From assembly GCA_005776395.1 (NCBI GenBank), contig SXPJ01000017.1, forward strand, positions 1-59,454: a stretch of DNA of 59,454 bases. Reading direction: 5' to 3'. The translations under genes and the position numbers were made by a program. Numbering within the stretch: the first letter of the stretch is position 1; each line of letters opens with the position of its first letter. Source of the DNA: Bdellovibrionales bacterium (GTDB lineage: Bacteria; Bdellovibrionota; FAC87; UBA2466). This document shows positions 1 through 59,454 of the stretch, in pieces. Below the pieces are notes generated by a model that saw nothing but the letters and a program-made list of their open reading frames with translations, ran no database searches and was not told where the DNA came from.

Positions 1-600
1 ATTACCGCAGCAAAAAGCTCCAGTATGCCTAAAGATAATATTGAGCGGGCTGTTAAAAAGGGAACCGGGGAGCTGGAAGGGGATGTAATCGAGGAGATTA
101 CTTACGAAGGCTACGGATCCGGTGGAGTGGCTATTTTAGTTGAAACAACCACAGATAATAAAAACCGTACTGTGAATGATCTAAGAACTCTTTTTAAAAG
201 TAGTGGTGGAAATTTAGGTGAAAGCGGAAGTGTAGCTTGGATGTTTAATCGTTATGGCCAACTTATTTTTGAATCTCAGAAATATCCTGAAGATAAAATT
301 ATGGAAATAGCTCTCGAGGCGGGGGCCCAGGATGTTTCCTCTCAATCAGATGGGGTTATTGAAGTTCTAACTGAAGTGGTTGATCTTTATCGCATTCGAG
401 AGATTTTTGAGAAGTTAGGAATGGCCCCTTCTCAATCCGGTTTTTCTTATGTGGCTAAGTCTACAGTTCCAGTGGATAAAGCTAGCGCAGAAAAACTTAT
501 TGAGTTGATGGATTCCATTGAAGATCATGACGATGTGCAGCGTGTTCACTCCAATGCTAATCTTGATGAGAAAATATTGGCAGAGCTGCAAGGACAATAG
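1..600 (+). CDS. yebC: YebC/PmpR family transcriptional/translational regulator, 5' truncated by window
   Basis: The reading frame is open from base 1 (ITAAKSSS precedes the first internal Met at base 25), so the true start lies before the window. The visible 199 residues carry the family signature MPKDNIERAVKKGTGELEG followed by an EITYEGYGSGG block. YebC proteins are about 240 residues, so roughly the first 40 are missing. The family includes DNA-binding regulators, and members have been linked to translation of polyproline stretches. It sits 12 bases upstream of ruvC, and the yebC-ruvCAB order is widely conserved in bacteria, which supports the assignment and suggests co-transcription. Confidence 0.95.
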   Translation: MTAAKSSSMPKDNIERAVKKGTGELEGDVIEEITYEGYGSGGVAILVETTTDNKNRTVNDLRTLFKSSGGNLGESGSVAWMFNRYGQLIFESQKYPEDKIMEIALEAGAQDVSSQSDGVIEVLTEVVDLYRIREIFEKLGMAPSQSGFSYVAKSTVPVDKASAEKLIELMDSIEDHDDVQRVHSNANLDEKILAELQGQ

Positions 601-612
601 ACAATAGAAGAG

Positions 613-1122
613 GTGAGTAAAGAAAACTTCATTGTGGGGATAGATCCTGGATCTCATAACTTTGGGATTGGATGTATCCAGAAGTTGGGAAATGATCTTA
701 AGCTTGTGACCGCTCAGGTGATTAAAGCTCCGGCTAAAGAGAGTCTTTATGAAAGACTCAAGGTGATTACCCCTAAGTTCCATGCCTTGTTAGATGAATT
801 GAAACCTAAAGAGGTGGCTCTAGAAGATGTGTTCTTCGCTAAAAACGCCAAAAGCGCTTTTCAGTTAGGGATTGTACGAGGAGTTGTTTTTGCGGCGTGT
901 CTAGAAAGGGATATAAAACTTTTTGAATATACGCCTACCCAAGTAAAATCGACTGTGACAGGTTATGGACGGGCTGATAAAGCTCAAGTGCAGAAGATGG
1001 TCGGCCTACTTTTAGGGACTGAACTTAAAACGACTTATGATGCGAGTGATGCGGTCGCGATAGCAATTTGCCATGCCTCAATCAACCGGTTTTTGGCTAG
1101 GGAAGTAGAAAGCACATGTTAG
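613..1122 (+). CDS. ruvC: Holliday junction endodeoxyribonuclease RuvC
   Basis: A 169-residue protein, the usual RuvC length. It resolves Holliday junctions by paired incision together with RuvAB. The RNase H-like acidic catalytic set is visible: D11 in IVGIDPG, E71 in ALEDVFF, and D143/D146 in YDASDAVAIA. The start is GTG at 613, 12 bases after yebC, with purine-rich AGAAGAG immediately upstream. No in-frame ATG would keep the IVGIDPG strand. The end overlaps ruvA by 7 bases, which implies translational coupling. Confidence 0.97.
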   Translation: MSKENFIVGIDPGSHNFGIGCIQKLGNDLKLVTAQVIKAPAKESLYERLKVITPKFHALLDELKPKEVALEDVFFAKNAKSAFQLGIVRGVVFAACLERDIKLFEYTPTQVKSTVTGYGRADKAQVQKMVGLLLGTELKTTYDASDAVAIAICHASINRFLAREVESTC

Positions 1123-1781
1123 GTTTTATTGAAGGAAAAGTAATTTCGAAAAGTCTTGAGACCTCTCAAGCGGTCGTACTTTGTTCTGGTGTAGGGTATG
1201 AGGTGTCCCTTTCTAAACAGACTTTGGAAATAATTCATTTAAATTCCAATGTCAGTTTTTGGCTCCACACTCATGTAAGAGAAGATATTTTCATTCTATT
1301 CGGCTTTCAGTCTGAAGCTGAGAAACAGCTTTTTAGAATTTTAATAGGTGTTTCAGGTCTGGGGCCTAAGACCGCTCTTTCTCTTTTGAGTGAACACGGC
1401 CCTGAAAAACTTATTCAATTTATTATTCATAAGAAGATCTCAGAAATTGCTGAGGCTCCCGGGGTCGGTAAAAAACTGGCTGAAAGATTATCTCTTGAGC
1501 TCTCAACTAAACTTGGAAAGTTGGCCTGGATTCAAGCGATGCCTCAAACTGAAATGGCTGAGTCTTCAGTTGCACTTAGTAAGGAAGATGAGATTCGAGA
1601 AGATCTTACATCGGCTCTAGCTAATCTAGGTTATTCTGTAGGACAAATTAAAAACACTCTGGATAGAATGTTTCTTAGAGAGAATAATAATTCATTGGGA
1701 TTCGAAGTTTTATTACGAATGGCTTTAAAAGAAATTTCGGGAAGAACGCTATCCTCAACTCAGGAAAACTCTCATGGCTGA
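1116..1781 (+). CDS. ruvA: Holliday junction branch migration protein RuvA
   Basis: A 221-residue protein, slightly longer than the roughly 200-residue family norm. The N-terminal OB fold begins [12 protein letters not shown]. The central helix-hairpin-helix region has [14 protein letters not shown] and [12 protein letters not shown], which contact DNA, and a C-terminal domain III ([12 protein letters not shown]) would bind RuvB. RuvA tetramers hold the junction and load RuvB. The start overlaps the ruvC stop by 7 bases and the end overlaps the ruvB start by 8 bases, so the three genes form one tightly coupled operon. Confidence 0.97.
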
Positions 1782-2805
1782 AGAACAGATGTTAAATGGG
1801 CAGCTTATTTCTGAAGATCTTAAGTCAGATAATAGCTTACGCCCAAAGCATCTTAACGAATTTATTGGACAGCCTGATCTTAAAACTAAACTAGAAATTT
1901 TTATTGAAGCCGCTAAACGCCGTGGGGATGCTCTAGATCACACCCTTTTCTGTGGCCCTCCAGGGTTAGGAAAGACCTCTCTTGCTCATGTCATGGCTAA
2001 AGAAATGGGATCTCAGTTGATTGCGACTTCCGGGCCTGCATTGGAAAAAGCTGGAGATCTTGCCGCTATTTTAATGAATCTAACCCCCCGAGATGTACTT
2101 TTTATCGATGAAATTCATCGGCTCAATCGGGTTGTTGAGGAATCTCTGTATCCAGCTTTGGAAGATTTTCAGTTGGATATTATTGTGGGAGAGGGGCCAA
2201 GTGCTCGAGTAATGAAGTTAAAACTTCCTCCATTTACTTTGATTGGAGCCACGACTCGTGCAGGGCAATTGACCTCTCCACTTATGGGCCGTTTTGGAAT
2301 GATCTTTCGCTTGGAGTACTATGCTCCAGAAGATCTTCAGATGATCATTGTTCGTTCGAGCGGAATTTTAAAATGCCGAATTGAAATGGATGGAGCTCTT
2401 GAAATTAGTCGTCGCGCGAGAGGAACTCCCAGAATAGCTAACCGCTTATTAAGAAGAGTTAGAGATTTTGCTGATATTAAAGCTAAGGGAGTTATCACTC
2501 AAAGTGTCGCAGCAGATGCTTTAGATATGCTGGATATCGATGAAAAAGGGCTAGATCAGATGGATCGACTGTTCTTAAGAACCATTGCTGAAAAATTCTC
2601 AGGGGGGCCGGTAGGTATTGAAACTTTGGCTTCTGCTTTAAGTGAAGAGCGAGAAACTTTAGAAGATGTCTATGAACCTTTTCTAATTCAGTGCGGGTAT
2701 CTAAATCGCACCCATAGGGGGCGAGTCGTTACAGAGTTTGCTTACAATCATTTAAAACTTCAGATGCCTAAGTCTGTTCCGGCGGGGCAGCCGACCTTAT
2801 TTTAA
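1774..2805 (+). CDS. ruvB: Holliday junction branch migration ATPase RuvB
   Basis: A 343-residue AAA+ motor that drives branch migration with RuvA. Walker [11 protein letters not shown] is at residues 61-70 and Walker [11 protein letters not shown] at about 108-117. The sensor/arginine-finger region ([19 protein letters not shown]) follows, and the C-terminal winged helix contains [18 protein letters not shown]. It overlaps ruvA by 8 bases. Its last 38 bases overlap the 3' end of the convergent gene at 2768-3400, with no terminator between them. Confidence 0.98.
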
Positions 2806-3400
2806 GAGCCTCTTTTTTCATTTTGGCTCTAAGAAAAAGAATCTCTATTCCCATATAAATAATTAAACTAACCGTGAGGCCGACTCCTTTGAGCAGGGCC
2901 CAGGCTCTAGTGGATCCATATAGAGCAACCCAAACTGCTAAAATAGTATGAGCCAAAAAGAAAAGCCCCATTCGAAAGTTGAACCCTGAAAACTGCTTTT
3001 CCAGAATGGGGCGCAGAGCCTCTGGTATTTGCGCTAGGGTATTTTGCTTTTTTGCCACCATAAGAAGAAAAGGCCGATTCCAGAGTGAAGAGCCTATTAA
3101 AAGTGCAGCCATGAAAATTTCAATTAGAGCGGGTTGAAGTTTAAACCAGATTCCCTCATTGGTAAAAATAGAGATAGCCCCCATGGCGAGTAGAAGTCCA
3201 TTCCCCACCCATGTGAATGTAGCCACCTTTTTCTGAGTTATCTTTTCATAGATCACTTCACCGATTCCAAAAAACATTCCAGCGATGAGCCCCCAATAGG
3301 TTCCAAATTTTTCTTCAATAAGGGTAAAAACAATAAGAGGAAGAATTCCCCCTAAAAAAAGAGATCGTATGGAATTTTTTGGATTGGAAGGGATCGACAT
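2768..3400 (-). CDS. YciB/IspZ-like septation-associated inner-membrane protein
   Basis: A 210-residue, strongly hydrophobic protein with about five predicted membrane spans (e.g. residues 12-28, 31-48, 62-80, 145-165, 170-190). The pattern [21 protein letters not shown] followed by paired short spans, then a late [17 protein letters not shown] segment, recalls the YciB/intracellular-septation-protein-A and VC0807-like group. Function in that group is tied to envelope maintenance or division. I am confident it is an integral membrane protein and only moderately sure of the family. The 3' end runs 38 bases into ruvB. Confidence 0.6.
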
Positions 3401-3517
3401 AAAGTAGAATTACCTCTGATTTTTGTTTAGTGCTATATATCATTAGTTAAAGCCCTATGCAGCTTCTTCCTTATAAGGTTTACACAATCCCTGATACATA
3501 TATGGAATCTATCATTA

Positions 3518-3554
3518 TTGACATATGGAACATTTATTATAATATTACCATATG
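3518..3554 (+). promoter_or_regulatory. Probable vapBC promoter and operator
   Basis: TTGACA at 3518-3523 and TATAAT at 3538-3543 (14-base spacer, short) stand just before the vapB start at 3552. CATATGG (3522-3528) and CCATATG (3548-3554) form an inverted repeat around the -10 box, and another ATATGG lies at 3500-3505. Such a repeat fits a VapB(C) autorepression operator. The predicted transcript start falls at or within a few bases of the ATG, so the message may be leaderless. Confidence 0.5.
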
Positions 3555-3758
3555 AGGATTAGAAAAATTGCTACAAACATTCCTTCGGATCTTTTGGATG
3601 AGGCGGTCCAACTTACAGGCTTAAATCAGACTCAAACATTAGTTGAGGGGCTCAAAGAATTGATTGCCAAGAAAAAACGCCTTGATCTTCTTTTTATGCG
3701 TGGAAAGATTTATATCCACGTTAACACCGATAAAACTAGAAAGCGTATTCGGGGGTAA
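3552..3758 (+). CDS. vapB: VapB-type ribbon-helix-helix antitoxin
   Basis: A 68-residue protein with the VapB pattern: a short basic beta strand (MRIRKIATNIPSDLLDEAV), a helix-turn-helix-like segment (LTGLNQTQTLVEGLKELI) and a basic C-terminal tail that would fold over the toxin. RHH antitoxins bind their own promoter and neutralise the partner RNase. It lies 5 bases before vapC. No Shine-Dalgarno is visible between the likely transcript start and the ATG, consistent with leaderless translation. Confidence 0.85.
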   Translation: MRIRKIATNIPSDLLDEAVQLTGLNQTQTLVEGLKELIAKKKRLDLLFMRGKIYIHVNTDKTRKRIRG

Positions 3759-3763
3759 TAAAA

Positions 3764-4147
3764 ATGCAGGGCACGATGGTATTAGTTGACACCTCAATTT
3801 TTATTGCACACTTTCGTGGAAAGAAGATTTCTGAATTTCAGGAAATGTTGATAAATGACCAAATCTTTCTGTCTCATTTTGTTCGATTTGAACTCATTCA
3901 GGGGGTTCGTAAAAGCGAAACCAAGAATTTGATCCGTGTTTTGAGTGGATTACATGCATTGGAATCTTCTGAGAATGTTTATTCAGAGGCTGAACGTATT
4001 CTGGGGAAAGCTAAAGGCCACGGAATTTCACTGGGTATTGTGGATCTATTGCTCTGCGCACAAGCAAATTTGAAACGTTGCCCGATTTATTCCTTTGATT
4101 CGGTATTTGGTGCATTGGCAAAACATCGTTTGGTGGCAATCTGGTGA
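3764..4147 (+). CDS. vapC: VapC-type PIN-domain ribonuclease toxin
   Basis: A 127-residue PIN-domain protein. The conserved acidic residues are visible: D9 in LVDTSIFI, E43 in FELIQGV, D94 in LGIVDLLLCAQA and D112 in YSFDSVFG. VapC toxins are Mg2+-dependent RNases that typically cut tRNA or rRNA. The start could be the ATG at 3764 or the one at 3776 (MVLVDTSIF), the latter being closer to the family norm. It pairs with vapB just upstream. Confidence 0.88.
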   Translation: MQGTMVLVDTSIFIAHFRGKKISEFQEMLINDQIFLSHFVRFELIQGVRKSETKNLIRVLSGLHALESSENVYSEAERILGKAKGHGISLGIVDLLLCAQANLKRCPIYSFDSVFGALAKHRLVAIW

Positions 4148-4284
4148 GTTCTCTATTTTTCGCAGAAATTAATCCTGTAACTCTAGAACTGGCGTGGTGG
4201 ATTAATCAGCTAACTGAAGTCATCACGGTACTTGCTGCGTCTCGACTAGAAAATCTCGATAAGATGACTTGGTATGTAAGTTAG
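4144..4284 (+). CDS. Possible 46-residue ORF overlapping the vapC stop
   Basis: An open frame starts at GTG 4144 inside the vapC stop region and ends at TAG 4282-4284. It encodes about 46 residues (begins VSSLFFAEINPVTLELAWW). It overlaps the ppiD stop codon by 4 bases. I recognise no family, and such a short frame could easily occur by chance. The only support is stop/start overlap with vapC. Confidence 0.15.
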   Translation: MSSLFFAEINPVTLELAWWINQLTEVITVLAASRLENLDKMTWYVS

Positions 4285-5801
4285 TTCTCTTCTGTTTCAG
4301 GGAGAACTTGAGAGCCTTTGCTTTTAGAGGTGAGTTCATTTTCTACCGAAGCTGTTTTTCTTAAATTATCCTGCCAGGATTCCATAAAGGCCTTTTGCAT
4401 TGAAGAGATGAGCTTTTTTTCTGTGGCCTCTCTGTTTTTCTCAATCTCTGCGGGCTTCGGTATTTCAAAGGAGACCAGTTTAATAAGATAAAAATGGTCT
4501 TGATAGTAGAAGAGTTTTTTTGCCTGGGGTTGAGATTTAGTTAATTCAATAGCTCCATCAAGTATTGAATCTACCTGTCCAATGTTAGGGATGTTGCCGT
4601 CAGCCACATTGAAGGTTCCCGTTTTCTTTAACTCAATTTTCCATTTTTTGAGTTCCTGATCAACAGACTTCCCTTCGGTCAGTCGTTGTTCCAGCTCTTT
4701 TCTTTGGGTTTGGGCCCAATGGGTTTTGGATTGTTCTTTAACTAGCTTTTGAGCAATCTGTGTTGTAACTGAGTCTAAGGCTTTAACTTTTACATCTCTT
4801 TTGTTTTCGAGTTTCAATAAAAAGTATCCAAAGGTGGTTTCTATGAGAGGAGAGATCTCACCCACTTTTAATTTATCGAGAGCCTCTTCAAGCGGTTTCT
4901 CTAAAGTTCCTCTAGAAATCCATCCTGCCAATCCGCCTTTTTTTGCATATTCATCATCGGATTTTGTTTTAGCAAGGGTTTCGAAGTTAGCGGGTGTCAT
5001 CTCTTTTTGAATCTCTTCAGCTTTCTTTTTGGCAGAGGCTTTAACAGCATCTGAAGCCTGAAAAGGAATTCCTACTCTTATTTTTCTTAACTCAACGGCC
5101 GCGGGCTCCGTAAATTCTTTAAGGTGAGTATCGTAGTAGGATTTGATCTCTAGAGTAGATTTTTTGGAGAAATCTTCAATCTCTTTTGAGGTGGGTTCGG
5201 TATGGGGAGCGAGTCCCATGAAATCTATTTTTGCGTAGGCCAATTCCATTTTAGCTTGAGAGGCTCCCAGGTCAGTTTTAAGTTGTTCTGGAGTGAGGCG
5301 GACTCTGTCTAATAAGTAGGTTTGCCATCGCCCGGTTTCCATCTCTTGTCTCATGCGATTTTCTTCGAGACCGCGATTGGGAAGTTTTAAGTATTGCTCC
5401 GAGTCAAATTTCCCCTCTTTTTGAAAGTAGGGAAGTGAACGAATTTTATCTGCGAGCTCTTCATCTGAAACGATAAATCCGCGTTTTTTAGCCTGTTGAG
5501 CTAAAAGTCTATATTTAATCAATTCCTCTAATGTAGATTCTGGAATCCTAAATGCCGAGATCAATTTTTCGTCATATTGAGCCCCCAGCATCTGTTGATA
5601 TTGCATGAGCCGGTATTGAAGAACTTGCTGAAACTCTCTTTGGCTAATGGCCTCCCCGTTAACCCAGGCCACAGTTGATCCTACACCGTCCGTCTTCGAC
5701 ATATTTCCTGCGCCGTAGACGAAGATCATTACGCCAATAATGGCGACTAGAATGAGTGTGTAAAATAGATTTTCTTTTTTCTGGCGAATAGCTTCAAGCA
5801 T
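4281..5801 (-). CDS. ppiD: PpiD/SurA-like periplasmic peptidyl-prolyl isomerase
   Basis: A 506-residue protein with an N-terminal anchor (about residues 12-31, LFYTLILVAIIGVMIFVYGA). A SurA_N-type helical chaperone region follows (VNGEAISQREFQQVLQYR through the GRWQTYLLDR segment). A parvulin rotamase domain spans about 235-340 (FETLAKTKSDDEYAKKGGLAGW... FGYFLLKLE), and the C-terminal helical tail completes the chaperone module. PpiD is an inner-membrane-anchored chaperone acting on proteins leaving the Sec translocon. It is divergent from mreC across a 126-base AT-rich gap. Confidence 0.88.
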   Translation of the reverse strand: MLEAIRQKKENLFYTLILVAIIGVMIFVYGAGNMSKTDGVGSTVAWVNGEAISQREFQQVLQYRLMQYQQMLGAQYDEKLISAFRIPESTLEELIKYRLLAQQAKKRGFIVSDEELADKIRSLPYFQKEGKFDSEQYLKLPNRGLEENRMRQEMETGRWQTYLLDRVRLTPEQLKTDLGASQAKMELAYAKIDFMGLAPHTEPTSKEIEDFSKKSTLEIKSYYDTHLKEFTEPAAVELRKIRVGIPFQASDAVKASAKKKAEEIQKEMTPANFETLAKTKSDDEYAKKGGLAGWISRGTLEKPLEEALDKLKVGEISPLIETTFGYFLLKLENKRDVKVKALDSVTTQIAQKLVKEQSKTHWAQTQRKELEQRLTEGKSVDQELKKWKIELKKTGTFNVADGNIPNIGQVDSILDGAIELTKSQPQAKKLFYYQDHFYLIKLVSFEIPKPAEIEKNREATEKKLISSMQKAFMESWQDNLRKTASVENELTSKSKGSQVLPETEEN

Positions 5802-5927
5802 AGTAACTTAAGATCCTTCACAAGTTGATTTGGAAAATTTGTATAAAACACAATTAGTCAAATCTGTTGAAATATGTTAAAAATCTTCAATTACATTAAG
5901 GTGATCCCTTACTAAAATCAAGTAACC

Positions 5928-6761
5928 TTGGCGACAGGAAGAAAATATTATGTCATAGCGCTCTTATCAGGGGTGACGTGTATTATGGCCCTTTATATCC
6001 ACGTTCATCGTCAGGGGCGGACCACCTGGATAGATAATGGAATTATCTCTGTGACGGGAGGGCTTCAGGCCTTAGTTTCTAACCTTGGTCAAGGGATGAA
6101 AAACACTGTAAACCATTACTTTTTACTGGTGAATGCAAAAAAACGAAATGAAGAGCTTGAGACAGAGGTTAGCCTTCTGCGTAGCAAAGTCATCTCTCAG
6201 GATGAAATCTTATTGGAAAATAAAAGGCTGCAGGAAGACTTAAGTTTTAAGGCGAAAGAAAAAGAGGCTTTTTTATCGGCTAGAATCGTTGCTCATGATG
6301 TATCTCCAGACTTTTTGGGGATTAGAGTTGATCGAGGCTCTAACGATGGGGTTCAGTTAGGCATGGGGGTGATTCACACCCGCGGTGTGGTTGGACGAAT
6401 TCATCGGGTCACCCCTTTTTATTCTGATGTTCTTACACTGCTAGATCCTTCAAGCAATATTGATGTCATTATTCAGCGCAGTCGGGCCAGGGGAATTTTA
6501 TCGGGTCAGAGCAAGCAGTTGAGTTGTAAATTGAAATATATCGATCGGCTTGATGATGTAATCGTTAACGATACTTTAGTATCTAGTGACTTTGGTCATG
6601 TATTTCCAAAAGGATTGTTAGTGGGAACTGTGACGGCGGTGATACCTAATTCGAACGGTATTTTACAAACTGTGGCGGTTAAAAGTGCAATTGATATTTA
6701 CCGTGTAGAGGAGGTGTTTCTTGTATTTCCTCCAAAGCAACCAGAAAAAGCTATTAACTAG
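5928..6761 (+). CDS. mreC: Rod shape-determining protein MreC
   Basis: A 277-residue protein with a short cytoplasmic tail, one membrane span (about 8-27) and a coiled coil (about 60-95, KKRNEELETEVSLLRSKV). Two periplasmic beta domains follow (ARIVAHDVSPDFLGIRVDRG, RGVVGRIHRVTPFYSDVLTL). MreC scaffolds the elongasome by contacting PBP2 and MreD. The only usable start is TTG at 5928, since an in-frame TAA lies at 5913-5915. The upstream gap shared with ppiD is AT-rich and presumably holds the promoters. No mreB is found here, although it often precedes mreC. Confidence 0.93.
   Translation: MATGRKYYVIALLSGVTCIMALYIHVHRQGRTTWIDNGIISVTGGLQALVSNLGQGMKNTVNHYFLLVNAKKRNEELETEVSLLRSKVISQDEILLENKRLQEDLSFKAKEKEAFLSARIVAHDVSPDFLGIRVDRGSNDGVQLGMGVIHTRGVVGRIHRVTPFYSDVLTLLDPSSNIDVIIQRSRARGILSGQSKQLSCKLKYIDRLDDVIVNDTLVSSDFGHVFPKGLLVGTVTAVIPNSNGILQTVAVKSAIDIYRVEEVFLVFPPKQPEKAIN
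6707..6716 (+). promoter_or_regulatory. Strong Shine-Dalgarno for the mreD TTG start
   Basis: AGAGGAGGTG within the mreC coding region closely matches the anti-SD sequence and lies 4-5 bases before TTG 6721. It decides the mreD start and explains how a non-ATG codon 41 bases inside mreC can be used. Confidence 0.6.
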
Positions 6762-7284
6762 TTTAAATGCGCTTTTTCTGACTTTGTTTGTGTTGCTATT
6801 AATTTTATTTAAGAGCACCTCTGAAGGGGTGATTCCCTCTGTTTTTACGGGATGGGATATTCTTTTGCCGATAGTTATTTATTTAGGGCAAAGAAGAAAT
6901 TTATGGGAAGGGCTTTTAATTCTTCTCTTTAATGGGCATCTCTATTCGCTGAACTCATCGGCTCCCATTGGAATGTTTGTTCTCTACTATCTGGTGTTTT
7001 TCTTTTTTGCTCAGGTAGTGGCCTATATTGTTTATGCTCAAACTCCATTATCCGTTATCTGTTTGATCTTTTTGGTGACAGTTCTTTCTAGGATTTTGCT
7101 TCCTTTGTGTGCGCAAATATTTGATCAATCGATCCTTGTCTTTACTTGGGCCCATTGGAGTTTTTGGGATCTTTTATTAAACACTGTTTTAGGGTTTTTC
7201 ACCTATTTAACAATTGGAATTTTGGATCGTATTACATTAAAAGTCCCTCCCAGAAATATAACTTTAGGAGATAACTCCTTATGA
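6721..7284 (+). CDS. mreD: Rod shape-determining membrane protein MreD
   Basis: A 187-residue protein of about five or six hydrophobic spans (LFLTLFVLLLILF, WDILLPIVIYLG, FVLYYLVFFFFAQVVAYIVY, SVICLIFLVTVLSRILL). MreD proteins are poorly conserved in sequence, so the call rests on topology, size and position between mreC and mrdA. The start is TTG 6721 with a strong SD at 6707-6716, overlapping mreC by 41 bases. The ATGA overlap with mrdA at 7281-7284 implies coupled translation. Confidence 0.85.
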   Translation: MYFLQSNQKKLLTSLNALFLTLFVLLLILFKSTSEGVIPSVFTGWDILLPIVIYLGQRRNLWEGLLILLFNGHLYSLNSSAPIGMFVLYYLVFFFFAQVVAYIVYAQTPLSVICLIFLVTVLSRILLPLCAQIFDQSILVFTWAHWSFWDLLLNTVLGFFTYLTIGILDRITLKVPPRNITLGDNSL

Positions 7285-9251
7285 TCGGAAGAGAGGATGA
7301 AGTTAGGGAGTTTCGTCAGCGAGTATGGGGATTTCAGACCCTTCTTATTCTGTGCTGGTCAATTCTAGTCTTTCGGCTGTTTTATTTGCAGATTATTAAA
7401 GGGGATGCCCTTCGAAAATTCTCTGAAGCTAATCGATTAAAAAATGAGAAGTTGCTTCCTACCCGAGGTATTATTTTCGATCGTAATGGTAAAGTGATTG
7501 TGGATAACAGAGCTGCTTTCGATGTGGTGGTTCTTTCCCAGTATTTTAAAAACACGACTGATAATGCTTCTAGATTAACGAAAGCTTTAGAGTATTCCAA
7601 AGAGGAGATGGACAAGCGACTCCAAAAGATGGGTCGAACTCGAAGTTATATTCCAGTTCTTTTAAAGGCAGATGTTTCAAAAGATATTATTGCCTCCATT
7701 GAAACCTCTTACCCGAGTCTTTTAGGGGTTGATATCGAACCGACCGTACAGCGTCGTTATCCGTTTAGAGATGTGGCTTCGCAATTATTGGGGCACATCA
7801 GTGAGGTCGATAACAGAGATATTCAACAGGATTCTAGAAAAAGTATGCAACCTGGAGATTACATTGGGCGAATGGGGCTCGAGAGATATTATGATGCAGA
7901 GCTTCGCGGAGTGAATGGTATAGGGTATGTAGAAGTGGATGCAATGGGGCGTCGAAAAAAGGTTGAAGGGGCAGAAAAGCTTTTAGGGTTTGTGGCTCAA
8001 ACAGAACCTGTTCCTGGCAACAATCTGTACTTAACTCTAGATATGGATCTAGAAATGGCAGCGGCTAACGCTTTAAAGAGCCATAAATACAATGGTTCGG
8101 TAGTTGCCTTAGATCCGAGAAGTGGTGAAGTCTTAGCTTTGGTAAATGAACCCAGTTTCGAACCTGAAAAGATCTCAGGTAGAGAAATTAATCCTAAAGT
8201 ATGGGCAAGTTTACGGGACAATAAGGACAGACCCTTAAGAAACAGGGCTCTTCAAGACATCTATCCTCCTGGTTCAACCTTTAAGCTTTTTATGGCGATT
8301 GCGGCAATGGCTGAGGGTAAGGCGACTCGTCACACCTCTCACTTTTGTAATGGCTCAATGGCCTTTGGAAATCGACGATTTAACTGCTGGAAAAAACATG
8401 GCCCCACAGATTTTGTAAAATCTATCCGAGAGTCTTGCGATGTCTATTATTACAATCTAGGGATTTCGATGGGGCCAGATTTAATAGCTAAATATGCAAG
8501 ACTTTTTGGTTTGGGCCAACCTACTGAGATTAAATTACCTGGGGAACAGAGAGGTCTTATCCCCGATACTCAGTGGAAACAGGAACGCTTTAAAGAGGTC
8601 TGGCATCCTGGAGAAACCTTAAGTATAGCCATCGGCCAAGGGTATGTTTCTACGACCCCCATTCAATTGGCTAACGCCTATGCAGCTATTGGCAATGGTG
8701 GATTTCTCTATAAACCTTATATAGTAAAAAAAGTAGAGAAGAGAAACGGTGAGCTTATTAAAGAGTTTCACCCTGAACTCAAACGAAAAATAGAGATTCC
8801 TCAAGAGGTTTTTGATACGGTTAAAGAAGGGCTGTATCAGGTGGCTAACGCTCCAGGGGGGACTGCAATTGTAAGTGGCCACAGTAAGAAAATTGCAATA
8901 TCTGGGAAAACGGGTACGGCCCAAGTGAGGAGCTTTTCGGATATTATGAGGATGAAGTGTGAGTCTATGCCTATTAAAGATCGGCATCATGGCTGGTTTG
9001 TGGGATACGCGCCCAAAGAAAACCCAGAGATTGCTGTAGCTGTCATAGCTGAACATGCATGTCATGGAACTGCAGCAGCGCCTATTGTTCGTGATGTAAT
9101 CGAAGTTTATTTTGACAAGAAAAATGCTTCTGAGAACCCTGGGGGTTTAGAAAAAGTTAAAACAGAAATTGAGCCCCCAAGAAAACAGAATACTGAAGAG
9201 ATGGATGGAGAAGGGGGAGAGGTGGGGCCTTTAAATCAAGAGGCCCACTAG
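7281..9251 (+). CDS. mrdA: Penicillin-binding protein 2 (elongasome transpeptidase)
   Basis: A 656-residue class B PBP. A membrane anchor (about 16-38) is followed by the pedestal/dimerisation domain (LLPTRGIIFDRNG, YPFRDVASQLLGH, GRMGLERYYDAELRG). The transpeptidase domain carries the SxxK motif at S332-K335 (PPGSTFKLF), SCD at 385-387 and KTG at 543-545 (SGKTGTAQV). It cross-links peptidoglycan during side-wall elongation with RodA. The C-terminal tail of about 40 residues is charged and low in complexity. It overlaps mreD by 4 bases and is followed 3 bases later by rodA. Confidence 0.96.
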   Translation: MIGREDEVREFRQRVWGFQTLLILCWSILVFRLFYLQIIKGDALRKFSEANRLKNEKLLPTRGIIFDRNGKVIVDNRAAFDVVVLSQYFKNTTDNASRLTKALEYSKEEMDKRLQKMGRTRSYIPVLLKADVSKDIIASIETSYPSLLGVDIEPTVQRRYPFRDVASQLLGHISEVDNRDIQQDSRKSMQPGDYIGRMGLERYYDAELRGVNGIGYVEVDAMGRRKKVEGAEKLLGFVAQTEPVPGNNLYLTLDMDLEMAAANALKSHKYNGSVVALDPRSGEVLALVNEPSFEPEKISGREINPKVWASLRDNKDRPLRNRALQDIYPPGSTFKLFMAIAAMAEGKATRHTSHFCNGSMAFGNRRFNCWKKHGPTDFVKSIRESCDVYYYNLGISMGPDLIAKYARLFGLGQPTEIKLPGEQRGLIPDTQWKQERFKEVWHPGETLSIAIGQGYVSTTPIQLANAYAAIGNGGFLYKPYIVKKVEKRNGELIKEFHPELKRKIEIPQEVFDTVKEGLYQVANAPGGTAIVSGHSKKIAISGKTGTAQVRSFSDIMRMKCESMPIKDRHHGWFVGYAPKENPEIAVAVIAEHACHGTAAAPIVRDVIEVYFDKKNASENPGGLEKVKTEIEPPRKQNTEEMDGEGGEVGPLNQEAH

Positions 9252-9254
9252 ATT

Positions 9255-10349
9255 ATGGAATCCCAAAAATTTATTAAAACATTCAACGTAGGGCTCATTG
9301 TTTCTATGCTTTTGCTCTTTATGTTGGGAGTTGTTACTCTCTACAGTGCCGCCCGAGGCCCTGGCCTTTACAGTCTTTATAAAAGTCAGTTTATCTATTT
9401 TGGGCTTGGCTTGGTGATGATTGCTATTTTAGTTTTTATCGATTCTGAGATCTTGGAGAAGGTTTCCTATCTCTCTTATGGCGTTGTTCTTATCATGTTA
9501 GGGCTAGTGCTCGTGATTGGACATGATGCTAAGGGAAGTTCACGATGGTTTAATTTAGGATTTTTTCATCTTCAGCCTTCAGAGTTGGCTAAGGTGAGTA
9601 TCGTGATGACTCTTGCAAAATATTTTTCAGATGAAAAACAGGGAGGGCCTTACAATTTAAAGCGTCTTATGATTCCTGCGGCCTTTATACTGCCCTACTT
9701 TCTTTTGATTTTGAAGCAACCCGACATGGGAACCGGAGGGATTGTATTTTTGACAGCAGGAGCTCTTATTCTTTTTGTGAAGGTAGATTGGCGTTCTTTG
9801 CTTATTGTAGCTCTACTGGGAATCATTACTGTTCCACTGGCCTATCAGTTTGTTTTGCATGATTATCAGAGGGAGCGGGTTAAAACATTTATGGATCCTG
9901 AGCGAGATCCCAAAGATACGGGATACAATGCTATGCAATGTAAAATTGCGGTGGGATCAGGAAAAACTTTTGGAAAGGGCTATCTCAAAGGGACTCAATC
10001 TCAGCTTAATTTTATTCCGGAACAACAGACCGATTTTATCTTCTCCGTTTTTGCTGAGGAGAGAGGCTTTTTTGGTGCTATTATTTTACTCTGTCTTTAT
10101 GGGGCCTATTGTTTCTACTCTTTTAGAACCGTAGCTAGGGCTCGAGGTAAGTATGAAATGCTCTTAGCCTTTGGATTGACCGCTATTATGTTTTGGCACG
10201 TTTTTATTAATATGGGGATGGTCATTGGAGTTCTCCCTATCGTAGGAGTGACGTTACCTTTCTTTAGTTATGGAGGTTCTTCTCTTTTAACTTTTATGCT
10301 TATTACAGGACTTTTATTAAATATTAGTCGGAAACGATACATTTTCTAA
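9255..10349 (+). CDS. rodA: Rod shape-determining protein RodA (SEDS glycosyltransferase)
   Basis: A 364-residue, roughly ten-span SEDS protein that polymerises lipid II glycan strands for elongation. Family blocks are present: DAKGSSRWFNLGFFHLQPSELAK (QPSE), LILKQPDMGTG, NFIPEQQTDFIFSVFAEERG and GVLPIVGVTLPFFSYGGSS (split here only by my reading). The gene pairs with mrdA 3 bases upstream, the usual PBP2-RodA arrangement. Confidence 0.96.
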   Translation: MESQKFIKTFNVGLIVSMLLLFMLGVVTLYSAARGPGLYSLYKSQFIYFGLGLVMIAILVFIDSEILEKVSYLSYGVVLIMLGLVLVIGHDAKGSSRWFNLGFFHLQPSELAKVSIVMTLAKYFSDEKQGGPYNLKRLMIPAAFILPYFLLILKQPDMGTGGIVFLTAGALILFVKVDWRSLLIVALLGIITVPLAYQFVLHDYQRERVKTFMDPERDPKDTGYNAMQCKIAVGSGKTFGKGYLKGTQSQLNFIPEQQTDFIFSVFAEERGFFGAIILLCLYGAYCFYSFRTVARARGKYEMLLAFGLTAIMFWHVFINMGMVIGVLPIVGVTLPFFSYGGSSLLTFMLITGLLLNISRKRYIF

Positions 10350-10352
10350 AAC

Positions 10353-11483
10353 ATGGAAAAAAAGAGAAAAAAAATTCTCTATGTTCAGTATACGAATCCT
10401 GCGGCCTTTCCGCCTTTGGAAAATAGTGCATGGGTCTTGGCTGAATCGGGGTGGCAGGTTAATTTTATTGGAACTGAGGCCTTGGGGGTGGAGAATATTA
10501 AATTCCCCTTTCATACAAATATTAAAATAGATTTGATCCCGTTTTGCTATCCAGGGCTTAGACAAAAGCTGCATTTTATTCGTTACAATCTTAAATGTTT
10601 CAAAGCGATAGTTTTAGGACGATATTCTTATTTATATATCTCAGATCTATTTTCTTGCCCTCTAGGATGGATAGCGGCCTCTTGTTTAGGAGTTAAGGTC
10701 TTTTATCATGAACACGATACTCCTGAGGCTCCTCAAACGAAATTCACACAGTTTCTTCATTTGGCTCGTAAAAAACTTGCTGTTAAAGCCAAACTTTGTA
10801 TCTTTCCACAGATAGAAAGAGCCCGTCTGTTTTCCAATAAATTTTCTAATTCCAAAATTCAGATTTGCCACAATATGCCTCTCAAAGAACGGGCTATTTT
10901 CAATAAAAGCTTGTCATCACATGACGAATTTCGTTTGTGGTATCACGGATCTTTAGTGCCTACTTTGCTTCCGTTTACTGTCTTAGAGGCATTAGCATTG
11001 TTGCCGAACTCTGTGACTTTGCATTTTGCAGGTTATGAGATTGTTGGTTTCCCCAATTTTGTGGAACAGTTCATAGCAAAAGCTAAATCTATAGGGGTTG
11101 AATCCAGGGTTGTTTATGAAGGGGCTTTATCGAGAGGTCCATTGTATGACAAAGCAAGGCTTTGTGATTTAGGGCTAAGCCTTTTTGCCCGAATTTTTAG
11201 AGAGCCTATGGTAGGGGCTTCGAATAAACCTTTTGATTACATGGCCTGCGGGCTGCCATTGTTAATTAATGATTCCAGTGAATGGGTGGATTTTTTTGAA
11301 AATAGGGGCGTCGCTAAAAGTTGTAATCCAGAAAGTAGTGAGAGTATCGCAAAGACGATTCAAGAATTAAGGAATGCCCCAGATAAAATTCGCATCATGA
11401 AAGATCTTGGCCTTAAGAAGATTACAAGTGAATGGAATTACGAGTCTCAATTCGCACCTGTGCTTAAAGTATTAGAAACTTAA
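10353..11483 (+). CDS. GT4-like glycosyltransferase
   Basis: A 376-residue protein with a GT-B layout: an N-terminal Rossmann half (KILYVQYTNPAAFPPLENSA) and a C-terminal nucleotide-sugar half with GSLVPTLLPFTVLEAL, VYEGALSRGPLYDKA, DLGLSLFA and ASNKPFDYMACGLPLLIN. The last resembles the GT4 E/K-P-F-EaMAcGlPvv motif. Donor and acceptor cannot be read from sequence. It starts 3 bases after rodA, so it is probably co-transcribed with the elongasome genes, and it converges on icmF with a 4-base overlap. Confidence 0.8.
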   Translation: MEKKRKKILYVQYTNPAAFPPLENSAWVLAESGWQVNFIGTEALGVENIKFPFHTNIKIDLIPFCYPGLRQKLHFIRYNLKCFKAIVLGRYSYLYISDLFSCPLGWIAASCLGVKVFYHEHDTPEAPQTKFTQFLHLARKKLAVKAKLCIFPQIERARLFSNKFSNSKIQICHNMPLKERAIFNKSLSSHDEFRLWYHGSLVPTLLPFTVLEALALLPNSVTLHFAGYEIVGFPNFVEQFIAKAKSIGVESRVVYEGALSRGPLYDKARLCDLGLSLFARIFREPMVGASNKPFDYMACGLPLLINDSSEWVDFFENRGVAKSCNPESSESIAKTIQELRNAPDKIRIMKDLGLKKITSEWNYESQFAPVLKVLET

Positions 11484-14400
11484 ATACCTCTTCGATATTC
11501 TCCACCTACTTCATAGAGCGCTTTGCTCATCTGCCCCAGTGAACATACCCGAGCACAATCCATGAGCTCTTCAAATATGTTTTTTCCATCTCTTGCGCAA
11601 TCTTTAAGTTTTTTAAGAGCCGCTAAGCTTTCATGCCCGTGAGAGTTCTGGAATTCTCTTAAGTTTGTGATCTGCTCATTTTTTTCGGCGTAGTTTGCTC
11701 GAGTGATTTCACTTGGAAAAAGCTGCCCCATCTCATGAGCTTTTGAATTTAAATAGGTATTAACTCCAATTATGGGAAGCTCTCCAGAGTGTTTCAAATG
11801 TTCATAGTAGAGAGATTCCTCTTGGATTTGAGAGCGTTGATAGTGCGTTTCCATGGCCCCTAGCACTCCACCACGAATTGAAATCTTTTCGAACTCCTTT
11901 AGAACAGCCTCTTCCACCAGATCAGTTAATTCATTAACGAAGAAACTTCCTTGGAGGGGATTTTCATTTTTTGCCCAGCCGAACTCTTTGGCAATAATAA
12001 GCTGAATAGCCATAGCCCTTCGAACACTCTCTTCAGTGGGCGTGGTGACCGCTTCATCGTCGGCATTGGTGTGGAGAGAGTTGCAGTTATCAAAGTAGGC
12101 CATAAGGGCTTGGAGTGAGGTGCGAATATCATTAAAAGAGATCTCTTGGGCGTGAAGTGAGCGGCCCGAGGTCTGTATATGATATTTGAGTTTCTGACTT
12201 CTATCATTGGCTCCATAACGCTCTTTCATAGCGATGGCCCAAATTCTTCGAGCTACGCGGCCAATCACTGTATATTCAGCATCTAAACTATTTGAGAAGA
12301 AAAAACTAAAATTGGGTGCGAAATCGTCAATCTTCATGCCACGAGACAAATAATATTCCGCAAATGTAAAACCATTGGCTAAAGTAAAGGCCAACTGAGA
12401 GATGGGATTCGCCCCGGCTTCAGCGATGTGGTATCCGCTGATACTGACCGAATAGTAGTTTCTAATGTTGTTATTAATAAAATACTGTTGAATATCTCCC
12501 ATCATGCGAAGGGCAAATTCAATTGAAAAGATACAGGTGTTCTGAGCCTGATCCTCTTTAAGAATATCGGCCTGAACAGTTCCTCTGACACTCTCTAAGG
12601 TTCGTCTCTTAATCTCTTGGGCCTCTTCTTTAGAGGGGGAGCGCTTGTTTGTGGTGGTAAATTTCTCTACCTGTTGATCTATCGCAGTATTGAAGTAGAA
12701 GGCCAAAAGAATGGGGGCTGGGCCGTTAATAGTCATGGAAACTGAAACGCTTGGATTACAGAGATCAAAACCTGCATAGAGTTTCTTAGCGTCATTTAAA
12801 GTGCAAACACTTACTCCGCTTTCGCCAATTTTACCGAAAATATCGGGGCGTTCATTAGGATCCTCTCCATAGAGAGTGACACTATCAAAAGCGGTAGAGA
12901 GTCGTTTGGCCTTTTCTCCTTGGCAGAGTAGGTGAAACCGTGTGTTGGTTCGGGTGGGGGTTCCTTCGCCTGCAAACATTCTTTTGGGATCTTCTTCGGT
13001 GCGTTTAAAAGGGAATACTCCTGCTGTGTAGGGAAAATAGCCCGGTAGATTTTCTCGAAAAAGGAAACTTACAAGATCGGATTGGCTTCGCAGTTTAGGA
13101 AGACTGATTTTTCGAATTTTATTGTGGCTTAGAGATTCGTGGTAGAGCGGAACTGAGAAGGTTTGGTTTCTTACCTGATAATGAAATTCATCTCCAGCAT
13201 ATTTCTCAGCGAGCTTGGGATAGTCTGTAAGCATTTGTTGAGTTGCAGGATTTAGATGAGAAGATTCTCTTTTTAAAGCTTCTTCGATCTCCTGTTTTAC
13301 AGAAGTCGAGAGGCTAGAATCCTGTAAAAGAGCTTGATACCCCTCTATCTTTTTAACTAGATCGGATTGGTGATCTGTAGTTTCATGATAGTGGCGAACT
13401 GTTTTTGCAATATCTAAGAGGTACTGAGTCCTGTCTTTGGGAACGATTGAATAGGAGAAGGGATTTAGCGTTGTAAGAGCGGTCTCTAAGGGAATCCGTT
13501 TGTTTGAGGCCTCTTTTATTTTTAAAAGATGAGTGAAGGCTGCATTAACTCCAGGATCGGAAAATCGTGAAGCGATAGTTCCGAAAATAGGATAGAGAGT
13601 AGGATCTAATTTTTCAAATTCTCGATGGTTTCTTCTAAACTGTTTTCGAACCTCATTTAAAGCATCGAGTGAGCCATTCTTTTCAAATTTATTAATAATA
13701 ACCATCGAGGCGTAATCGAGCATGTTAATTTTTTCAAGTTGGGTAGGGGCCCCAAACTCGGCAGTCATGATATAGAGATTAATATCGACGAGATCTACCA
13801 CAGAGGTATCGGCCTGCCCGATTCCACCCGTTTCAACAAAAATCCAATCAAATCCTGCAGCTTTGAAAAGGGCAATAGCTTCTTCAGTGGCTTTAGAGAT
13901 CGCAGCATGGGCTTGACGTGTCGCAAATGACCGCATGAAGGTTCTCTCACTTGAAAGACTATTCATTCTAAGTCTGTCGCCTAGAAGTGCTCCACCGGTT
14001 TTTCTTCGTGAGGGATCAATGGCTAAAACTGCAACTCGGGCTGAAGGATTATGTTCTAAGACTCTTAGAACCAGTTCATCGGTGAGGCTTGATTTACCAG
14101 CTCCGCCAGGGCCTGTGAGTCCTACTACGGTGGCTTTAGATGGGGCAGAGGCAATCTCTTTTCGTAATGAATCTAGATAAGTTTTCTTGCCTTCAAATTT
14201 AGAGTCTTCAAATCCTGATTCGCCGAGCTCAATACAGGTTAAGGCTTGCGCAAGAGATTTTGAACTCTTTGAAAAGTTTTTTAAATTATCCCAATCGAGA
14301 GAGTTAAAGGGATGCTCTTGGGCATGAGTTAACATGTGATCGATGATTCCCTGAAGCCCCATTTTTCGGCCGTCTTCGGGGGAATAAATTTTCTCTACAC

Positions 14401-14779
14401 CATATTTTTCAAGTTCGTTAATTTCATCTGGGGTGATGGTTCCTCCTCCTCCTCCGAAGACTTTGATGTGGCCTACTCCCTGTTTTTTAAGGAGATCAAC
14501 AATGTACTTAAAAAATTCAACATGCCCCCCTTGATAACTGCTAATGGCAATCGCTTGGGCATCTTCTTCAAGAGCTGCTTTTAAAATGGAGTTAACTGAA
14601 CGGTTGTGTCCTAAGTGAATAACCTCAGCTCCTGTGGACTGGAGGATTCGCCTCATGATGTTAATAGCGGCATCGTGGCCATCGAAGAGGGAGGCCGCAG
14701 TAATAAAGCGGGTTCGATGGGTGTGAATAGGCTGAGGCGCTAAAAAAGTATCCGATTTCAAGTTTCCGTGTTTCTTCAT
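11480..14779 (-). CDS. icmF: IcmF: fused isobutyryl-CoA mutase with G-protein chaperone domain
   Basis: A 1099-residue fusion in the IcmF order. The B12-binding domain spans about 24-150 (FDGHDAAINIMRRI, with H35 the likely cobalt ligand, and KVFGGGGGTITPDEI). A MeaB-like GTPase has its P-loop GPGGAGKSS at 223-231. The mutase barrel starts around 560 (YFPYTAGVFPFKR, MFAGEGTPTRTNTRFH). The FPYTAGVFPF and AGEGTP blocks are typical of IcmF rather than methylmalonyl-CoA mutase. It interconverts isobutyryl- and n-butyryl-CoA or related acyl-CoAs using adenosylcobalamin. It is divergent from the RNase D gene. Confidence 0.92.
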   Translation of the reverse strand: MKKHGNLKSDTFLAPQPIHTHRTRFITAASLFDGHDAAINIMRRILQSTGAEVIHLGHNRSVNSILKAALEEDAQAIAISSYQGGHVEFFKYIVDLLKKQGVGHIKVFGGGGGTITPDEINELEKYGVEKIYSPEDGRKMGLQGIIDHMLTHAQEHPFNSLDWDNLKNFSKSSKSLAQALTCIELGESGFEDSKFEGKKTYLDSLRKEIASAPSKATVVGLTGPGGAGKSSLTDELVLRVLEHNPSARVAVLAIDPSRRKTGGALLGDRLRMNSLSSERTFMRSFATRQAHAAISKATEEAIALFKAAGFDWIFVETGGIGQADTSVVDLVDINLYIMTAEFGAPTQLEKINMLDYASMVIINKFEKNGSLDALNEVRKQFRRNHREFEKLDPTLYPIFGTIASRFSDPGVNAAFTHLLKIKEASNKRIPLETALTTLNPFSYSIVPKDRTQYLLDIAKTVRHYHETTDHQSDLVKKIEGYQALLQDSSLSTSVKQEIEEALKRESSHLNPATQQMLTDYPKLAEKYAGDEFHYQVRNQTFSVPLYHESLSHNKIRKISLPKLRSQSDLVSFLFRENLPGYFPYTAGVFPFKRTEEDPKRMFAGEGTPTRTNTRFHLLCQGEKAKRLSTAFDSVTLYGEDPNERPDIFGKIGESGVSVCTLNDAKKLYAGFDLCNPSVSVSMTINGPAPILLAFYFNTAIDQQVEKFTTTNKRSPSKEEAQEIKRRTLESVRGTVQADILKEDQAQNTCIFSIEFALRMMGDIQQYFINNNIRNYYSVSISGYHIAEAGANPISQLAFTLANGFTFAEYYLSRGMKIDDFAPNFSFFFSNSLDAEYTVIGRVARRIWAIAMKERYGANDRSQKLKYHIQTSGRSLHAQEISFNDIRTSLQALMAYFDNCNSLHTNADDEAVTTPTEESVRRAMAIQLIIAKEFGWAKNENPLQGSFFVNELTDLVEEAVLKEFEKISIRGGVLGAMETHYQRSQIQEESLYYEHLKHSGELPIIGVNTYLNSKAHEMGQLFPSEITRANYAEKNEQITNLREFQNSHGHESLAALKKLKDCARDGKNIFEELMDCARVCSLGQMSKALYEVGGEYRRGI

Positions 14780-14863
14780 GGTTGAATAATTTATATAATC
14801 CTTAGGTTAAGTCAAAGGGCTAAGGCGAAATCATAATATAAATTATGCGACAATGAGAAGGCA
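14780..14863. promoter_or_regulatory. Divergent promoter region between icmF and rnd
   Basis: The 84-base gap serves two genes reading outward. On the minus strand TTGACT (complement of 14808-14813) precedes an AT-rich TATATAAATTAT stretch, a plausible icmF promoter. An inverted repeat CCTTAG (14800-14805) / CTAAGG (14820-14825) overlaps it and could be an operator. CATAAT and ATTATG arms lie nearer rnd. The assignments are by eye only. Confidence 0.35.
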
Positions 14864-16054
14864 ATGACTCAAATAATAAGATCGATTCCTAGTTTAGTGG
14901 TTGAGAAGAGTGCACTCTTAAAACTCTGTGAAGTTTTAGAGAGGGAAAAGGTGATAGCCCTTGATACTGAGTTTATACGGGAAACTACCTTTTTCCCAAA
15001 AATTGCATTGATTCAAGTGGCAACTCAAAAAGAGGTCTGGTTGATTGATCCCACAGTTTTAATAAAAGAGGATTTGGCTCCTCTCTTGGATATTTTTAGA
15101 TCTAAAGATATTTTGAAAATAATCCATGCTTCCTATGCGGATCAGGAGTGTCTCTACTGGGCCTATGACTGTATCGTGGAACCGGTTTTAGACACTTCGG
15201 TGGCAGCAGCTCTCTGTGGGCTAGGGGACAATGTGGGGTTACAGAAACTGCTAAAAGAGGAGTTGGAAATTACTATTCCCAAAGGCCGTTCGAGAGTTAA
15301 ATGGCTTTCAAGACCTCTTGCCGATGAACTTTTGATTTACGCTGAAGAGGATGTACTTCATTTAGTGGAACTTGGTTTAGCTATTAAAAGTCGAGCCGAA
15401 AGACTTAATCGGTGGGAGTGGGTGCTCGAGGAGAGTTTGAGCTCTAAAGAGCAGTTTGATACACCTCCTGAAACCATGGCTCAAAAGATGGGAAAGAATG
15501 CTCATCTTGATAATACGGGGAGAGCAGTTCTTTTGGAGTTAGTTCGATGGCGTGAAAACCGAGCTAAAATTAAAAATCTGCCAAGACATTGGGTTGTGGA
15601 TAATGAGATTTTACTTTCCTTATCTAAGGTGAGGCCGCGAAGCACTGCTGAGTTGAAAACTTTTAGAGGGCTTAATGCTAAAGAGGTTGAGCGAAGTGGC
15701 GAAGAGATTTTAAAGGCGGTAAATGTAGGAATCTCTGAAGCCCAAGATCATCCTCATAAAGAGATTCGACCTGTTTCTCGGGGGCCTCAGATCGAAACTC
15801 ATCTGATTAATTTGGTTCAAAGTTATGTAGCTTTTTTAGCAAGAGAACACTCTATTGCCCATCGATACTTGATAAGTGTGGCTCATATTGAGTGGCTTCT
15901 TAAAGAGAGCTCTCTTTCAGTGGAAGAGTGGATTAGTCATGGAATCTTGACCCAAAGAGCCGCTGAATTAGTGGGTAAAGAGTTGAAATCTCTGCTTCAG
16001 GGAGAGGTGGGTCTTAAGATTTTAAAGGGTGAAGTGACTGTGTTTTCGGTGTAG
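14864..16054 (+). CDS. rnd: Ribonuclease D (DEDDy 3'-5' exonuclease, HRDC)
   Basis: A 396-residue protein. The DEDDy exonuclease set is visible: D34 and E36 (IALDTEFIRETTFFP), D93 (IHASYADQE) and Y159 with D163 (IYAEEDVLHL). The next region (RAVLLELVRWRENRAKIKNLPRHWVVD) is the first HRDC domain. RNase D trims tRNA precursors and other structured RNA 3' ends. The last 110 residues are less conserved. The start is ATG 14864 with GAGAAGG upstream. The stop is directly followed by a large inverted repeat. Confidence 0.93.
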   Translation: MTQIIRSIPSLVVEKSALLKLCEVLEREKVIALDTEFIRETTFFPKIALIQVATQKEVWLIDPTVLIKEDLAPLLDIFRSKDILKIIHASYADQECLYWAYDCIVEPVLDTSVAAALCGLGDNVGLQKLLKEELEITIPKGRSRVKWLSRPLADELLIYAEEDVLHLVELGLAIKSRAERLNRWEWVLEESLSSKEQFDTPPETMAQKMGKNAHLDNTGRAVLLELVRWRENRAKIKNLPRHWVVDNEILLSLSKVRPRSTAELKTFRGLNAKEVERSGEEILKAVNVGISEAQDHPHKEIRPVSRGPQIETHLINLVQSYVAFLAREHSIAHRYLISVAHIEWLLKESSLSVEEWISHGILTQRAAELVGKELKSLLQGEVGLKILKGEVTVFSV

Positions 16055-16137
16055 CACCCAAAGGTACGGCTTTACTTTTGGTGAGATTGGCGAACCGCCA
16101 AAAGTAAAGCCGTACCTTTGGGTGGTACCTTTGGGTG
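16055..16137. repeat. Perfect 27-bp inverted repeat with an extra partial arm
   Basis: The arm 16055-16081 (starting CACCCAAAGGTACGGC) is matched perfectly by its reverse complement at 16098-16124 around a 16-base spacer. The last 13 bases of the right arm (GTACCTTTGGGTG) are then repeated directly at 16125-16137. It begins on the base after the rnd stop codon. There is no U-tract, so it is not a classic intrinsic terminator. A REP-like or other dispersed palindromic element that can also act as a strong 3' stem is more likely. Bases 16138-16343 hold no gene I can see. Confidence 0.8.
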
Positions 16138-16343
16138 GGATAAATTAAACAGCTGAAACTTGTTAGGCGGTATGGATAACTTTTAGTCAGCCGTAATCTC
16201 TTTAACTTTAATGAATTTTAGCTCATAAAAATTCTGACTAAGAATCTTACACATTCCCTGTGCTTAAATAGGCTTGTCTAATTCTCGGTCTAGGCTTTGC
16301 ACTTTTAAATCTTGAAAGTTTTAACTGTGCCTAAGGTGATAGA

Positions 16344-17783
16344 TTGAAAATGAGCATAAGACATACACTATTTCTTCTTTTGATGATAGCTGGGACGGGA
16401 TTAAGTGAATCCGCACCACCGCTTTCTTTTACAGAGAGTTTAAGATTGGTAGAAAATACGATTAGCAACCCATTTCTAAGTGGAGAAGGTTTAAGGACAC
16501 CCCGATTAAGGGAGGTAACCGACTTAGTTAGGTTAATAGAGAGAACTTCCACTCCACCTCCAACTCCACCTCCAACTCCAACTCAAGCTCCAACTCAAGC
16601 TCCAACTCAAGCTTTTACAGCGGCTGTGAATGCGATTTTGGCAGCCCCCCCTAAAATTAACAGTTTTACCCCAGAGCAAAAAACAAATTTAGTAACCGCT
16701 TTGGTTAAAATTTCTGAGCCTGCAAACAAACAACAATTAACTAGCGCGAATTTTTTGACAGGAATTAATCAACAGTTAAATTTGAGAGGACAAGTTAATT
16801 CTCTTGCTGATAGAGATGAAACTAGAAACAGTCGGGAACGAGCCCTCCTAAACGAACTTGAACGACGCGAGCGACTCGCACAACAGCAATCGGCCAGTGG
16901 CCAAGGCGGAGGACAGGGCGGTGGTTCAGGTGGAGCCCAAGGCGGTGAACAGAGCGGAAGTCAAGGGCAAGGCGGTGATAAATCCAACTCCAATCCCTCT
17001 TCAGAGTCTCCTAATTTTGAGAATAATTCGTCCAAACATAATAATTTAGCCGATCAGCTTTCTAAAGCTCTTGAGCAGAAGAGTAATAGCCCTGATCTCA
17101 GCTCCCTCTTTAATAATTCAAACGGCTCTAATGGAGAGAATAAAAAGAAGGAAAAGGAGGAGGGTTTTAAATTTGATATTTCACCGAAAATAACTAAGAA
17201 CGAAGTTAAACCGGTTAAAGCAACTGTCCCTGGTGAAGATTCCAATTCACCCTTAGATCCCTCAATCGCACAGAATAGCAATAATGCTTTAGCCAATATC
17301 TTGAGTGGTCCCACTTCAATTCCTCAATTAATTTCAGGAAAATCATCACAATCCATTAACCCAGCAGATGGAAACGGCGGTGATTCGGGTGGAGGTTTTT
17401 CTGGAGGTGTTAAAGGGGGCGGAGCTAAAGGTATGGATAGCGGAAATGCCTCTGATATTTTTTCGAGTGTAGGAAGAGTTGATTATGGTGAACTTCCTCC
17501 TCCCATTAGAAAAGACTCACCTGCTTATGGCGGAGATGGAGGCGGAGGAGATTCTGGAAGCGATAGCTATGGAGCGAGTGGTAATTCAGCATATAAAAAA
17601 TCATCCCTATTTGATGAGATAGTTCTGATGTCCAACAACCCTAGAGCTAAAGGAAGAGGCATTATGGCCTTTGTGGGGGTTCAGGTTAAAGATTTTTGCA
17701 CTCAAGCTACTTCTAAGAAATTGGATGTATGTACAGTTCGACCCAATAAACTCAAACAGGAAAAGGTTTCATTAAATAACTAA
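16344..17783 (+). CDS. Secreted low-complexity Gly/Ser/Asn/Pro-rich protein, unknown function
   Basis: A 479-residue protein with a signal peptide (MSIRHTLFLLLMIAGTGLSESA). A Pro/Thr/Gln repeat tract lies at about 70-92, a Gly/Gln tract at about 185-212 and a Gly/Asp/Ser tract at about 345-415. A more ordinary C-terminal segment has two Cys (KDFCTQATSKKLDVC) that may form a disulphide. TTG 16344 lies 5 bases after AAGGTG and ATG 16350 lies 11 bases after it, so either could be the start. I recognise no domain. It is followed 24 bases later by a similarly built secreted protein, suggesting a functional pair. Confidence 0.75.
   Translation: MKMSIRHTLFLLLMIAGTGLSESAPPLSFTESLRLVENTISNPFLSGEGLRTPRLREVTDLVRLIERTSTPPPTPPPTPTQAPTQAPTQAFTAAVNAILAAPPKINSFTPEQKTNLVTALVKISEPANKQQLTSANFLTGINQQLNLRGQVNSLADRDETRNSRERALLNELERRERLAQQQSASGQGGGQGGGSGGAQGGEQSGSQGQGGDKSNSNPSSESPNFENNSSKHNNLADQLSKALEQKSNSPDLSSLFNNSNGSNGENKKKEKEEGFKFDISPKITKNEVKPVKATVPGEDSNSPLDPSIAQNSNNALANILSGPTSIPQLISGKSSQSINPADGNGGDSGGGFSGGVKGGGAKGMDSGNASDIFSSVGRVDYGELPPPIRKDSPAYGGDGGGGDSGSDSYGASGNSAYKKSSLFDEIVLMSNNPRAKGRGIMAFVGVQVKDFCTQATSKKLDVCTVRPNKLKQEKVSLNN
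16549..16613 (+). repeat. Coding tandem repeat (Pro/Thr/Gln)
   Basis: Imperfect tandem copies of ACTCCACCTCC and then of 12-base ACTCAAGCTCCA units encode TPPPTPPPTPTQAPTQAPTQA. The unit lengths are multiples of three or nearly so, so copy-number changes would alter the linker length without breaking the frame of the 12-base section. Confidence 0.7.
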
Positions 17784-17807
17784 TAGAGATTTACAACGAG
17801 GAAAAGT

Positions 17808-19034
17808 ATGGCAACACGAAGTAACATCATGAAGGCAGCTCTAGTATTAACAATTCTAATTAGTTCAATAGGGAGATCTGAAAATCAATCTGGAGATTTC
17901 TCGGAGCAAGCTGGCTTTAACGAGCTTTTGCGAGCATCTGAACAGGCAATTCAAAGAAATCAAAGAGATGTTGCGAATAATGACTACTCTCAAAACAATG
18001 CGGTTCAGAAATTCGGAAGTGGCATGGCCCAAGGGCTTTTCAAAAAGCAAACTCAAGGTGTTGAAGAAACTAAGAACAATGCTGAGAGAAATAATAGCAA
18101 TAGCCGTGAAGACCTTCTCTTGGATATGGGATCTCAAGCTGATACCGGTGCCGGAATAGCTATGGGACTTGGTGCCGCTATGATTGGGACTGGAATTCCA
18201 ATGTCGATGGATATTTTAAATATTCCTCGAATGGTCGCAGGTATTGAGCTTATTGCTAAAGGGGCGATGGAACTTGCGCAAGGGGCAAGTCGAGCAGGAT
18301 CTGCTAATAATTATGGTAATCAAAGAGGGACATTAAACTCCAGTTTGAATCCATCTGGAGTTTCGAATTCAAATTTCCAGATTGATAATGCTAATCTTAA
18401 TAAGCTCCTTGAGAACTCTAGTATAAGTCCAGAGGAATTTAAGAGCCGACTAGCTAGTGGAGAGTTTCAATCGGGAGCTGATATCTTAAAAGCCTTAGGT
18501 AAAGAGGTTGATCCTGAACTGATGAAAGAAGGTCAAGGGTTAGCTAATCAGATGATGGGGGAGATGTTTGCAAAAGCCCAAGAAGAGACAAAATCCACAA
18601 AGCCCAAAACAATCACCGTTAACAATGATCCAAAGAAAGAGGATTTAAATGGGGAGCAGGGAGTCTCTCTCTCTTTTAATCGAAGCGCTAAAGATAGTAG
18701 AGAACTAGCTTCTGTAAAATCAGAAGATGAATTTGGAAAAAATAGCTTGAGTAACAATAATAACTCCCTCCATCTTTTAAAAGATCACCCGGAATTGGAA
18801 AAAGGGGATTCTAGAGATGATGTCGGAACTCTATTTTCTAAATTGTTTGGGGTGGGTGATAAAGGAGGTTTAGAGGCTGAAAGAGATCTGTTTCGACAGG
18901 AATTGGCAGCCATGGGGATCTCGCTACCTGTCAAAGGGGTTTCGATTTTTGCCCTGGTGCATAGACAATATAATGAGTTTGGTAAGTATCGGAAATCATT
19001 CAAACAAAAACAGACTCGAATCGCTCGGCGTTAA
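17808..19034 (+). CDS. Secreted Asn/Ser-rich protein of unknown function
   Basis: A 408-residue protein with a signal peptide (about 1-25, IMKAALVLTILISSIGRS), start ATG 17808 after GAGGAAAA. A Gln/Asn-rich helical region (about 30-100) is followed by a small Gly/Ala/Met-rich hydrophobic stretch (GAGIAMGLGAAMIGTGIPM, about 115-135) that could insert in a membrane. A charged linker and a C-terminal segment (VSIFALVHRQYNEFGKYRKSF) rich in basic and aromatic residues complete it. No known domain is recognised. It lies 24 bases behind the preceding low-complexity protein and just before a terminator-like hairpin. Confidence 0.75.
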   Translation: MATRSNIMKAALVLTILISSIGRSENQSGDFSEQAGFNELLRASEQAIQRNQRDVANNDYSQNNAVQKFGSGMAQGLFKKQTQGVEETKNNAERNNSNSREDLLLDMGSQADTGAGIAMGLGAAMIGTGIPMSMDILNIPRMVAGIELIAKGAMELAQGASRAGSANNYGNQRGTLNSSLNPSGVSNSNFQIDNANLNKLLENSSISPEEFKSRLASGEFQSGADILKALGKEVDPELMKEGQGLANQMMGEMFAKAQEETKSTKPKTITVNNDPKKEDLNGEQGVSLSFNRSAKDSRELASVKSEDEFGKNSLSNNNNSLHLLKDHPELEKGDSRDDVGTLFSKLFGVGDKGGLEAERDLFRQELAAMGISLPVKGVSIFALVHRQYNEFGKYRKSFKQKQTRIARR

Positions 19035-19059
19035 AATTAAAAGAGTCCAATAAATATAA

Positions 19060-19099
19060 AAAAAGCCGAAAAGATAATATGGCTCTCTTTCGGCTTTTT
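19060..19099 (+). terminator. Terminator-like hairpin overlapping the next gene's start
   Basis: The 12-base arm AAAAAGCCGAAA (19060-19071) pairs perfectly with TTTCGGCTTTTT (19088-19099) and is followed by ATTTTTTTC. This fits an intrinsic terminator for the upstream secreted-protein genes. The right arm and U-tract are also codons 4-10 of the protease gene, and its ATG (19079) lies in the loop. Confidence 0.7.
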
Positions 19100-20680
19100 A
19101 TTTTTTTCTATGCTCTGATTTCTCAAATCTCTTTTGCACAACCTTCTTTTAAGAAAGAAAGTGACGAATGGATTCTGACACGTCAATCCTCTAGTCGCCA
19201 TTGGATAAAAATTCTTGCTGGGATTGTAGAATTAGAACTTATTAATACTTTTGGGCCCCAAGAAAAATATGCTCTTGAAAGATCCAAATCAAGAATCAAA
19301 AATACATTACCTAAAGAAATTCTTGCGCTTCAAAGAAATCACCCCTACCAGGCTTTTGATTTAAAGGATCCTGAAATGGGTCAATCATGGGGGTTAGTTA
19401 ATACAGGACAATCTATTCAGGCTGTGGGACCTGGCCTAGCAGGCGTTGATGTAGGCGCTGTTAAAACCTGGGAATTTGAAACTGGCAGTAAAAAAGAGAT
19501 CGTAGCTGTTCTCGATACTGGCATTGATTTAAAGCATGAGGATTTGAAAAATAATCTCTGGATTAATAAATTGGAGATGCTTATTAACTCTTTGGATGAT
19601 GATCATAATGGCTACATTAATGATCTTAATGGTTGGAACTTTGTCGATGAGAACAACAATATTCAGGATGACAATAATCACGGTTCGGCAGTCGTGGGAG
19701 TTATTGCTGCCGATTCAAAAAATGGAAAAGGCTCAAGGGGACTCATCGAAAACGGTTCGTTAATGATTGTGAAAATTCTTGATAGGAATGGAACGGGAAC
19801 TACTGAACGAGCTGTACGTGGTATTCAATACGCAGTTAAGAATGGGGCTTCAGTGATTAACGCTAGCTGGGGAGGAACGCTTTTCGATCAAGTCCTGTTT
19901 GATACTATCCGTTGGGCAAACGATCAGGGTGTTCTTGTGATTTGTGCCGCGGGGAATGAGGCTAAGGATAATGATAGTGATGAGAGCCCTAGTTATCCGG
20001 CCTCATTTCAACTCCCCAATATTGTAAGTGTCGCAGCTCACGATTCGAAGGGAAATTTGGCCCCATTTAGTAGTTACGGTAAGCAGACAGTTCACCTTTC
20101 AGCTCCTGGAGTGGGAATATTTTCTTCGGTACAAGGGGGATATCAACTCATGAATGGAACCTCATTTGCTGCCCCTTTTGTTTCCGCTGTTAGTGCTCTT
20201 TTAAAGTCTCAAGTGCCTACTCTAAATCCCTCTGAGTTAAGAAGCCGAGTAATAAATACGGTTATACCCATGCATTATTATCTGAAAGAAAAGCTGAATT
20301 CAGGAGGACGACTTCATAGTTATAATGCTCTTAAGAATATTATCTCACCGAAGGTTCAAAGCCCGACGCAATGGAAACGAATTTTAAAGAATTTAGATAC
20401 AGCTCATCCCTATCATAATGATACAAAGCAGGTTTTTGAAATAAGTCAGCCAGGCGCATCGCATGTAAGGGTTCATTTTGCAAACTTCGATCTAGAAAAA
20501 CAATATGACTATGTGTCGTTGAAAGATAAAGAAGGGCTAGTTGCGATGACCTATTCAGGAAAACAGGACTCTTTTTGGAGTGCTGATGTATTAGGTGATA
20601 CTCTTAAGATAGAATTTATTAGTGATTTTTCAAATCCTCAGTGGGGTTTTGCAATTGATGCTTTTGAGTTCTCCCCTTAA
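19079..20680 (+). CDS. Secreted subtilisin-like serine protease (S8) with C-terminal CUB-like domain
   Basis: A 533-residue protein with a signal peptide (1-20, ending SFA). The S8 catalytic triad is D146 (VAVLDTGIDLKH), H201 (DDNNHGSAVVG) and S362 (MNGTSFAAPFVSA), with oxyanion N283 (CAAGNEA). A DDDHNGYINDLNG insert at about 173-185 looks Ca2+-binding. Residues about 440-533 (HVRVHFANFDLEKQYDYV through GFAIDAFEFSP) resemble the CUB-like domain found in other bacterial proteases. It probably acts outside the cell or in the periplasm. No other in-frame start would keep the signal peptide. Its ATG lies in a hairpin loop and has no clear SD. Confidence 0.9.
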   Translation: MALFRLFIFFYALISQISFAQPSFKKESDEWILTRQSSSRHWIKILAGIVELELINTFGPQEKYALERSKSRIKNTLPKEILALQRNHPYQAFDLKDPEMGQSWGLVNTGQSIQAVGPGLAGVDVGAVKTWEFETGSKKEIVAVLDTGIDLKHEDLKNNLWINKLEMLINSLDDDHNGYINDLNGWNFVDENNNIQDDNNHGSAVVGVIAADSKNGKGSRGLIENGSLMIVKILDRNGTGTTERAVRGIQYAVKNGASVINASWGGTLFDQVLFDTIRWANDQGVLVICAAGNEAKDNDSDESPSYPASFQLPNIVSVAAHDSKGNLAPFSSYGKQTVHLSAPGVGIFSSVQGGYQLMNGTSFAAPFVSAVSALLKSQVPTLNPSELRSRVINTVIPMHYYLKEKLNSGGRLHSYNALKNIISPKVQSPTQWKRILKNLDTAHPYHNDTKQVFEISQPGASHVRVHFANFDLEKQYDYVSLKDKEGLVAMTYSGKQDSFWSADVLGDTLKIEFISDFSNPQWGFAIDAFEFSP

Positions 20681-20683
20681 GAA

Positions 20684-21319
20684 TTATCGACGAATATTAT
20701 TTCGGATTGAAGGCTGTTTCGATACCTCTTTAGCAATTTCTTGGTTGTACTTCTGAGCTGCAGCAACCATAAGGCGATGGGTTCCAATCCATGAACTTAT
20801 GACTATAATAATGGCAAAGACACCCATCACTGAAGTTTCAAAGTGATTTAGAGCAAACTGTTCTCGAATGGCGAAATAGCCTAGCAAAAGTCCCCAAGTA
20901 TAGAGAAAGAAACTTAATGTCTCCATCCATGGATAGATGTGTTGAATGTGTTGTGCGGTATAAGCGCTTAAAATAACAGTGAATACAATAGCCAATCTTC
21001 TGAATAAAACTCGATGGCTATTACGTTCTCCAATTAGGCTTCCTACAAGCCAGATCAAAGTGGCAGAGAGATAGCTCGCAAAAAAGATCACGGTGAGTTT
21101 AGCACTGACGACTAACCCAAGCGTAATTTCAAAATTAACTCCTGTTTGTTGTGTTAAAGTTTGAGCCATCCAATGATAGAGGGTGCTTTGAGAACCCAGA
21201 TGAGATTCGACACCTGTGACAACAAAGAAGATCAATAAAATCAGCCAATGGTGTGTTGACCATTGGAGTTGATTAAAAAATTGTTGGGGTTTTAAAAATA
21301 ATCGGGCACCTTGCTTCAC
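20684..21319 (-). CDS. Yip1-like multi-span membrane protein
   Basis: A 211-residue protein with about five hydrophobic spans after an N-terminal FLKPQQFFNQL segment, the pattern of YIP1-family proteins (LILLIFFVVTGVE, LGLVVSAKLTVIFFASYLSATLIWLVG, LAIVFTVILSAY, LSFFLYTWGLLLGYFAI, VMGVFAIIIVISSWIG). The start is GTG 21319 with AGGAG 6 bases upstream. No enzymatic motif is present. It converges on the protease gene with a 3-base gap. Confidence 0.6.
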   Translation of the reverse strand: MKQGARLFLKPQQFFNQLQWSTHHWLILLIFFVVTGVESHLGSQSTLYHWMAQTLTQQTGVNFEITLGLVVSAKLTVIFFASYLSATLIWLVGSLIGERNSHRVLFRRLAIVFTVILSAYTAQHIQHIYPWMETLSFFLYTWGLLLGYFAIREQFALNHFETSVMGVFAIIIVISSWIGTHRLMVAAAQKYNQEIAKEVSKQPSIRNNIRR

Positions 21320-21403
21320 GTTTCACTCCTTGGGCCGCTTAAAGGCCACCCCTCTTAATGCAAGCAGGTGCCATTAAATTTAGGCGGGAGTGATGAAAAT
21401 TTA

Positions 21404-21448
21404 AGTGTCAAATTGTTAGACACTGGTGTCGAAAACGGGTTGTATACT
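21404..21448 (+). promoter_or_regulatory. Possible promoter with operator-like repeat before the lipoprotein gene
   Basis: AGTGTC (21404-21409) and GACACT (21419-21424) form an inverted repeat, and GACAC/GTGTC is repeated at 21419-21430. TATACT at 21443-21448 could be a -10 box. The downstream gene is at 21572. This is by-eye evidence only. Confidence 0.25.
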
Positions 21449-21571
21449 CTCCAGTCAGAACTCTTTTTAATCAACAAAAAAGGAAGAATTGCCATGTAAA
21501 AAAGGGAATGATTTCAATGGGGGGCATGTGGTTTGTAACTTGCATTCTACAAGAATAAACACAGGTGCCAT

Positions 21572-22591
21572 ATGCAACTTAAGTATTTACATCTTAGTCT
21601 TTTAATTTCATTAATCCTTGCTGGATGTAATGACTCCCGAGTTCAGGACCCTTTCGAAAGAGCTTTAAGCTTAGGTCTTCCTAGCCGTTCTACAGCGACA
21701 ATACTTACGCCTAAAGCCAATATTCGATTTGATCAGAAACAAACCATTACTCAAAAAATGCTGATTAAAGGGGCCTCAATGTATTTATCAGGCCGTCCTT
21801 TTGGTTACTCTCATTGGGATGTAGGATCGAACCCCTTAGTTCCTAGACTGCAGTTTGCCTATTCCGACAATATTAGGAGTTTTACCCCCTTGGCTGATTG
21901 GCTTCCCGATTACTACGCCTCTGGGGCTATGGCCTCTATGGGGCGATATGTTCTTTCAAGTGGGGCTGCGGGATCGAGTTTAATTGATAATGGAACTCCT
22001 GGGCAGTCGGTTGAGATCAGAAGATATCCGAATCGACAAGCTTCCGATTTACAGGTTCCTCAAGATCCTGATTACGTTTATCAAGCCATTATCAACCATC
22101 CGACAGAGCCCTACTTCTTTGGATTTCGAGAACAAGATTTTGTGACTTCATTGAAGATCGATAACACAGGTTTAAGTCTTACAAAGAAGACGAATTATGC
22201 AAGTAATGGACAAAAAGGAACCTGCTGCGTTATGGGGGGAGCAACCTTTAAGGGGGCTGCCTATATCGGATTTCGCTCATCGGTTAGAAGATATAATTTT
22301 GGCCCTAATGGAACGATTGAAGAGGGGGGGGTATTTAACAATGTGAATGGAACCAATATTGTAGCCACTAATGATTATCTTTATGTTCAGCATCAGGCGG
22401 TTCCGGGGAACACAGCTTCGTCAGGTATTTATGTGATCAATGGGGATGGTAATCCTATGGCATTTCTCCCCATTTTACCTATTGCTTTTGCTGTGACCAG
22501 TGACAATCAATATTTATACGCGAATATGGATAACGATAGCATTATAGTTTATCAGCTCAATTGGGGGGCTAGTGGGGGAGGCGGTTTTTAA
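21572..22591 (+). CDS. Lipoprotein of unknown function, possibly beta-propeller-like
   Basis: A 339-residue protein with a lipoprotein signal (LLISLILAGC, lipid-modified Cys near residue 19). The body is rich in beta-strand-like, aromatic repeats separated by Gly/Asn turns (YVYQAIINHPTEPYFFGF, NVNGTNIVATNDYLYVQHQ, AFAVTSDNQYLYANMDNDSIIVYQL). The final repeats resemble the blades of YncE/WD-like propellers (SDNQYLYAN...IIVYQL). No catalytic motif is recognised. It ends in a short Gly tail. Confidence 0.65.
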   Translation: MQLKYLHLSLLISLILAGCNDSRVQDPFERALSLGLPSRSTATILTPKANIRFDQKQTITQKMLIKGASMYLSGRPFGYSHWDVGSNPLVPRLQFAYSDNIRSFTPLADWLPDYYASGAMASMGRYVLSSGAAGSSLIDNGTPGQSVEIRRYPNRQASDLQVPQDPDYVYQAIINHPTEPYFFGFREQDFVTSLKIDNTGLSLTKKTNYASNGQKGTCCVMGGATFKGAAYIGFRSSVRRYNFGPNGTIEEGGVFNNVNGTNIVATNDYLYVQHQAVPGNTASSGIYVINGDGNPMAFLPILPIAFAVTSDNQYLYANMDNDSIIVYQLNWGASGGGGF

Positions 22592-22708
22592 CGTGCGAGA
22601 ACTAAGAAAATGTTCTCCTGGTTTGTTATTGCAAAAAACTTAGCGATGAAATCATTTGTTCTTTTCAGTCTTATAGACAAAGCATCGGTAAATCCCTAAA
22701 ATTTAACC

Positions 22709-23362
22709 ATGAAAAATAAAGTAATAGCGATCTTAAGTATCTACTGTGCTTTTCCTCTTTGGGCTGCCAGATTTGAGATGAAGGATTTAGCTCAGAGAAA
22801 TCTGGTAATGGTTATTTCTGATGCGACTATGGAACGAACTGTTGCAGTTTCACATTTCGTTTCAGGATGGATTGAGGTTTCTCCAGATAACGTGGAGAAT
22901 ATTTCTGGAGAGTTTGAACTCGATGTCAGAACTTTGGAGACCGGATTAGAGTTAAAGAATCTTCAGATTCGCGATCAATTACTTTCAAGTAGTGAGTTCC
23001 CTATAGCCAAGGCTTCGTTTAATGTGGCTCTAGCGAATCAAAAAATTAAGCTCCTTAATGGGAAACCGCATACCTTGAAAGCGGAGGTCACTGTTAAGAT
23101 TCAACAGGTGACGAAAACGGTTCCAGTGCAATTAAAACTGACCCACTTCAAAGAAAGTGAAGAGTCTCGTCAGCGCTTAACTGGAAATCTTTTAAAGGTT
23201 TCTGCCAATTGGGATCTGGATTTAGCTGCCTTTGGAATCTCTATTCCTTCTAAATATAGTGCGCTCATTGCTAAGTCTGTTCAGATCTCTGCGGATCTTG
23301 TGGGAACTGATAGATTGCCTAATAATGCACTTTCTCTTCCTGAGGGGGTTAAGAAGAAATAA
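22709..23362 (+). CDS. YceI-family periplasmic protein
   Basis: A 217-residue protein with a signal peptide ending around WAA. The YceI lipocalin-like fold is suggested by FVSGWIEVSPDNVENISGEFELDVRTLETG, LQIRDQLLSSSEFPIAKASF and GIPSK-like sequence near the end (FGISIPSKYSALIAKSV). YceI proteins bind isoprenoid or other lipid-like ligands in the periplasm. No neighbouring gene indicates the ligand. The start ATG 22709 has a weak SD. Upstream GAGAAC/GTTCTC (about 22598-22618) forms a small hairpin after the lipoprotein gene. Confidence 0.8.
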   Translation: MKNKVIAILSIYCAFPLWAARFEMKDLAQRNLVMVISDATMERTVAVSHFVSGWIEVSPDNVENISGEFELDVRTLETGLELKNLQIRDQLLSSSEFPIAKASFNVALANQKIKLLNGKPHTLKAEVTVKIQQVTKTVPVQLKLTHFKESEESRQRLTGNLLKVSANWDLDLAAFGISIPSKYSALIAKSVQISADLVGTDRLPNNALSLPEGVKKK

Positions 23363-23549
23363 CATCTGAATTATTTTCCTCCTAAGACTAGCCCTCAATA
23401 GTAAGTGGTTCGCCCACTATGGAGTAATTTCCACCAGATAACTTATCAAGAACCACAAAATGATTTCAAAGGTTTACGTTCCCATAGAAACATATCCAAA
23501 GTTTAAGTCATCCAACTAAAACAGGGCGGGTAGCGAGTGATTCATTTCT

Positions 23550-23594
23550 TATCTGGGCATCAGATAGGTTTCATTAGGAAATACCACTTCCTAA
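23550..23594. promoter_or_regulatory. Two small palindromes before the ATPase gene
   Basis: TATCTG (23550-23555) / CAGATA (23561-23566) and TTAGGAA (23574-23580) / TTCCTAA (23588-23594) are adjacent perfect inverted repeats 32-76 bases before the ATPase start. They could be operators, or a 5' UTR structure. Nothing else in 23363-23625 looks coding. Confidence 0.3.
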
Positions 23595-23625
23595 ATTCAT
23601 GAAAATATGAGATGCTACTTCTGGA

Positions 23626-24789
23626 ATGTATAAAAGATTAATTCCATTGGGAAAAACACCAAAACGAAGTTTTTTTATTTGGGGCCCTAGACAGGTAGGC
23701 AAGTCGACTCTCCTGAAGCACCTCTACCCCGACGCTTTAGTCATCGATCTTCTAAAATCAGACGAGTACTTTCGCTTTCAACAGAGCCCAAATCTCTTTA
23801 GAGAAATTGTCGGAAACCAGCCACCCAAAACTCTGACTGTGGTGGATGAAGTACAAAAGGTGCCCGCTCTTTTAGACGAAGTTCATTGGCTCATTGAAAA
23901 TAGAAATCAAATTTTTGCACTCAGTGGTTCTAGCGCGAGAAAACTTAAACGAGGTCATGCTAATTTGCTCGGGGGAAGAGCCGTGAGGCACATTCTTCTT
24001 GGTCTTACCACTCAAGAGTTAGGAAAAGATTTTAATTTGGAAAGACTTTTAAATCAGGGAAATTTACCCAACCATTTTTTATGTGATGAAAAAGAGTGGC
24101 TTTTACTGATTAGATCCTATGTAGCTGATTACTTGAAAGAAGAAATCGCTGCTGAAGCTGCAGTTAAAAACCTTCCTGCTTTTAGTTCTTTTCTTTCAGT
24201 AGCTGCTTTGTCTGATACCGAACCGGTTAATTTTTCCAGATTTGGAAGTGATGTCGGTGTTTCTGGCCATACTATCAAAGAATATTTTGAAATTTTAGTG
24301 GAAACCTACCAAGGCGCTTGGCTCCCTGCCTATGTCAAACGAGCTAAGCGAAGAACTAGACAAGCTCCTAAGTTCTATTTTGATAATGTAGGGGTAGTAA
24401 ATTATTTAGCCAAGCGGGGGAAAATAGTAGAGGGCTCTGAACTATTTGGTAAAGCATTCGAAAGTTTCATTTTTCATGAGTTGCGCTGTTATGTTGAGTA
24501 TCAAAATCCCGAATTGGAATTATCCTACTGGGCCTTAACAACCCAAAATGAAGTCGATTTCATTTTAGGTGCCATGGAAGTTGCCATTGAAGTCAAGGCA
24601 AGCTCTGAAATTCGGCCCGGCCACCTCAAAGGGTTAAGAGAACTGAAAGTGGAGTATCCAAAAGTAAAAAGTCGAATACTTGTCTGCAATGAAACCTATC
24701 AACGAAAAACAGAGGACGGCATTTTGATTATGCCTTATAAGATTTTTTTAGAAAAACTCTGGCAGGGGGAAATTACAGCTAAAAAATAG
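23626..24789 (+). CDS. AAA_14/DUF4143 family ATPase
   Basis: A 387-residue protein. The N-terminal P-loop is IWGPRQVGKSTLLKHL (about 18-33), Walker B is TLTVVDEVQKVPALLDEVH, and a sensor-like FALSGSSARKLKRG lies near 105. The C-terminal DUF4143 domain has FYFDNVGVVNYLAKRG and the nuclease-like EVDFILGAMEVAIEVKAS (a PD-(D/E)xK-like pattern with D, E and K). The role of these stand-alone ATPases is not established; they are often patchily distributed and horizontally moved. It is followed by a tRNA fragment, fitting an accessory insertion. Confidence 0.85.
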   Translation: MYKRLIPLGKTPKRSFFIWGPRQVGKSTLLKHLYPDALVIDLLKSDEYFRFQQSPNLFREIVGNQPPKTLTVVDEVQKVPALLDEVHWLIENRNQIFALSGSSARKLKRGHANLLGGRAVRHILLGLTTQELGKDFNLERLLNQGNLPNHFLCDEKEWLLLIRSYVADYLKEEIAAEAAVKNLPAFSSFLSVAALSDTEPVNFSRFGSDVGVSGHTIKEYFEILVETYQGAWLPAYVKRAKRRTRQAPKFYFDNVGVVNYLAKRGKIVEGSELFGKAFESFIFHELRCYVEYQNPELELSYWALTTQNEVDFILGAMEVAIEVKASSEIRPGHLKGLRELKVEYPKVKSRILVCNETYQRKTEDGILIMPYKIFLEKLWQGEITAKK

Positions 24790-24959
24790 GTGCCAACCAG
24801 AGCCCACAATTCCCGAATACAGAACAAAATGGTTTTAAGAATTTCAAAGCAGAGCAACAGTCATCCAAAGAAAAACCAGTAAATTTTGCAGTCAATTTAA
24901 GTAGTTATTGTTTTTTTAATTCTATCGACTTAAATTTGTTCACAGTTCAGATATTAATC

Positions 24960-25012
24960 GGACTACCTTGACATGGTAGAGGTCTCCGGTTCGAGCCCGG
25001 ACAGACCCACCA
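24960..25012 (+). pseudogene. 3' fragment of a tRNA-Val(GAC) gene, possible att remnant
   Basis: A complete anticodon arm (CTACC, loop TTGACAT with anticodon GAC, GGTAG; 24963-24979), T arm (TCCGG, TTCGAGC, CCGGA; 24985-25001), 3' acceptor strand CAGACCC and ACCA are present. The 5' acceptor partner GGGTCTG and a D arm are absent upstream, so this is only the 3' part. A clean break just before the anticodon stem is what tyrosine-recombinase integration into a tRNA gene leaves behind. Confidence 0.75.
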
Positions 25013-25327
25013 TTTCTAGGCAGGTACTGGAAACGTCCTCCACCCTGCTGTCAGACGATAGGGACGAACCTTCCACGCAGCCCCCAAAACCAATCGCTAT
25101 TGGAGTGACCAGCATACGAGCAACAAGCACCTCAGTCCGCAATTTTTTTCTACTTTTGAATTTCGGAAAATCTTTGTCATATCGATTGTTTCTTTTCCTT
25201 CCCTTAAAATCGCCCCCTATGACCGACACATAGGCAAGTGCACACACCATGTCATACCCGCGGAGTGTTGCAGGAGTTACGTAGTTTGGTGTTTACTTGC
25301 TTTCGCTCCGATGTTCCTTAGCGACTA
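25013..25327. other. Region without a convincing gene
   Basis: Short open frames on both strands here (86 and 95 codons) overlap the tRNA fragment or each other, lack ribosome-binding sites and have unnatural composition. I see no RNA gene or terminator beyond the tRNA fragment. Confidence 0.5.
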
Positions 25328-25591
25328 TTAAGCTGCAGAACTAAATTGAAGCTCGTAAGGATGACTCGGCAACTTCACTAAAATACGATCATAATCGAAT
25401 ACTAACCTGGGCGTGAGCGTACCTCGGCCGCCTTTCTCTTTCTCAAAGTCGATAAATCCTACCGTCTCTAGCGACTGGCAGTCTTTTTGGACGGGGGCGA
25501 TAGCTCGACCCAGCATCTTCGCTAGTTCGTAGACAGACTTAGGATTCGCATTGGCGATAAGGGTGAGGATCTCCAGCTTTTGTTCTGACAT
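25328..25591 (-). CDS. Small winged-helix DNA-binding protein
   Basis: An 87-residue protein that is nearly all one winged helix-turn-helix: ILTLIANANPKSVYELAKMLG, then RAIAPVQKDCQSLETVGFIDF (recognition helix) and a basic Gly-rich wing (EKEKGGRGTLTPRLVFDYD). It resembles the HVO_A0114/TumA-like group of transcriptional regulators or antitoxins. No adjacent toxin gene is present. Its start codon is embedded in the 3' end of a truncated HNH gene, so it has lost its original upstream neighbour. Confidence 0.65.
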   Translation of the reverse strand: MSEQKLEILTLIANANPKSVYELAKMLGRAIAPVQKDCQSLETVGFIDFEKEKGGRGTLTPRLVFDYDRILVKLPSHPYELQFSSAA

Positions 25592-25983
25592 GGGTTAGCT
25601 ACTTTATCTTTAAAAGCACATTGGCCACGGTCCCGTTTCATGACTTCGTGTCGGATTTGGGCGGGGATGGGAGTGCGTTTCTTTGGGAATTGATCCACTC
25701 TGGATTGATTTACTATCCTTGAGGAGACAGGAGAGGAAAGTGGTTCTTTTTTAAGAACTCGTTCGGCCTTTTTAATAGGATCTTTTCTTTGAAGATATAA
25801 AGTAGCCATGGCTTTAAGGGTCTCTTCAAGATTTGCGGCCCTTCCCGTATTTTGAGAGACAATCTCTTTTACTCGTTCTATCTCCTTCATAAGCTCTTCT
25901 GAAATACCGCACACGAGTTTCACTTGAGTGGGCTGTAGATAGGTTATTTTATCTTTCACTGCCTCTTTAGGTCTTTCTGCCAC
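25522..25983 (-). pseudogene. C-terminally truncated HNH endonuclease gene
   Basis: The first about 125 residues look like a known accessory HNH protein: a helical, Lys/Glu-rich N-terminus (EELMKEIERVKEIVSQNTGR) and then the start of the HNH region (PAQIRHEVMKRDRGQCAFKD). The expected conserved DHI and N-H segments never come. Instead the frame runs into the winged-helix gene's first codons and ends 70 bases inside it. This is a deletion that joined two genes, leaving no active nuclease. Confidence 0.7.
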
Positions 25984-26231
25984 AATTTTCTTTTCGAGCT
26001 CTCTTTGAGAGAGAGTTTATGAATCCAAAACAGGATGAGCCATAGTAAGAACTCCACAGTAAGGAAATACGAATATCCTACTTTGAAGCAGAGAGAAGAA
26101 AAAAAAGTGCCCTTTTGGGGTCCCCTTTGACAAGAATGGGCTTCATTTAAAGCTACACGCATATAACTTAGGCACTCATCTTTTGGCTTTTTCATTGCAA
26201 AAGGCGAATCCCGAGAAGTTGGGAGGTCATA

Positions 26232-26843
26232 GTGCGTGATACTGTTATTGCTGTTTTGGTTTTGTTGGGTACATCTGGAATCTACTTCGTCGCAAAACAT
26301 TTTCAGAACAAAGGCAACATTTCAAGCACCTCTTCTAAGTTACTCAGCCCATCTGCCGCTTCTCGAAAAAAGTTATCTCGAATAAAGAATTCGAAACAAA
26401 TTCATCAAGGAGAACAGAATGAAAGCGCAAGTCATCGAGGTCGCCAACAAGTTGAATCTGACATCGAAAGTGTCGGCTCTGAAGAAGGAGCTTCAAGCTC
26501 ATTTGAACAAGCTCAAAGCCTCCCTTCAATCTATCAAGATGAAGAGCCAGAAAACTCCGGATCAGCAGTAGATCTGGAAAATGACATGAGTTCAGAAGGT
26601 AACGAGAGTGCTGTAGACAAACCGAAACAACCGATTATTTACGGTATTCCCGTTGCTTCCTGGCTAAAACATCAAAAGAATCGACTTGCTCCTAGGGTCG
26701 AATTAACCCATCCCACCGGAATGCGTCTATTTTTTAATTGTATGGAGATTAAAAAAGATGGGGCTCAAACTCTGAATCAGAGGGATTGTAAAGAGGTCGC
26801 AGTCTCTAGAGAAAAGTCTAAAGGGGCCGCCCTCATCCAGTAG
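26232..26843 (+). CDS. Hypothetical membrane-anchored protein
   Basis: A 203-residue protein starting at GTG 26232 with GGGAGGT five bases upstream, a strong SD. The N-terminus is a single hydrophobic helix (MRDTVIAVLVLLGTSGIYFVA), then a Ser/Glu-rich low-complexity region (about 30-130). A short folded-looking tail (YGIPVASWLKHQKNRLAPRVELTHPTG with two Cys) follows. No family is recognised. The low-complexity part is also read in another frame by a 50-codon ORF with its own SD, so part of this frame may be passenger sequence. Confidence 0.55.
   Translation: MRDTVIAVLVLLGTSGIYFVAKHFQNKGNISSTSSKLLSPSAASRKKLSRIKNSKQIHQGEQNESASHRGRQQVESDIESVGSEEGASSSFEQAQSLPSIYQDEEPENSGSAVDLENDMSSEGNESAVDKPKQPIIYGIPVASWLKHQKNRLAPRVELTHPTGMRLFFNCMEIKKDGAQTLNQRDCKEVAVSREKSKGAALIQ
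26419..26571 (+). CDS. Nested 50-codon ORF in an alternative frame
   Basis: ATG 26419 is 6 bases behind AAGGAG (26407-26412). The 50 codons encode a Lys/Leu/Gln-rich amphipathic helix (e.g. KVSALKKELQAHLNKLKASL) with G/C-ending codons typical of a translated frame. It lies wholly inside the gene at 26232-26843. It could be a small overlapping protein, or the original gene of which the longer frame is an over-extension. Function is unknown. Confidence 0.4.
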   Translation: MKAQVIEVANKLNLTSKVSALKKELQAHLNKLKASLQSIKMKSQKTPDQQ

Positions 26844-26863
26844 ATGTTCATAGTTTTTAAGTT

Positions 26864-27115
26864 TTAATACCTGCCACCTATAATATGCTTTTTAGAGTTT
26901 TTTTGGTTCTTGTTTGCCTTACAAGCCATTTAAATTTTTGGGCTGTTTTGGCAAACAAAGCGTCACCTAAATTCAAAACAGTAAATTCCCATACTCTGTT
27001 AAAATTCTAGCCCGTGCAGTCTGCTCATTAAATACTTACTATTCCAGCTGTTGTGAGGAGCAGACTAAACCCAAAAAAACTCCTGGAAATCACACTATAG
27101 GGTTCCAGGTATTAA
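26864..27115. mobile_element. MITE-like 252-bp element with terminal inverted repeats
   Basis: The element begins TTAATACCTG (26864-26873) and ends CAGGTATTAA (27106-27115). Similarity between the two ends continues inward for about 45 bases, including a GAGTTTTTTTGG block on each strand. It holds no ORF. An internal AGTCTGCTC / GAGCAGACT stem lies at about 27018-27066. A second, inverted copy starts at 59314 and shares a 23-base identical core (27021-27043 versus 59385-59407). TTAA at both termini may be the target duplication. Confidence 0.75.
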
Positions 27116-27167
27116 GTTTTAGAAAAATTCCACATCCAAAAAGTCATTTTTGCATTAAAATGGCATC

Positions 27168-30837
<3,670 letters not shown>

Positions 30838-30838
<1 letters not shown>

Positions 30839-31953
30839 TAGATCTCCCAAGCTGTGAACGGCATTGAATGAGCTTCAGCGATTTGTTGATGAATCAGTTT
30901 CCCAGCGATGGTGTTAAAGCCAAGTCGTATGGCTTTACTATTCTTTGCAGCCGCTTCAACCCCTTTATCTGCGATTTGAAGCGCATATTTCAGAGTGACA
31001 TTGGTGAGCGCAAAAGTAGAGGTTCTGCTCACGGCCCCTGGCATATTGGTGACGCAATAGTGAACGACCCCATCAAGCATGAAAGTGGGGTTTTCATGAG
31101 AGGTGGGACGGCAAGTTTCAACGCATCCACCTTGATCCACTGCAATGTCTACAACTACCGAACCAGGTTTCATCTGAGAGATAGTTTTTCTAGAAACAAG
31201 CTTGGGGGCTTTAGCTCCGGGAACTAAAACTGATCCAATAAGAAGATCCGTTTTTGTGACACTTTCTTCAATATTGTCGATATTGGACATTAAAGTTAAG
31301 AGTCGACCACTGAAAATATGTTCTAGGTATTCAAGACGTCGTACATCTTGATCGATAATAGTTACTTGAGCTCCCATTCCCAGTGCCACCATTGCAGCAT
31401 TACTTCCTGCAACTCCCCCCCCAAGAACGGTCACATGGCCAGGCATGACACCTGGGACACCTGCCAATAAAACCCCTTTTCCTGAGCTTGAAGGATCCCA
31501 ACTGCTTTGAAGGTAATAAGCTCCAATTTGGATCGACATTCTACCTGCGACTTCACTCATAGGACGAAGCAGAGGGAGTGAATTATCAGTTTCTTGAATT
31601 GTCTCGTAAGCAATTCCAGTCACTCTTTTTTCTATCAACTCTTCAGTGAGTCTCTTTTCTGCAGCCAAATGCAAATAGGTTAAAAGAATCAAATTGGGGC
31701 GTAGATACTTAAACTCTTCAGCTAAAGGCTCTTTGACCTTCATCACCATATCTGCAGCCCAGATCTCATCAGCAGAATTTACGATATTGGCTCCAGCCAT
31801 TTTGAAGTGTTCGTCAGAGATACCGCTACCGACGCCTGCCCCTTTTTCGACTAAAACTTTGTGCCCGTGGGCCACAAAAGCTTTAACACCTGCAGGGACA
31901 ATACCCACTCTGTTTTCTCTGTTTTTAATCTCTTTTGGAATTCCTACGAGCAC
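30838..31953 (-). CDS. ald: Alanine dehydrogenase
   Basis: A 371-residue NAD-dependent enzyme that interconverts L-alanine and pyruvate plus ammonium. Typical sequence runs from MLVGIPKEIKNRENRVG through MVMKVKEPLAEEF (active-site Lys) and LTYLHLAAE (His). The NAD-binding VLGGGVAGSNAAMVALGMGAQV follows, and the C-terminal MPGAVSRTSTFALTN completes the set. It overlaps the downstream mannose-synthase-like gene by one base and starts 3 bases after the 73-residue hypothetical gene, so the three probably form an operon. Confidence 0.94.
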
Positions 31954-31956
31954 AGT

Positions 31957-32178
31957 TTATTCCTTTGAAATAACGATATCCAAGATATCGTTAGCGTCTA
32001 TTTCCTGGGACCCTTTTTCTTCCGATTCAAAAACCAATTTACCCCTGAGTTTTCCACCAGAAAAACGGATCCATGAGTCTGTGATCTTACCATGAAGATA
32101 TTGACCCATCTTGTCCATTAAGGTGCACTTAACTTTAGTCTCAAGAGCCTTATCAATTTTGTCTAAAATCGGAAACAT
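31957..32178 (-). CDS. Small conserved-looking hypothetical protein
   Basis: A 73-residue soluble protein with an N-terminal helix (MFPILDKIDKALETKVKC) and then alternating beta-like strands (QYLHGKITDSWIRFSGGKLRGKLVFES) and an acidic C-terminus (EIDANDILDIVISKE). I recognise no domain. It lies 3 bases upstream of ald in the same orientation, which supports it as a real co-transcribed gene. Confidence 0.55.
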   Translation of the reverse strand: MFPILDKIDKALETKVKCTLMDKMGQYLHGKITDSWIRFSGGKLRGKLVFESEEKGSQEIDANDILDIVISKE

Positions 32179-32257
32179 TAAGACCTGATTATATATCAGC
32201 CCTTTCCCAATTCGGCAAACGGGATCAAGTCAAGATTCAGTGGGAGGAATAATCAAG

Positions 32258-33208
32258 TTAGAAATGAGATGGAGAAGATTCTGCATTGGGAAGACCCATT
32301 TCTCTTCTCCTTTGTGATCGCGAAGGGCTTTCCGTACTTTGAACGTACTGATCGACAGGATTGAAAGAACTATTAACTGCCATGCGCTCGCGGCATCCTT
32401 GATCTCTTTCAAAATTTCGTACATGAGTGTTCTCTCTTGGAAGTCTTCTTATCGAGTATTCACAAACCAGGTCCGAGCAACTTAGAATTCGGTTTACATT
32501 AGCGCCTAGTTCGAGGTGTTGGCTCATAGCTTCGAAAACCTGAGCACGAGTTGCTCTGGCTTCTGATGGGTTGCTACTTAGTAAATCACCGCTTGGATTT
32601 CCGTTTTGAGTAGCTAAATTTATTCCAAAATTAAGGGGACCCATCGGATTTCCATTTCCCAAAGCTCCTAAAGAAACAAGTGCCTCATTTATAACATTTC
32701 TGTGGCATCTGTCGTGTAGCGTGCGCAATAAGCTAACTTGATGTGCTATGGCAGCGGGTGATAAAGCACTTATTACCGGTCCTTGCCCTCCCGTGTAACC
32801 AAACTGTCTTAACAGGTCACGGGTTCTCGATATTGGAGCACGGTGCCAACCTTGATAAGCGCATGTATTTAGACTTCTTTCAAATTCCTCAATTTCTCTA
32901 GTACTTCTGACAAATGTGGCCAGTCGCTCATGCGATTGGGAAACAGCTTGCTGCAGTCTTATTTGATAATCGTTATAGCTACTCCTTCCTAGTTGGCCAT
33001 TGGCAAAGCTGATATTGAGTACACGTCCTCTACATATCATCTGAAGCTGGGTATTTATCCAGTTACAATTTGACCTACACTCATTGGTTACGCTTCTAGC
33101 CGATCTGGAGGGGGGGAGGCGATCACGACTTGCTTGCCTGTGCACACTGGCTAAAGTCTCATTAAGAGTCCCTGCTACCAAATTGTTGCAATGATTAGCG
33201 AAGCTCAT
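32258..33208 (-). CDS. Cys-rich protein of unknown function, probable secreted protein with broken start
   Basis: A 316-residue frame from the first in-frame ATG (33208), which has no SD. Ten or so Cys residues (e.g. NECRSNC, CSDLVCEY, DQGC) suggest disulphides in an exported protein, yet this start lacks a signal peptide. The frame stays open upstream to 33285. An ATG at 33306 in another frame would supply MRLITIYSFFLSFLVVSRE as a signal peptide if one more TTCT unit were present in the repeat at 33271-33286. So the gene looks switched off, frameshifted or phase-variable. No family is recognised. Confidence 0.55.
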   Translation of the reverse strand: MSFANHCNNLVAGTLNETLASVHRQASRDRLPPSRSARSVTNECRSNCNWINTQLQMICRGRVLNISFANGQLGRSSYNDYQIRLQQAVSQSHERLATFVRSTREIEEFERSLNTCAYQGWHRAPISRTRDLLRQFGYTGGQGPVISALSPAAIAHQVSLLRTLHDRCHRNVINEALVSLGALGNGNPMGPLNFGINLATQNGNPSGDLLSSNPSEARATRAQVFEAMSQHLELGANVNRILSCSDLVCEYSIRRLPRENTHVRNFERDQGCRERMAVNSSFNPVDQYVQSTESPSRSQRRREMGLPNAESSPSHF

Positions 33209-33270
33209 GTTTTCACAATCTGAAACTGTCCGAAAATTAGTGTCCGAGCGGACTTCTCGACTAACTACTA

Positions 33271-33286
33271 AGAAAGAAAGAAAGAA
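33271..33286. repeat. Tetranucleotide repeat (AGAA)4 in a signal-peptide region
   Basis: Four perfect AGAA units on the plus strand, (TTCT)4 on the coding minus strand, lie between a candidate ATG (33306) and the body of the Cys-rich gene. With four units the ATG frame stops at TAG after 12 codons; with five units the signal peptide joins the downstream frame. Confidence 0.75.
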
Positions 33287-33306
33287 TATATTGTTATTAG
33301 ACGCAT

Positions 33307-33718
33307 TTTATTTCCCATCTTTAAAATATTTTTGTATTTAAATTAAAAGCAAGATTAGTTCCAACTTGTTTTATCTAGGCAAGGATTAAAATAATCCTAG
33401 AAAAGTGTAAAAAATTTAGACGAAAAGTAAGGTTCCACTTACAGTATGTTATTTAGAGAGTTGAATTTCTTATCTAATTAAGAGAAAAAGGGGGTGGAAT
33501 ACAGAATTTACACAAGAGTAAAGCTCTTTACATTTTTGTGGCTCTTTCTTTTATTTGTATGTCCCAGCCTAGCTGATATCTGATTTTGGCATTGTGGCAA
33601 AACCGGCATACCGGGTTACTTATTTGTTAGAGATCCCACATTGTATAAATAGAGCTGGATTACACTGAGTGACATATTTGGAGTTTAGATTGGTGGATTG
33701 AGCTTTAATCTTTCTTTA
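33307..33718. other. AT-rich intergenic region
   Basis: About 410 bases without a credible ORF. The right part lies downstream of the MDR reductase gene. The left part should hold the promoter of the Cys-rich gene (minus-strand TTGCTT and AATATT boxes about 60-90 bases upstream of the ATG at 33306 are possible). CCGGCATACCGG at about 33602-33613 is a small palindrome. No terminator is evident. Confidence 0.4.
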
Positions 33719-34810
33719 TTATTGGGGAGTATCTCTTGGTATACTGGACCCATTCATCGACGTATTTTGTATTTCCTGACAAGACTCGGTATTAACCAAA
33801 ACAACTTTACCTAAATTTTTTCTCTCTTCAATATAGCGATGCGCTTCAACTGCTTGTTCAAAACTGAATTCTCGATCGACAATTGGATTAATATTTCCGT
33901 TTCGATAAAGATCTAAGATCTCATTCATCCAAAATCCAATCTTCGTAAAGGATCTTTTCCATAAAGTTGCTAAGTTAAACCCTGCTACCAAAATATTGGA
34001 TTGAGTTAATTTAAAAAGGTCGATTCCGTACCAAACACTGTTTCCCTCGGGTATAAAGGCTGGAACGCCAGTAGAAATCTCATCAAGACAACTCGAAAAG
34101 CCAAAGGCTATAAGTTTACCAAAGGGCGCCAATAGATTAAGTCCCCGCTCCCAACTTTGTCCCCCACTAGAATCAAAGATCACATCAAAGCCTCTTGACC
34201 CAGCTATTTGGGAAAGCTCAGTTTCGAAATTGGGAAGATTGGGATCGATTAAACATTCAAACCCACGATCTTTCAAAAAAGCATGTTTCAGATGGGAAGC
34301 AACTCCTACCGATTGTACCCCCATAAATCGACAGAGATCTTGAAGCGCTAACCCCACCCCGCCACCTGCCGAATAGATCAAAACACGGTCTCCTCGTCTC
34401 ATCCTTGCCATATCGATCGCCATACCATATGCAGTTAAATAATTAATGGGTAATGCGGCCCCTTGAGAAAAACTCATCCCATCAGGTAAAAGAAACACCT
34501 GTTCCTTAGGAACTCTGCATTGCGTTGCATACCCGCCAAAGAAAACAGGTGCTAAAACCGGTTGGCCAATCTCAAATCCTGAGACATCCGAACCTAAAGA
34601 TTGAACTATCCCACTAATTTCATAACCTACTACCATGGGAGGATTTGGCGCTTCTGGATACCTTCCCCTTCGAGCCAGGATATCTGAAAAATTCACCCCT
34701 GCGGTTTTTACAGAAATTAAAACCTCATTGGCTCTTGGTATCAAATCAGGGGAGTTTTTTATTTGTAAAACATCAGGCGCGCCTTTTCTAGTGATCCAAA
34801 TTTGTTTCAT
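33719..34810 (-). CDS. MDR-family NAD(P)H:quinone/enoyl reductase-like oxidoreductase
   Basis: A 363-residue zinc-independent medium-chain dehydrogenase/reductase. The GroES-like half has VKTAGVNFSDILARRGRYPEAP and MVVGYEISGIV. The cofactor half has IYSAGGGVGLALQDLCR, an NADP-type Gly motif. The closest known type is the VAT-1/quinone oxidoreductase group, and polyketide synthase enoyl reductases share this fold. It is divergent from the PKS genes across 48 bases, so it may act as a stand-alone enoyl reductase for them; that role is inference. Confidence 0.8.
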   Translation of the reverse strand: MKQIWITRKGAPDVLQIKNSPDLIPRANEVLISVKTAGVNFSDILARRGRYPEAPNPPMVVGYEISGIVQSLGSDVSGFEIGQPVLAPVFFGGYATQCRVPKEQVFLLPDGMSFSQGAALPINYLTAYGMAIDMARMRRGDRVLIYSAGGGVGLALQDLCRFMGVQSVGVASHLKHAFLKDRGFECLIDPNLPNFETELSQIAGSRGFDVIFDSSGGQSWERGLNLLAPFGKLIAFGFSSCLDEISTGVPAFIPEGNSVWYGIDLFKLTQSNILVAGFNLATLWKRSFTKIGFWMNEILDLYRNGNINPIVDREFSFEQAVEAHRYIEERKNLGKVVLVNTESCQEIQNTSMNGSSIPRDTPQ

Positions 34811-34858
34811 ATAATTAGTTAAATAAAATTATACACGTATTATAATTCAAAAAGGATT

Positions 34859-35974
34859 ATGAAAATTGATAAAAATACATGGCCGGCTCTTGAATTATTG
34901 AAGGCTATTAGCATTGCTTGTATGATTGTGCTCCATAGTTGGGGAATGGTTATTACCGAGGAGGATTTTAATGTTTACAAAGGCTCATGGTTCTTAATTT
35001 TTGGAAATATTCTCCATTTTGGATGCTTTTTTGATATTTGGATTCCAGCTATCGCTGGAGCTACGCTAAACCTCCAATTACTCAAACAAAACTATTCTTC
35101 GCCAACTCGATTAAGTGTTGTCAAAAACTCTTCCTATTGGGGATTCATTCTCTTGTTGTCAGGATGGGTATTTGAAATCTTCTTAAGAAACCCTTATCCA
35201 TTTCTATCCTTTAATCCACTCCATTTTATGGGGGGTTCATTCTTAATTGTTACTGTGCTTCTAGCTATTTCAAAGAATAATGATCTTACACTGTGGACTT
35301 TAGTTTTTTTTATCGTCGCACTTTTCAAGGATTCGATTACTAGCTTATTTCCATATGTTTTTCCTGAGACGTACGAAGAATTGTTTCGTCATGGGGCCTT
35401 AGAGGTCACTAAGTTCTATTTAGCTCAAATAACTTTTGGAATCTCTTCTCAAGGTTGGTCACTCATTCCATGGTTTTCTATCGTTCTTATTGGTTTTTCC
35501 TATTCAAATTATTACAGCAAAAACATTTTAACTCCAAAGACCCTGAAGGCGATGATATTTATCTCTCTTTTCATTGTTCTGTTCTTCTTGGCTTTTAAAT
35601 CGTCACGAAACTTTATTCAGAGCCAAACCCTACTTGATCAATATAGCGCTCTAAATATGCCTATCCCTCTTTTTATATCTTGTGCCAGCGGGTTTATTTT
35701 TATCTTATCTGCCTTAACCTATTTTCAGAAGAAATTAACTTTTGTTCATCAACCCTTCCCAAACGCATTTTCTCGAGGCTCCTTCTGGATCTTTTTTTTG
35801 CATTTTCCGTTGGGAAATGTCTTGTCTTCATTGTTTGAGTCTTACTCATTTGGCGTCCGCTGGATAGGTTTTCCTATCTTTATGTTAGCTTGGTGTTTTT
35901 TAATAGGATTAATCATTTTGGAACTTGGCAAAAAAAAGATTAATATTAAGCTATTAAAATTAACTCCATCATGA
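34859..35974 (+). CDS. Multi-span membrane acyltransferase-like protein
   Basis: A 371-residue protein with about ten membrane spans. The N-terminal ELLKAISIACMIVLHSWGMV, with the conserved His after the first span, and the later LHFMGGSFLIVTVLL recall the DUF1624/HGSNAT and acyltransferase-3 type membrane acyltransferases that move acyl groups across or onto membrane acceptors. The start is ATG 34859 after AAAGG. It ends in an ATGA overlap with the KS gene (35971-35974), so it is translationally coupled to the polyketide synthase and may offload its product. Confidence 0.65.
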   Translation: MKIDKNTWPALELLKAISIACMIVLHSWGMVITEEDFNVYKGSWFLIFGNILHFGCFFDIWIPAIAGATLNLQLLKQNYSSPTRLSVVKNSSYWGFILLLSGWVFEIFLRNPYPFLSFNPLHFMGGSFLIVTVLLAISKNNDLTLWTLVFFIVALFKDSITSLFPYVFPETYEELFRHGALEVTKFYLAQITFGISSQGWSLIPWFSIVLIGFSYSNYYSKNILTPKTLKAMIFISLFIVLFFLAFKSSRNFIQSQTLLDQYSALNMPIPLFISCASGFIFILSALTYFQKKLTFVHQPFPNAFSRGSFWIFFLHFPLGNVLSSLFESYSFGVRWIGFPIFMLAWCFLIGLIILELGKKKINIKLLKLTPS

Positions 35975-38001
35975 ATTCATTGGAGCCCATAGCCATCATC
36001 GGTGCAGGGTGTGTTTTACCTGGAGCCGCCAATATACAAGCCTTTTGGGATCTCCTTCTGCTCGAAAAAAAACAATTTAGCTTTCTAAATAATAAACGAT
36101 GGCCCGTTGATATCTTTTATGACCCACAATTTCAATCGAAGGATTCAACCTACTCCAATCGCGCAGCTATTATCGACGACTCACTGTTTTTTAATCCTGA
36201 TTTAGATCTACCACGAACTCACCAAATGTTTCTCAAAGCCCTAACGGAATCGATCCAAAACATAGGCAAAACTAGTTTTACTAAATTACGAGTAGGAACC
36301 ATTTTGGGGTGCATGAATCCAGGAGATGAATCTTCAAAAAGTTTACTCAAATCAAAACTGTCATCAACGAGAAACAAACTACTTCAAGCCTCATTCAGCA
36401 AAGACCTTTCCATCAATAATATCTTAGCTGATTGGGAGTCATGGGTGATTGATGCTTCAACGGATCCTCGAGTTCATTATCCAACCTCTATAGCAAAACT
36501 AGCTAACGACCATTTAGGAGTTCAGGGCTTGGCCTTCTGTGCCGACTCTGCTTGTGCGTCCTCGATGACAGCCATCGATCTGTCGTGCCAATTATTACAG
36601 AAACAGGAGATCGACATCGCGATATCTGGTGGAGTTGAGGGGAACTTAGGGCTAGAAACGTTCATACCCTTCAGCCATTTAGGGGTTTTGTCAAAAAACC
36701 ATTGCTTACCCTTTGACTCTAGAAGCGATGGTATTGTTCAAGGGGAGGGAGTTGTTGTTTTTGCTATGGAGAGACTATCTGATGCCCTATCTGCATCACA
36801 TCCGATTTTGGGAGTAATTGATAATATCACTAGTTCGAGTAACGGATCTAACGCCAGTCTGTTCTCTCCATCATTTGAAAATCAAAAAGAGATTTATGAA
36901 CAAATGAATCAAAATCTCGAGGAAAATTCTCCTCATTACATTGAAGCACATGGAACCGGAACCCCAGTCGGAGATTTCGCTGAACTAAAGGCTTTAGTGC
37001 AAGCCTTTAAACATTCCGCCTCTTCTATATACTTGGGCTCAGTCAAATCTCTTATTGGTCACACCAAAGGAGCCGCTGGTGCCGCTGGATTATTAAAATC
37101 CCTACTGATAATTCAAAACCGAACAATTCCCCCCTCAAGTTATTTTAAGCAATCATCCTACGACTCTCCAATCTGTCCCCTAACTATTAATACTTCACCA
37201 GTTAACTTTCCTCCTGGAACCACCCCGTTACAAATACGAATTAACTCCTCTGGTTTTGGAGGGGCCAATTACCATTTGTCGCTTAAAGAATTTGTTCCAG
37301 AGAAATCATCTTTCTTAGCAAAAAAATTCCCTGAGCCACAGTCAATATCCCTGGTTGCCTACTCGTCCGTTCCTTATTCTACACATATAACTATCGAAAA
37401 TAGTAGAACCTATAAGATCCCACCCAATATCTTGAAGAAATTAGATCCATCTCAAACACTAGGTATATTAGCTGTTACTGAAGCCCTTGAAAGAAGCTTG
37501 ATCGACCTAACCCAAATTCCAGCCAATCGGATAGGTGTTATCTCAGCGTCTCATACTCGAACAGCGAAAATTGAAGATCTGACGGAATCCATATATTTAA
37601 AAAAGTTAGAACCTTTATTTCAATCAGCCTCTCCCACCGATATTGAAAAATTTCATACCATGCGGACTAAACTGTTAACTTTTGATGAAACCATTTGTCA
37701 CAGTATTAACAGCATGACCAGCGGAAGAATGACACATGAATTTGGAACTCATGGAGTCAACTTTCATATAGATGCAGACTTTAATTCAAAAGAACATAGT
37801 TTTTTGATTGCTAAGAATTTTTTGGAGTTGGGCAAGTGGGATCTTGCAATTGTAGTCGCAATAAAAGAAACCCCTATGATAGACCCAATCCAGATTGAAC
37901 GACACGAAGTAAGCTGTTGGATGTTTTGTCTCAAGAAGTGGGCTCTCTCTCTCTCCTTACCAAACTTAGGTGAGTTAAATATTTCTGGAAGGTTTATGTG
38001 A
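35971..38001 (+). CDS. Ketosynthase with degenerate second KS (chain-length-factor-like), PKS/PUFA synthase type
   Basis: A 676-residue protein. The first domain (1-440) is an intact type I KS: active-site C195 (ADSACASSMT), H327 (EAHGTGTPVGD) and H364 (SVKSLIGHTKGAAG), plus NSSGFGGANYHLSL. Residues about 480-660 match the KS fold again (LGILAVTEALERS, SMTSGRMTHEFGTHGVNFHID), but the Cys position is Phe604 (DADFNS) and the His motifs are missing. That is the logic of a chain-length factor, as in PfaC-type PUFA synthases. It is coupled to the AT-ACP-KR-DH gene by a GTGA overlap. Confidence 0.85.
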   Translation: MNSLEPIAIIGAGCVLPGAANIQAFWDLLLLEKKQFSFLNNKRWPVDIFYDPQFQSKDSTYSNRAAIIDDSLFFNPDLDLPRTHQMFLKALTESIQNIGKTSFTKLRVGTILGCMNPGDESSKSLLKSKLSSTRNKLLQASFSKDLSINNILADWESWVIDASTDPRVHYPTSIAKLANDHLGVQGLAFCADSACASSMTAIDLSCQLLQKQEIDIAISGGVEGNLGLETFIPFSHLGVLSKNHCLPFDSRSDGIVQGEGVVVFAMERLSDALSASHPILGVIDNITSSSNGSNASLFSPSFENQKEIYEQMNQNLEENSPHYIEAHGTGTPVGDFAELKALVQAFKHSASSIYLGSVKSLIGHTKGAAGAAGLLKSLLIIQNRTIPPSSYFKQSSYDSPICPLTINTSPVNFPPGTTPLQIRINSSGFGGANYHLSLKEFVPEKSSFLAKKFPEPQSISLVAYSSVPYSTHITIENSRTYKIPPNILKKLDPSQTLGILAVTEALERSLIDLTQIPANRIGVISASHTRTAKIEDLTESIYLKKLEPLFQSASPTDIEKFHTMRTKLLTFDETICHSINSMTSGRMTHEFGTHGVNFHIDADFNSKEHSFLIAKNFLELGKWDLAIVVAIKETPMIDPIQIERHEVSCWMFCLKKWALSLSLPNLGELNISGRFM

Positions 38002-41000
38002 ACCTTCTAAACTCTAAAACAAAAGGGTATTTCTCTCAGTCACTAAACGCTTCGATCACCCCAGCTACATCTACAACAAATACACGAGTATCATTTGTTT
38101 ACTCAGGGCAAGGAGCTATGTTTCCTGGGATGGCAAAAGACTTCAAAAACGATCCGATTTTCAACCTCTATTTTAGAACGGCTGACCGTATTTGTGAGCG
38201 CCACAGGTTCCCTAAACCTTCACTATATGCTTTTACTCCTGAACTATTAATCCAAGAGCAACAAGAGCGCGTGGAAAGTATAGCGTTATTCACTTTCCAA
38301 ATAGCTCTGACTCATCGATTGATTCAGGTAGGTTTTTTTCCGGGGGCGACTACAGGCCATAGTTTCGGTGAATTTGCTGCTATCGTTGCTTCTGGTGCCC
38401 TTTCCTTTGAGGAAGGTTTAGAACAGGTTATTTTTCGGGAATCAATTCTTCCTGAACGGAATGCTCTGGGCTACATGATTGCAATTGCAGCCTCAGAATC
38501 TGAAGTTGAAACTTTTTTACGTTCCAACTCGTATGTTTTGTCTAATTTAAATACTTCCAACCAAACTGTAATCTCAGTTTCGTGGGATCAAGTTCCCGTT
38601 ATCGAATCTATTCTAGTAGAGCGAAATATAAAATTCAAAAGACTTCAAAGCCCTCAGCCTTTTCATTCGCCTTGGTTAGAAGAACAGGCCAACAAGATGT
38701 CTGATTGGGCTAAAAGTACGATTCTTCCGACATTTTTAAGAAGGAATTTCTTTTCGAGCGTTACTAAAGAGTGGTTTCCCATAGGGGTGGATATTAAAAC
38801 AAAGATTGAGGAGGCTCTGGGTCGGCAGCTTGTTGCTCCGGTAGATTTCAGAGTTCAAATAGATTCCCTTGCTAAAGAATTTACCACTTTTATTGAATTG
38901 GGTCCTCGACCTCTTTTGCAGTCATTAATTCAAAGCAATTTAAATAATGGGTCGCAAAAGGTCCTTTTTGCTCTAGATATTATCTCTCCAGTGGAGTTAC
39001 CTACTCATTCAAAAAAAATCGTAACCAATGAAGTATCACAGCCCATTCTTAGAATAATAAATTCGATCATTGCCAAGTTTACGGGTTACCAACTGAGTGA
39101 AATTAAAATTGAGGATCGACTCCAAGAGGATCTGGGAATTGACTCAATTAAGACGATGGAAATTTCACTGGAAATTTTAGATCAACTCAAACTCCCAAGA
39201 GAAGCTCTGAGCAAGCTACAAAGAGTAAAAACGGTGGGAGAGGTAGCTTACAGCGTCCAGCAAGTAAAAAGCTGTTCTGCTTCTTTTGCAGTCCGTACTT
39301 CACGGTCCCAATTTGAAGTTTTTCAGGAAACTTATATTCCTAAAAACATCTCGCCCTATTTTTCTGAAATGATTCAATCTCGTGATCCTCTTCTCATCGA
39401 TATTGATTTCCATTTAGATCTTGACCCACTTTTTAAATTAAAACCTGATTCACTCTGTGATATCCTGTTTCGATTTAGTGACAACAAGAAACAATCCAGT
39501 TTCCCTCCTGTTTTCTTTGAAAAGTTTAGACAACTTTGCTTTGAAAGAAAGATAAATAAAAACACTAGGCTCGCTCTTATCTCAATTCAATCTGCGCATT
39601 GTTTAGCTAGCCCTTTTTTAGCTTTTTTTAAGGCTCTAAAAAAAGAGCGACAAATACGATTTGTTACACATATTATTTTTGAGAATGGATACATTTCTGA
39701 AACAGAGCAGATCAGATTAGCTCACATCGAGATTGAGTTCGGGAGGGCAACTGATGTCAAATATGATTCCTCTTGTCAGCGGTTTGAACAGACTCTGGAG
39801 CGGACCGAAATAGGGCTAGGAAAAAAGCTTAGTGGAGGAACGCTAATAGCTATCGGTGGAGCTAAAGGGATCACCTTTGAAATACTCAAACACTTAGCGA
39901 AAAGTTCAAAGTGGAATCTTTACCTCATGGGAAGAAGCCCATCTTCAGATCCAGAAGTTGAAACCAATCTCAGAGAGTTAAACTTAATCTCACCTGAAGT
40001 CGTTTATCATAGGGGAGATGCGCTGAATAAAACCGATCTGGAATCGTTTTTTTACGTAGCCGAGAAAAATCATGGTCATATTGACCTCGTGATCCAGTCT
40101 GCCGGAATCGAGATAAGTCGAAGTTTTATCGAACGCTCTACGAAAGACGACTCACTCGAATTTCAAAGCAAAGTAAACACTACACAAAATACGATTGAGT
40201 GCATTGAAAAGTTTCAAGTTCCAGTGTCTGTTCTATTCTCCTCGGTCATTGCTCGATTTGGCAACTTGGGTCAGTCTATATATGCAGCTGCAAATGCTTG
40301 GGCCGAGCAACTCTGGAGAAATTCTTCTAAGCCTAGTTCTCGGATATCAATTCAATGGCCACCTTGGGATTCAGTGGGAATGACTAAAAAACATCTTGTC
40401 TCTGATATCTTAAAAGACACTGGACTATCTCTTCTTTCAAAAGATCAAGCTGGAGCTATGTTTGATCGAGCGCTATCTAACCCAAGCAATCTTGTTTTTT
40501 CCCAAGACGATAAATTCTTATACCAAGGGCCCCTCAATGATCTGGAGCCATTAGCAATTTCACTTACCGGTGTATTTCCTCTTCAATCCAAATTACAAAT
40601 CGAGTTTAGCTTGTCTCTAAGCCATTTTCCTGAACTTCAAGACCATTCGATCGAGGAGAAAAAGATTCTTCCTTTGGCTCTGACCGCCTGTTGGTTTCAA
40701 AAGTTGGGGGAAATATTTTTAAACGATAGATGCAGATTAGCTCAATTTAGATTGTTTCGCCGAGTTGAACTCACCGACTTACCTCAGGCTCTTTCTTTCC
40801 AAGTTAAGTTGCATGATCTCCAAGGGAGCAGTATCCAAATTGAGATTCGGCATGAAAACTCCTTGATTGCCGAAGGAGTCGTTGAAAAATTTCGAAAGTT
40901 TGACTCTCTCTTAGAGACTACGCCTCAACCTTCCCTAACTAGGGTGCCTAGACCTGCTTCACTTCGGCTTATCTCTAGTCACTTTTATAACCCAAAGCTT

Positions 41001-41375
41001 CTTTTCCATGGTCCCAACTTTCAGTTTTTAAGTGAGGTAGACTTTGATTCAAATGGCTTAGTACGAGCTACTTTAAATTTCCCCTGGAAAAGAGCCAAAA
41101 AAAGTTCCCCATGGTGGCCTGTAGTTTCCCTAATGGATGCTGGTCTTCAACTGTTAGGTCTTTGGGGGATTCATAAACATCTGTGGTATGGTCTGCCGGT
41201 AGGTTTTGCCTCGGCTAGCTTTTCAACTGATATCAATTTTGATGAACCCTTGGTGTGGGAGCTTCACCAACCTGAGATCTATGATGCTAACATGGTAGGC
41301 AATTTAACATTGAGAAATCTTCAAGGGATTTTTCAAGGCGAAATAAGAGTAGCTACATATCAAAAAATAAATTAG
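37998..41375 (+). CDS. Polyketide/PUFA synthase-like protein: AT-ACP-KR-DH
   Basis: A 1125-residue protein. The acyltransferase domain (about 30-330) has GHSFGEF with S122 and H223 (PQPFHSP). One acyl carrier (about 345-420) has phosphopantetheine Ser383 (DLGIDSIK). The ketoreductase (about 430-800) has IAIGGAKGI, S748/S749 and Y762 (GQSIYAAANA). A polyketide dehydratase double hot-dog (about 860-1120) has H883 (LQDHSIEEKKILP, the usual Gly replaced), HGPNFQ and D1047/Q1051 (LMDAGLQ). No thioesterase, methyltransferase or ER is present. The start is GTG, overlapping the KS gene by 4 bases. Its stop overlaps the convergent pilin-like gene by 4 bases. Confidence 0.88.
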   Translation: MNLLNSKTKGYFSQSLNASITPATSTTNTRVSFVYSGQGAMFPGMAKDFKNDPIFNLYFRTADRICERHRFPKPSLYAFTPELLIQEQQERVESIALFTFQIALTHRLIQVGFFPGATTGHSFGEFAAIVASGALSFEEGLEQVIFRESILPERNALGYMIAIAASESEVETFLRSNSYVLSNLNTSNQTVISVSWDQVPVIESILVERNIKFKRLQSPQPFHSPWLEEQANKMSDWAKSTILPTFLRRNFFSSVTKEWFPIGVDIKTKIEEALGRQLVAPVDFRVQIDSLAKEFTTFIELGPRPLLQSLIQSNLNNGSQKVLFALDIISPVELPTHSKKIVTNEVSQPILRIINSIIAKFTGYQLSEIKIEDRLQEDLGIDSIKTMEISLEILDQLKLPREALSKLQRVKTVGEVAYSVQQVKSCSASFAVRTSRSQFEVFQETYIPKNISPYFSEMIQSRDPLLIDIDFHLDLDPLFKLKPDSLCDILFRFSDNKKQSSFPPVFFEKFRQLCFERKINKNTRLALISIQSAHCLASPFLAFFKALKKERQIRFVTHIIFENGYISETEQIRLAHIEIEFGRATDVKYDSSCQRFEQTLERTEIGLGKKLSGGTLIAIGGAKGITFEILKHLAKSSKWNLYLMGRSPSSDPEVETNLRELNLISPEVVYHRGDALNKTDLESFFYVAEKNHGHIDLVIQSAGIEISRSFIERSTKDDSLEFQSKVNTTQNTIECIEKFQVPVSVLFSSVIARFGNLGQSIYAAANAWAEQLWRNSSKPSSRISIQWPPWDSVGMTKKHLVSDILKDTGLSLLSKDQAGAMFDRALSNPSNLVFSQDDKFLYQGPLNDLEPLAISLTGVFPLQSKLQIEFSLSLSHFPELQDHSIEEKKILPLALTACWFQKLGEIFLNDRCRLAQFRLFRRVELTDLPQALSFQVKLHDLQGSSIQIEIRHENSLIAEGVVEKFRKFDSLLETTPQPSLTRVPRPASLRLISSHFYNPKLLFHGPNFQFLSEVDFDSNGLVRATLNFPWKRAKKSSPWWPVVSLMDAGLQLLGLWGIHKHLWYGLPVGFASASFSTDINFDEPLVWELHQPEIYDANMVGNLTLRNLQGIFQGEIRVATYQKIN

Positions 41376-42112
41376 TTCTGAAAATACGGAGTATTCGTAT
41401 AAATAAATCCTTCATAAGTTAAATTAGCTTGCGTGTCTAAAGCACAAGTAGGATTCCAAGGAACATTCAAAGTGCTACTCACAGCTGCAATGTTAATAGG
41501 ATCATTCGGATCGGGGGGATTTCTTCCATCAACTGGGTCTGTACAAACAGCAAATGTTATTGTTATGTGATAACGTTCAGCAGCTATTTTTCTAATTGTC
41601 ACCTGTGGGTCACTTTCTGGTGTCAAAAAAGTTGTACCAAGATTTGCGTTCTTTCTGAAATAGAGAACTCTAAAAACACCTTTTGGGTAAGTTACCTGTT
41701 TAACTAGTACATTTGTGGTTGGGTAAAAGGTTTGGTAATTGCCCGGATGGGGCGTTTGGCAAGTTAAATTCGAGGGAACTAAATAAGCATCCAAAGTATT
41801 ACGATTACCATCATCAGGATCTATTGAGGCGCAACGCACTAAATTTCCAGCAATAATAGGTGGTTGAGGTGGGTTCTTTAAAGCTACCGCATCTGGGTGT
41901 TTAGTAGCTAGTAGAAGGTCGGTCAAAATTTTAGTTACCACTTGCTCCAAAATAAGATTGTGACGATTTTCCTGAGTAACTCGCCGTTGAATATTTTTTT
42001 GACTTACGACTCCGTTAAGTCCCCAACTCATGAGTGTTAGACTTGAGATAGATATAGCAAACGATAGTAAAATCATCGCAGCCCCTCTAGCTTTTAGAAC
42101 CTGTTTTTTCAT
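41372..42112 (-). CDS. PilX-like pilus assembly protein
   Basis: A 246-residue protein with a single N-terminal hydrophobic helix (ARGAAMILLSFAISISSLTLMSWG) resembling the PilX N-terminal region RGAAL..., followed by a periplasmic domain of unknown fold with five Cys. It lacks a standard G^FTLxE cleavage site, as PilX-type proteins can. It is divergent from the two prepilin genes at 42193-44078, which supports a role in the same pilus or secretion assembly. Function beyond that is not visible. Confidence 0.55.
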   Translation of the reverse strand: MKKQVLKARGAAMILLSFAISISSLTLMSWGLNGVVSQKNIQRRVTQENRHNLILEQVVTKILTDLLLATKHPDAVALKNPPQPPIIAGNLVRCASIDPDDGNRNTLDAYLVPSNLTCQTPHPGNYQTFYPTTNVLVKQVTYPKGVFRVLYFRKNANLGTTFLTPESDPQVTIRKIAAERYHITITFAVCTDPVDGRNPPDPNDPINIAAVSSTLNVPWNPTCALDTQANLTYEGFIYTNTPYFQN

Positions 42113-42192
42113 TTAACTAAGCTTAGTTTGATTTTGAGTTTCTTGATATATTATTATTATAATAGAATAATCTATTTTTACTTCCAAAATCT

Positions 42193-43404
42193 ATGACCTC
42201 TAAACTTAAGAACTCAGGCTTTACCCTTTTAGAAAATATGATAGCAATTACAGTGTTAGTCATAGGTATTACGGCTGCTTACCAGATTCGGATGCAGACT
42301 ATTACACAATTAAAATCCTCAATGATTAATACCGAAGCCTTAAGCGAACATCGAACCCTAAATACTCTTATTCAAAGCATACCACTTTCTGAAGCACAAT
42401 CGCTGCTACCTCAAGGCAATCCAATAGATTCTCGTTTTAACTGTCTTCCTCATCCCTGGGGACTGTTTCAAAGAAATGGAGATGGATTAGATCAATGCAG
42501 GCCCAACCCTGCAGTTACAACAGTATTTAATGCTAATGATTGGAATGCCTTATCAGAAGAATACTACTTATTTGCCCGAGGAATACAAAATGGCTCTAAT
42601 TTGAATTCAACTCTTGATTCAAACAATTTCAATCTTACTAAAAATAAATTGCAGAATTTAGGATGTCTTAATTGTCATGGGGGAGGGACAACTAATCCCA
42701 ACTTTAACAATTTTACTCAACTCACTGCTGCTAACCAATCCTTTGTCACTTTATTTGGTCTGGGTTCAGGATTGGGAAGACGACTTTTACGGCCAAATAT
42801 GAATTTTCCCAGTTTAAGGTCCAGCCCGAGTTTAAAATTTCTTAATCACAACGTACAGTTTCTTTCAAGTTTCCGAGGTATTAACAGCAATACTCCAACT
42901 CCAAATGCTTTAGAATGGAATTGCGCAGTAGGGCCAACTCCCTTTCAAAGAATAGTCAATGGTCACACATTCAATCCCCCCTGTTATGGAGGAATTTTAG
43001 GGGGCATAGAACATAGATGTGAACGTACTGTAAACAAGAAAAAGAAAATAAACGTCAGAGGTTGTAACTGGAAAACATATTATGGATGTGTTTACTCACC
43101 TTCATCGTTTGATTTTTGCACTAAAGGAGTTGTCAGACCTGGATCCCAAGTTTTTCCAGCTAGCCCTGGCTCGATACAACAATCAAGGTGCCAAACTCGA
43201 TATCCACCTGCTACATGGGTTGTTTCAACTTCTACAGGTGCTAGAACCTATCTTAAAGCTTACCGATATTGGGAATGCTGGGATCCAAATACTTATATGG
43301 CCGACGAAAAACGCTGGGATGTTTCTTATCAGATTACAACAACTTGGGCAAATGACTTGGATGAAATTATTAGAAATATTGTCACCACAGGAGCTCTTAA
43401 ATGA
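42193..43404 (+). CDS. Prepilin-class (type IV pilin/pseudopilin) protein with CxxCH motif
   Basis: A 403-residue protein. The prepilin cleavage motif KNSG^FTLLENMIAI is at 6-19 (Glu at +5), followed by a hydrophobic helix. It is unusually long for a pilin. Residues 158-162 (GCLNCHGGG) form a canonical c-type haem CxxCH motif, with a Met (RPNMNF, about 203) as a possible axial ligand. Many other Cys lie in the C-terminal half (CERTVNKKKKINVRGC, YGCVY). It could be a minor pilin such as PilV with an added cytochrome-like domain, or the motif could be structural Cys. The stop overlaps the next pilin gene by 4 bases. Confidence 0.75.
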   Translation: MTSKLKNSGFTLLENMIAITVLVIGITAAYQIRMQTITQLKSSMINTEALSEHRTLNTLIQSIPLSEAQSLLPQGNPIDSRFNCLPHPWGLFQRNGDGLDQCRPNPAVTTVFNANDWNALSEEYYLFARGIQNGSNLNSTLDSNNFNLTKNKLQNLGCLNCHGGGTTNPNFNNFTQLTAANQSFVTLFGLGSGLGRRLLRPNMNFPSLRSSPSLKFLNHNVQFLSSFRGINSNTPTPNALEWNCAVGPTPFQRIVNGHTFNPPCYGGILGGIEHRCERTVNKKKKINVRGCNWKTYYGCVYSPSSFDFCTKGVVRPGSQVFPASPGSIQQSRCQTRYPPATWVVSTSTGARTYLKAYRYWECWDPNTYMADEKRWDVSYQITTTWANDLDEIIRNIVTTGALK

Positions 43405-44078
43405 AATTGTTTTATAGAGGAGTAACTTTAATTGAGCTAGTTACAGCTATGGTGATTGCCTCTACTGTTCTTTTGTTTTTATCAAATACTCTAACTGGAC
43501 AACTTGGCATTCGAGAAGTCTGGTCTGATGTGAAACTGAGTGAAGCTGGGGGCACCACATGGGAACTCAATAAGTTAATTAAAAATTTTTTTAGTCGAGC
43601 AACAGATTTTAATCTAACGCAAAATGGTTCTGACATCGCTGTGGTTTTGAGAAGTGACCTACGCCCATGTAATACGTTTAACCCAGAAACTAGCTCAACA
43701 AACCTATCAAGAATCAGCTTTTTATGTTGTGCTCCAAATGTTTCAATGACGGCAATCCTCCCAGGTGGGGGTAATGTTAATTTAACTTCTGCTTGTAGGG
43801 AAAACTGGGGATTGACTTTGAACGAGTGGAACTCAAGTAATAATTTAGTCACTTCGCGATGTTTTCAAAATATCACCGCTTTGAATGTTTTCAGTCTAGG
43901 CCCGCAGCCTTTATTTAACAATCTCAATGCTATTAATTTTGATCTCACTGCTGAAACCCATTTCATCAACGGCCAGCCCTCTGGTCGAAAGAGACTTTTT
44001 TCCAATTTTGCTGTCTCTGTTGGCAATTCACCTAATTCTCCCATAGTCACTTGCTCAAGACTTGGACAGTTCAACTAA
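43401..44078 (+). CDS. Prepilin-class minor pilin (PilW-like)
   Basis: A 225-residue protein with a prepilin site RG^VTLIELVTAMVIAS (cleavage after G7, Glu at +5 = E12), then a hydrophobic helix. The C-terminal domain has four or five Cys (LRPCNTFN, FLCCAPN, TSRCFQN). It starts in a 4-base overlap with the CxxCH pilin gene, so the two are coupled and probably belong to one minor-pilin tip complex. The exact minor-pilin class is uncertain. Confidence 0.75.
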   Translation: MKLFYRGVTLIELVTAMVIASTVLLFLSNTLTGQLGIREVWSDVKLSEAGGTTWELNKLIKNFFSRATDFNLTQNGSDIAVVLRSDLRPCNTFNPETSSTNLSRISFLCCAPNVSMTAILPGGGNVNLTSACRENWGLTLNEWNSSNNLVTSRCFQNITALNVFSLGPQPLFNNLNAINFDLTAETHFINGQPSGRKRLFSNFAVSVGNSPNSPIVTCSRLGQFN

Positions 44079-44088
44079 TGAGTTCTCC

Positions 44089-44347
44089 TTGATGGTGGCT
44101 CTACTGACTCTAGTGCAGAATTAGCAGTTGCAGTTATTCATAACATGAAAATAATTGAAGATCTTATGCGAGAAAAGAATCTTTTGAATCAGGAGGGGAT
44201 TGACTTGCTTGCTTTTAACTATTTTTGCTCGGGGCGCAATTTATCCCTTATGTTATTTATAGGCTAATGGGTTATAAAGCCTTATTTATCATTGGAAAAG
44301 CTTATCGATGGCTCCGAGGATGGGTAATGAATCTCATGATAAAGTAG
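44089..44347 (+). pseudogene. Internally deleted duplicate of the GT2 gene at 44492
   Basis: Three segments match the downstream glycosyltransferase gene nearly base for base: 44097-44126 matches 44624-44653 exactly, 44118 onward matches from 45185, and 44240 onward matches from 45401. The junctions fall on the shared words GAATTAGCA and TTTATC, which in the parent flank 540 and 94 bases. So it is a tandem copy that lost two internal pieces by recombination between short repeats. It has no usable reading frame or start. Confidence 0.85.
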
Positions 44348-44491
44348 AGCCAAGGGACATATAACACTGAGAAGGTGTTTTATGGGGCAAGTTATTTTAA
44401 CGGTTTTAAAGTTCGATTAACGCATTAAGAAAGAGTCTTTTGAGAATGTGAAACCATAGAATTTTTTGAACTCTACTGTTATATTTTATGA

Positions 44492-45514
44492 ATGGCGCAA
44501 CTTCCTAAGATCAGCATCGTAGTCTCGACCTATAATGGCAGGCGGTGGCTTCCTGAAACCTTACAAAGTCTTTTAAATCAATCTTACCCTGCAGAGAAAA
44601 TGGAGATTGTAGTCATTGATGATGGCTCTACTGACTCTAGTGCAGAATTAGCAAAATCGATATTAGAAAAAGGGCAAGTTAGCTACTTAGTTAAATCGAC
44701 ATCCAATCAGAGAATTAATCGAGCTAATAATGTAGGTTGGAAAGCTGCCTCTGGGGATTGGGTTCTGTTTTTGGGGCATGATGATCTCTTAGCTCCAGAG
44801 AAACTGCAGCTCTCATTTAATTCAGGAGTCTTCTATGGCCCTGAGACGGCAGCCGTTTATTCAGATTGGCAAAGGTACTCGTTCATTTCGGGAAGATGGG
44901 ATAGATCGGGACGGGTTATACGGGCTGAACTTCCAAATCTCGCTCCCTATCCAATGATTAGGGGGCTATTTAAGGGAATCTATATTCACGGAAGTGCTAT
45001 TTTTTTTTGTAGGAGCCGGCTTGATAAAATTGGGGGCTTTGACGAGTTAATTAATTCCGCTGAGGATGCAAATATTCAGATTCGAATTGATATGGCTGGA
45101 GGAGTGTTTCGGTATGTTCCTTCAGCTTTTCCACTCTCATTTTGGAGAAATACCCCAGGGTCATGGTCTAAAGTGGGTCGATATGAATTAGCAGTTGGAG
45201 TTATTCATAACATGAAAATAATTGAAGGCCTTATGCGAGAAAAGAATCTTTTGAATCAGGAAGGGATTGACTGGCTTGCCTCTCAATATTTTTCCTTGGG
45301 GCGCAATTTATCTCTTGGAGATTGGAATGAATTTTTAGAGTTAGCTAATCATCTTAATAAACTAAAGCCCAATTATATACCTCCTAGGGCCTCAATAGCT
45401 TTTATCCCTTATGTTATTTATAGGTTAATGGGTTACAAAGCTTTATTTGTCATCGGAGTAACTTATCGATGGCTCCGAGGATGGATAATGAATCTCATGA
45501 TGAGGAGAGCGTAG
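44492..45514 (+). CDS. GT2-family glycosyltransferase
   Basis: A 340-residue GT-A enzyme. ISIVVSTYNGRRWLPETLQSLL and VVIDDGSTDSS bind the nucleotide sugar, FLGHDDLLAPEKL gives the DxD-type metal site, and IHGSAIFFCRSRLDKIGGFDE is the acceptor-side motif. The C-terminal helix (RLMGYKALFVIGVTYRWLRGW) could associate with membrane. It is likely to add a sugar to a surface polysaccharide. The start ATG 44492 has no clear SD. It ends in a TAGTG overlap with a broken GT4 gene. A decayed duplicate lies just upstream. Confidence 0.85.
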   Translation: MAQLPKISIVVSTYNGRRWLPETLQSLLNQSYPAEKMEIVVIDDGSTDSSAELAKSILEKGQVSYLVKSTSNQRINRANNVGWKAASGDWVLFLGHDDLLAPEKLQLSFNSGVFYGPETAAVYSDWQRYSFISGRWDRSGRVIRAELPNLAPYPMIRGLFKGIYIHGSAIFFCRSRLDKIGGFDELINSAEDANIQIRIDMAGGVFRYVPSAFPLSFWRNTPGSWSKVGRYELAVGVIHNMKIIEGLMREKNLLNQEGIDWLASQYFSLGRNLSLGDWNEFLELANHLNKLKPNYIPPRASIAFIPYVIYRLMGYKALFVIGVTYRWLRGWIMNLMMRRA

Positions 45515-46592
45515 TGCAATTCGGTTTATACTTCCCTGCGCTAGCAAACACCCCATTGGTGGATTTAGAGTGGTCTATGAACACGCTAACTTTTTAGTTC
45601 GAAGAGGGCACGAAGTATCTATTCTTCATCCGGCAGGAATAAAAACAGATTCTTTAAGAGATGAGATTAGGTTTTTTAAGCACTTTCTGTACCGGTCACT
45701 TTTCAAAACAAATCGATCGGTCCCCTGGTTCAAGTTAGATCCGAGGGTTGAATTATTAACGGCTCATTCCCTAAAATGAGCACCCAAATTTGAGGCCGAA
45801 GCAGTAATAGCGACTGCTTGGCAAACAGCAAATTATGTGGCAAGCCTTCCCCCTTCAATCGGAAAAAAATTCTATTTGATCCAAGGATATGAGATCTGGG
45901 ATGGACCAGAAATGGAAGTTATTCAGACATGGAAACTTCCACTCAATAAGATTGTTATATCTAAATGGCTTTGGAACATTGCAAATGAAATGAAAGAAAC
46001 TGCAGCGCTAATTCCTTTTGGATTAAACCAGGATGAATTTGGTATAGACCAATTGCCTGTAAATCGTCAGATTTCAGTTGTTGGAATGCTCTATCACTGT
46101 ATGGAAGTCAAAGGAACCGAAGATGGATTAAGAGCTCTCTACTATGTCAAAGAGCAAAAGCCTGAGTTGCAGGTGCGTTTATTTGGTGTATTTGCTCCTC
46201 CCAAACTTCCGTCTTGGATTAGCTATGATCAACTTCCAAGCAGAAAACGGCTAAGGGAGCTATATAATGAGTGTCAAATTTTTTTAGCCCCCAGTCATTC
46301 AGAAGGTTTATCATTTACCACTCTAGAAAGTATGTTATGTGGGGCCTCTCTCGTAGCAACCAATATTGGCGGCCATATTGATTATGCTCTCGATCGAAAG
46401 ACCGCATTATTAGCTCCACCCAAGAACCCAATCGCTCTTAGTGAATGCGTTATTCAGTTATTAAATCAACCAGAACTCAGATTGAAACTCGCATCAGAAG
46501 GGGAAAAAATAGCTGCAGAATTTACCTTGGAATCGGCAGGACTTAAACTAGAACAGTTGCTTTTAAAAAGTATTACCAGTAATGGCCCTTAG
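45514..46592 (+). pseudogene. GT4-family glycosyltransferase gene with frameshift and internal stop
   Basis: Pieces read as one GT4 enzyme. GTG 45514 gives FGLYFPALANTP in one frame. IGGFRVVYEHANFLVRRGHEV then continues in another frame after about 45555, and the C-terminal half (HSEGLSFTTLESMLCGASLVATNIGG, the E-x7-E motif) is intact. A TGA at 45777-45779 interrupts the second frame in place. One frameshift plus one nonsense codon mean no full enzyme is made unless recoded; the separate fragments of 69 and 251 codons would be incomplete. Confidence 0.8.
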
Positions 46593-47904
46593 GTACAGAT
46601 CCAGGAATGAAAATCTCTGCAGAGAGGGCGTCTGGTGTAGTGTATTCGGTTAAGATCCTCTGTTTCTGTTTAGTATGAAAAAGGCCAGTCGTAGATGTAT
46701 CATTCGAAAAGTGAGTTAAAGTTCCCATGAGTTCAATGAGTGAGAGAGTCCATGAAAAGGGCTCTACCGATTCCCCGATCTCGCCTTGGTGAACCAGATT
46801 AACTTGTGAAAAATAGATTGTGGCCCTACTGCTTAAGAGATCGAGTTCTTTGATCTCAATCTCTTCCACCCAAAGCCCTTCGGCCATTTGAGACAGAACG
46901 GAATTCACTCTAGAACTACTTTCCATTAAAGGATGCCAAAAACTAATCGTAGAGGGGGCTTCGAAAGATTCTCTTCGAGAGTGCCCTGTCGGAGCTACTG
47001 AGAGCTCCTTTGCAACGATTTGATCTGTAGCAAGTCCTTTGGGTTTTTTGCCATCGAATATAATCATGGGTTTTCGTGTTGAGCCTTCGTGATCAATGCT
47101 CTCTTTTGAAAGAGGCTCTTTTTCTCTAAGTGAGAAATTGAAATTTAAGGGTAGTTTTAATTGGGGGAGATAGGAAAAGTCTTTTAAGACTAAATCCCCT
47201 TCAAATCCTCGAATGAAACAATCCACAAGTTTTGCAATCGATCTCGAAGACCAACCTACAGGTAGAGGTCCTTGTGGCGCAGGCCATTGATCTGTAGAGC
47301 CTAATTTAATTCGGCGTTGAATTTGAGGGAGAATATTATGAAGTTCATTCCATAACTCCTCAAGATTTCCCTTTGAAAAATGGTAAGAGAAATTTAAGGG
47401 CTTGCCTTTATAAGAAGATTCGATCTCTAGCTTAATTTCTCCCTGTTCAATCTCTCCTGATCTGATTTCGTTCGGATCGTTCGATGACTGATATTTTCGC
47501 CTCTTCTCTTGAAACCAAAATGAAACGGGTTTGGTGAGAGAATTTTCTAAGTTAATTTTCCGAATTAAAAGATTAAGATTCTGAAGTTTCTTTCCTAGCA
47601 GAGGTAGCTTTGGAGTAGAGGTTTTATGAACTAGATCTGTTTTTTCAAGGGGTACAGCAAAGCCAAGAAGCTTAAGAATGGCCTCCGTTGAAAACTGATA
47701 GGTGCGAAAAGTATAGAGAGTTTCTGAATTCTCTTTTTTTAACTCAATTGAAATCCCGCCCGACTCAAAGTGTCGAGTCCTGTTTTCTTTGTCGCATAGT
47801 TCGAATTCGGTTGTTGCAGTGTGTTCTGCATAAAGGTGGCACGTTGAATAGCCCGCTTCTCTTGCCAGTGAATATATTAAGTGGAGATCTAGTTTTTCTA
47901 GCAT
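46573..47904 (-). CDS. TldE/PmbA-like protein
   Basis: A 443-residue protein. The C-terminal half matches the TldD/PmbA layout: IDHEGSTRKPMIIFDGKKPKG, TGHSRRESFEAPSTISF, then EGLWVEEIEIKELDLLSSRATIYFSQVNLVHQGEIG and the final WTLSLIELMGTLTHFSND. No HExxxH metal motif is visible, as in the TldE/PmbA partner subunit. TldD-TldE pairs are proteases that cut modified peptides. No tldD is in this window. Overall similarity is weak, so this is a diverged member. It overlaps the GT4 pseudogene end by 20 bases. Confidence 0.5.
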   Translation of the reverse strand: MLEKLDLHLIYSLAREAGYSTCHLYAEHTATTEFELCDKENRTRHFESGGISIELKKENSETLYTFRTYQFSTEAILKLLGFAVPLEKTDLVHKTSTPKLPLLGKKLQNLNLLIRKINLENSLTKPVSFWFQEKRRKYQSSNDPNEIRSGEIEQGEIKLEIESSYKGKPLNFSYHFSKGNLEELWNELHNILPQIQRRIKLGSTDQWPAPQGPLPVGWSSRSIAKLVDCFIRGFEGDLVLKDFSYLPQLKLPLNFNFSLREKEPLSKESIDHEGSTRKPMIIFDGKKPKGLATDQIVAKELSVAPTGHSRRESFEAPSTISFWHPLMESSSRVNSVLSQMAEGLWVEEIEIKELDLLSSRATIYFSQVNLVHQGEIGESVEPFSWTLSLIELMGTLTHFSNDTSTTGLFHTKQKQRILTEYTTPDALSAEIFIPGSVPKGHYW

Positions 47905-47976
47905 CCTTTACCCAAAAGAGTTTAATTTGTAAGAGAAAGTGTTTAAGAATCTGAAAAAATTCGAGATAATAATAAC

Positions 47977-48756
47977 ATGAAATCTACATTACCTAAAAGT
48001 CTTGTGGTGATTTGTTTATTGGGCTTAGCGCGCTGTGCCTCAGTTCCGAAATCGAAGAGCGCTATTTTAAGTCCACTCGAAGATCGGCTAATGGCCTTAG
48101 AGATGGATTTAAAAGAACAATCCAAGGAGATTACAAGACTTAACGCTCTCATTAATCAGTTAAATGTAAAATCATCTACAGAAACGGCTCCATTGACTGA
48201 AGGAGCTTTGATCCAAAAACCTCCAATTAAATCCAATTCAACGAAAGTAGTAATGCCTCGGTCCCTATCTGTGATTAAGATTCAACCTAAGCAAAGTGAA
48301 GAATCTGTGGCAGTTTCCCCTCTCATGGAAGATGTCGAGACCATTGCTGACTCATCTCAAGATTCCATGCATTCCTACTACAGAGGGGTACAGCTTTATA
48401 ATGATAAGCACTATGAAGAGGCTATAGATTTCTTTAAGTCCTTTGTAACTGAAAATCCAAACCATGTTTATGCGGATCGGGCTCAATTTTTAATGGCTGA
48501 CAGCCATTTTAAAAATAAAGATTATAGCATGGTGATTGTGGCAACCCATTTATTGGAGAGTAAATATCCCTACAGTTTAAAGCTACCTGAAGCTGCCTAT
48601 CAAAGAGGTATTGCTTTTATTGAGATGAACCAAATCGCACAGGCGAAGTTAACTTTAAGTAATTTGATAAAAAATTTCCCCAAAGATCCAATAGTCGGTG
48701 CTGCCCGTAAAAAGTGGGTAGAACTTAGTAAAGATTCTTCCACCCGTGTTCAGTAG
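47977..48756 (+). CDS. CpoB/YbgF-like periplasmic TPR lipoprotein
   Basis: A 259-residue protein. The lipobox is LLGLARC (Cys20). A short coiled coil (about 35-62, EDRLMALEMDLKEQSKEITRLNALINQ) precedes a linker and a TPR-like C-terminus (SYYRGVQLYNDKHYEEAIDFFKSFVTENP, then two further helical pairs). The coiled coil plus TPR pattern matches CpoB, which coordinates outer-membrane constriction with PBP1B via Tol-Pal. No tol genes are adjacent, so it may be a paralogue. It is followed 27 bases later by a LysM gene. Confidence 0.7.
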   Translation: MKSTLPKSLVVICLLGLARCASVPKSKSAILSPLEDRLMALEMDLKEQSKEITRLNALINQLNVKSSTETAPLTEGALIQKPPIKSNSTKVVMPRSLSVIKIQPKQSEESVAVSPLMEDVETIADSSQDSMHSYYRGVQLYNDKHYEEAIDFFKSFVTENPNHVYADRAQFLMADSHFKNKDYSMVIVATHLLESKYPYSLKLPEAAYQRGIAFIEMNQIAQAKLTLSNLIKNFPKDPIVGAARKKWVELSKDSSTRVQ

Positions 48757-48783
48757 ATTCTGAAATTTTTTCAGGAGTCAAAT

Positions 48784-49938
48784 ATGAGTCAATGGATTTT
48801 AAGTGTGGTGATCTTGTATTCATCCTTAGTGAGTGCTCGTCCCTACAAATATTATTTAGATCCCCGAAAAGCAGAACAGGTTCTTGCAGGCATTAATCTG
48901 AGGCCTCGATTGGCTGACGAGGAATGGTTAAAACTCATTAATTTTGATCGGGATAAAAAGAGGCAGATTCAGTCGGGGGAAAGCTTATGGAGTATTGCGA
49001 GAACAGGGTTTGGGGACCCTTTTTTGTGGAGAAAACTATGGCAAGAAAATCCATGGCTAACGAATCCGCATGAGTTGGAAGTAGGGAGAATGCTGGCCTA
49101 TTATCGTGAGAGTGAGGGTTTAAACTCTGAGAAAAAAATTCCTATTATTAAATTGCGTCCTGATAAGAGTGGAACGCTCACCGATGTGGATAATGATGTC
49201 TATGTAAATCGAGTTTTTAGGGCTCGTTATCGTCTTAATTATTTAGTAATCAAAGAAGATGATATCTTGGGTGAGATTACTGGTTCTTATACTCCGAGAA
49301 CCCAAATGTCTGTTAACGATGAATTCTATGTATCATTTTTTAATGAGAATAAAGTTGAACCAGGAAGTAAATTTGCGGTGGTCCGTGAAGAGAGGGAATT
49401 ACGCGATAAAACTCAAGTAGGGGAGCCCGTTATTGGAAAAATGGTGCGTTTCTTAGGGGAAATTAAAGTTTTATCTAACGATTCCAAGCTGACTAAAGTT
49501 GAAATGGACTCACAGTTTTATCCTGTTAAGCGGGAAGATAAAATAATCCTTATTCCCAAGATAGGAGGAGAAACCAATGCTGAGTTTCCAGCTAGGGATC
49601 TCATTGCTCAGATTGTGATGTTAGATGATGCGGAGAAATTTTTTGGGAGTCAGGGTGAACTTGTGGTTCTCAATAAAGGAGTGACTCAGGGAATGCAAGA
49701 GGGGTTCTTATTTAAAGTTTTTGAAGATACAGATCCTGTGAAAAACAGTAGAGGTGGAGTTGTTCCAACCTCAAAAGGTGAAATTAGAGTGGTGTATGCA
49801 GGAGAGGATTCTAGCGTTGGAGTGATTAATCGCAATACTGAACCCCTTAGAATCGGCGATAGTTTATTGAGCTTTCCAGAACTTCCTAATCGCCCTACAT
49901 CTCCTAAAAAGCAGCGGCAGGAAATTTCAATTGATTAA
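48784..49938 (+). CDS. LysM-domain secreted protein
   Basis: A 384-residue protein with a short signal peptide (about 1-19, WILSVVILYSSLVSA). A LysM domain lies at about 60-110 (QIQSGESLWSIARTGFGDPFLWRKLWQENPWLTNP), which binds peptidoglycan. The rest (about 120-370) is a beta-rich domain (VNDEFYVSFFNENKVEPGSKF, GELVVLNKGVTQGMQEGFLFKVF) without a recognised name. It follows the CpoB-like lipoprotein in the same orientation, so a joint cell-envelope role is plausible. Confidence 0.8.
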   Translation: MSQWILSVVILYSSLVSARPYKYYLDPRKAEQVLAGINLRPRLADEEWLKLINFDRDKKRQIQSGESLWSIARTGFGDPFLWRKLWQENPWLTNPHELEVGRMLAYYRESEGLNSEKKIPIIKLRPDKSGTLTDVDNDVYVNRVFRARYRLNYLVIKEDDILGEITGSYTPRTQMSVNDEFYVSFFNENKVEPGSKFAVVREERELRDKTQVGEPVIGKMVRFLGEIKVLSNDSKLTKVEMDSQFYPVKREDKIILIPKIGGETNAEFPARDLIAQIVMLDDAEKFFGSQGELVVLNKGVTQGMQEGFLFKVFEDTDPVKNSRGGVVPTSKGEIRVVYAGEDSSVGVINRNTEPLRIGDSLLSFPELPNRPTSPKKQRQEISID

Positions 49939-50036
49939 TTGTCGTGTGTTTTACTGGATGAAAAAGTGGATCATTTCAGATTTCATGCTTCCTACATTCG
50001 ATTGAATTTTGAGTTTTAGAGGGTAAGAACCTTCTC

Positions 50037-50921
50037 ATGAATTTAATGGATAATAAAACCCGCTCTAGCCAGGAGCTACTGTTCAACCCCGATTCACATT
50101 CATGGCTTAATCAGATATCCAATCCCCCTCAGAAACTTTTTTACAGGGGGTGTTTAGATCCCCTAATGAGCCCCTGCTTTTCAATTGTAGGGACTCGAAG
50201 ACCTTCAAGTTATGGGATTAAATCGGCGATCTTTTTTGCCAAACAGCTTGCATCGCTTGGATTTACAATCGTCAGTGGCTTAGCCAGAGGCATTGATAGT
50301 TACGCCCACAGAGGGGCTCTAATGGCCCAAGGAAAAACGGTTGCGGTTTTAGGTCATGGGCTATCTAGAATTTATCCACCTGAGAATTCTAATTTGAGTC
50401 GAGAGATAGTTGATAAAGGAGGGTGTTTGATTTCGGAATATTCCTGGAATGAGCCTCCTCTTAAACATCACTTTCCAGAACGAAATCGAATTATTTCGGG
50501 ATTCAGTGTGGGGACTCTTATTATTGAAGCTGCGGAGAAAAGTGGTTCTCTTATTACGGCTAGATTAGCGCTTGAGCAGAATCGGGAGGTGTTTGTTATC
50601 CCTTCTCGATTTGATGATGAAAGTTTTCGCGGTGGGAATCGCTTGCTTCAAGAAGGGGCTAAAATGGTCTTGAAAATTGAAGATATTCTTGAAGAGATTC
50701 CACGAAATCTTTGGGAGTTCAGCGTAATTAAAAACATAGAGGGAAATCGATTTGAAGAGTTACGGGAGCTTTTTGAAAGTGAAGACGGAAGTCTTTCCCT
50801 GGATTTTTTGTATTCATTAGCCAAACAAAAAAGAGAAAGAATGGTTAAAGATCTTGAAGCTGCTTTGGGGGAGCAAAGAGTATTAGAATTAAGTCCACAG
50901 CACTTTATTTGGATTAATTGA
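50037..50921 (+). CDS. dprA: DNA processing protein DprA (DNA protecting protein)
   Basis: A 294-residue protein. The Rossmann-like DprA core is clear: SIVGTRRPSSYG, VSGLARGIDSYAH, AVLGHGLSRIYPPEN, FPERNRIISG, SGSLITARLALEQNREVFVIPS and GGNRLLQEGAK. DprA protects incoming single-stranded DNA and loads RecA during natural transformation. The N-terminal SAM-like domain is short, and the last about 60 residues look like a short winged-helix tail. It is followed by smg and topA, a conserved order. Confidence 0.93.
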   Translation: MNLMDNKTRSSQELLFNPDSHSWLNQISNPPQKLFYRGCLDPLMSPCFSIVGTRRPSSYGIKSAIFFAKQLASLGFTIVSGLARGIDSYAHRGALMAQGKTVAVLGHGLSRIYPPENSNLSREIVDKGGCLISEYSWNEPPLKHHFPERNRIISGFSVGTLIIEAAEKSGSLITARLALEQNREVFVIPSRFDDESFRGGNRLLQEGAKMVLKIEDILEEIPRNLWEFSVIKNIEGNRFEELRELFESEDGSLSLDFLYSLAKQKRERMVKDLEAALGEQRVLELSPQHFIWIN

Positions 50922-51039
50922 TGCGACGTGAAATAGAACTTATAAAAAGACCGCTTGCCAAATGTTTAAGTTATTACAACAATAATAGGTAAGTTTGGTT
51001 TTCGTTTGCGGCGACTTAACCGTTAAAGAAGAAGAAAAA

Positions 51040-51498
51040 ATGCGAGATAAGATCCTAAACATCTTGGCGCTTTTTTCTCAGTCTCTGGAGCGAAATAAAG
51101 ATTTATTTTATGACGCTGAAGAGATTTGGGAGTTGCTCTCTAAGCGCGGTTATTCTGATGAAGAGATTGAAAGTGCTATTTCGCACATTCAAAAAACTTC
51201 CTTAGAAATACCAGGCCCCTTCTGGAGTGATGCGGTTCCAGTCTATCGAATTTATAGTAATGAAGAACATACCCAGCTTTCAAAAGCAGCCAAGGGCTAC
51301 TTATGGAAGTTGAAAATGCGGGGCGTTATTGATCATGCTATTGAAGACGAAATTATTCAAAAAGCTATGAACTTAGAATCGCCCGCAGGGATTAGGGAAA
51401 TAAAAACGGTTGCAGCTCTTACTGTTTTCGGTTATGAGCACAAAATTCAGGGAGGCGGTTCCTCATCTTCTACCCTAGTCGAAACACGTATTAATTAA
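51040..51498 (+). CDS. smg: Smg/DUF494 family protein
   Basis: A 152-residue all-helical protein starting MRDKILNILALFSQ, the usual Smg N-terminus (DUF494). Later segments YDAEEIWELLSKRGYSDEEIESAI and LSKAAKGYLWKLKMRGVIDHAIEDEIIQKAM are typical. Function is unsettled. I chose ATG 51040 (GAAGAAG about 6 bases upstream) because it matches the family start. TTG 50995 would add 15 residues and has AGGT nearby. It lies between dprA and topA, as in many Gram-negatives. Confidence 0.85.
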   Translation: MRDKILNILALFSQSLERNKDLFYDAEEIWELLSKRGYSDEEIESAISHIQKTSLEIPGPFWSDAVPVYRIYSNEEHTQLSKAAKGYLWKLKMRGVIDHAIEDEIIQKAMNLESPAGIREIKTVAALTVFGYEHKIQGGGSSSSTLVETRIN

Positions 51499-51559
51499 CT
51501 CGGCTATTTAAAGATTGGGTTCAGGAACTTCCGTAACTTGTGGAGAACTTTATAATTTA

Positions 51560-53926
51560 ATGGAAAAAGCAACTCCTAAAAAAATGGCAAAGAAGGCCAA
51601 GGTTTCTGAAGAGGATCTAGGTTCTCCTTCCACAGGATCGGGCAGAGGGCTTGTAGTTGTTGAGTCTCCCGCAAAAGCCAAAACTTTAAAAAAATATTTA
51701 GGCAAAAATTTCGACGTTAAGGCCTCTGTGGGGCATGTAATGGATCTCCCCAAAAGCAGCCTCGGCGTAGATCCTGATAAAAATTTCGAACCTGTTTACG
51801 AAATGATTAAGGGTAAACAGAAGGTCGTTGAAGAACTTGCTAAAGCAGCCCTAAAAGCAGATAAGGTCTATCTAGCTGCCGACCCTGATCGCGAAGGAGA
51901 GGCCATCGCTTGGCATGTTGCCCAGGTTCTAAAACTTCCCAAGAATAAAATTCATCGGGTTTTATTTCATGAAATTACGAAGCCAGCTGTTTTAAAGGCC
52001 ATTGAAAATCCCATCGAGTTGAATGTAGACCGTTATGAGTCTCAACAGGCTCGTCGGATTCTAGACCGTTTAGTGGGGTATAAGATCTCTCCTATTCTTT
52101 GGACCAAGGTAAGAAGAGGTCTATCGGCAGGCCGAGTTCAATCGGTAGCGGTTAAAATGATTGCCGATCGAGAAAAAGAGGTTCAGGCCTTTATTGCACA
52201 ACCCTATTGGACTGTGACAGCTAAACTTTTGGGCAGTGAAAAAGAGTGTATCGCACGACTTGTTAAGGCGGGTGACAAAAAGATAGATCGGCTCACAATT
52301 GATAACGAAGAGTGGGCAAAACAGATTGTATTGGATTCTACGTCGGCCTCTTGGAAGATCGTTTCTGTCGGCCAAAAATCGAGAAAACGAAACCCCTATC
52401 CTCCTTTTATTACTTCGACTTTGCAACAGGAGGCTTCGAAAAGACTTTATTTCAGCGCTAAGAAGACTATGACTTTGGCTCAACAACTTTATGAAGGTAT
52501 AGATCTGGGGCCAGACGGAGCTCAGGGTTTGATCACCTACATGCGTACCGACTCTACTCGTCTCTCTGCTGATGCAGTTCAAGATGCTCGAAATTTAGTG
52601 AATAAGATCTTAGGGGCTGAATATTTACCCAAAACCCCAGTGGAATATCGAAATAAGAAGAATGCTCAGGATGCTCATGAAGCTATTCGTCCCACTTCGG
52701 TTAAATTTACCCCTGAAAAAATTAAACAATTTTTAGATGCAGACCAATTTAAGTTGTATGAATTAATTTGGAAGCGCTACTTAGCGAGCCAAATGGAGCC
52801 AGCCGTTTTCGATCAAACCACAGTAGATATTGAAGCGGTTGCGAAAAACTCAGAGAAGTATGGCTATCGATGTACCGGTAGTGTCCTTCGTTTCGATGGG
52901 TTTTTGGTGCTTTGGCAAGATGACGAAGGGGGAGGCGAGGACTCTCAAGTTCTGCCCGATCTTAAGGAGACGACCCCCGTTAAATGTAATGGAGTCATGG
53001 AAGAAAAGCATATGACTCAGCCCCCCCCAAGATTTTCTGAAAGTAGTTTAATTAAGGAGCTTGAGGAAAAAGGAATCGGTCGTCCTTCAACTTACGCAAG
53101 CATTCTTTCGACGATTCAAGATCGTAAGTATGTTGAGAAAAAAGAGAATCGATTTTACCCCACCGAGCTTGGGACCTTAATCAATGAGCTTCTTGTGGAA
53201 AATTTCCCCTCGATTGTGGACGAAAAATTCACGGCCCACATGGAGGAAGAGTTAGATCAAATTGAAGAGGGTAAACTTAATTGGGTTACGACTTTAAAAG
53301 AATTTTACAGTCCGTTTGAAGAGACGTTGAAAAATGCTCAGGAGAAGATGCGGAATGTAAAAAAGGAAGAGACTCCTACTGACATCAAGTGTCCGAAATG
53401 TGATAAAAACTTAGTTCTTAAATGGGGTAAAAACGGTAAGTTTGCTGCATGTCAAGGTTATCCAGATTGTCGATTTACCTCTGAGTTTATCCAAGAGAAT
53501 GGCACAATCAGCTTAGTCGCTCAGCCTACAACGGATGAAAAATGTACGACTTGCGGTGAGCCCATGCAGGTTAAGAATGGTCGATTTGGAAGGTTTTTAG
53601 CCTGCTCTGCTTATCCTAAATGTAAGACGACCAAACCTATTACGACAGGTATTAAGTGCCCTGATTGTAAAGAGGGGGAGCTCTCTCAAAAGAAAACCCG
53701 TTTTGGAAAAATTTTCTACAGTTGTACCAAGTATCCCAACTGCAAATATGCAATTTGGGATAAGCCGCTTAAGGGACAGCCCTGTCCTCAGTGTCAGCAT
53801 CCCTTCTTGACTGAGCACTACACCAAAAAAGAGGGGGCTTCAATCCGATGCCCCAATAAAGAGTGTGGATATCAGGTGAAGGGTGAAGCTGTGGGCTCCG
53901 CAGATACCCCTGCCGCAACTAGCTAA
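51560..53926 (+). CDS. topA: DNA topoisomerase I
   Basis: A 788-residue type IA topoisomerase relaxing negative supercoils. Toprim motifs are VVESPAKAKTLKKYLG and DPDREGEAIAWH. The catalytic Tyr is Y327 (TYMRTDSTRL), followed by HEAIRPT and GRPSTYASILSTIQDRKY. The C-terminus holds four C4 zinc-ribbon repeats (KCPKCDKN, KCTTCGEP, KCPDCKEG and a last one near CPQCQHP), the usual Topo I tail. I chose ATG 51560 over TTG 51515; a second ATG lies at 51584. SD support is weak for all. Confidence 0.94.
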   Translation: MEKATPKKMAKKAKVSEEDLGSPSTGSGRGLVVVESPAKAKTLKKYLGKNFDVKASVGHVMDLPKSSLGVDPDKNFEPVYEMIKGKQKVVEELAKAALKADKVYLAADPDREGEAIAWHVAQVLKLPKNKIHRVLFHEITKPAVLKAIENPIELNVDRYESQQARRILDRLVGYKISPILWTKVRRGLSAGRVQSVAVKMIADREKEVQAFIAQPYWTVTAKLLGSEKECIARLVKAGDKKIDRLTIDNEEWAKQIVLDSTSASWKIVSVGQKSRKRNPYPPFITSTLQQEASKRLYFSAKKTMTLAQQLYEGIDLGPDGAQGLITYMRTDSTRLSADAVQDARNLVNKILGAEYLPKTPVEYRNKKNAQDAHEAIRPTSVKFTPEKIKQFLDADQFKLYELIWKRYLASQMEPAVFDQTTVDIEAVAKNSEKYGYRCTGSVLRFDGFLVLWQDDEGGGEDSQVLPDLKETTPVKCNGVMEEKHMTQPPPRFSESSLIKELEEKGIGRPSTYASILSTIQDRKYVEKKENRFYPTELGTLINELLVENFPSIVDEKFTAHMEEELDQIEEGKLNWVTTLKEFYSPFEETLKNAQEKMRNVKKEETPTDIKCPKCDKNLVLKWGKNGKFAACQGYPDCRFTSEFIQENGTISLVAQPTTDEKCTTCGEPMQVKNGRFGRFLACSAYPKCKTTKPITTGIKCPDCKEGELSQKKTRFGKIFYSCTKYPNCKYAIWDKPLKGQPCPQCQHPFLTEHYTKKEGASIRCPNKECGYQVKGEAVGSADTPAATS

Positions 53927-53973
53927 ATTCTGCTTCTTGCCTTTTTATATTCTTACCGCTTACAGTTAAGTCT

Positions 53974-54489
53974 ATGAAAATTAAATCACTTATCCTTTGC
54001 GGTCTGTTTTTATGTGGAATCGCTTTCCCTCTCGATGGATTTTATTTAGGGGGGCAAATTGGCCATGCAGCTCTGACGGGTAAAACAGCTCCCACCTATA
54101 ACAACACTATTGGGTTCGCCATTGATCTAGGCTTTCGGACCAATCCTTTATTAGATGTGCTTTTTTCTTCCCAATACAGTTCTCATATTGGTGGGGCTAA
54201 TGGACTTTCACTTTATTCGGAAACGTTAGGGGCTAACTTCCACATTATCGATGTTAATGATTTTGATGTCACTTTAGGAGCGGGTCCCGGTTTCTATTTC
54301 TTTAAATACGATAACAAAACCGACACTCTATTTGGGATTCAAACTGGATCTAATGTAGATGTTAAGGCTGGAGATAATCTAAGAATTGGATTGGGACTTA
54401 GATATCATACACTCTTTAGGAAGGATGCCGATATCGGGGATAACTTCTGGACTATCATGATGAGAGTCGGTTACCAATTTGGAGCTTAA
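53974..54489 (+). CDS. Outer-membrane beta-barrel protein
   Basis: A 171-residue protein with a signal peptide (1-18, ILCGLFLCGIAFP). Alternating hydrophobic/polar strands follow (FYLGGQIGHAAL, LDVLFSSQYSSH, NFHIIDVNDFDVTLGAGPGFYFF, LRIGLGLRYHTLF), and the end is FWTIMMRVGYQFGA, where a terminal aromatic strand fits BAM recognition. It resembles the OmpA/OmpX/OmpW-like eight-stranded barrels. Its function is unknown. Confidence 0.75.
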   Translation: MKIKSLILCGLFLCGIAFPLDGFYLGGQIGHAALTGKTAPTYNNTIGFAIDLGFRTNPLLDVLFSSQYSSHIGGANGLSLYSETLGANFHIIDVNDFDVTLGAGPGFYFFKYDNKTDTLFGIQTGSNVDVKAGDNLRIGLGLRYHTLFRKDADIGDNFWTIMMRVGYQFGA

Positions 54490-54492
54490 ACG

Positions 54493-54705
54493 ATGGCAGT
54501 GATTAAATCAGAAATGGCAGGCACGGTTTTAGAAATTAAAGTGAAAGCAGGCGATGCGATTAAGGCCGGTCAGGAAATTGTCGTTCTTGAATCAATGAAA
54601 ATGGAAGTTCCTATGATGGCCAATCAATCGGGTAAAGTCGCTGTAGTAAAAAAACAGGTGGGGGATTTCGTTAATGAAGGTGAAATCCTCATTGAGCTGT
54701 CATAA
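54493..54705 (+). CDS. Biotinyl carrier domain protein (BCCP-like)
   Basis: A 70-residue protein that is one biotinyl-lipoyl domain, with the biotin-accepting K36 in ESMKMEVP, flanked by the AGTVLEIKVKAGDAIKAGQ and GKVAVVKKQVGDFVNEGEILIEL strands. It would carry CO2 for the carboxyltransferase encoded at 56429 in the same operon. The biotin carboxylase itself is not in the window. Short stand-alone carriers of this type occur in acyl-CoA carboxylases. Confidence 0.85.
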   Translation: MAVIKSEMAGTVLEIKVKAGDAIKAGQEIVVLESMKMEVPMMANQSGKVAVVKKQVGDFVNEGEILIELS

Positions 54706-54711
54706 AACTTT

Positions 54712-55644
54712 GTGAACATTGAACCCCAAAAAACAGAAACATTAGAACTTACCGATGTCACCTTACGAGATGGTCTTCAAGCGGAAAGCAAAATCATTCC
54801 CTTGGAATTTAAAATTGAGCTATTGGAGCTTCTTGCTCAATGCCAGTTTTCTCGGCTAGAGATTACTAGTTTTGTAAACCCTAAATGGATTCCTCAGCTC
54901 AGTGATTCTGAAAAACTTTGTGAGGCTTGGTTTAAAAGGAAATCGACGCAAGAAACGATGGCCTTTGTTCCCAATGCTAAGGGCTGTGAAAGACTTTTAA
55001 AGTTCCCTATCCCATGGATCAGTTGTTTTGTGGCTGTCAGTAGTACTTTTAATCAGAAGAATGTTAATGCTTCAATCAATGAGACGATTCAAGAGGTGGA
55101 ATTTATTATCTCAACTGCAAAGGCAGCCAAAAGAAAAGTGCGGGTTTATGTTTCGACTGTTTGGGGATGCCCTTATGAAGGAGATCTTACTCCTGAAAAA
55201 CTGGACTCTCTCTTTCAGCGACTTTCTGTGCTTGATGCCGAAGAGATTGCTCTTAGTGATACCCTTGGAGTGGCAACTCCTGAATCGATTAAACGAGTTT
55301 TAAAACAGAGCTCGAAATATTTTCCAATCTCAAAAACCTCTTTGCATCTTCATAACACTTACGGGTTTGCCTTGGCCAATATTCAGGCGGCTTATGATTT
55401 TGGAATTCGAAGTTTTGATGGCACTCTTGGAGGGGTTGGGGGGTGTCCCTATGCTAAAGGGGCGACTGGAAATGCGGCCTCTGATGATATTATAAATTTA
55501 TTTTATCGACAGCAGAAGGTTTCATCTTTCCCAAAGAAAGAGATTGAAAAGACATTAATATTTTTAAGAGATAAGTTGGGGCTATCGCTCCATAGCTCAT
55601 TGGCCAAAATTCAAGAAATGGGAGGGACCTGGTATGGGATCTAG
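54712..55644 (+). CDS. mvaB: Hydroxymethylglutaryl-CoA lyase
   Basis: A 310-residue TIM-barrel lyase splitting HMG-CoA into acetoacetate and acetyl-CoA, the last step of leucine degradation. TLRDGLQAE gives the R19/D20 metal and substrate site, LHLHNTYG gives His ligands, and C245 lies in GGVGGCPYAKGATGN, the HMGL signature. The start is GTG 54712, 6 bases after the biotinyl gene stop. It overlaps the enoyl-CoA hydratase gene by 11 bases. Confidence 0.9.
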   Translation: MNIEPQKTETLELTDVTLRDGLQAESKIIPLEFKIELLELLAQCQFSRLEITSFVNPKWIPQLSDSEKLCEAWFKRKSTQETMAFVPNAKGCERLLKFPIPWISCFVAVSSTFNQKNVNASINETIQEVEFIISTAKAAKRKVRVYVSTVWGCPYEGDLTPEKLDSLFQRLSVLDAEEIALSDTLGVATPESIKRVLKQSSKYFPISKTSLHLHNTYGFALANIQAAYDFGIRSFDGTLGGVGGCPYAKGATGNAASDDIINLFYRQQKVSSFPKKEIEKTLIFLRDKLGLSLHSSLAKIQEMGGTWYGI

Positions 55645-56416
55645 TGAATTATTAGTTCGTCGTGAAGCAGGTATAGTTATCGCTACACTTAATCGTCCCG
55701 AGAAAATGAATGCTCTCAATAAAGAGATTTTTGCTCAGCTCAAAAATCTTATTGAGGTAATTGAGCATGATTCAACTGCAAGGGTTCTTATTATAACGGG
55801 TTCGGGAGAGAAGGCCTTTTGTGTCGGAGCGGATCTTAAAGAGCGTCAGGGAATGAATGAAAAGGATATTCTCGTTCGAATGGATTTTGTTAAAGGGATC
55901 TATTTAAAACTCGAGCGATTAAAAATTCCAACCATTGCAGCTATTAATGGAACGGCATTGGGGGGAGGTTTGGAGTTAGCTCTTGCCTGTGATTTGAGAG
56001 TGGCCCCAGAAAAGGCTGTCTTTGGATTGCCCGAGGTAGAGCTTGCGATTATGCCAGGAAATGGGGGAACTCAGAGGTTGTCTAGGCTTATTGGTCTTGC
56101 GAAGGCTCTCGAACTTATTTTACTCGCAAAAAAAATCTCAGCTGAAGAGGCTTTGGCGTTAAATCTCGTGAATACTGTGGTTCCACCTTCTCAGGTTTTA
56201 TCTAAAACTATGGAGTTGGCGAGTAAAATGCTGGAATCGGGTCCTATAGGAATCAGGCAGGCTAAATTGGCAGTTCGGGGTGGTTTTGAGAGAAGCTATG
56301 AACATGCTTTAGATTTTGAAGCGGAGTGCTACAAGTCGGTGCTCTATTCAAAAGATAGAATCGAGGGCATTAAAGCTTTTATTGAAAAAAGAAAGCCCGT
56401 GTATCGAGGAGAGTAG
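55634..56416 (+). CDS. Enoyl-CoA hydratase/isomerase, probable methylglutaconyl-CoA hydratase
   Basis: A 260-residue crotonase-fold protein. The oxyanion-hole segments are KAFCVGADLKERQGMN and AINGTALGGGLELALACDLRVA, and the acid/base Glu pair region is EVELAIMPGNGGTQRLSR. Context (HMG-CoA lyase and carboxyltransferase neighbours) points to 3-methylglutaconyl-CoA hydration in leucine breakdown, though sequence alone cannot separate that from other enoyl-CoA hydratases. It overlaps the previous gene by 11 bases and is followed 12 bases later by the carboxylase gene. Confidence 0.87.
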   Translation: MGSSELLVRREAGIVIATLNRPEKMNALNKEIFAQLKNLIEVIEHDSTARVLIITGSGEKAFCVGADLKERQGMNEKDILVRMDFVKGIYLKLERLKIPTIAAINGTALGGGLELALACDLRVAPEKAVFGLPEVELAIMPGNGGTQRLSRLIGLAKALELILLAKKISAEEALALNLVNTVVPPSQVLSKTMELASKMLESGPIGIRQAKLAVRGGFERSYEHALDFEAECYKSVLYSKDRIEGIKAFIEKRKPVYRGE

Positions 56417-56428
56417 GGAGAGTTAAAG

Positions 56429-57949
56429 ATGAGTCATGATTTAAATCCAATACGAGAACGCATTCTAAAGGGCGGAGCCCAAAAATATCACGATAAAAAT
56501 ACAGAGAGCAAAAAGCTTTTTGCAAGAACAAGAATTTCGCTTCTCTGTGATAAAGGCAGTTTTGTGGAGGATGGTCTTTATGCAAATTGCGAGGATATTG
56601 AGCTCCCTGCAGATGGTGTGGTGACGGGGCTAGGAAAGATTAATGGAAGACCCATAGCTCTTATGGCTAACGATTCAACCGTGAAGGCCGGCTCCTGGGG
56701 GGCTAGGACGGTTGAGAAGATTGTGCGCATTCAGGAGGTTGCAGAAAAATTACAGATTCCTCTTTTCTATCTCGTCGATAGCGCGGGAGCTAGAATTACT
56801 GATCAGGTGGAAATGTTTCCGGGAAGGCGAGGGGCTGGAAGAATTTTTAGAAATCAGGCGCGATTTTCAGGCATGATTCCTCAGATCTGCCTATTATTTG
56901 GCCCCTCAGCCGCAGGAGGAGCTTATATCCCGGCCTTTTGTGATGTGCTTTTTATGGTGGATGGCAATGCGAGTATGTATTTAGGTTCACCCAGAATGGC
57001 TGAAGCGGTCATCGGAGAGAAGGTTTCTCTTGAGGATATGGGCGGAGCGCGAATGCATTGTTCAGTAAGCGGTTGTGGTGATTTTCTCTGTGCAACTGAT
57101 GAAGAGGCGATTGAAAAGGCAAAATATTATTTTTCCTATCTTCCTCAGAATAGAAACTCCTCTCTTCCTGTCGAGAAGGCTCAAAATCCAGAACGGCCGC
57201 CTCAGGATTTAAAGGGGCTTATTCCCGAGGCCGATGCTCGTGCCTATGACATGAAACAGGTGATTAAAACCATTATAGATAAAGATTCTTTCTGTGAAGT
57301 GAAGGAGCTGTATGCAAAAGAGGTTATCACTGGGTTTGCAAGGCTGGATGGTAAAACGGTGGCTATCATCGCAAACCAGCCTGGAGTCAAAGGGGGGGTT
57401 CTATTTGTCGACTCCTCAGATAAAGCGGCAAGATTTATTCAAATTGCCTCGGCCTATTCCATCCCTTTGCTTTTTATCGCCGATGTTCCTGGCTTTATGA
57501 TCGGGTCTAAAGTGGAGAAAGAGGGAATGATCCGAAGTGGAGCTAAATTGATCTATGCGATGTCGAATGCCGATGTGACTAAGATCTCTCTAATTGTAAG
57601 AAAGGCCTATGGAGCTGGACTTTATGCGATGTGTGGGCCTGCTTTTGATTGTGATGCCACTCTTGCATTGCCCTCAGCTAAAATTGCTGTGATGGGGCCA
57701 GAGCCAGCTATTAACGCTGTTTATTACAATAAGATGGCTGAGTTGACTCCCGAGGCGAAGAAATCCTTTGTAGCTGAAAAGATCAAGGAGTATGAAGCCG
57801 ATGTTGAGATCTACAAACTAGCGAGTGAACTTATTGTGGATCAGATGGTGGATTTTTTAGAGGTGAGAACTGAACTCATCCAACGGTTTAGCTATTACGA
57901 GCTAAGAAAGAATCGAGAGGCCAGAAAGCCGGGCATCATGCCGATGTAA
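56429..57949 (+). CDS. Acyl-CoA carboxylase carboxyltransferase (beta) subunit
   Basis: A 506-residue biotin-dependent carboxyltransferase. The N-terminal half has LFARTRISLLCDKGSF, YLVDSAGARITDQVEMFPG and PSAAGGAYIPAFCD. The C-terminal half has FARLDGKTVAIIANQPGVKGG, LFIADVPGFMIGSKVEKEGM and MGPEPAINAVYYNKM. Operon context suggests methylcrotonyl-CoA carboxylase, but propionyl-CoA carboxylase cannot be excluded. It has an AGAGTTAAAG ribosome-binding region. It works with the 70-residue biotinyl protein and an off-window biotin carboxylase. Confidence 0.88.
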   Translation: MSHDLNPIRERILKGGAQKYHDKNTESKKLFARTRISLLCDKGSFVEDGLYANCEDIELPADGVVTGLGKINGRPIALMANDSTVKAGSWGARTVEKIVRIQEVAEKLQIPLFYLVDSAGARITDQVEMFPGRRGAGRIFRNQARFSGMIPQICLLFGPSAAGGAYIPAFCDVLFMVDGNASMYLGSPRMAEAVIGEKVSLEDMGGARMHCSVSGCGDFLCATDEEAIEKAKYYFSYLPQNRNSSLPVEKAQNPERPPQDLKGLIPEADARAYDMKQVIKTIIDKDSFCEVKELYAKEVITGFARLDGKTVAIIANQPGVKGGVLFVDSSDKAARFIQIASAYSIPLLFIADVPGFMIGSKVEKEGMIRSGAKLIYAMSNADVTKISLIVRKAYGAGLYAMCGPAFDCDATLALPSAKIAVMGPEPAINAVYYNKMAELTPEAKKSFVAEKIKEYEADVEIYKLASELIVDQMVDFLEVRTELIQRFSYYELRKNREARKPGIMPM

Positions 57950-58241
57950 ATCTTTTCCTGTGCTGCTTTATACTTAAATGCTGAAAGAAGAGGCTCTGGT
58001 ATTTTAATGCTGATGAGTTTTGATTTTTTTTGAGTTCTGGGATCGGATTAGACTCCATTAAGTAATAATATATATTAGTAATACCAGCGCTTGAAAGTAT
58101 TCACTTTTTCAAAGTAACTCCAGCAGTTCTCGGTGAATCACAGCACATGATAAAAAACGGAACCATTTAATAATTTGGATATGAAAGTGGGGCTATCAGC
58201 TAGATTTGATAATAAAAAGGGGCTTAGTAAAAAAAAAGAAA
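57950..58241. other. Intergenic region with a small inverted repeat
   Basis: CTGGTATT (57996-58003) and AATACCAG (58080-58087) are inverted repeats about 76 bases apart. Their ends recall, but do not match, the TTAATACCTG termini of the MITE-like element. A T-rich stretch after 58021 may end the carboxylase transcript. No gene is apparent. Confidence 0.3.
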
Positions 58242-59204
58242 TCAGTTCCCCACGGCTACCCAGCTGCAGACTCCTGGACAACTATAACCATCTTGGGCGC
58301 ATGTGCTACCAGAAACCGGAGAGCCGCTACAACGTAAACGGAAGCCTGTCTCCGTGATCTTCTCGGCGCTACTATAGACGGAGTCGGTAGCCCCCCCAGT
58401 ACATGACGCTAGTCTTCCACTGCATACACTGTTAATAGAAACACTCACGCTGGGTGGGGATGTGAAGGGCTTAGAGAAGAGAATGTCCTTGAAAGTGGCG
58501 TATGGACATGTGTTGTCTGCTCTATTTATTGGGTTATGAGTAGTTGGATTTTCGCAATCAGTAACGTCCTCCTTACCGCTAAGCACTTGCAGCTCCGTGA
58601 TACCCCCATTAATCGAACAGGCTAAAATCTCATTTTGTTGTGAACCGGTAGTATTGTTTGTAGTTATCAGAATGGGTAGGCGAATTTGTCGAGTGAGTCC
58701 CGCGGCCTCAGCCGAATGGCCCAAGACCAACGAAAGATCTAAACTGGCCACAAGGGTACGAGCGGCAATTGAATTTACGAGGGTATCACCGCGCAACGAG
58801 GAGTCTAGTTCCGTTAACTGAATAGAGCTTACAAAAAAATTGCCATTTTTCTCCCCCTTTTTCACAAGAGTGAGTGAGCCGATTTTAAGTTGTGCCAATG
58901 TATTTGCAAGAAGATAGGAATTAATCTGCTCCGCCGTTGGATTTTCAGGCAATAGAACAGAGGGATCGAATTTAGCTCGATTTCCACTGAGATCTTGAAA
59001 GGCTACTGGGCAGGTTCTGGAACTAGATAGTAGCGTATGAATCTGCATTTTGACTGAAGTAATCTCAGCCCCAGCCCCATTCAATTTGGCAGACTTAGTT
59101 AATCCCTCGATCATTCTCATAGCTCCGATTCCCAATACACCCAAGAGCACCGACGCAATGACAATCTCTAAGAGTCCGAAACCCGATTTGCCAATTTTAG
59201 GCAT
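58242..59204 (-). CDS. Prepilin-class protein with possible H-type-lectin C-terminal domain
   Basis: A protein of about 320 residues. The prepilin motif KSG^FGLLEIVIASVLLGVLG (Glu at +5) is followed by a periplasmic domain. The final about 90 residues (YATFKDILFSKPFTSPPSVSVSIN through AEKITETGFRLRCSGSP) show the pattern of H-type lectin folds, with an extra Cys-rich end (CAQDGYSCPGVC). I chose ATG 59204 (GAGG 7 bases upstream) over GTG 59210, where the SD would be adjacent. Role inferred: minor pilin with adhesive tip. The lectin call needs a structural check. Confidence 0.7.
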   Translation of the reverse strand: MPKIGKSGFGLLEIVIASVLLGVLGIGAMRMIEGLTKSAKLNGAGAEITSVKMQIHTLLSSSRTCPVAFQDLSGNRAKFDPSVLLPENPTAEQINSYLLANTLAQLKIGSLTLVKKGEKNGNFFVSSIQLTELDSSLRGDTLVNSIAARTLVASLDLSLVLGHSAEAAGLTRQIRLPILITTNNTTGSQQNEILACSINGGITELQVLSGKEDVTDCENPTTHNPINRADNTCPYATFKDILFSKPFTSPPSVSVSINSVCSGRLASCTGGATDSVYSSAEKITETGFRLRCSGSPVSGSTCAQDGYSCPGVCSWVAVGN

Positions 59205-59313
59205 AAACACACCTCGAAAAGCAGTGATTAGTTATTAGGCTTATTTTGACATATTCCTCTCTATTTATCATTTGAACAATTATGAGGATTGCTACACATT
59301 TAAACCCATTCTT

Positions 59314-59454
59314 TTAATACCTGGCCCTCTATACTGTGTTTTTTGAGAGTTTTTTTGGTTTAGTCTGCTCTACACAACATCTGAAATAGTAAGTATTTAA
59401 TGAGCAGGCTGAGCGGGCTAAAACTTCGATAAAGTATGGGGATTTACTGTTTTG
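59314..59454. mobile_element. Second copy of the MITE-like element, cut by window end
   Basis: It begins TTAATACCTGG and aligns with the reverse complement of 27115-26975, including GAGTTTTTTTGG, TTTAGTCTGCTC, a 23-base identical core (59385-59407) and TTTACTGTTTTG at the window edge. It is therefore inverted relative to the first copy. Differences are mainly point changes and short indels. The far terminal repeat is beyond the window. Confidence 0.75.

Follow-up and report, generated by a model that had tools for sequence, protein, structure and literature searches.

A candidate specialised-lipid synthase cassette with a half chain-length factor and a membrane acyltransferase in Bdellovibrionota

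Bdellovibrionota form a largely uncultured, partly predatory phylum whose lipids are little known. The window analysed here, a stretch of 59,454 nucleotides from a 2.76 Mb Bdellovibrionales genome assembled in 106 contigs, carries at 33719-41375 four adjacent ORFs for an MDR reductase, a multi-span acyltransferase, a ketosynthase (KS) protein and an AT-ACP-KR-DH protein. What would such a set make, and how would the product leave an assembly line whose four genes contain no thioesterase domain?

Gene order, domains and predicted folds

The ORFs lie where an earlier note, made from the sequence alone, had placed them, with the MDR gene divergent from the acyltransferase gene and 48 bases between the two. 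The 4-base overlaps it described as joining the last three genes are present as well, ATGA between the acyltransferase and KS genes (35971-35974) and GTGA between the KS and AT-ACP-KR-DH genes (37998-38001). The features are as follows.

33719-34810, minus strand: MDR, 363 aa, VAT-1-like medium-chain dehydrogenase/reductase with a proposed role in reducing double bonds in trans (Pfam ADH_N, ADH_zinc_N)
34859-35974, plus strand: acyltransferase, 371 aa, multi-span protein assigned to the TmAT superfamily
35971-38001, plus strand: KS protein, 676 aa
35983-37320, plus strand: ketosynthase domain (Pfam ketoacyl-synt N and C, 4e-51 and 2e-27)
37345-37977, plus strand: half chain-length factor (half-CLF), N-terminal half of the KS fold with the Cys replaced (DADFNS), from hhalign and AF2 secondary structure
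37998-41375, plus strand: AT-ACP-KR-DH protein, 1125 aa
38085-38948, plus strand: AT domain, malonyl-type, GHSFGE and PFHS (Acyl_transf_1, 6e-24)
39042-39257, plus strand: single ACP domain, GIDSI (PP-binding, 6e-5)
39834-40487, plus strand: KR domain (KR, 2e-25) with SSVIARFGNLGQSIY motif
40602-41327, plus strand: DH domain, double-hotdog, DHx8P and DxxxQ (PS-DH 1.7e-4, PKS_DH_N 5e-3)

Pfam searches and motifs agree with the domains and catalytic residues claimed earlier, with the reservations that the acyltransferase has no match at the default level and that both DH scores (PS-DH and PKS_DH_N) fall below the curated Pfam cut-offs. The KS keeps C195, H327 and H364, in motifs invariant among six aligned proteins of the window's family; Y762 of the KR is present, as are H883 and D1047 with Q1051 of the DH. 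The ACP serine and the catalytic His of the DH are each invariant in 13 homologues. The single ACP (one PP-binding stretch) and the missing thioesterase had both been read correctly.

The KS-CLF assignment has to be narrowed, since the KS is complete and the CLF is an N-terminal half only: residues ~459-669 of the protein align to its own KS residues 80-288 and then stop (hhalign, probability 97%, E 4.9e-11). Alignment of 16 homologues from the phylum, two of them fused to the PKS, showed this half-CLF in every one. An AF2 model of the KS-half-CLF protein (pLDDT 73, pTM 0.83) has as its best solved-structure match the KS-CLF of PfaC (6riw; E 1.7e-31, TM 0.77, with ordinary KS-ATs at about 0.5), roughly a millionfold better in E-value than the rest, which bears out the kinship with PfaA/PfaC proposed earlier. 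A half-CLF kept across six families lends itself well to testing what is required of a chain-length factor.

As for the acyltransferase, PF01757 matches five of five members (best 3e-9) and reaches E 1.1 only for the window protein itself. Its AF2 model (pLDDT 81, pTM 0.82) retrieves human HGSNAT first and GWT1 second in Foldseek, other folds being far weaker, and its first transmembrane segment carries E12xxK15-x10-H26, three residues invariant in five aligned proteins of the window's family. The motif of the superfamily is DxxR-x10-H, of which ExxK-x10-H is a conservative form (PMC12423673). Because the relatives' PF01757 matches, the motif and the predicted fold point the same way, we assign the protein to the TmAT superfamily (HGSNAT/GWT1 fold) despite the Pfam result, in line with the membrane acyltransferase of the earlier note. 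Fold and motif fix the superfamily and not the acyl donor; TmAT enzymes of known function take acyl-CoA, often acetyl-CoA, and not acyl-ACP (PMC12423673, PMC9558356).

The divergent gene encodes an MDR domain with an NADPH-type fold, by Pfam and by comparison with solved families. VAT-1 homologues rank first among the latter (3e-69), and PKS ER domains (CurK, JamJ), which score lower, are not its closest relatives.

Conservation of the core and exchange of its redox partner

The check for the same gene order in related genomes, proposed with the original observation, turned out positive: to the extent that their contigs cover the locus, five relatives from two genera (G001, G002, G005, G010, G012) share the four-gene order, and in G013 the cluster is split by contig ends. 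It is missing from two same-genus genomes and from five others of the window's family. The whole order is kept in other genomes at 35-76% identity, so that the arrangement is not a matter of chance, and the four proteins are co-inherited: the relatives rank broadly alike for each of them, G001 being closest each time, a parallel divergence that fits joint inheritance. These relatives are metagenome-assembled genomes, several of them from lakes, and their record titles suggest a freshwater setting for these Bdellovibrionota.

Across the phylum, AT-ACP-KR-DH homologues were found in 17 of 369 genomes, from six families, and a KS-half-CLF gene adjoins them in nearly all core-bearing genomes. A TmAT-like membrane protein gene adjoins most cores, with HMM support in G014, G194, G067 and G217 and assignment by position or motif only for the other neighbours outside the window's family; one of the two core copies in G129 has no such gene beside it. 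The genomes compared are fragmented, and E-values for neighbours in other families are modest. Beyond the phylum, the analysis covered GTDB representatives, by a single scan with a specific pattern, and a plasmid collection, whose searches returned generic KS and FabD matches only.

Several of these loci vary in layout. Single-gene fusions KS-half-CLF-AT-ACP-KR-DH occur in L062 (6916-12393, 1825 aa) and L066 (967-6498, 1843 aa), and in L062 (genome G111) a 4Fe-4S membrane protein (5947-6882) adjoins the fused synthase. The core order is reversed in G267 (L060: PKS, KS, membrane protein), where a gene resembling FAD monooxygenases (11529-13115) lies two genes after the core. UnbV_ASPIC (FG-GAP) genes stand beside related cassettes of other families in L063, L066, L067 and L068, with an RnfD-like gene adjoining in the two loci tested for it (L066, L067); UnbV occurs in 143 of the 369 phylum genomes, but those of the window's family have none.

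Is the MDR a part of the system? The earlier note had asked whether it groups with oxidoreductases that lack PKS neighbours, and whether the KS and AT proteins are conserved without the acyltransferase and MDR genes; both questions received divided answers. VAT-1-like MDRs are found in 85 of 369 phylum genomes, and the nearest non-cluster copies have no PKS neighbours at the inspected loci; yet the cluster MDRs form a group of their own within the VAT-1-like family, and in the window's family an orthologue is present in all seven genomes with the cluster and in none of the seven without it. Outside that family, the KS and AT-ACP-KR-DH proteins are kept without the MDR, although a candidate membrane acyltransferase mostly accompanies them. 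The MDR as a bystander, a quinone oxidoreductase of the VAT-1-like type placed divergently beside the cluster by accident, would account for the wide distribution and for the cores that do without it. We consider this improbable, and the MDR as an unrelated neighbour disfavoured, given its strict co-occurrence with the cluster, its identical divergent position in the cluster-bearing family genomes wherever contigs allow, and its degree of conservation, the highest among the four proteins. Since both checks split, we regard the MDR as a clade-specific redox partner and not as an essential part of the synthase.

In another clade the corresponding place appears to be taken by a CrtISO/RetSat-like FAD oxidoreductase, whose gene adjoins six cores (the L068 copy judged by the look of its N-terminus only). 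A tree of the KS proteins recovers the MDR-bearing family as a clade with 100/100 support and groups the six loci that carry the FAD gene at 98/96, which indicates that the redox partner varies from clade to clade. One core with two unrelated redox enzymes makes reduction in trans testable by swapping partners.

Proposed function and competing readings

We propose, with about even confidence, that the locus is a specialised-lipid synthase cassette combining an iterative lipid or polyene synthase, a clade-specific trans-acting redox partner and membrane acyl transfer. The KS-half-CLF and AT-ACP-KR-DH proteins would work as one split, iterative type I synthase, whose single ACP would be activated by the one Sfp-type PPTase of the genome (245 aa, encoded elsewhere) and loaded with malonyl units by the AT. 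The KS would condense the units and the KR and DH process every round. No ER domain is encoded in the synthase for enoyl reduction in cis, so that, with KR and DH acting each round, the synthase alone should give a polyene or polyunsaturated chain. Loading, condensation, ketoreduction and dehydration are thus encoded; that every step for iterative reduction is present, as stated earlier on condition that the MDR acts in trans, has to stay a conjecture, and the core occurs without the MDR outside the family. In the window's family the VAT-1-like MDR may supply reduction in trans, using NADPH and acting either on enoyl intermediates or on the completed chain; in the other clade the CrtISO/RetSat-like flavoprotein could stand in its stead. 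The TmAT-fold protein would then pass on an acyl group, in the simplest case the completed chain, to an acceptor at the membrane's outer face, a release step suggested by the lack of a thioesterase domain in the four genes. If it does move the synthase's own chain, this would be thioesterase-free release directly across the membrane. Separate type II FAS genes (plsX, fabH, fabD, fabG) are found elsewhere in the genome. Against this proposal weigh the acyl-CoA use of known TmAT enzymes, an MDR nearer to VAT-1 than to PKS ER domains, the cores without MDR outside the family, the low Pfam scores of the DH and the assignment of several TmAT-like neighbours in other families by position and motif only.

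Alternatively, the synthase may make a conjugated polyene or pigment that the MDR tailors late, with the TmAT protein attaching a small acyl group such as acetyl, taken from acetyl-CoA, to the exported product. GWT1, of the same superfamily and second in the fold ranking, uses a long acyl chain, which speaks against this alternative, as does the finding of no aryl or other starter gene and no export gene conserved with the cluster. The missing ER domain fits this alternative, the partner in the other clade belongs to a family acting on polyenes, and known AT3 enzymes mostly transfer acetyl from acetyl-CoA (PMC9558356). On balance we find it possible but rather unlikely.

Two named enzyme classes deserve consideration alongside these. 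That the locus derives from a true PUFA synthase (Pfa) and makes EPA/DHA-like fatty acids is suggested by the PfaC fold match and by hits to the curated PfaA model TIGR02813, but these score 172 and 122 bits, far below the 1010 cut-off. The tandem ACPs of PfaA and a full CLF are both wanting, no PfaB is found, and the PfaD-type enoyl reductase model TIGR02814 has no match in the genome while control genomes respond; on ACP number, CLF, PfaD and TIGR02813 score we rejected membership and hold this origin very improbable. Still less credible is an enediyne-type (PKSE-like) polyene system, raised by the domain order KS-(half-CLF)-AT-ACP-KR-DH and by the UnbV_ASPIC and RnfD-like neighbours of four related cassettes in other families. 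The AT-ACP-KR-DH protein ends after the DH, without a Pfam match to the fused C-terminal PPTase of PKSE enzymes, the cluster has no thioesterase domain, and PF07593 finds no UnbV in the window's genome although the same model finds it in 143 others of the phylum; we therefore set the PKSE assignment aside for the window. The cassette reading given at the outset of this section is the one carried forward.

Past the cluster, the conserved block extends as far as 44078 and takes in three pilin-like genes (41372-44078).

41372-42112, minus strand: pilin-like gene 1, PilX-like N-terminus, convergent with the PKS gene
42193-43404, plus strand: pilin-like gene 2, putative haem-c pilin (N_methyl, 1e-6) with invariant CxxCH (C158, C161, H162)
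43401-44078, plus strand: pilin-like gene 3, with adjacent homologues in L018, L020, L021 and L022

All three are adjacent in G005, G010, G012 and G013 (loci L018, L020, L021 and L022), and G002 (L017) has a fragment of the first at a contig edge. The CxxCH-bearing gene occurs in five of the seven cluster-bearing genomes, the contig ending there in the other two, and a search of the eight genomes of the order that lack the four-gene cluster matched it in none. Its CxxCH is kept in 5/5 homologues whose identity to the window protein is no more than 29-36%, and the product may thus hold haem within a pilin-like protein. Such a link has a precedent in Myxococcus xanthus, where a cytochrome c is reported to work with minor pilins and PilY1 (PMC8833165). 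We can picture a seven-gene unit in which the half-CLF lipid or polyene synthase, its reductase and the TmAT protein are coupled to haem-bearing pilin assembly, the TmAT protein acylating the pilins or their glycans with a polyketide-derived chain to yield a lipid-decorated, redox-active surface fibre, but regard this as a long shot. The glycosyltransferase genes downstream (44492-46592), considered as makers of the acceptor, showed no sign of conservation beside the relatives' clusters and were therefore left out of the unit. Further along the window, HMGL-like, enoyl-CoA hydratase and carboxyl transferase genes lie in a row (54712-57949) resembling a leucine/isovalerate degradation set.

Comparison with known systems

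The broad definition of a secondary lipid synthase given by Shulse and Allen asks for a consistent cluster with no fewer than one KS, one ACP and one KR, all of which are present here. The cluster is thus a variant of that broad kind, the tie of its KS to validated pathways being structural likeness to PfaC only. The surveys, in the portions at hand, cover 20 types of secondary lipid synthase (PMC3098273) and 63 hybrid clusters (PMC13291983), and within those portions of text none has this layout, in keeping with the earlier view that it was undescribed.

The Pfa synthases (PfaA-D; type A/B, PMC3098273) share with this locus the type I KS, AT, ACP, KR and DH parts, the PfaC-like KS-CLF fold, a discrete trans reductase and a separately encoded PPTase. 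They differ in that here one ACP replaces the four to six of Pfa, the CLF is halved, a single DH didomain is fused behind the KR, an MDR stands in for PfaD, PfaB is absent and a TmAT membrane protein is added. The one-ACP secondary lipid synthases (ars of Azotobacter, type P, PMC3098273) also consist of iterative lipid-making FAS/PKS domains, whereas the present cluster lacks type III PKS partners, has another domain order and adds a membrane acyltransferase and an MDR. The heterocyst glycolipid synthase (hgl, type F, PMC3098273, PMC11804610), which makes an envelope lipid, likewise has split KS/CLF/AT/KR/DH parts; its CLF is full-length and fused to AT, and it includes a thioester reductase and a glycosyltransferase, features of which none is conserved with this cluster.

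The acyltransferase resembles the AT3/HGSNAT/GWT1 proteins of the TmAT superfamily (PMC12423673) in predicted fold, in the (D/E)xx(K/R)-x10-H motif and in a conserved aromatic residue of TM9, and departs from them in a sequence below the Pfam cut-offs and in a gene placed inside a lipid synthase operon. The locus would add the architecture KS-half-CLF + AT-ACP-KR-DH + TmAT to the iterative lipid synthases.
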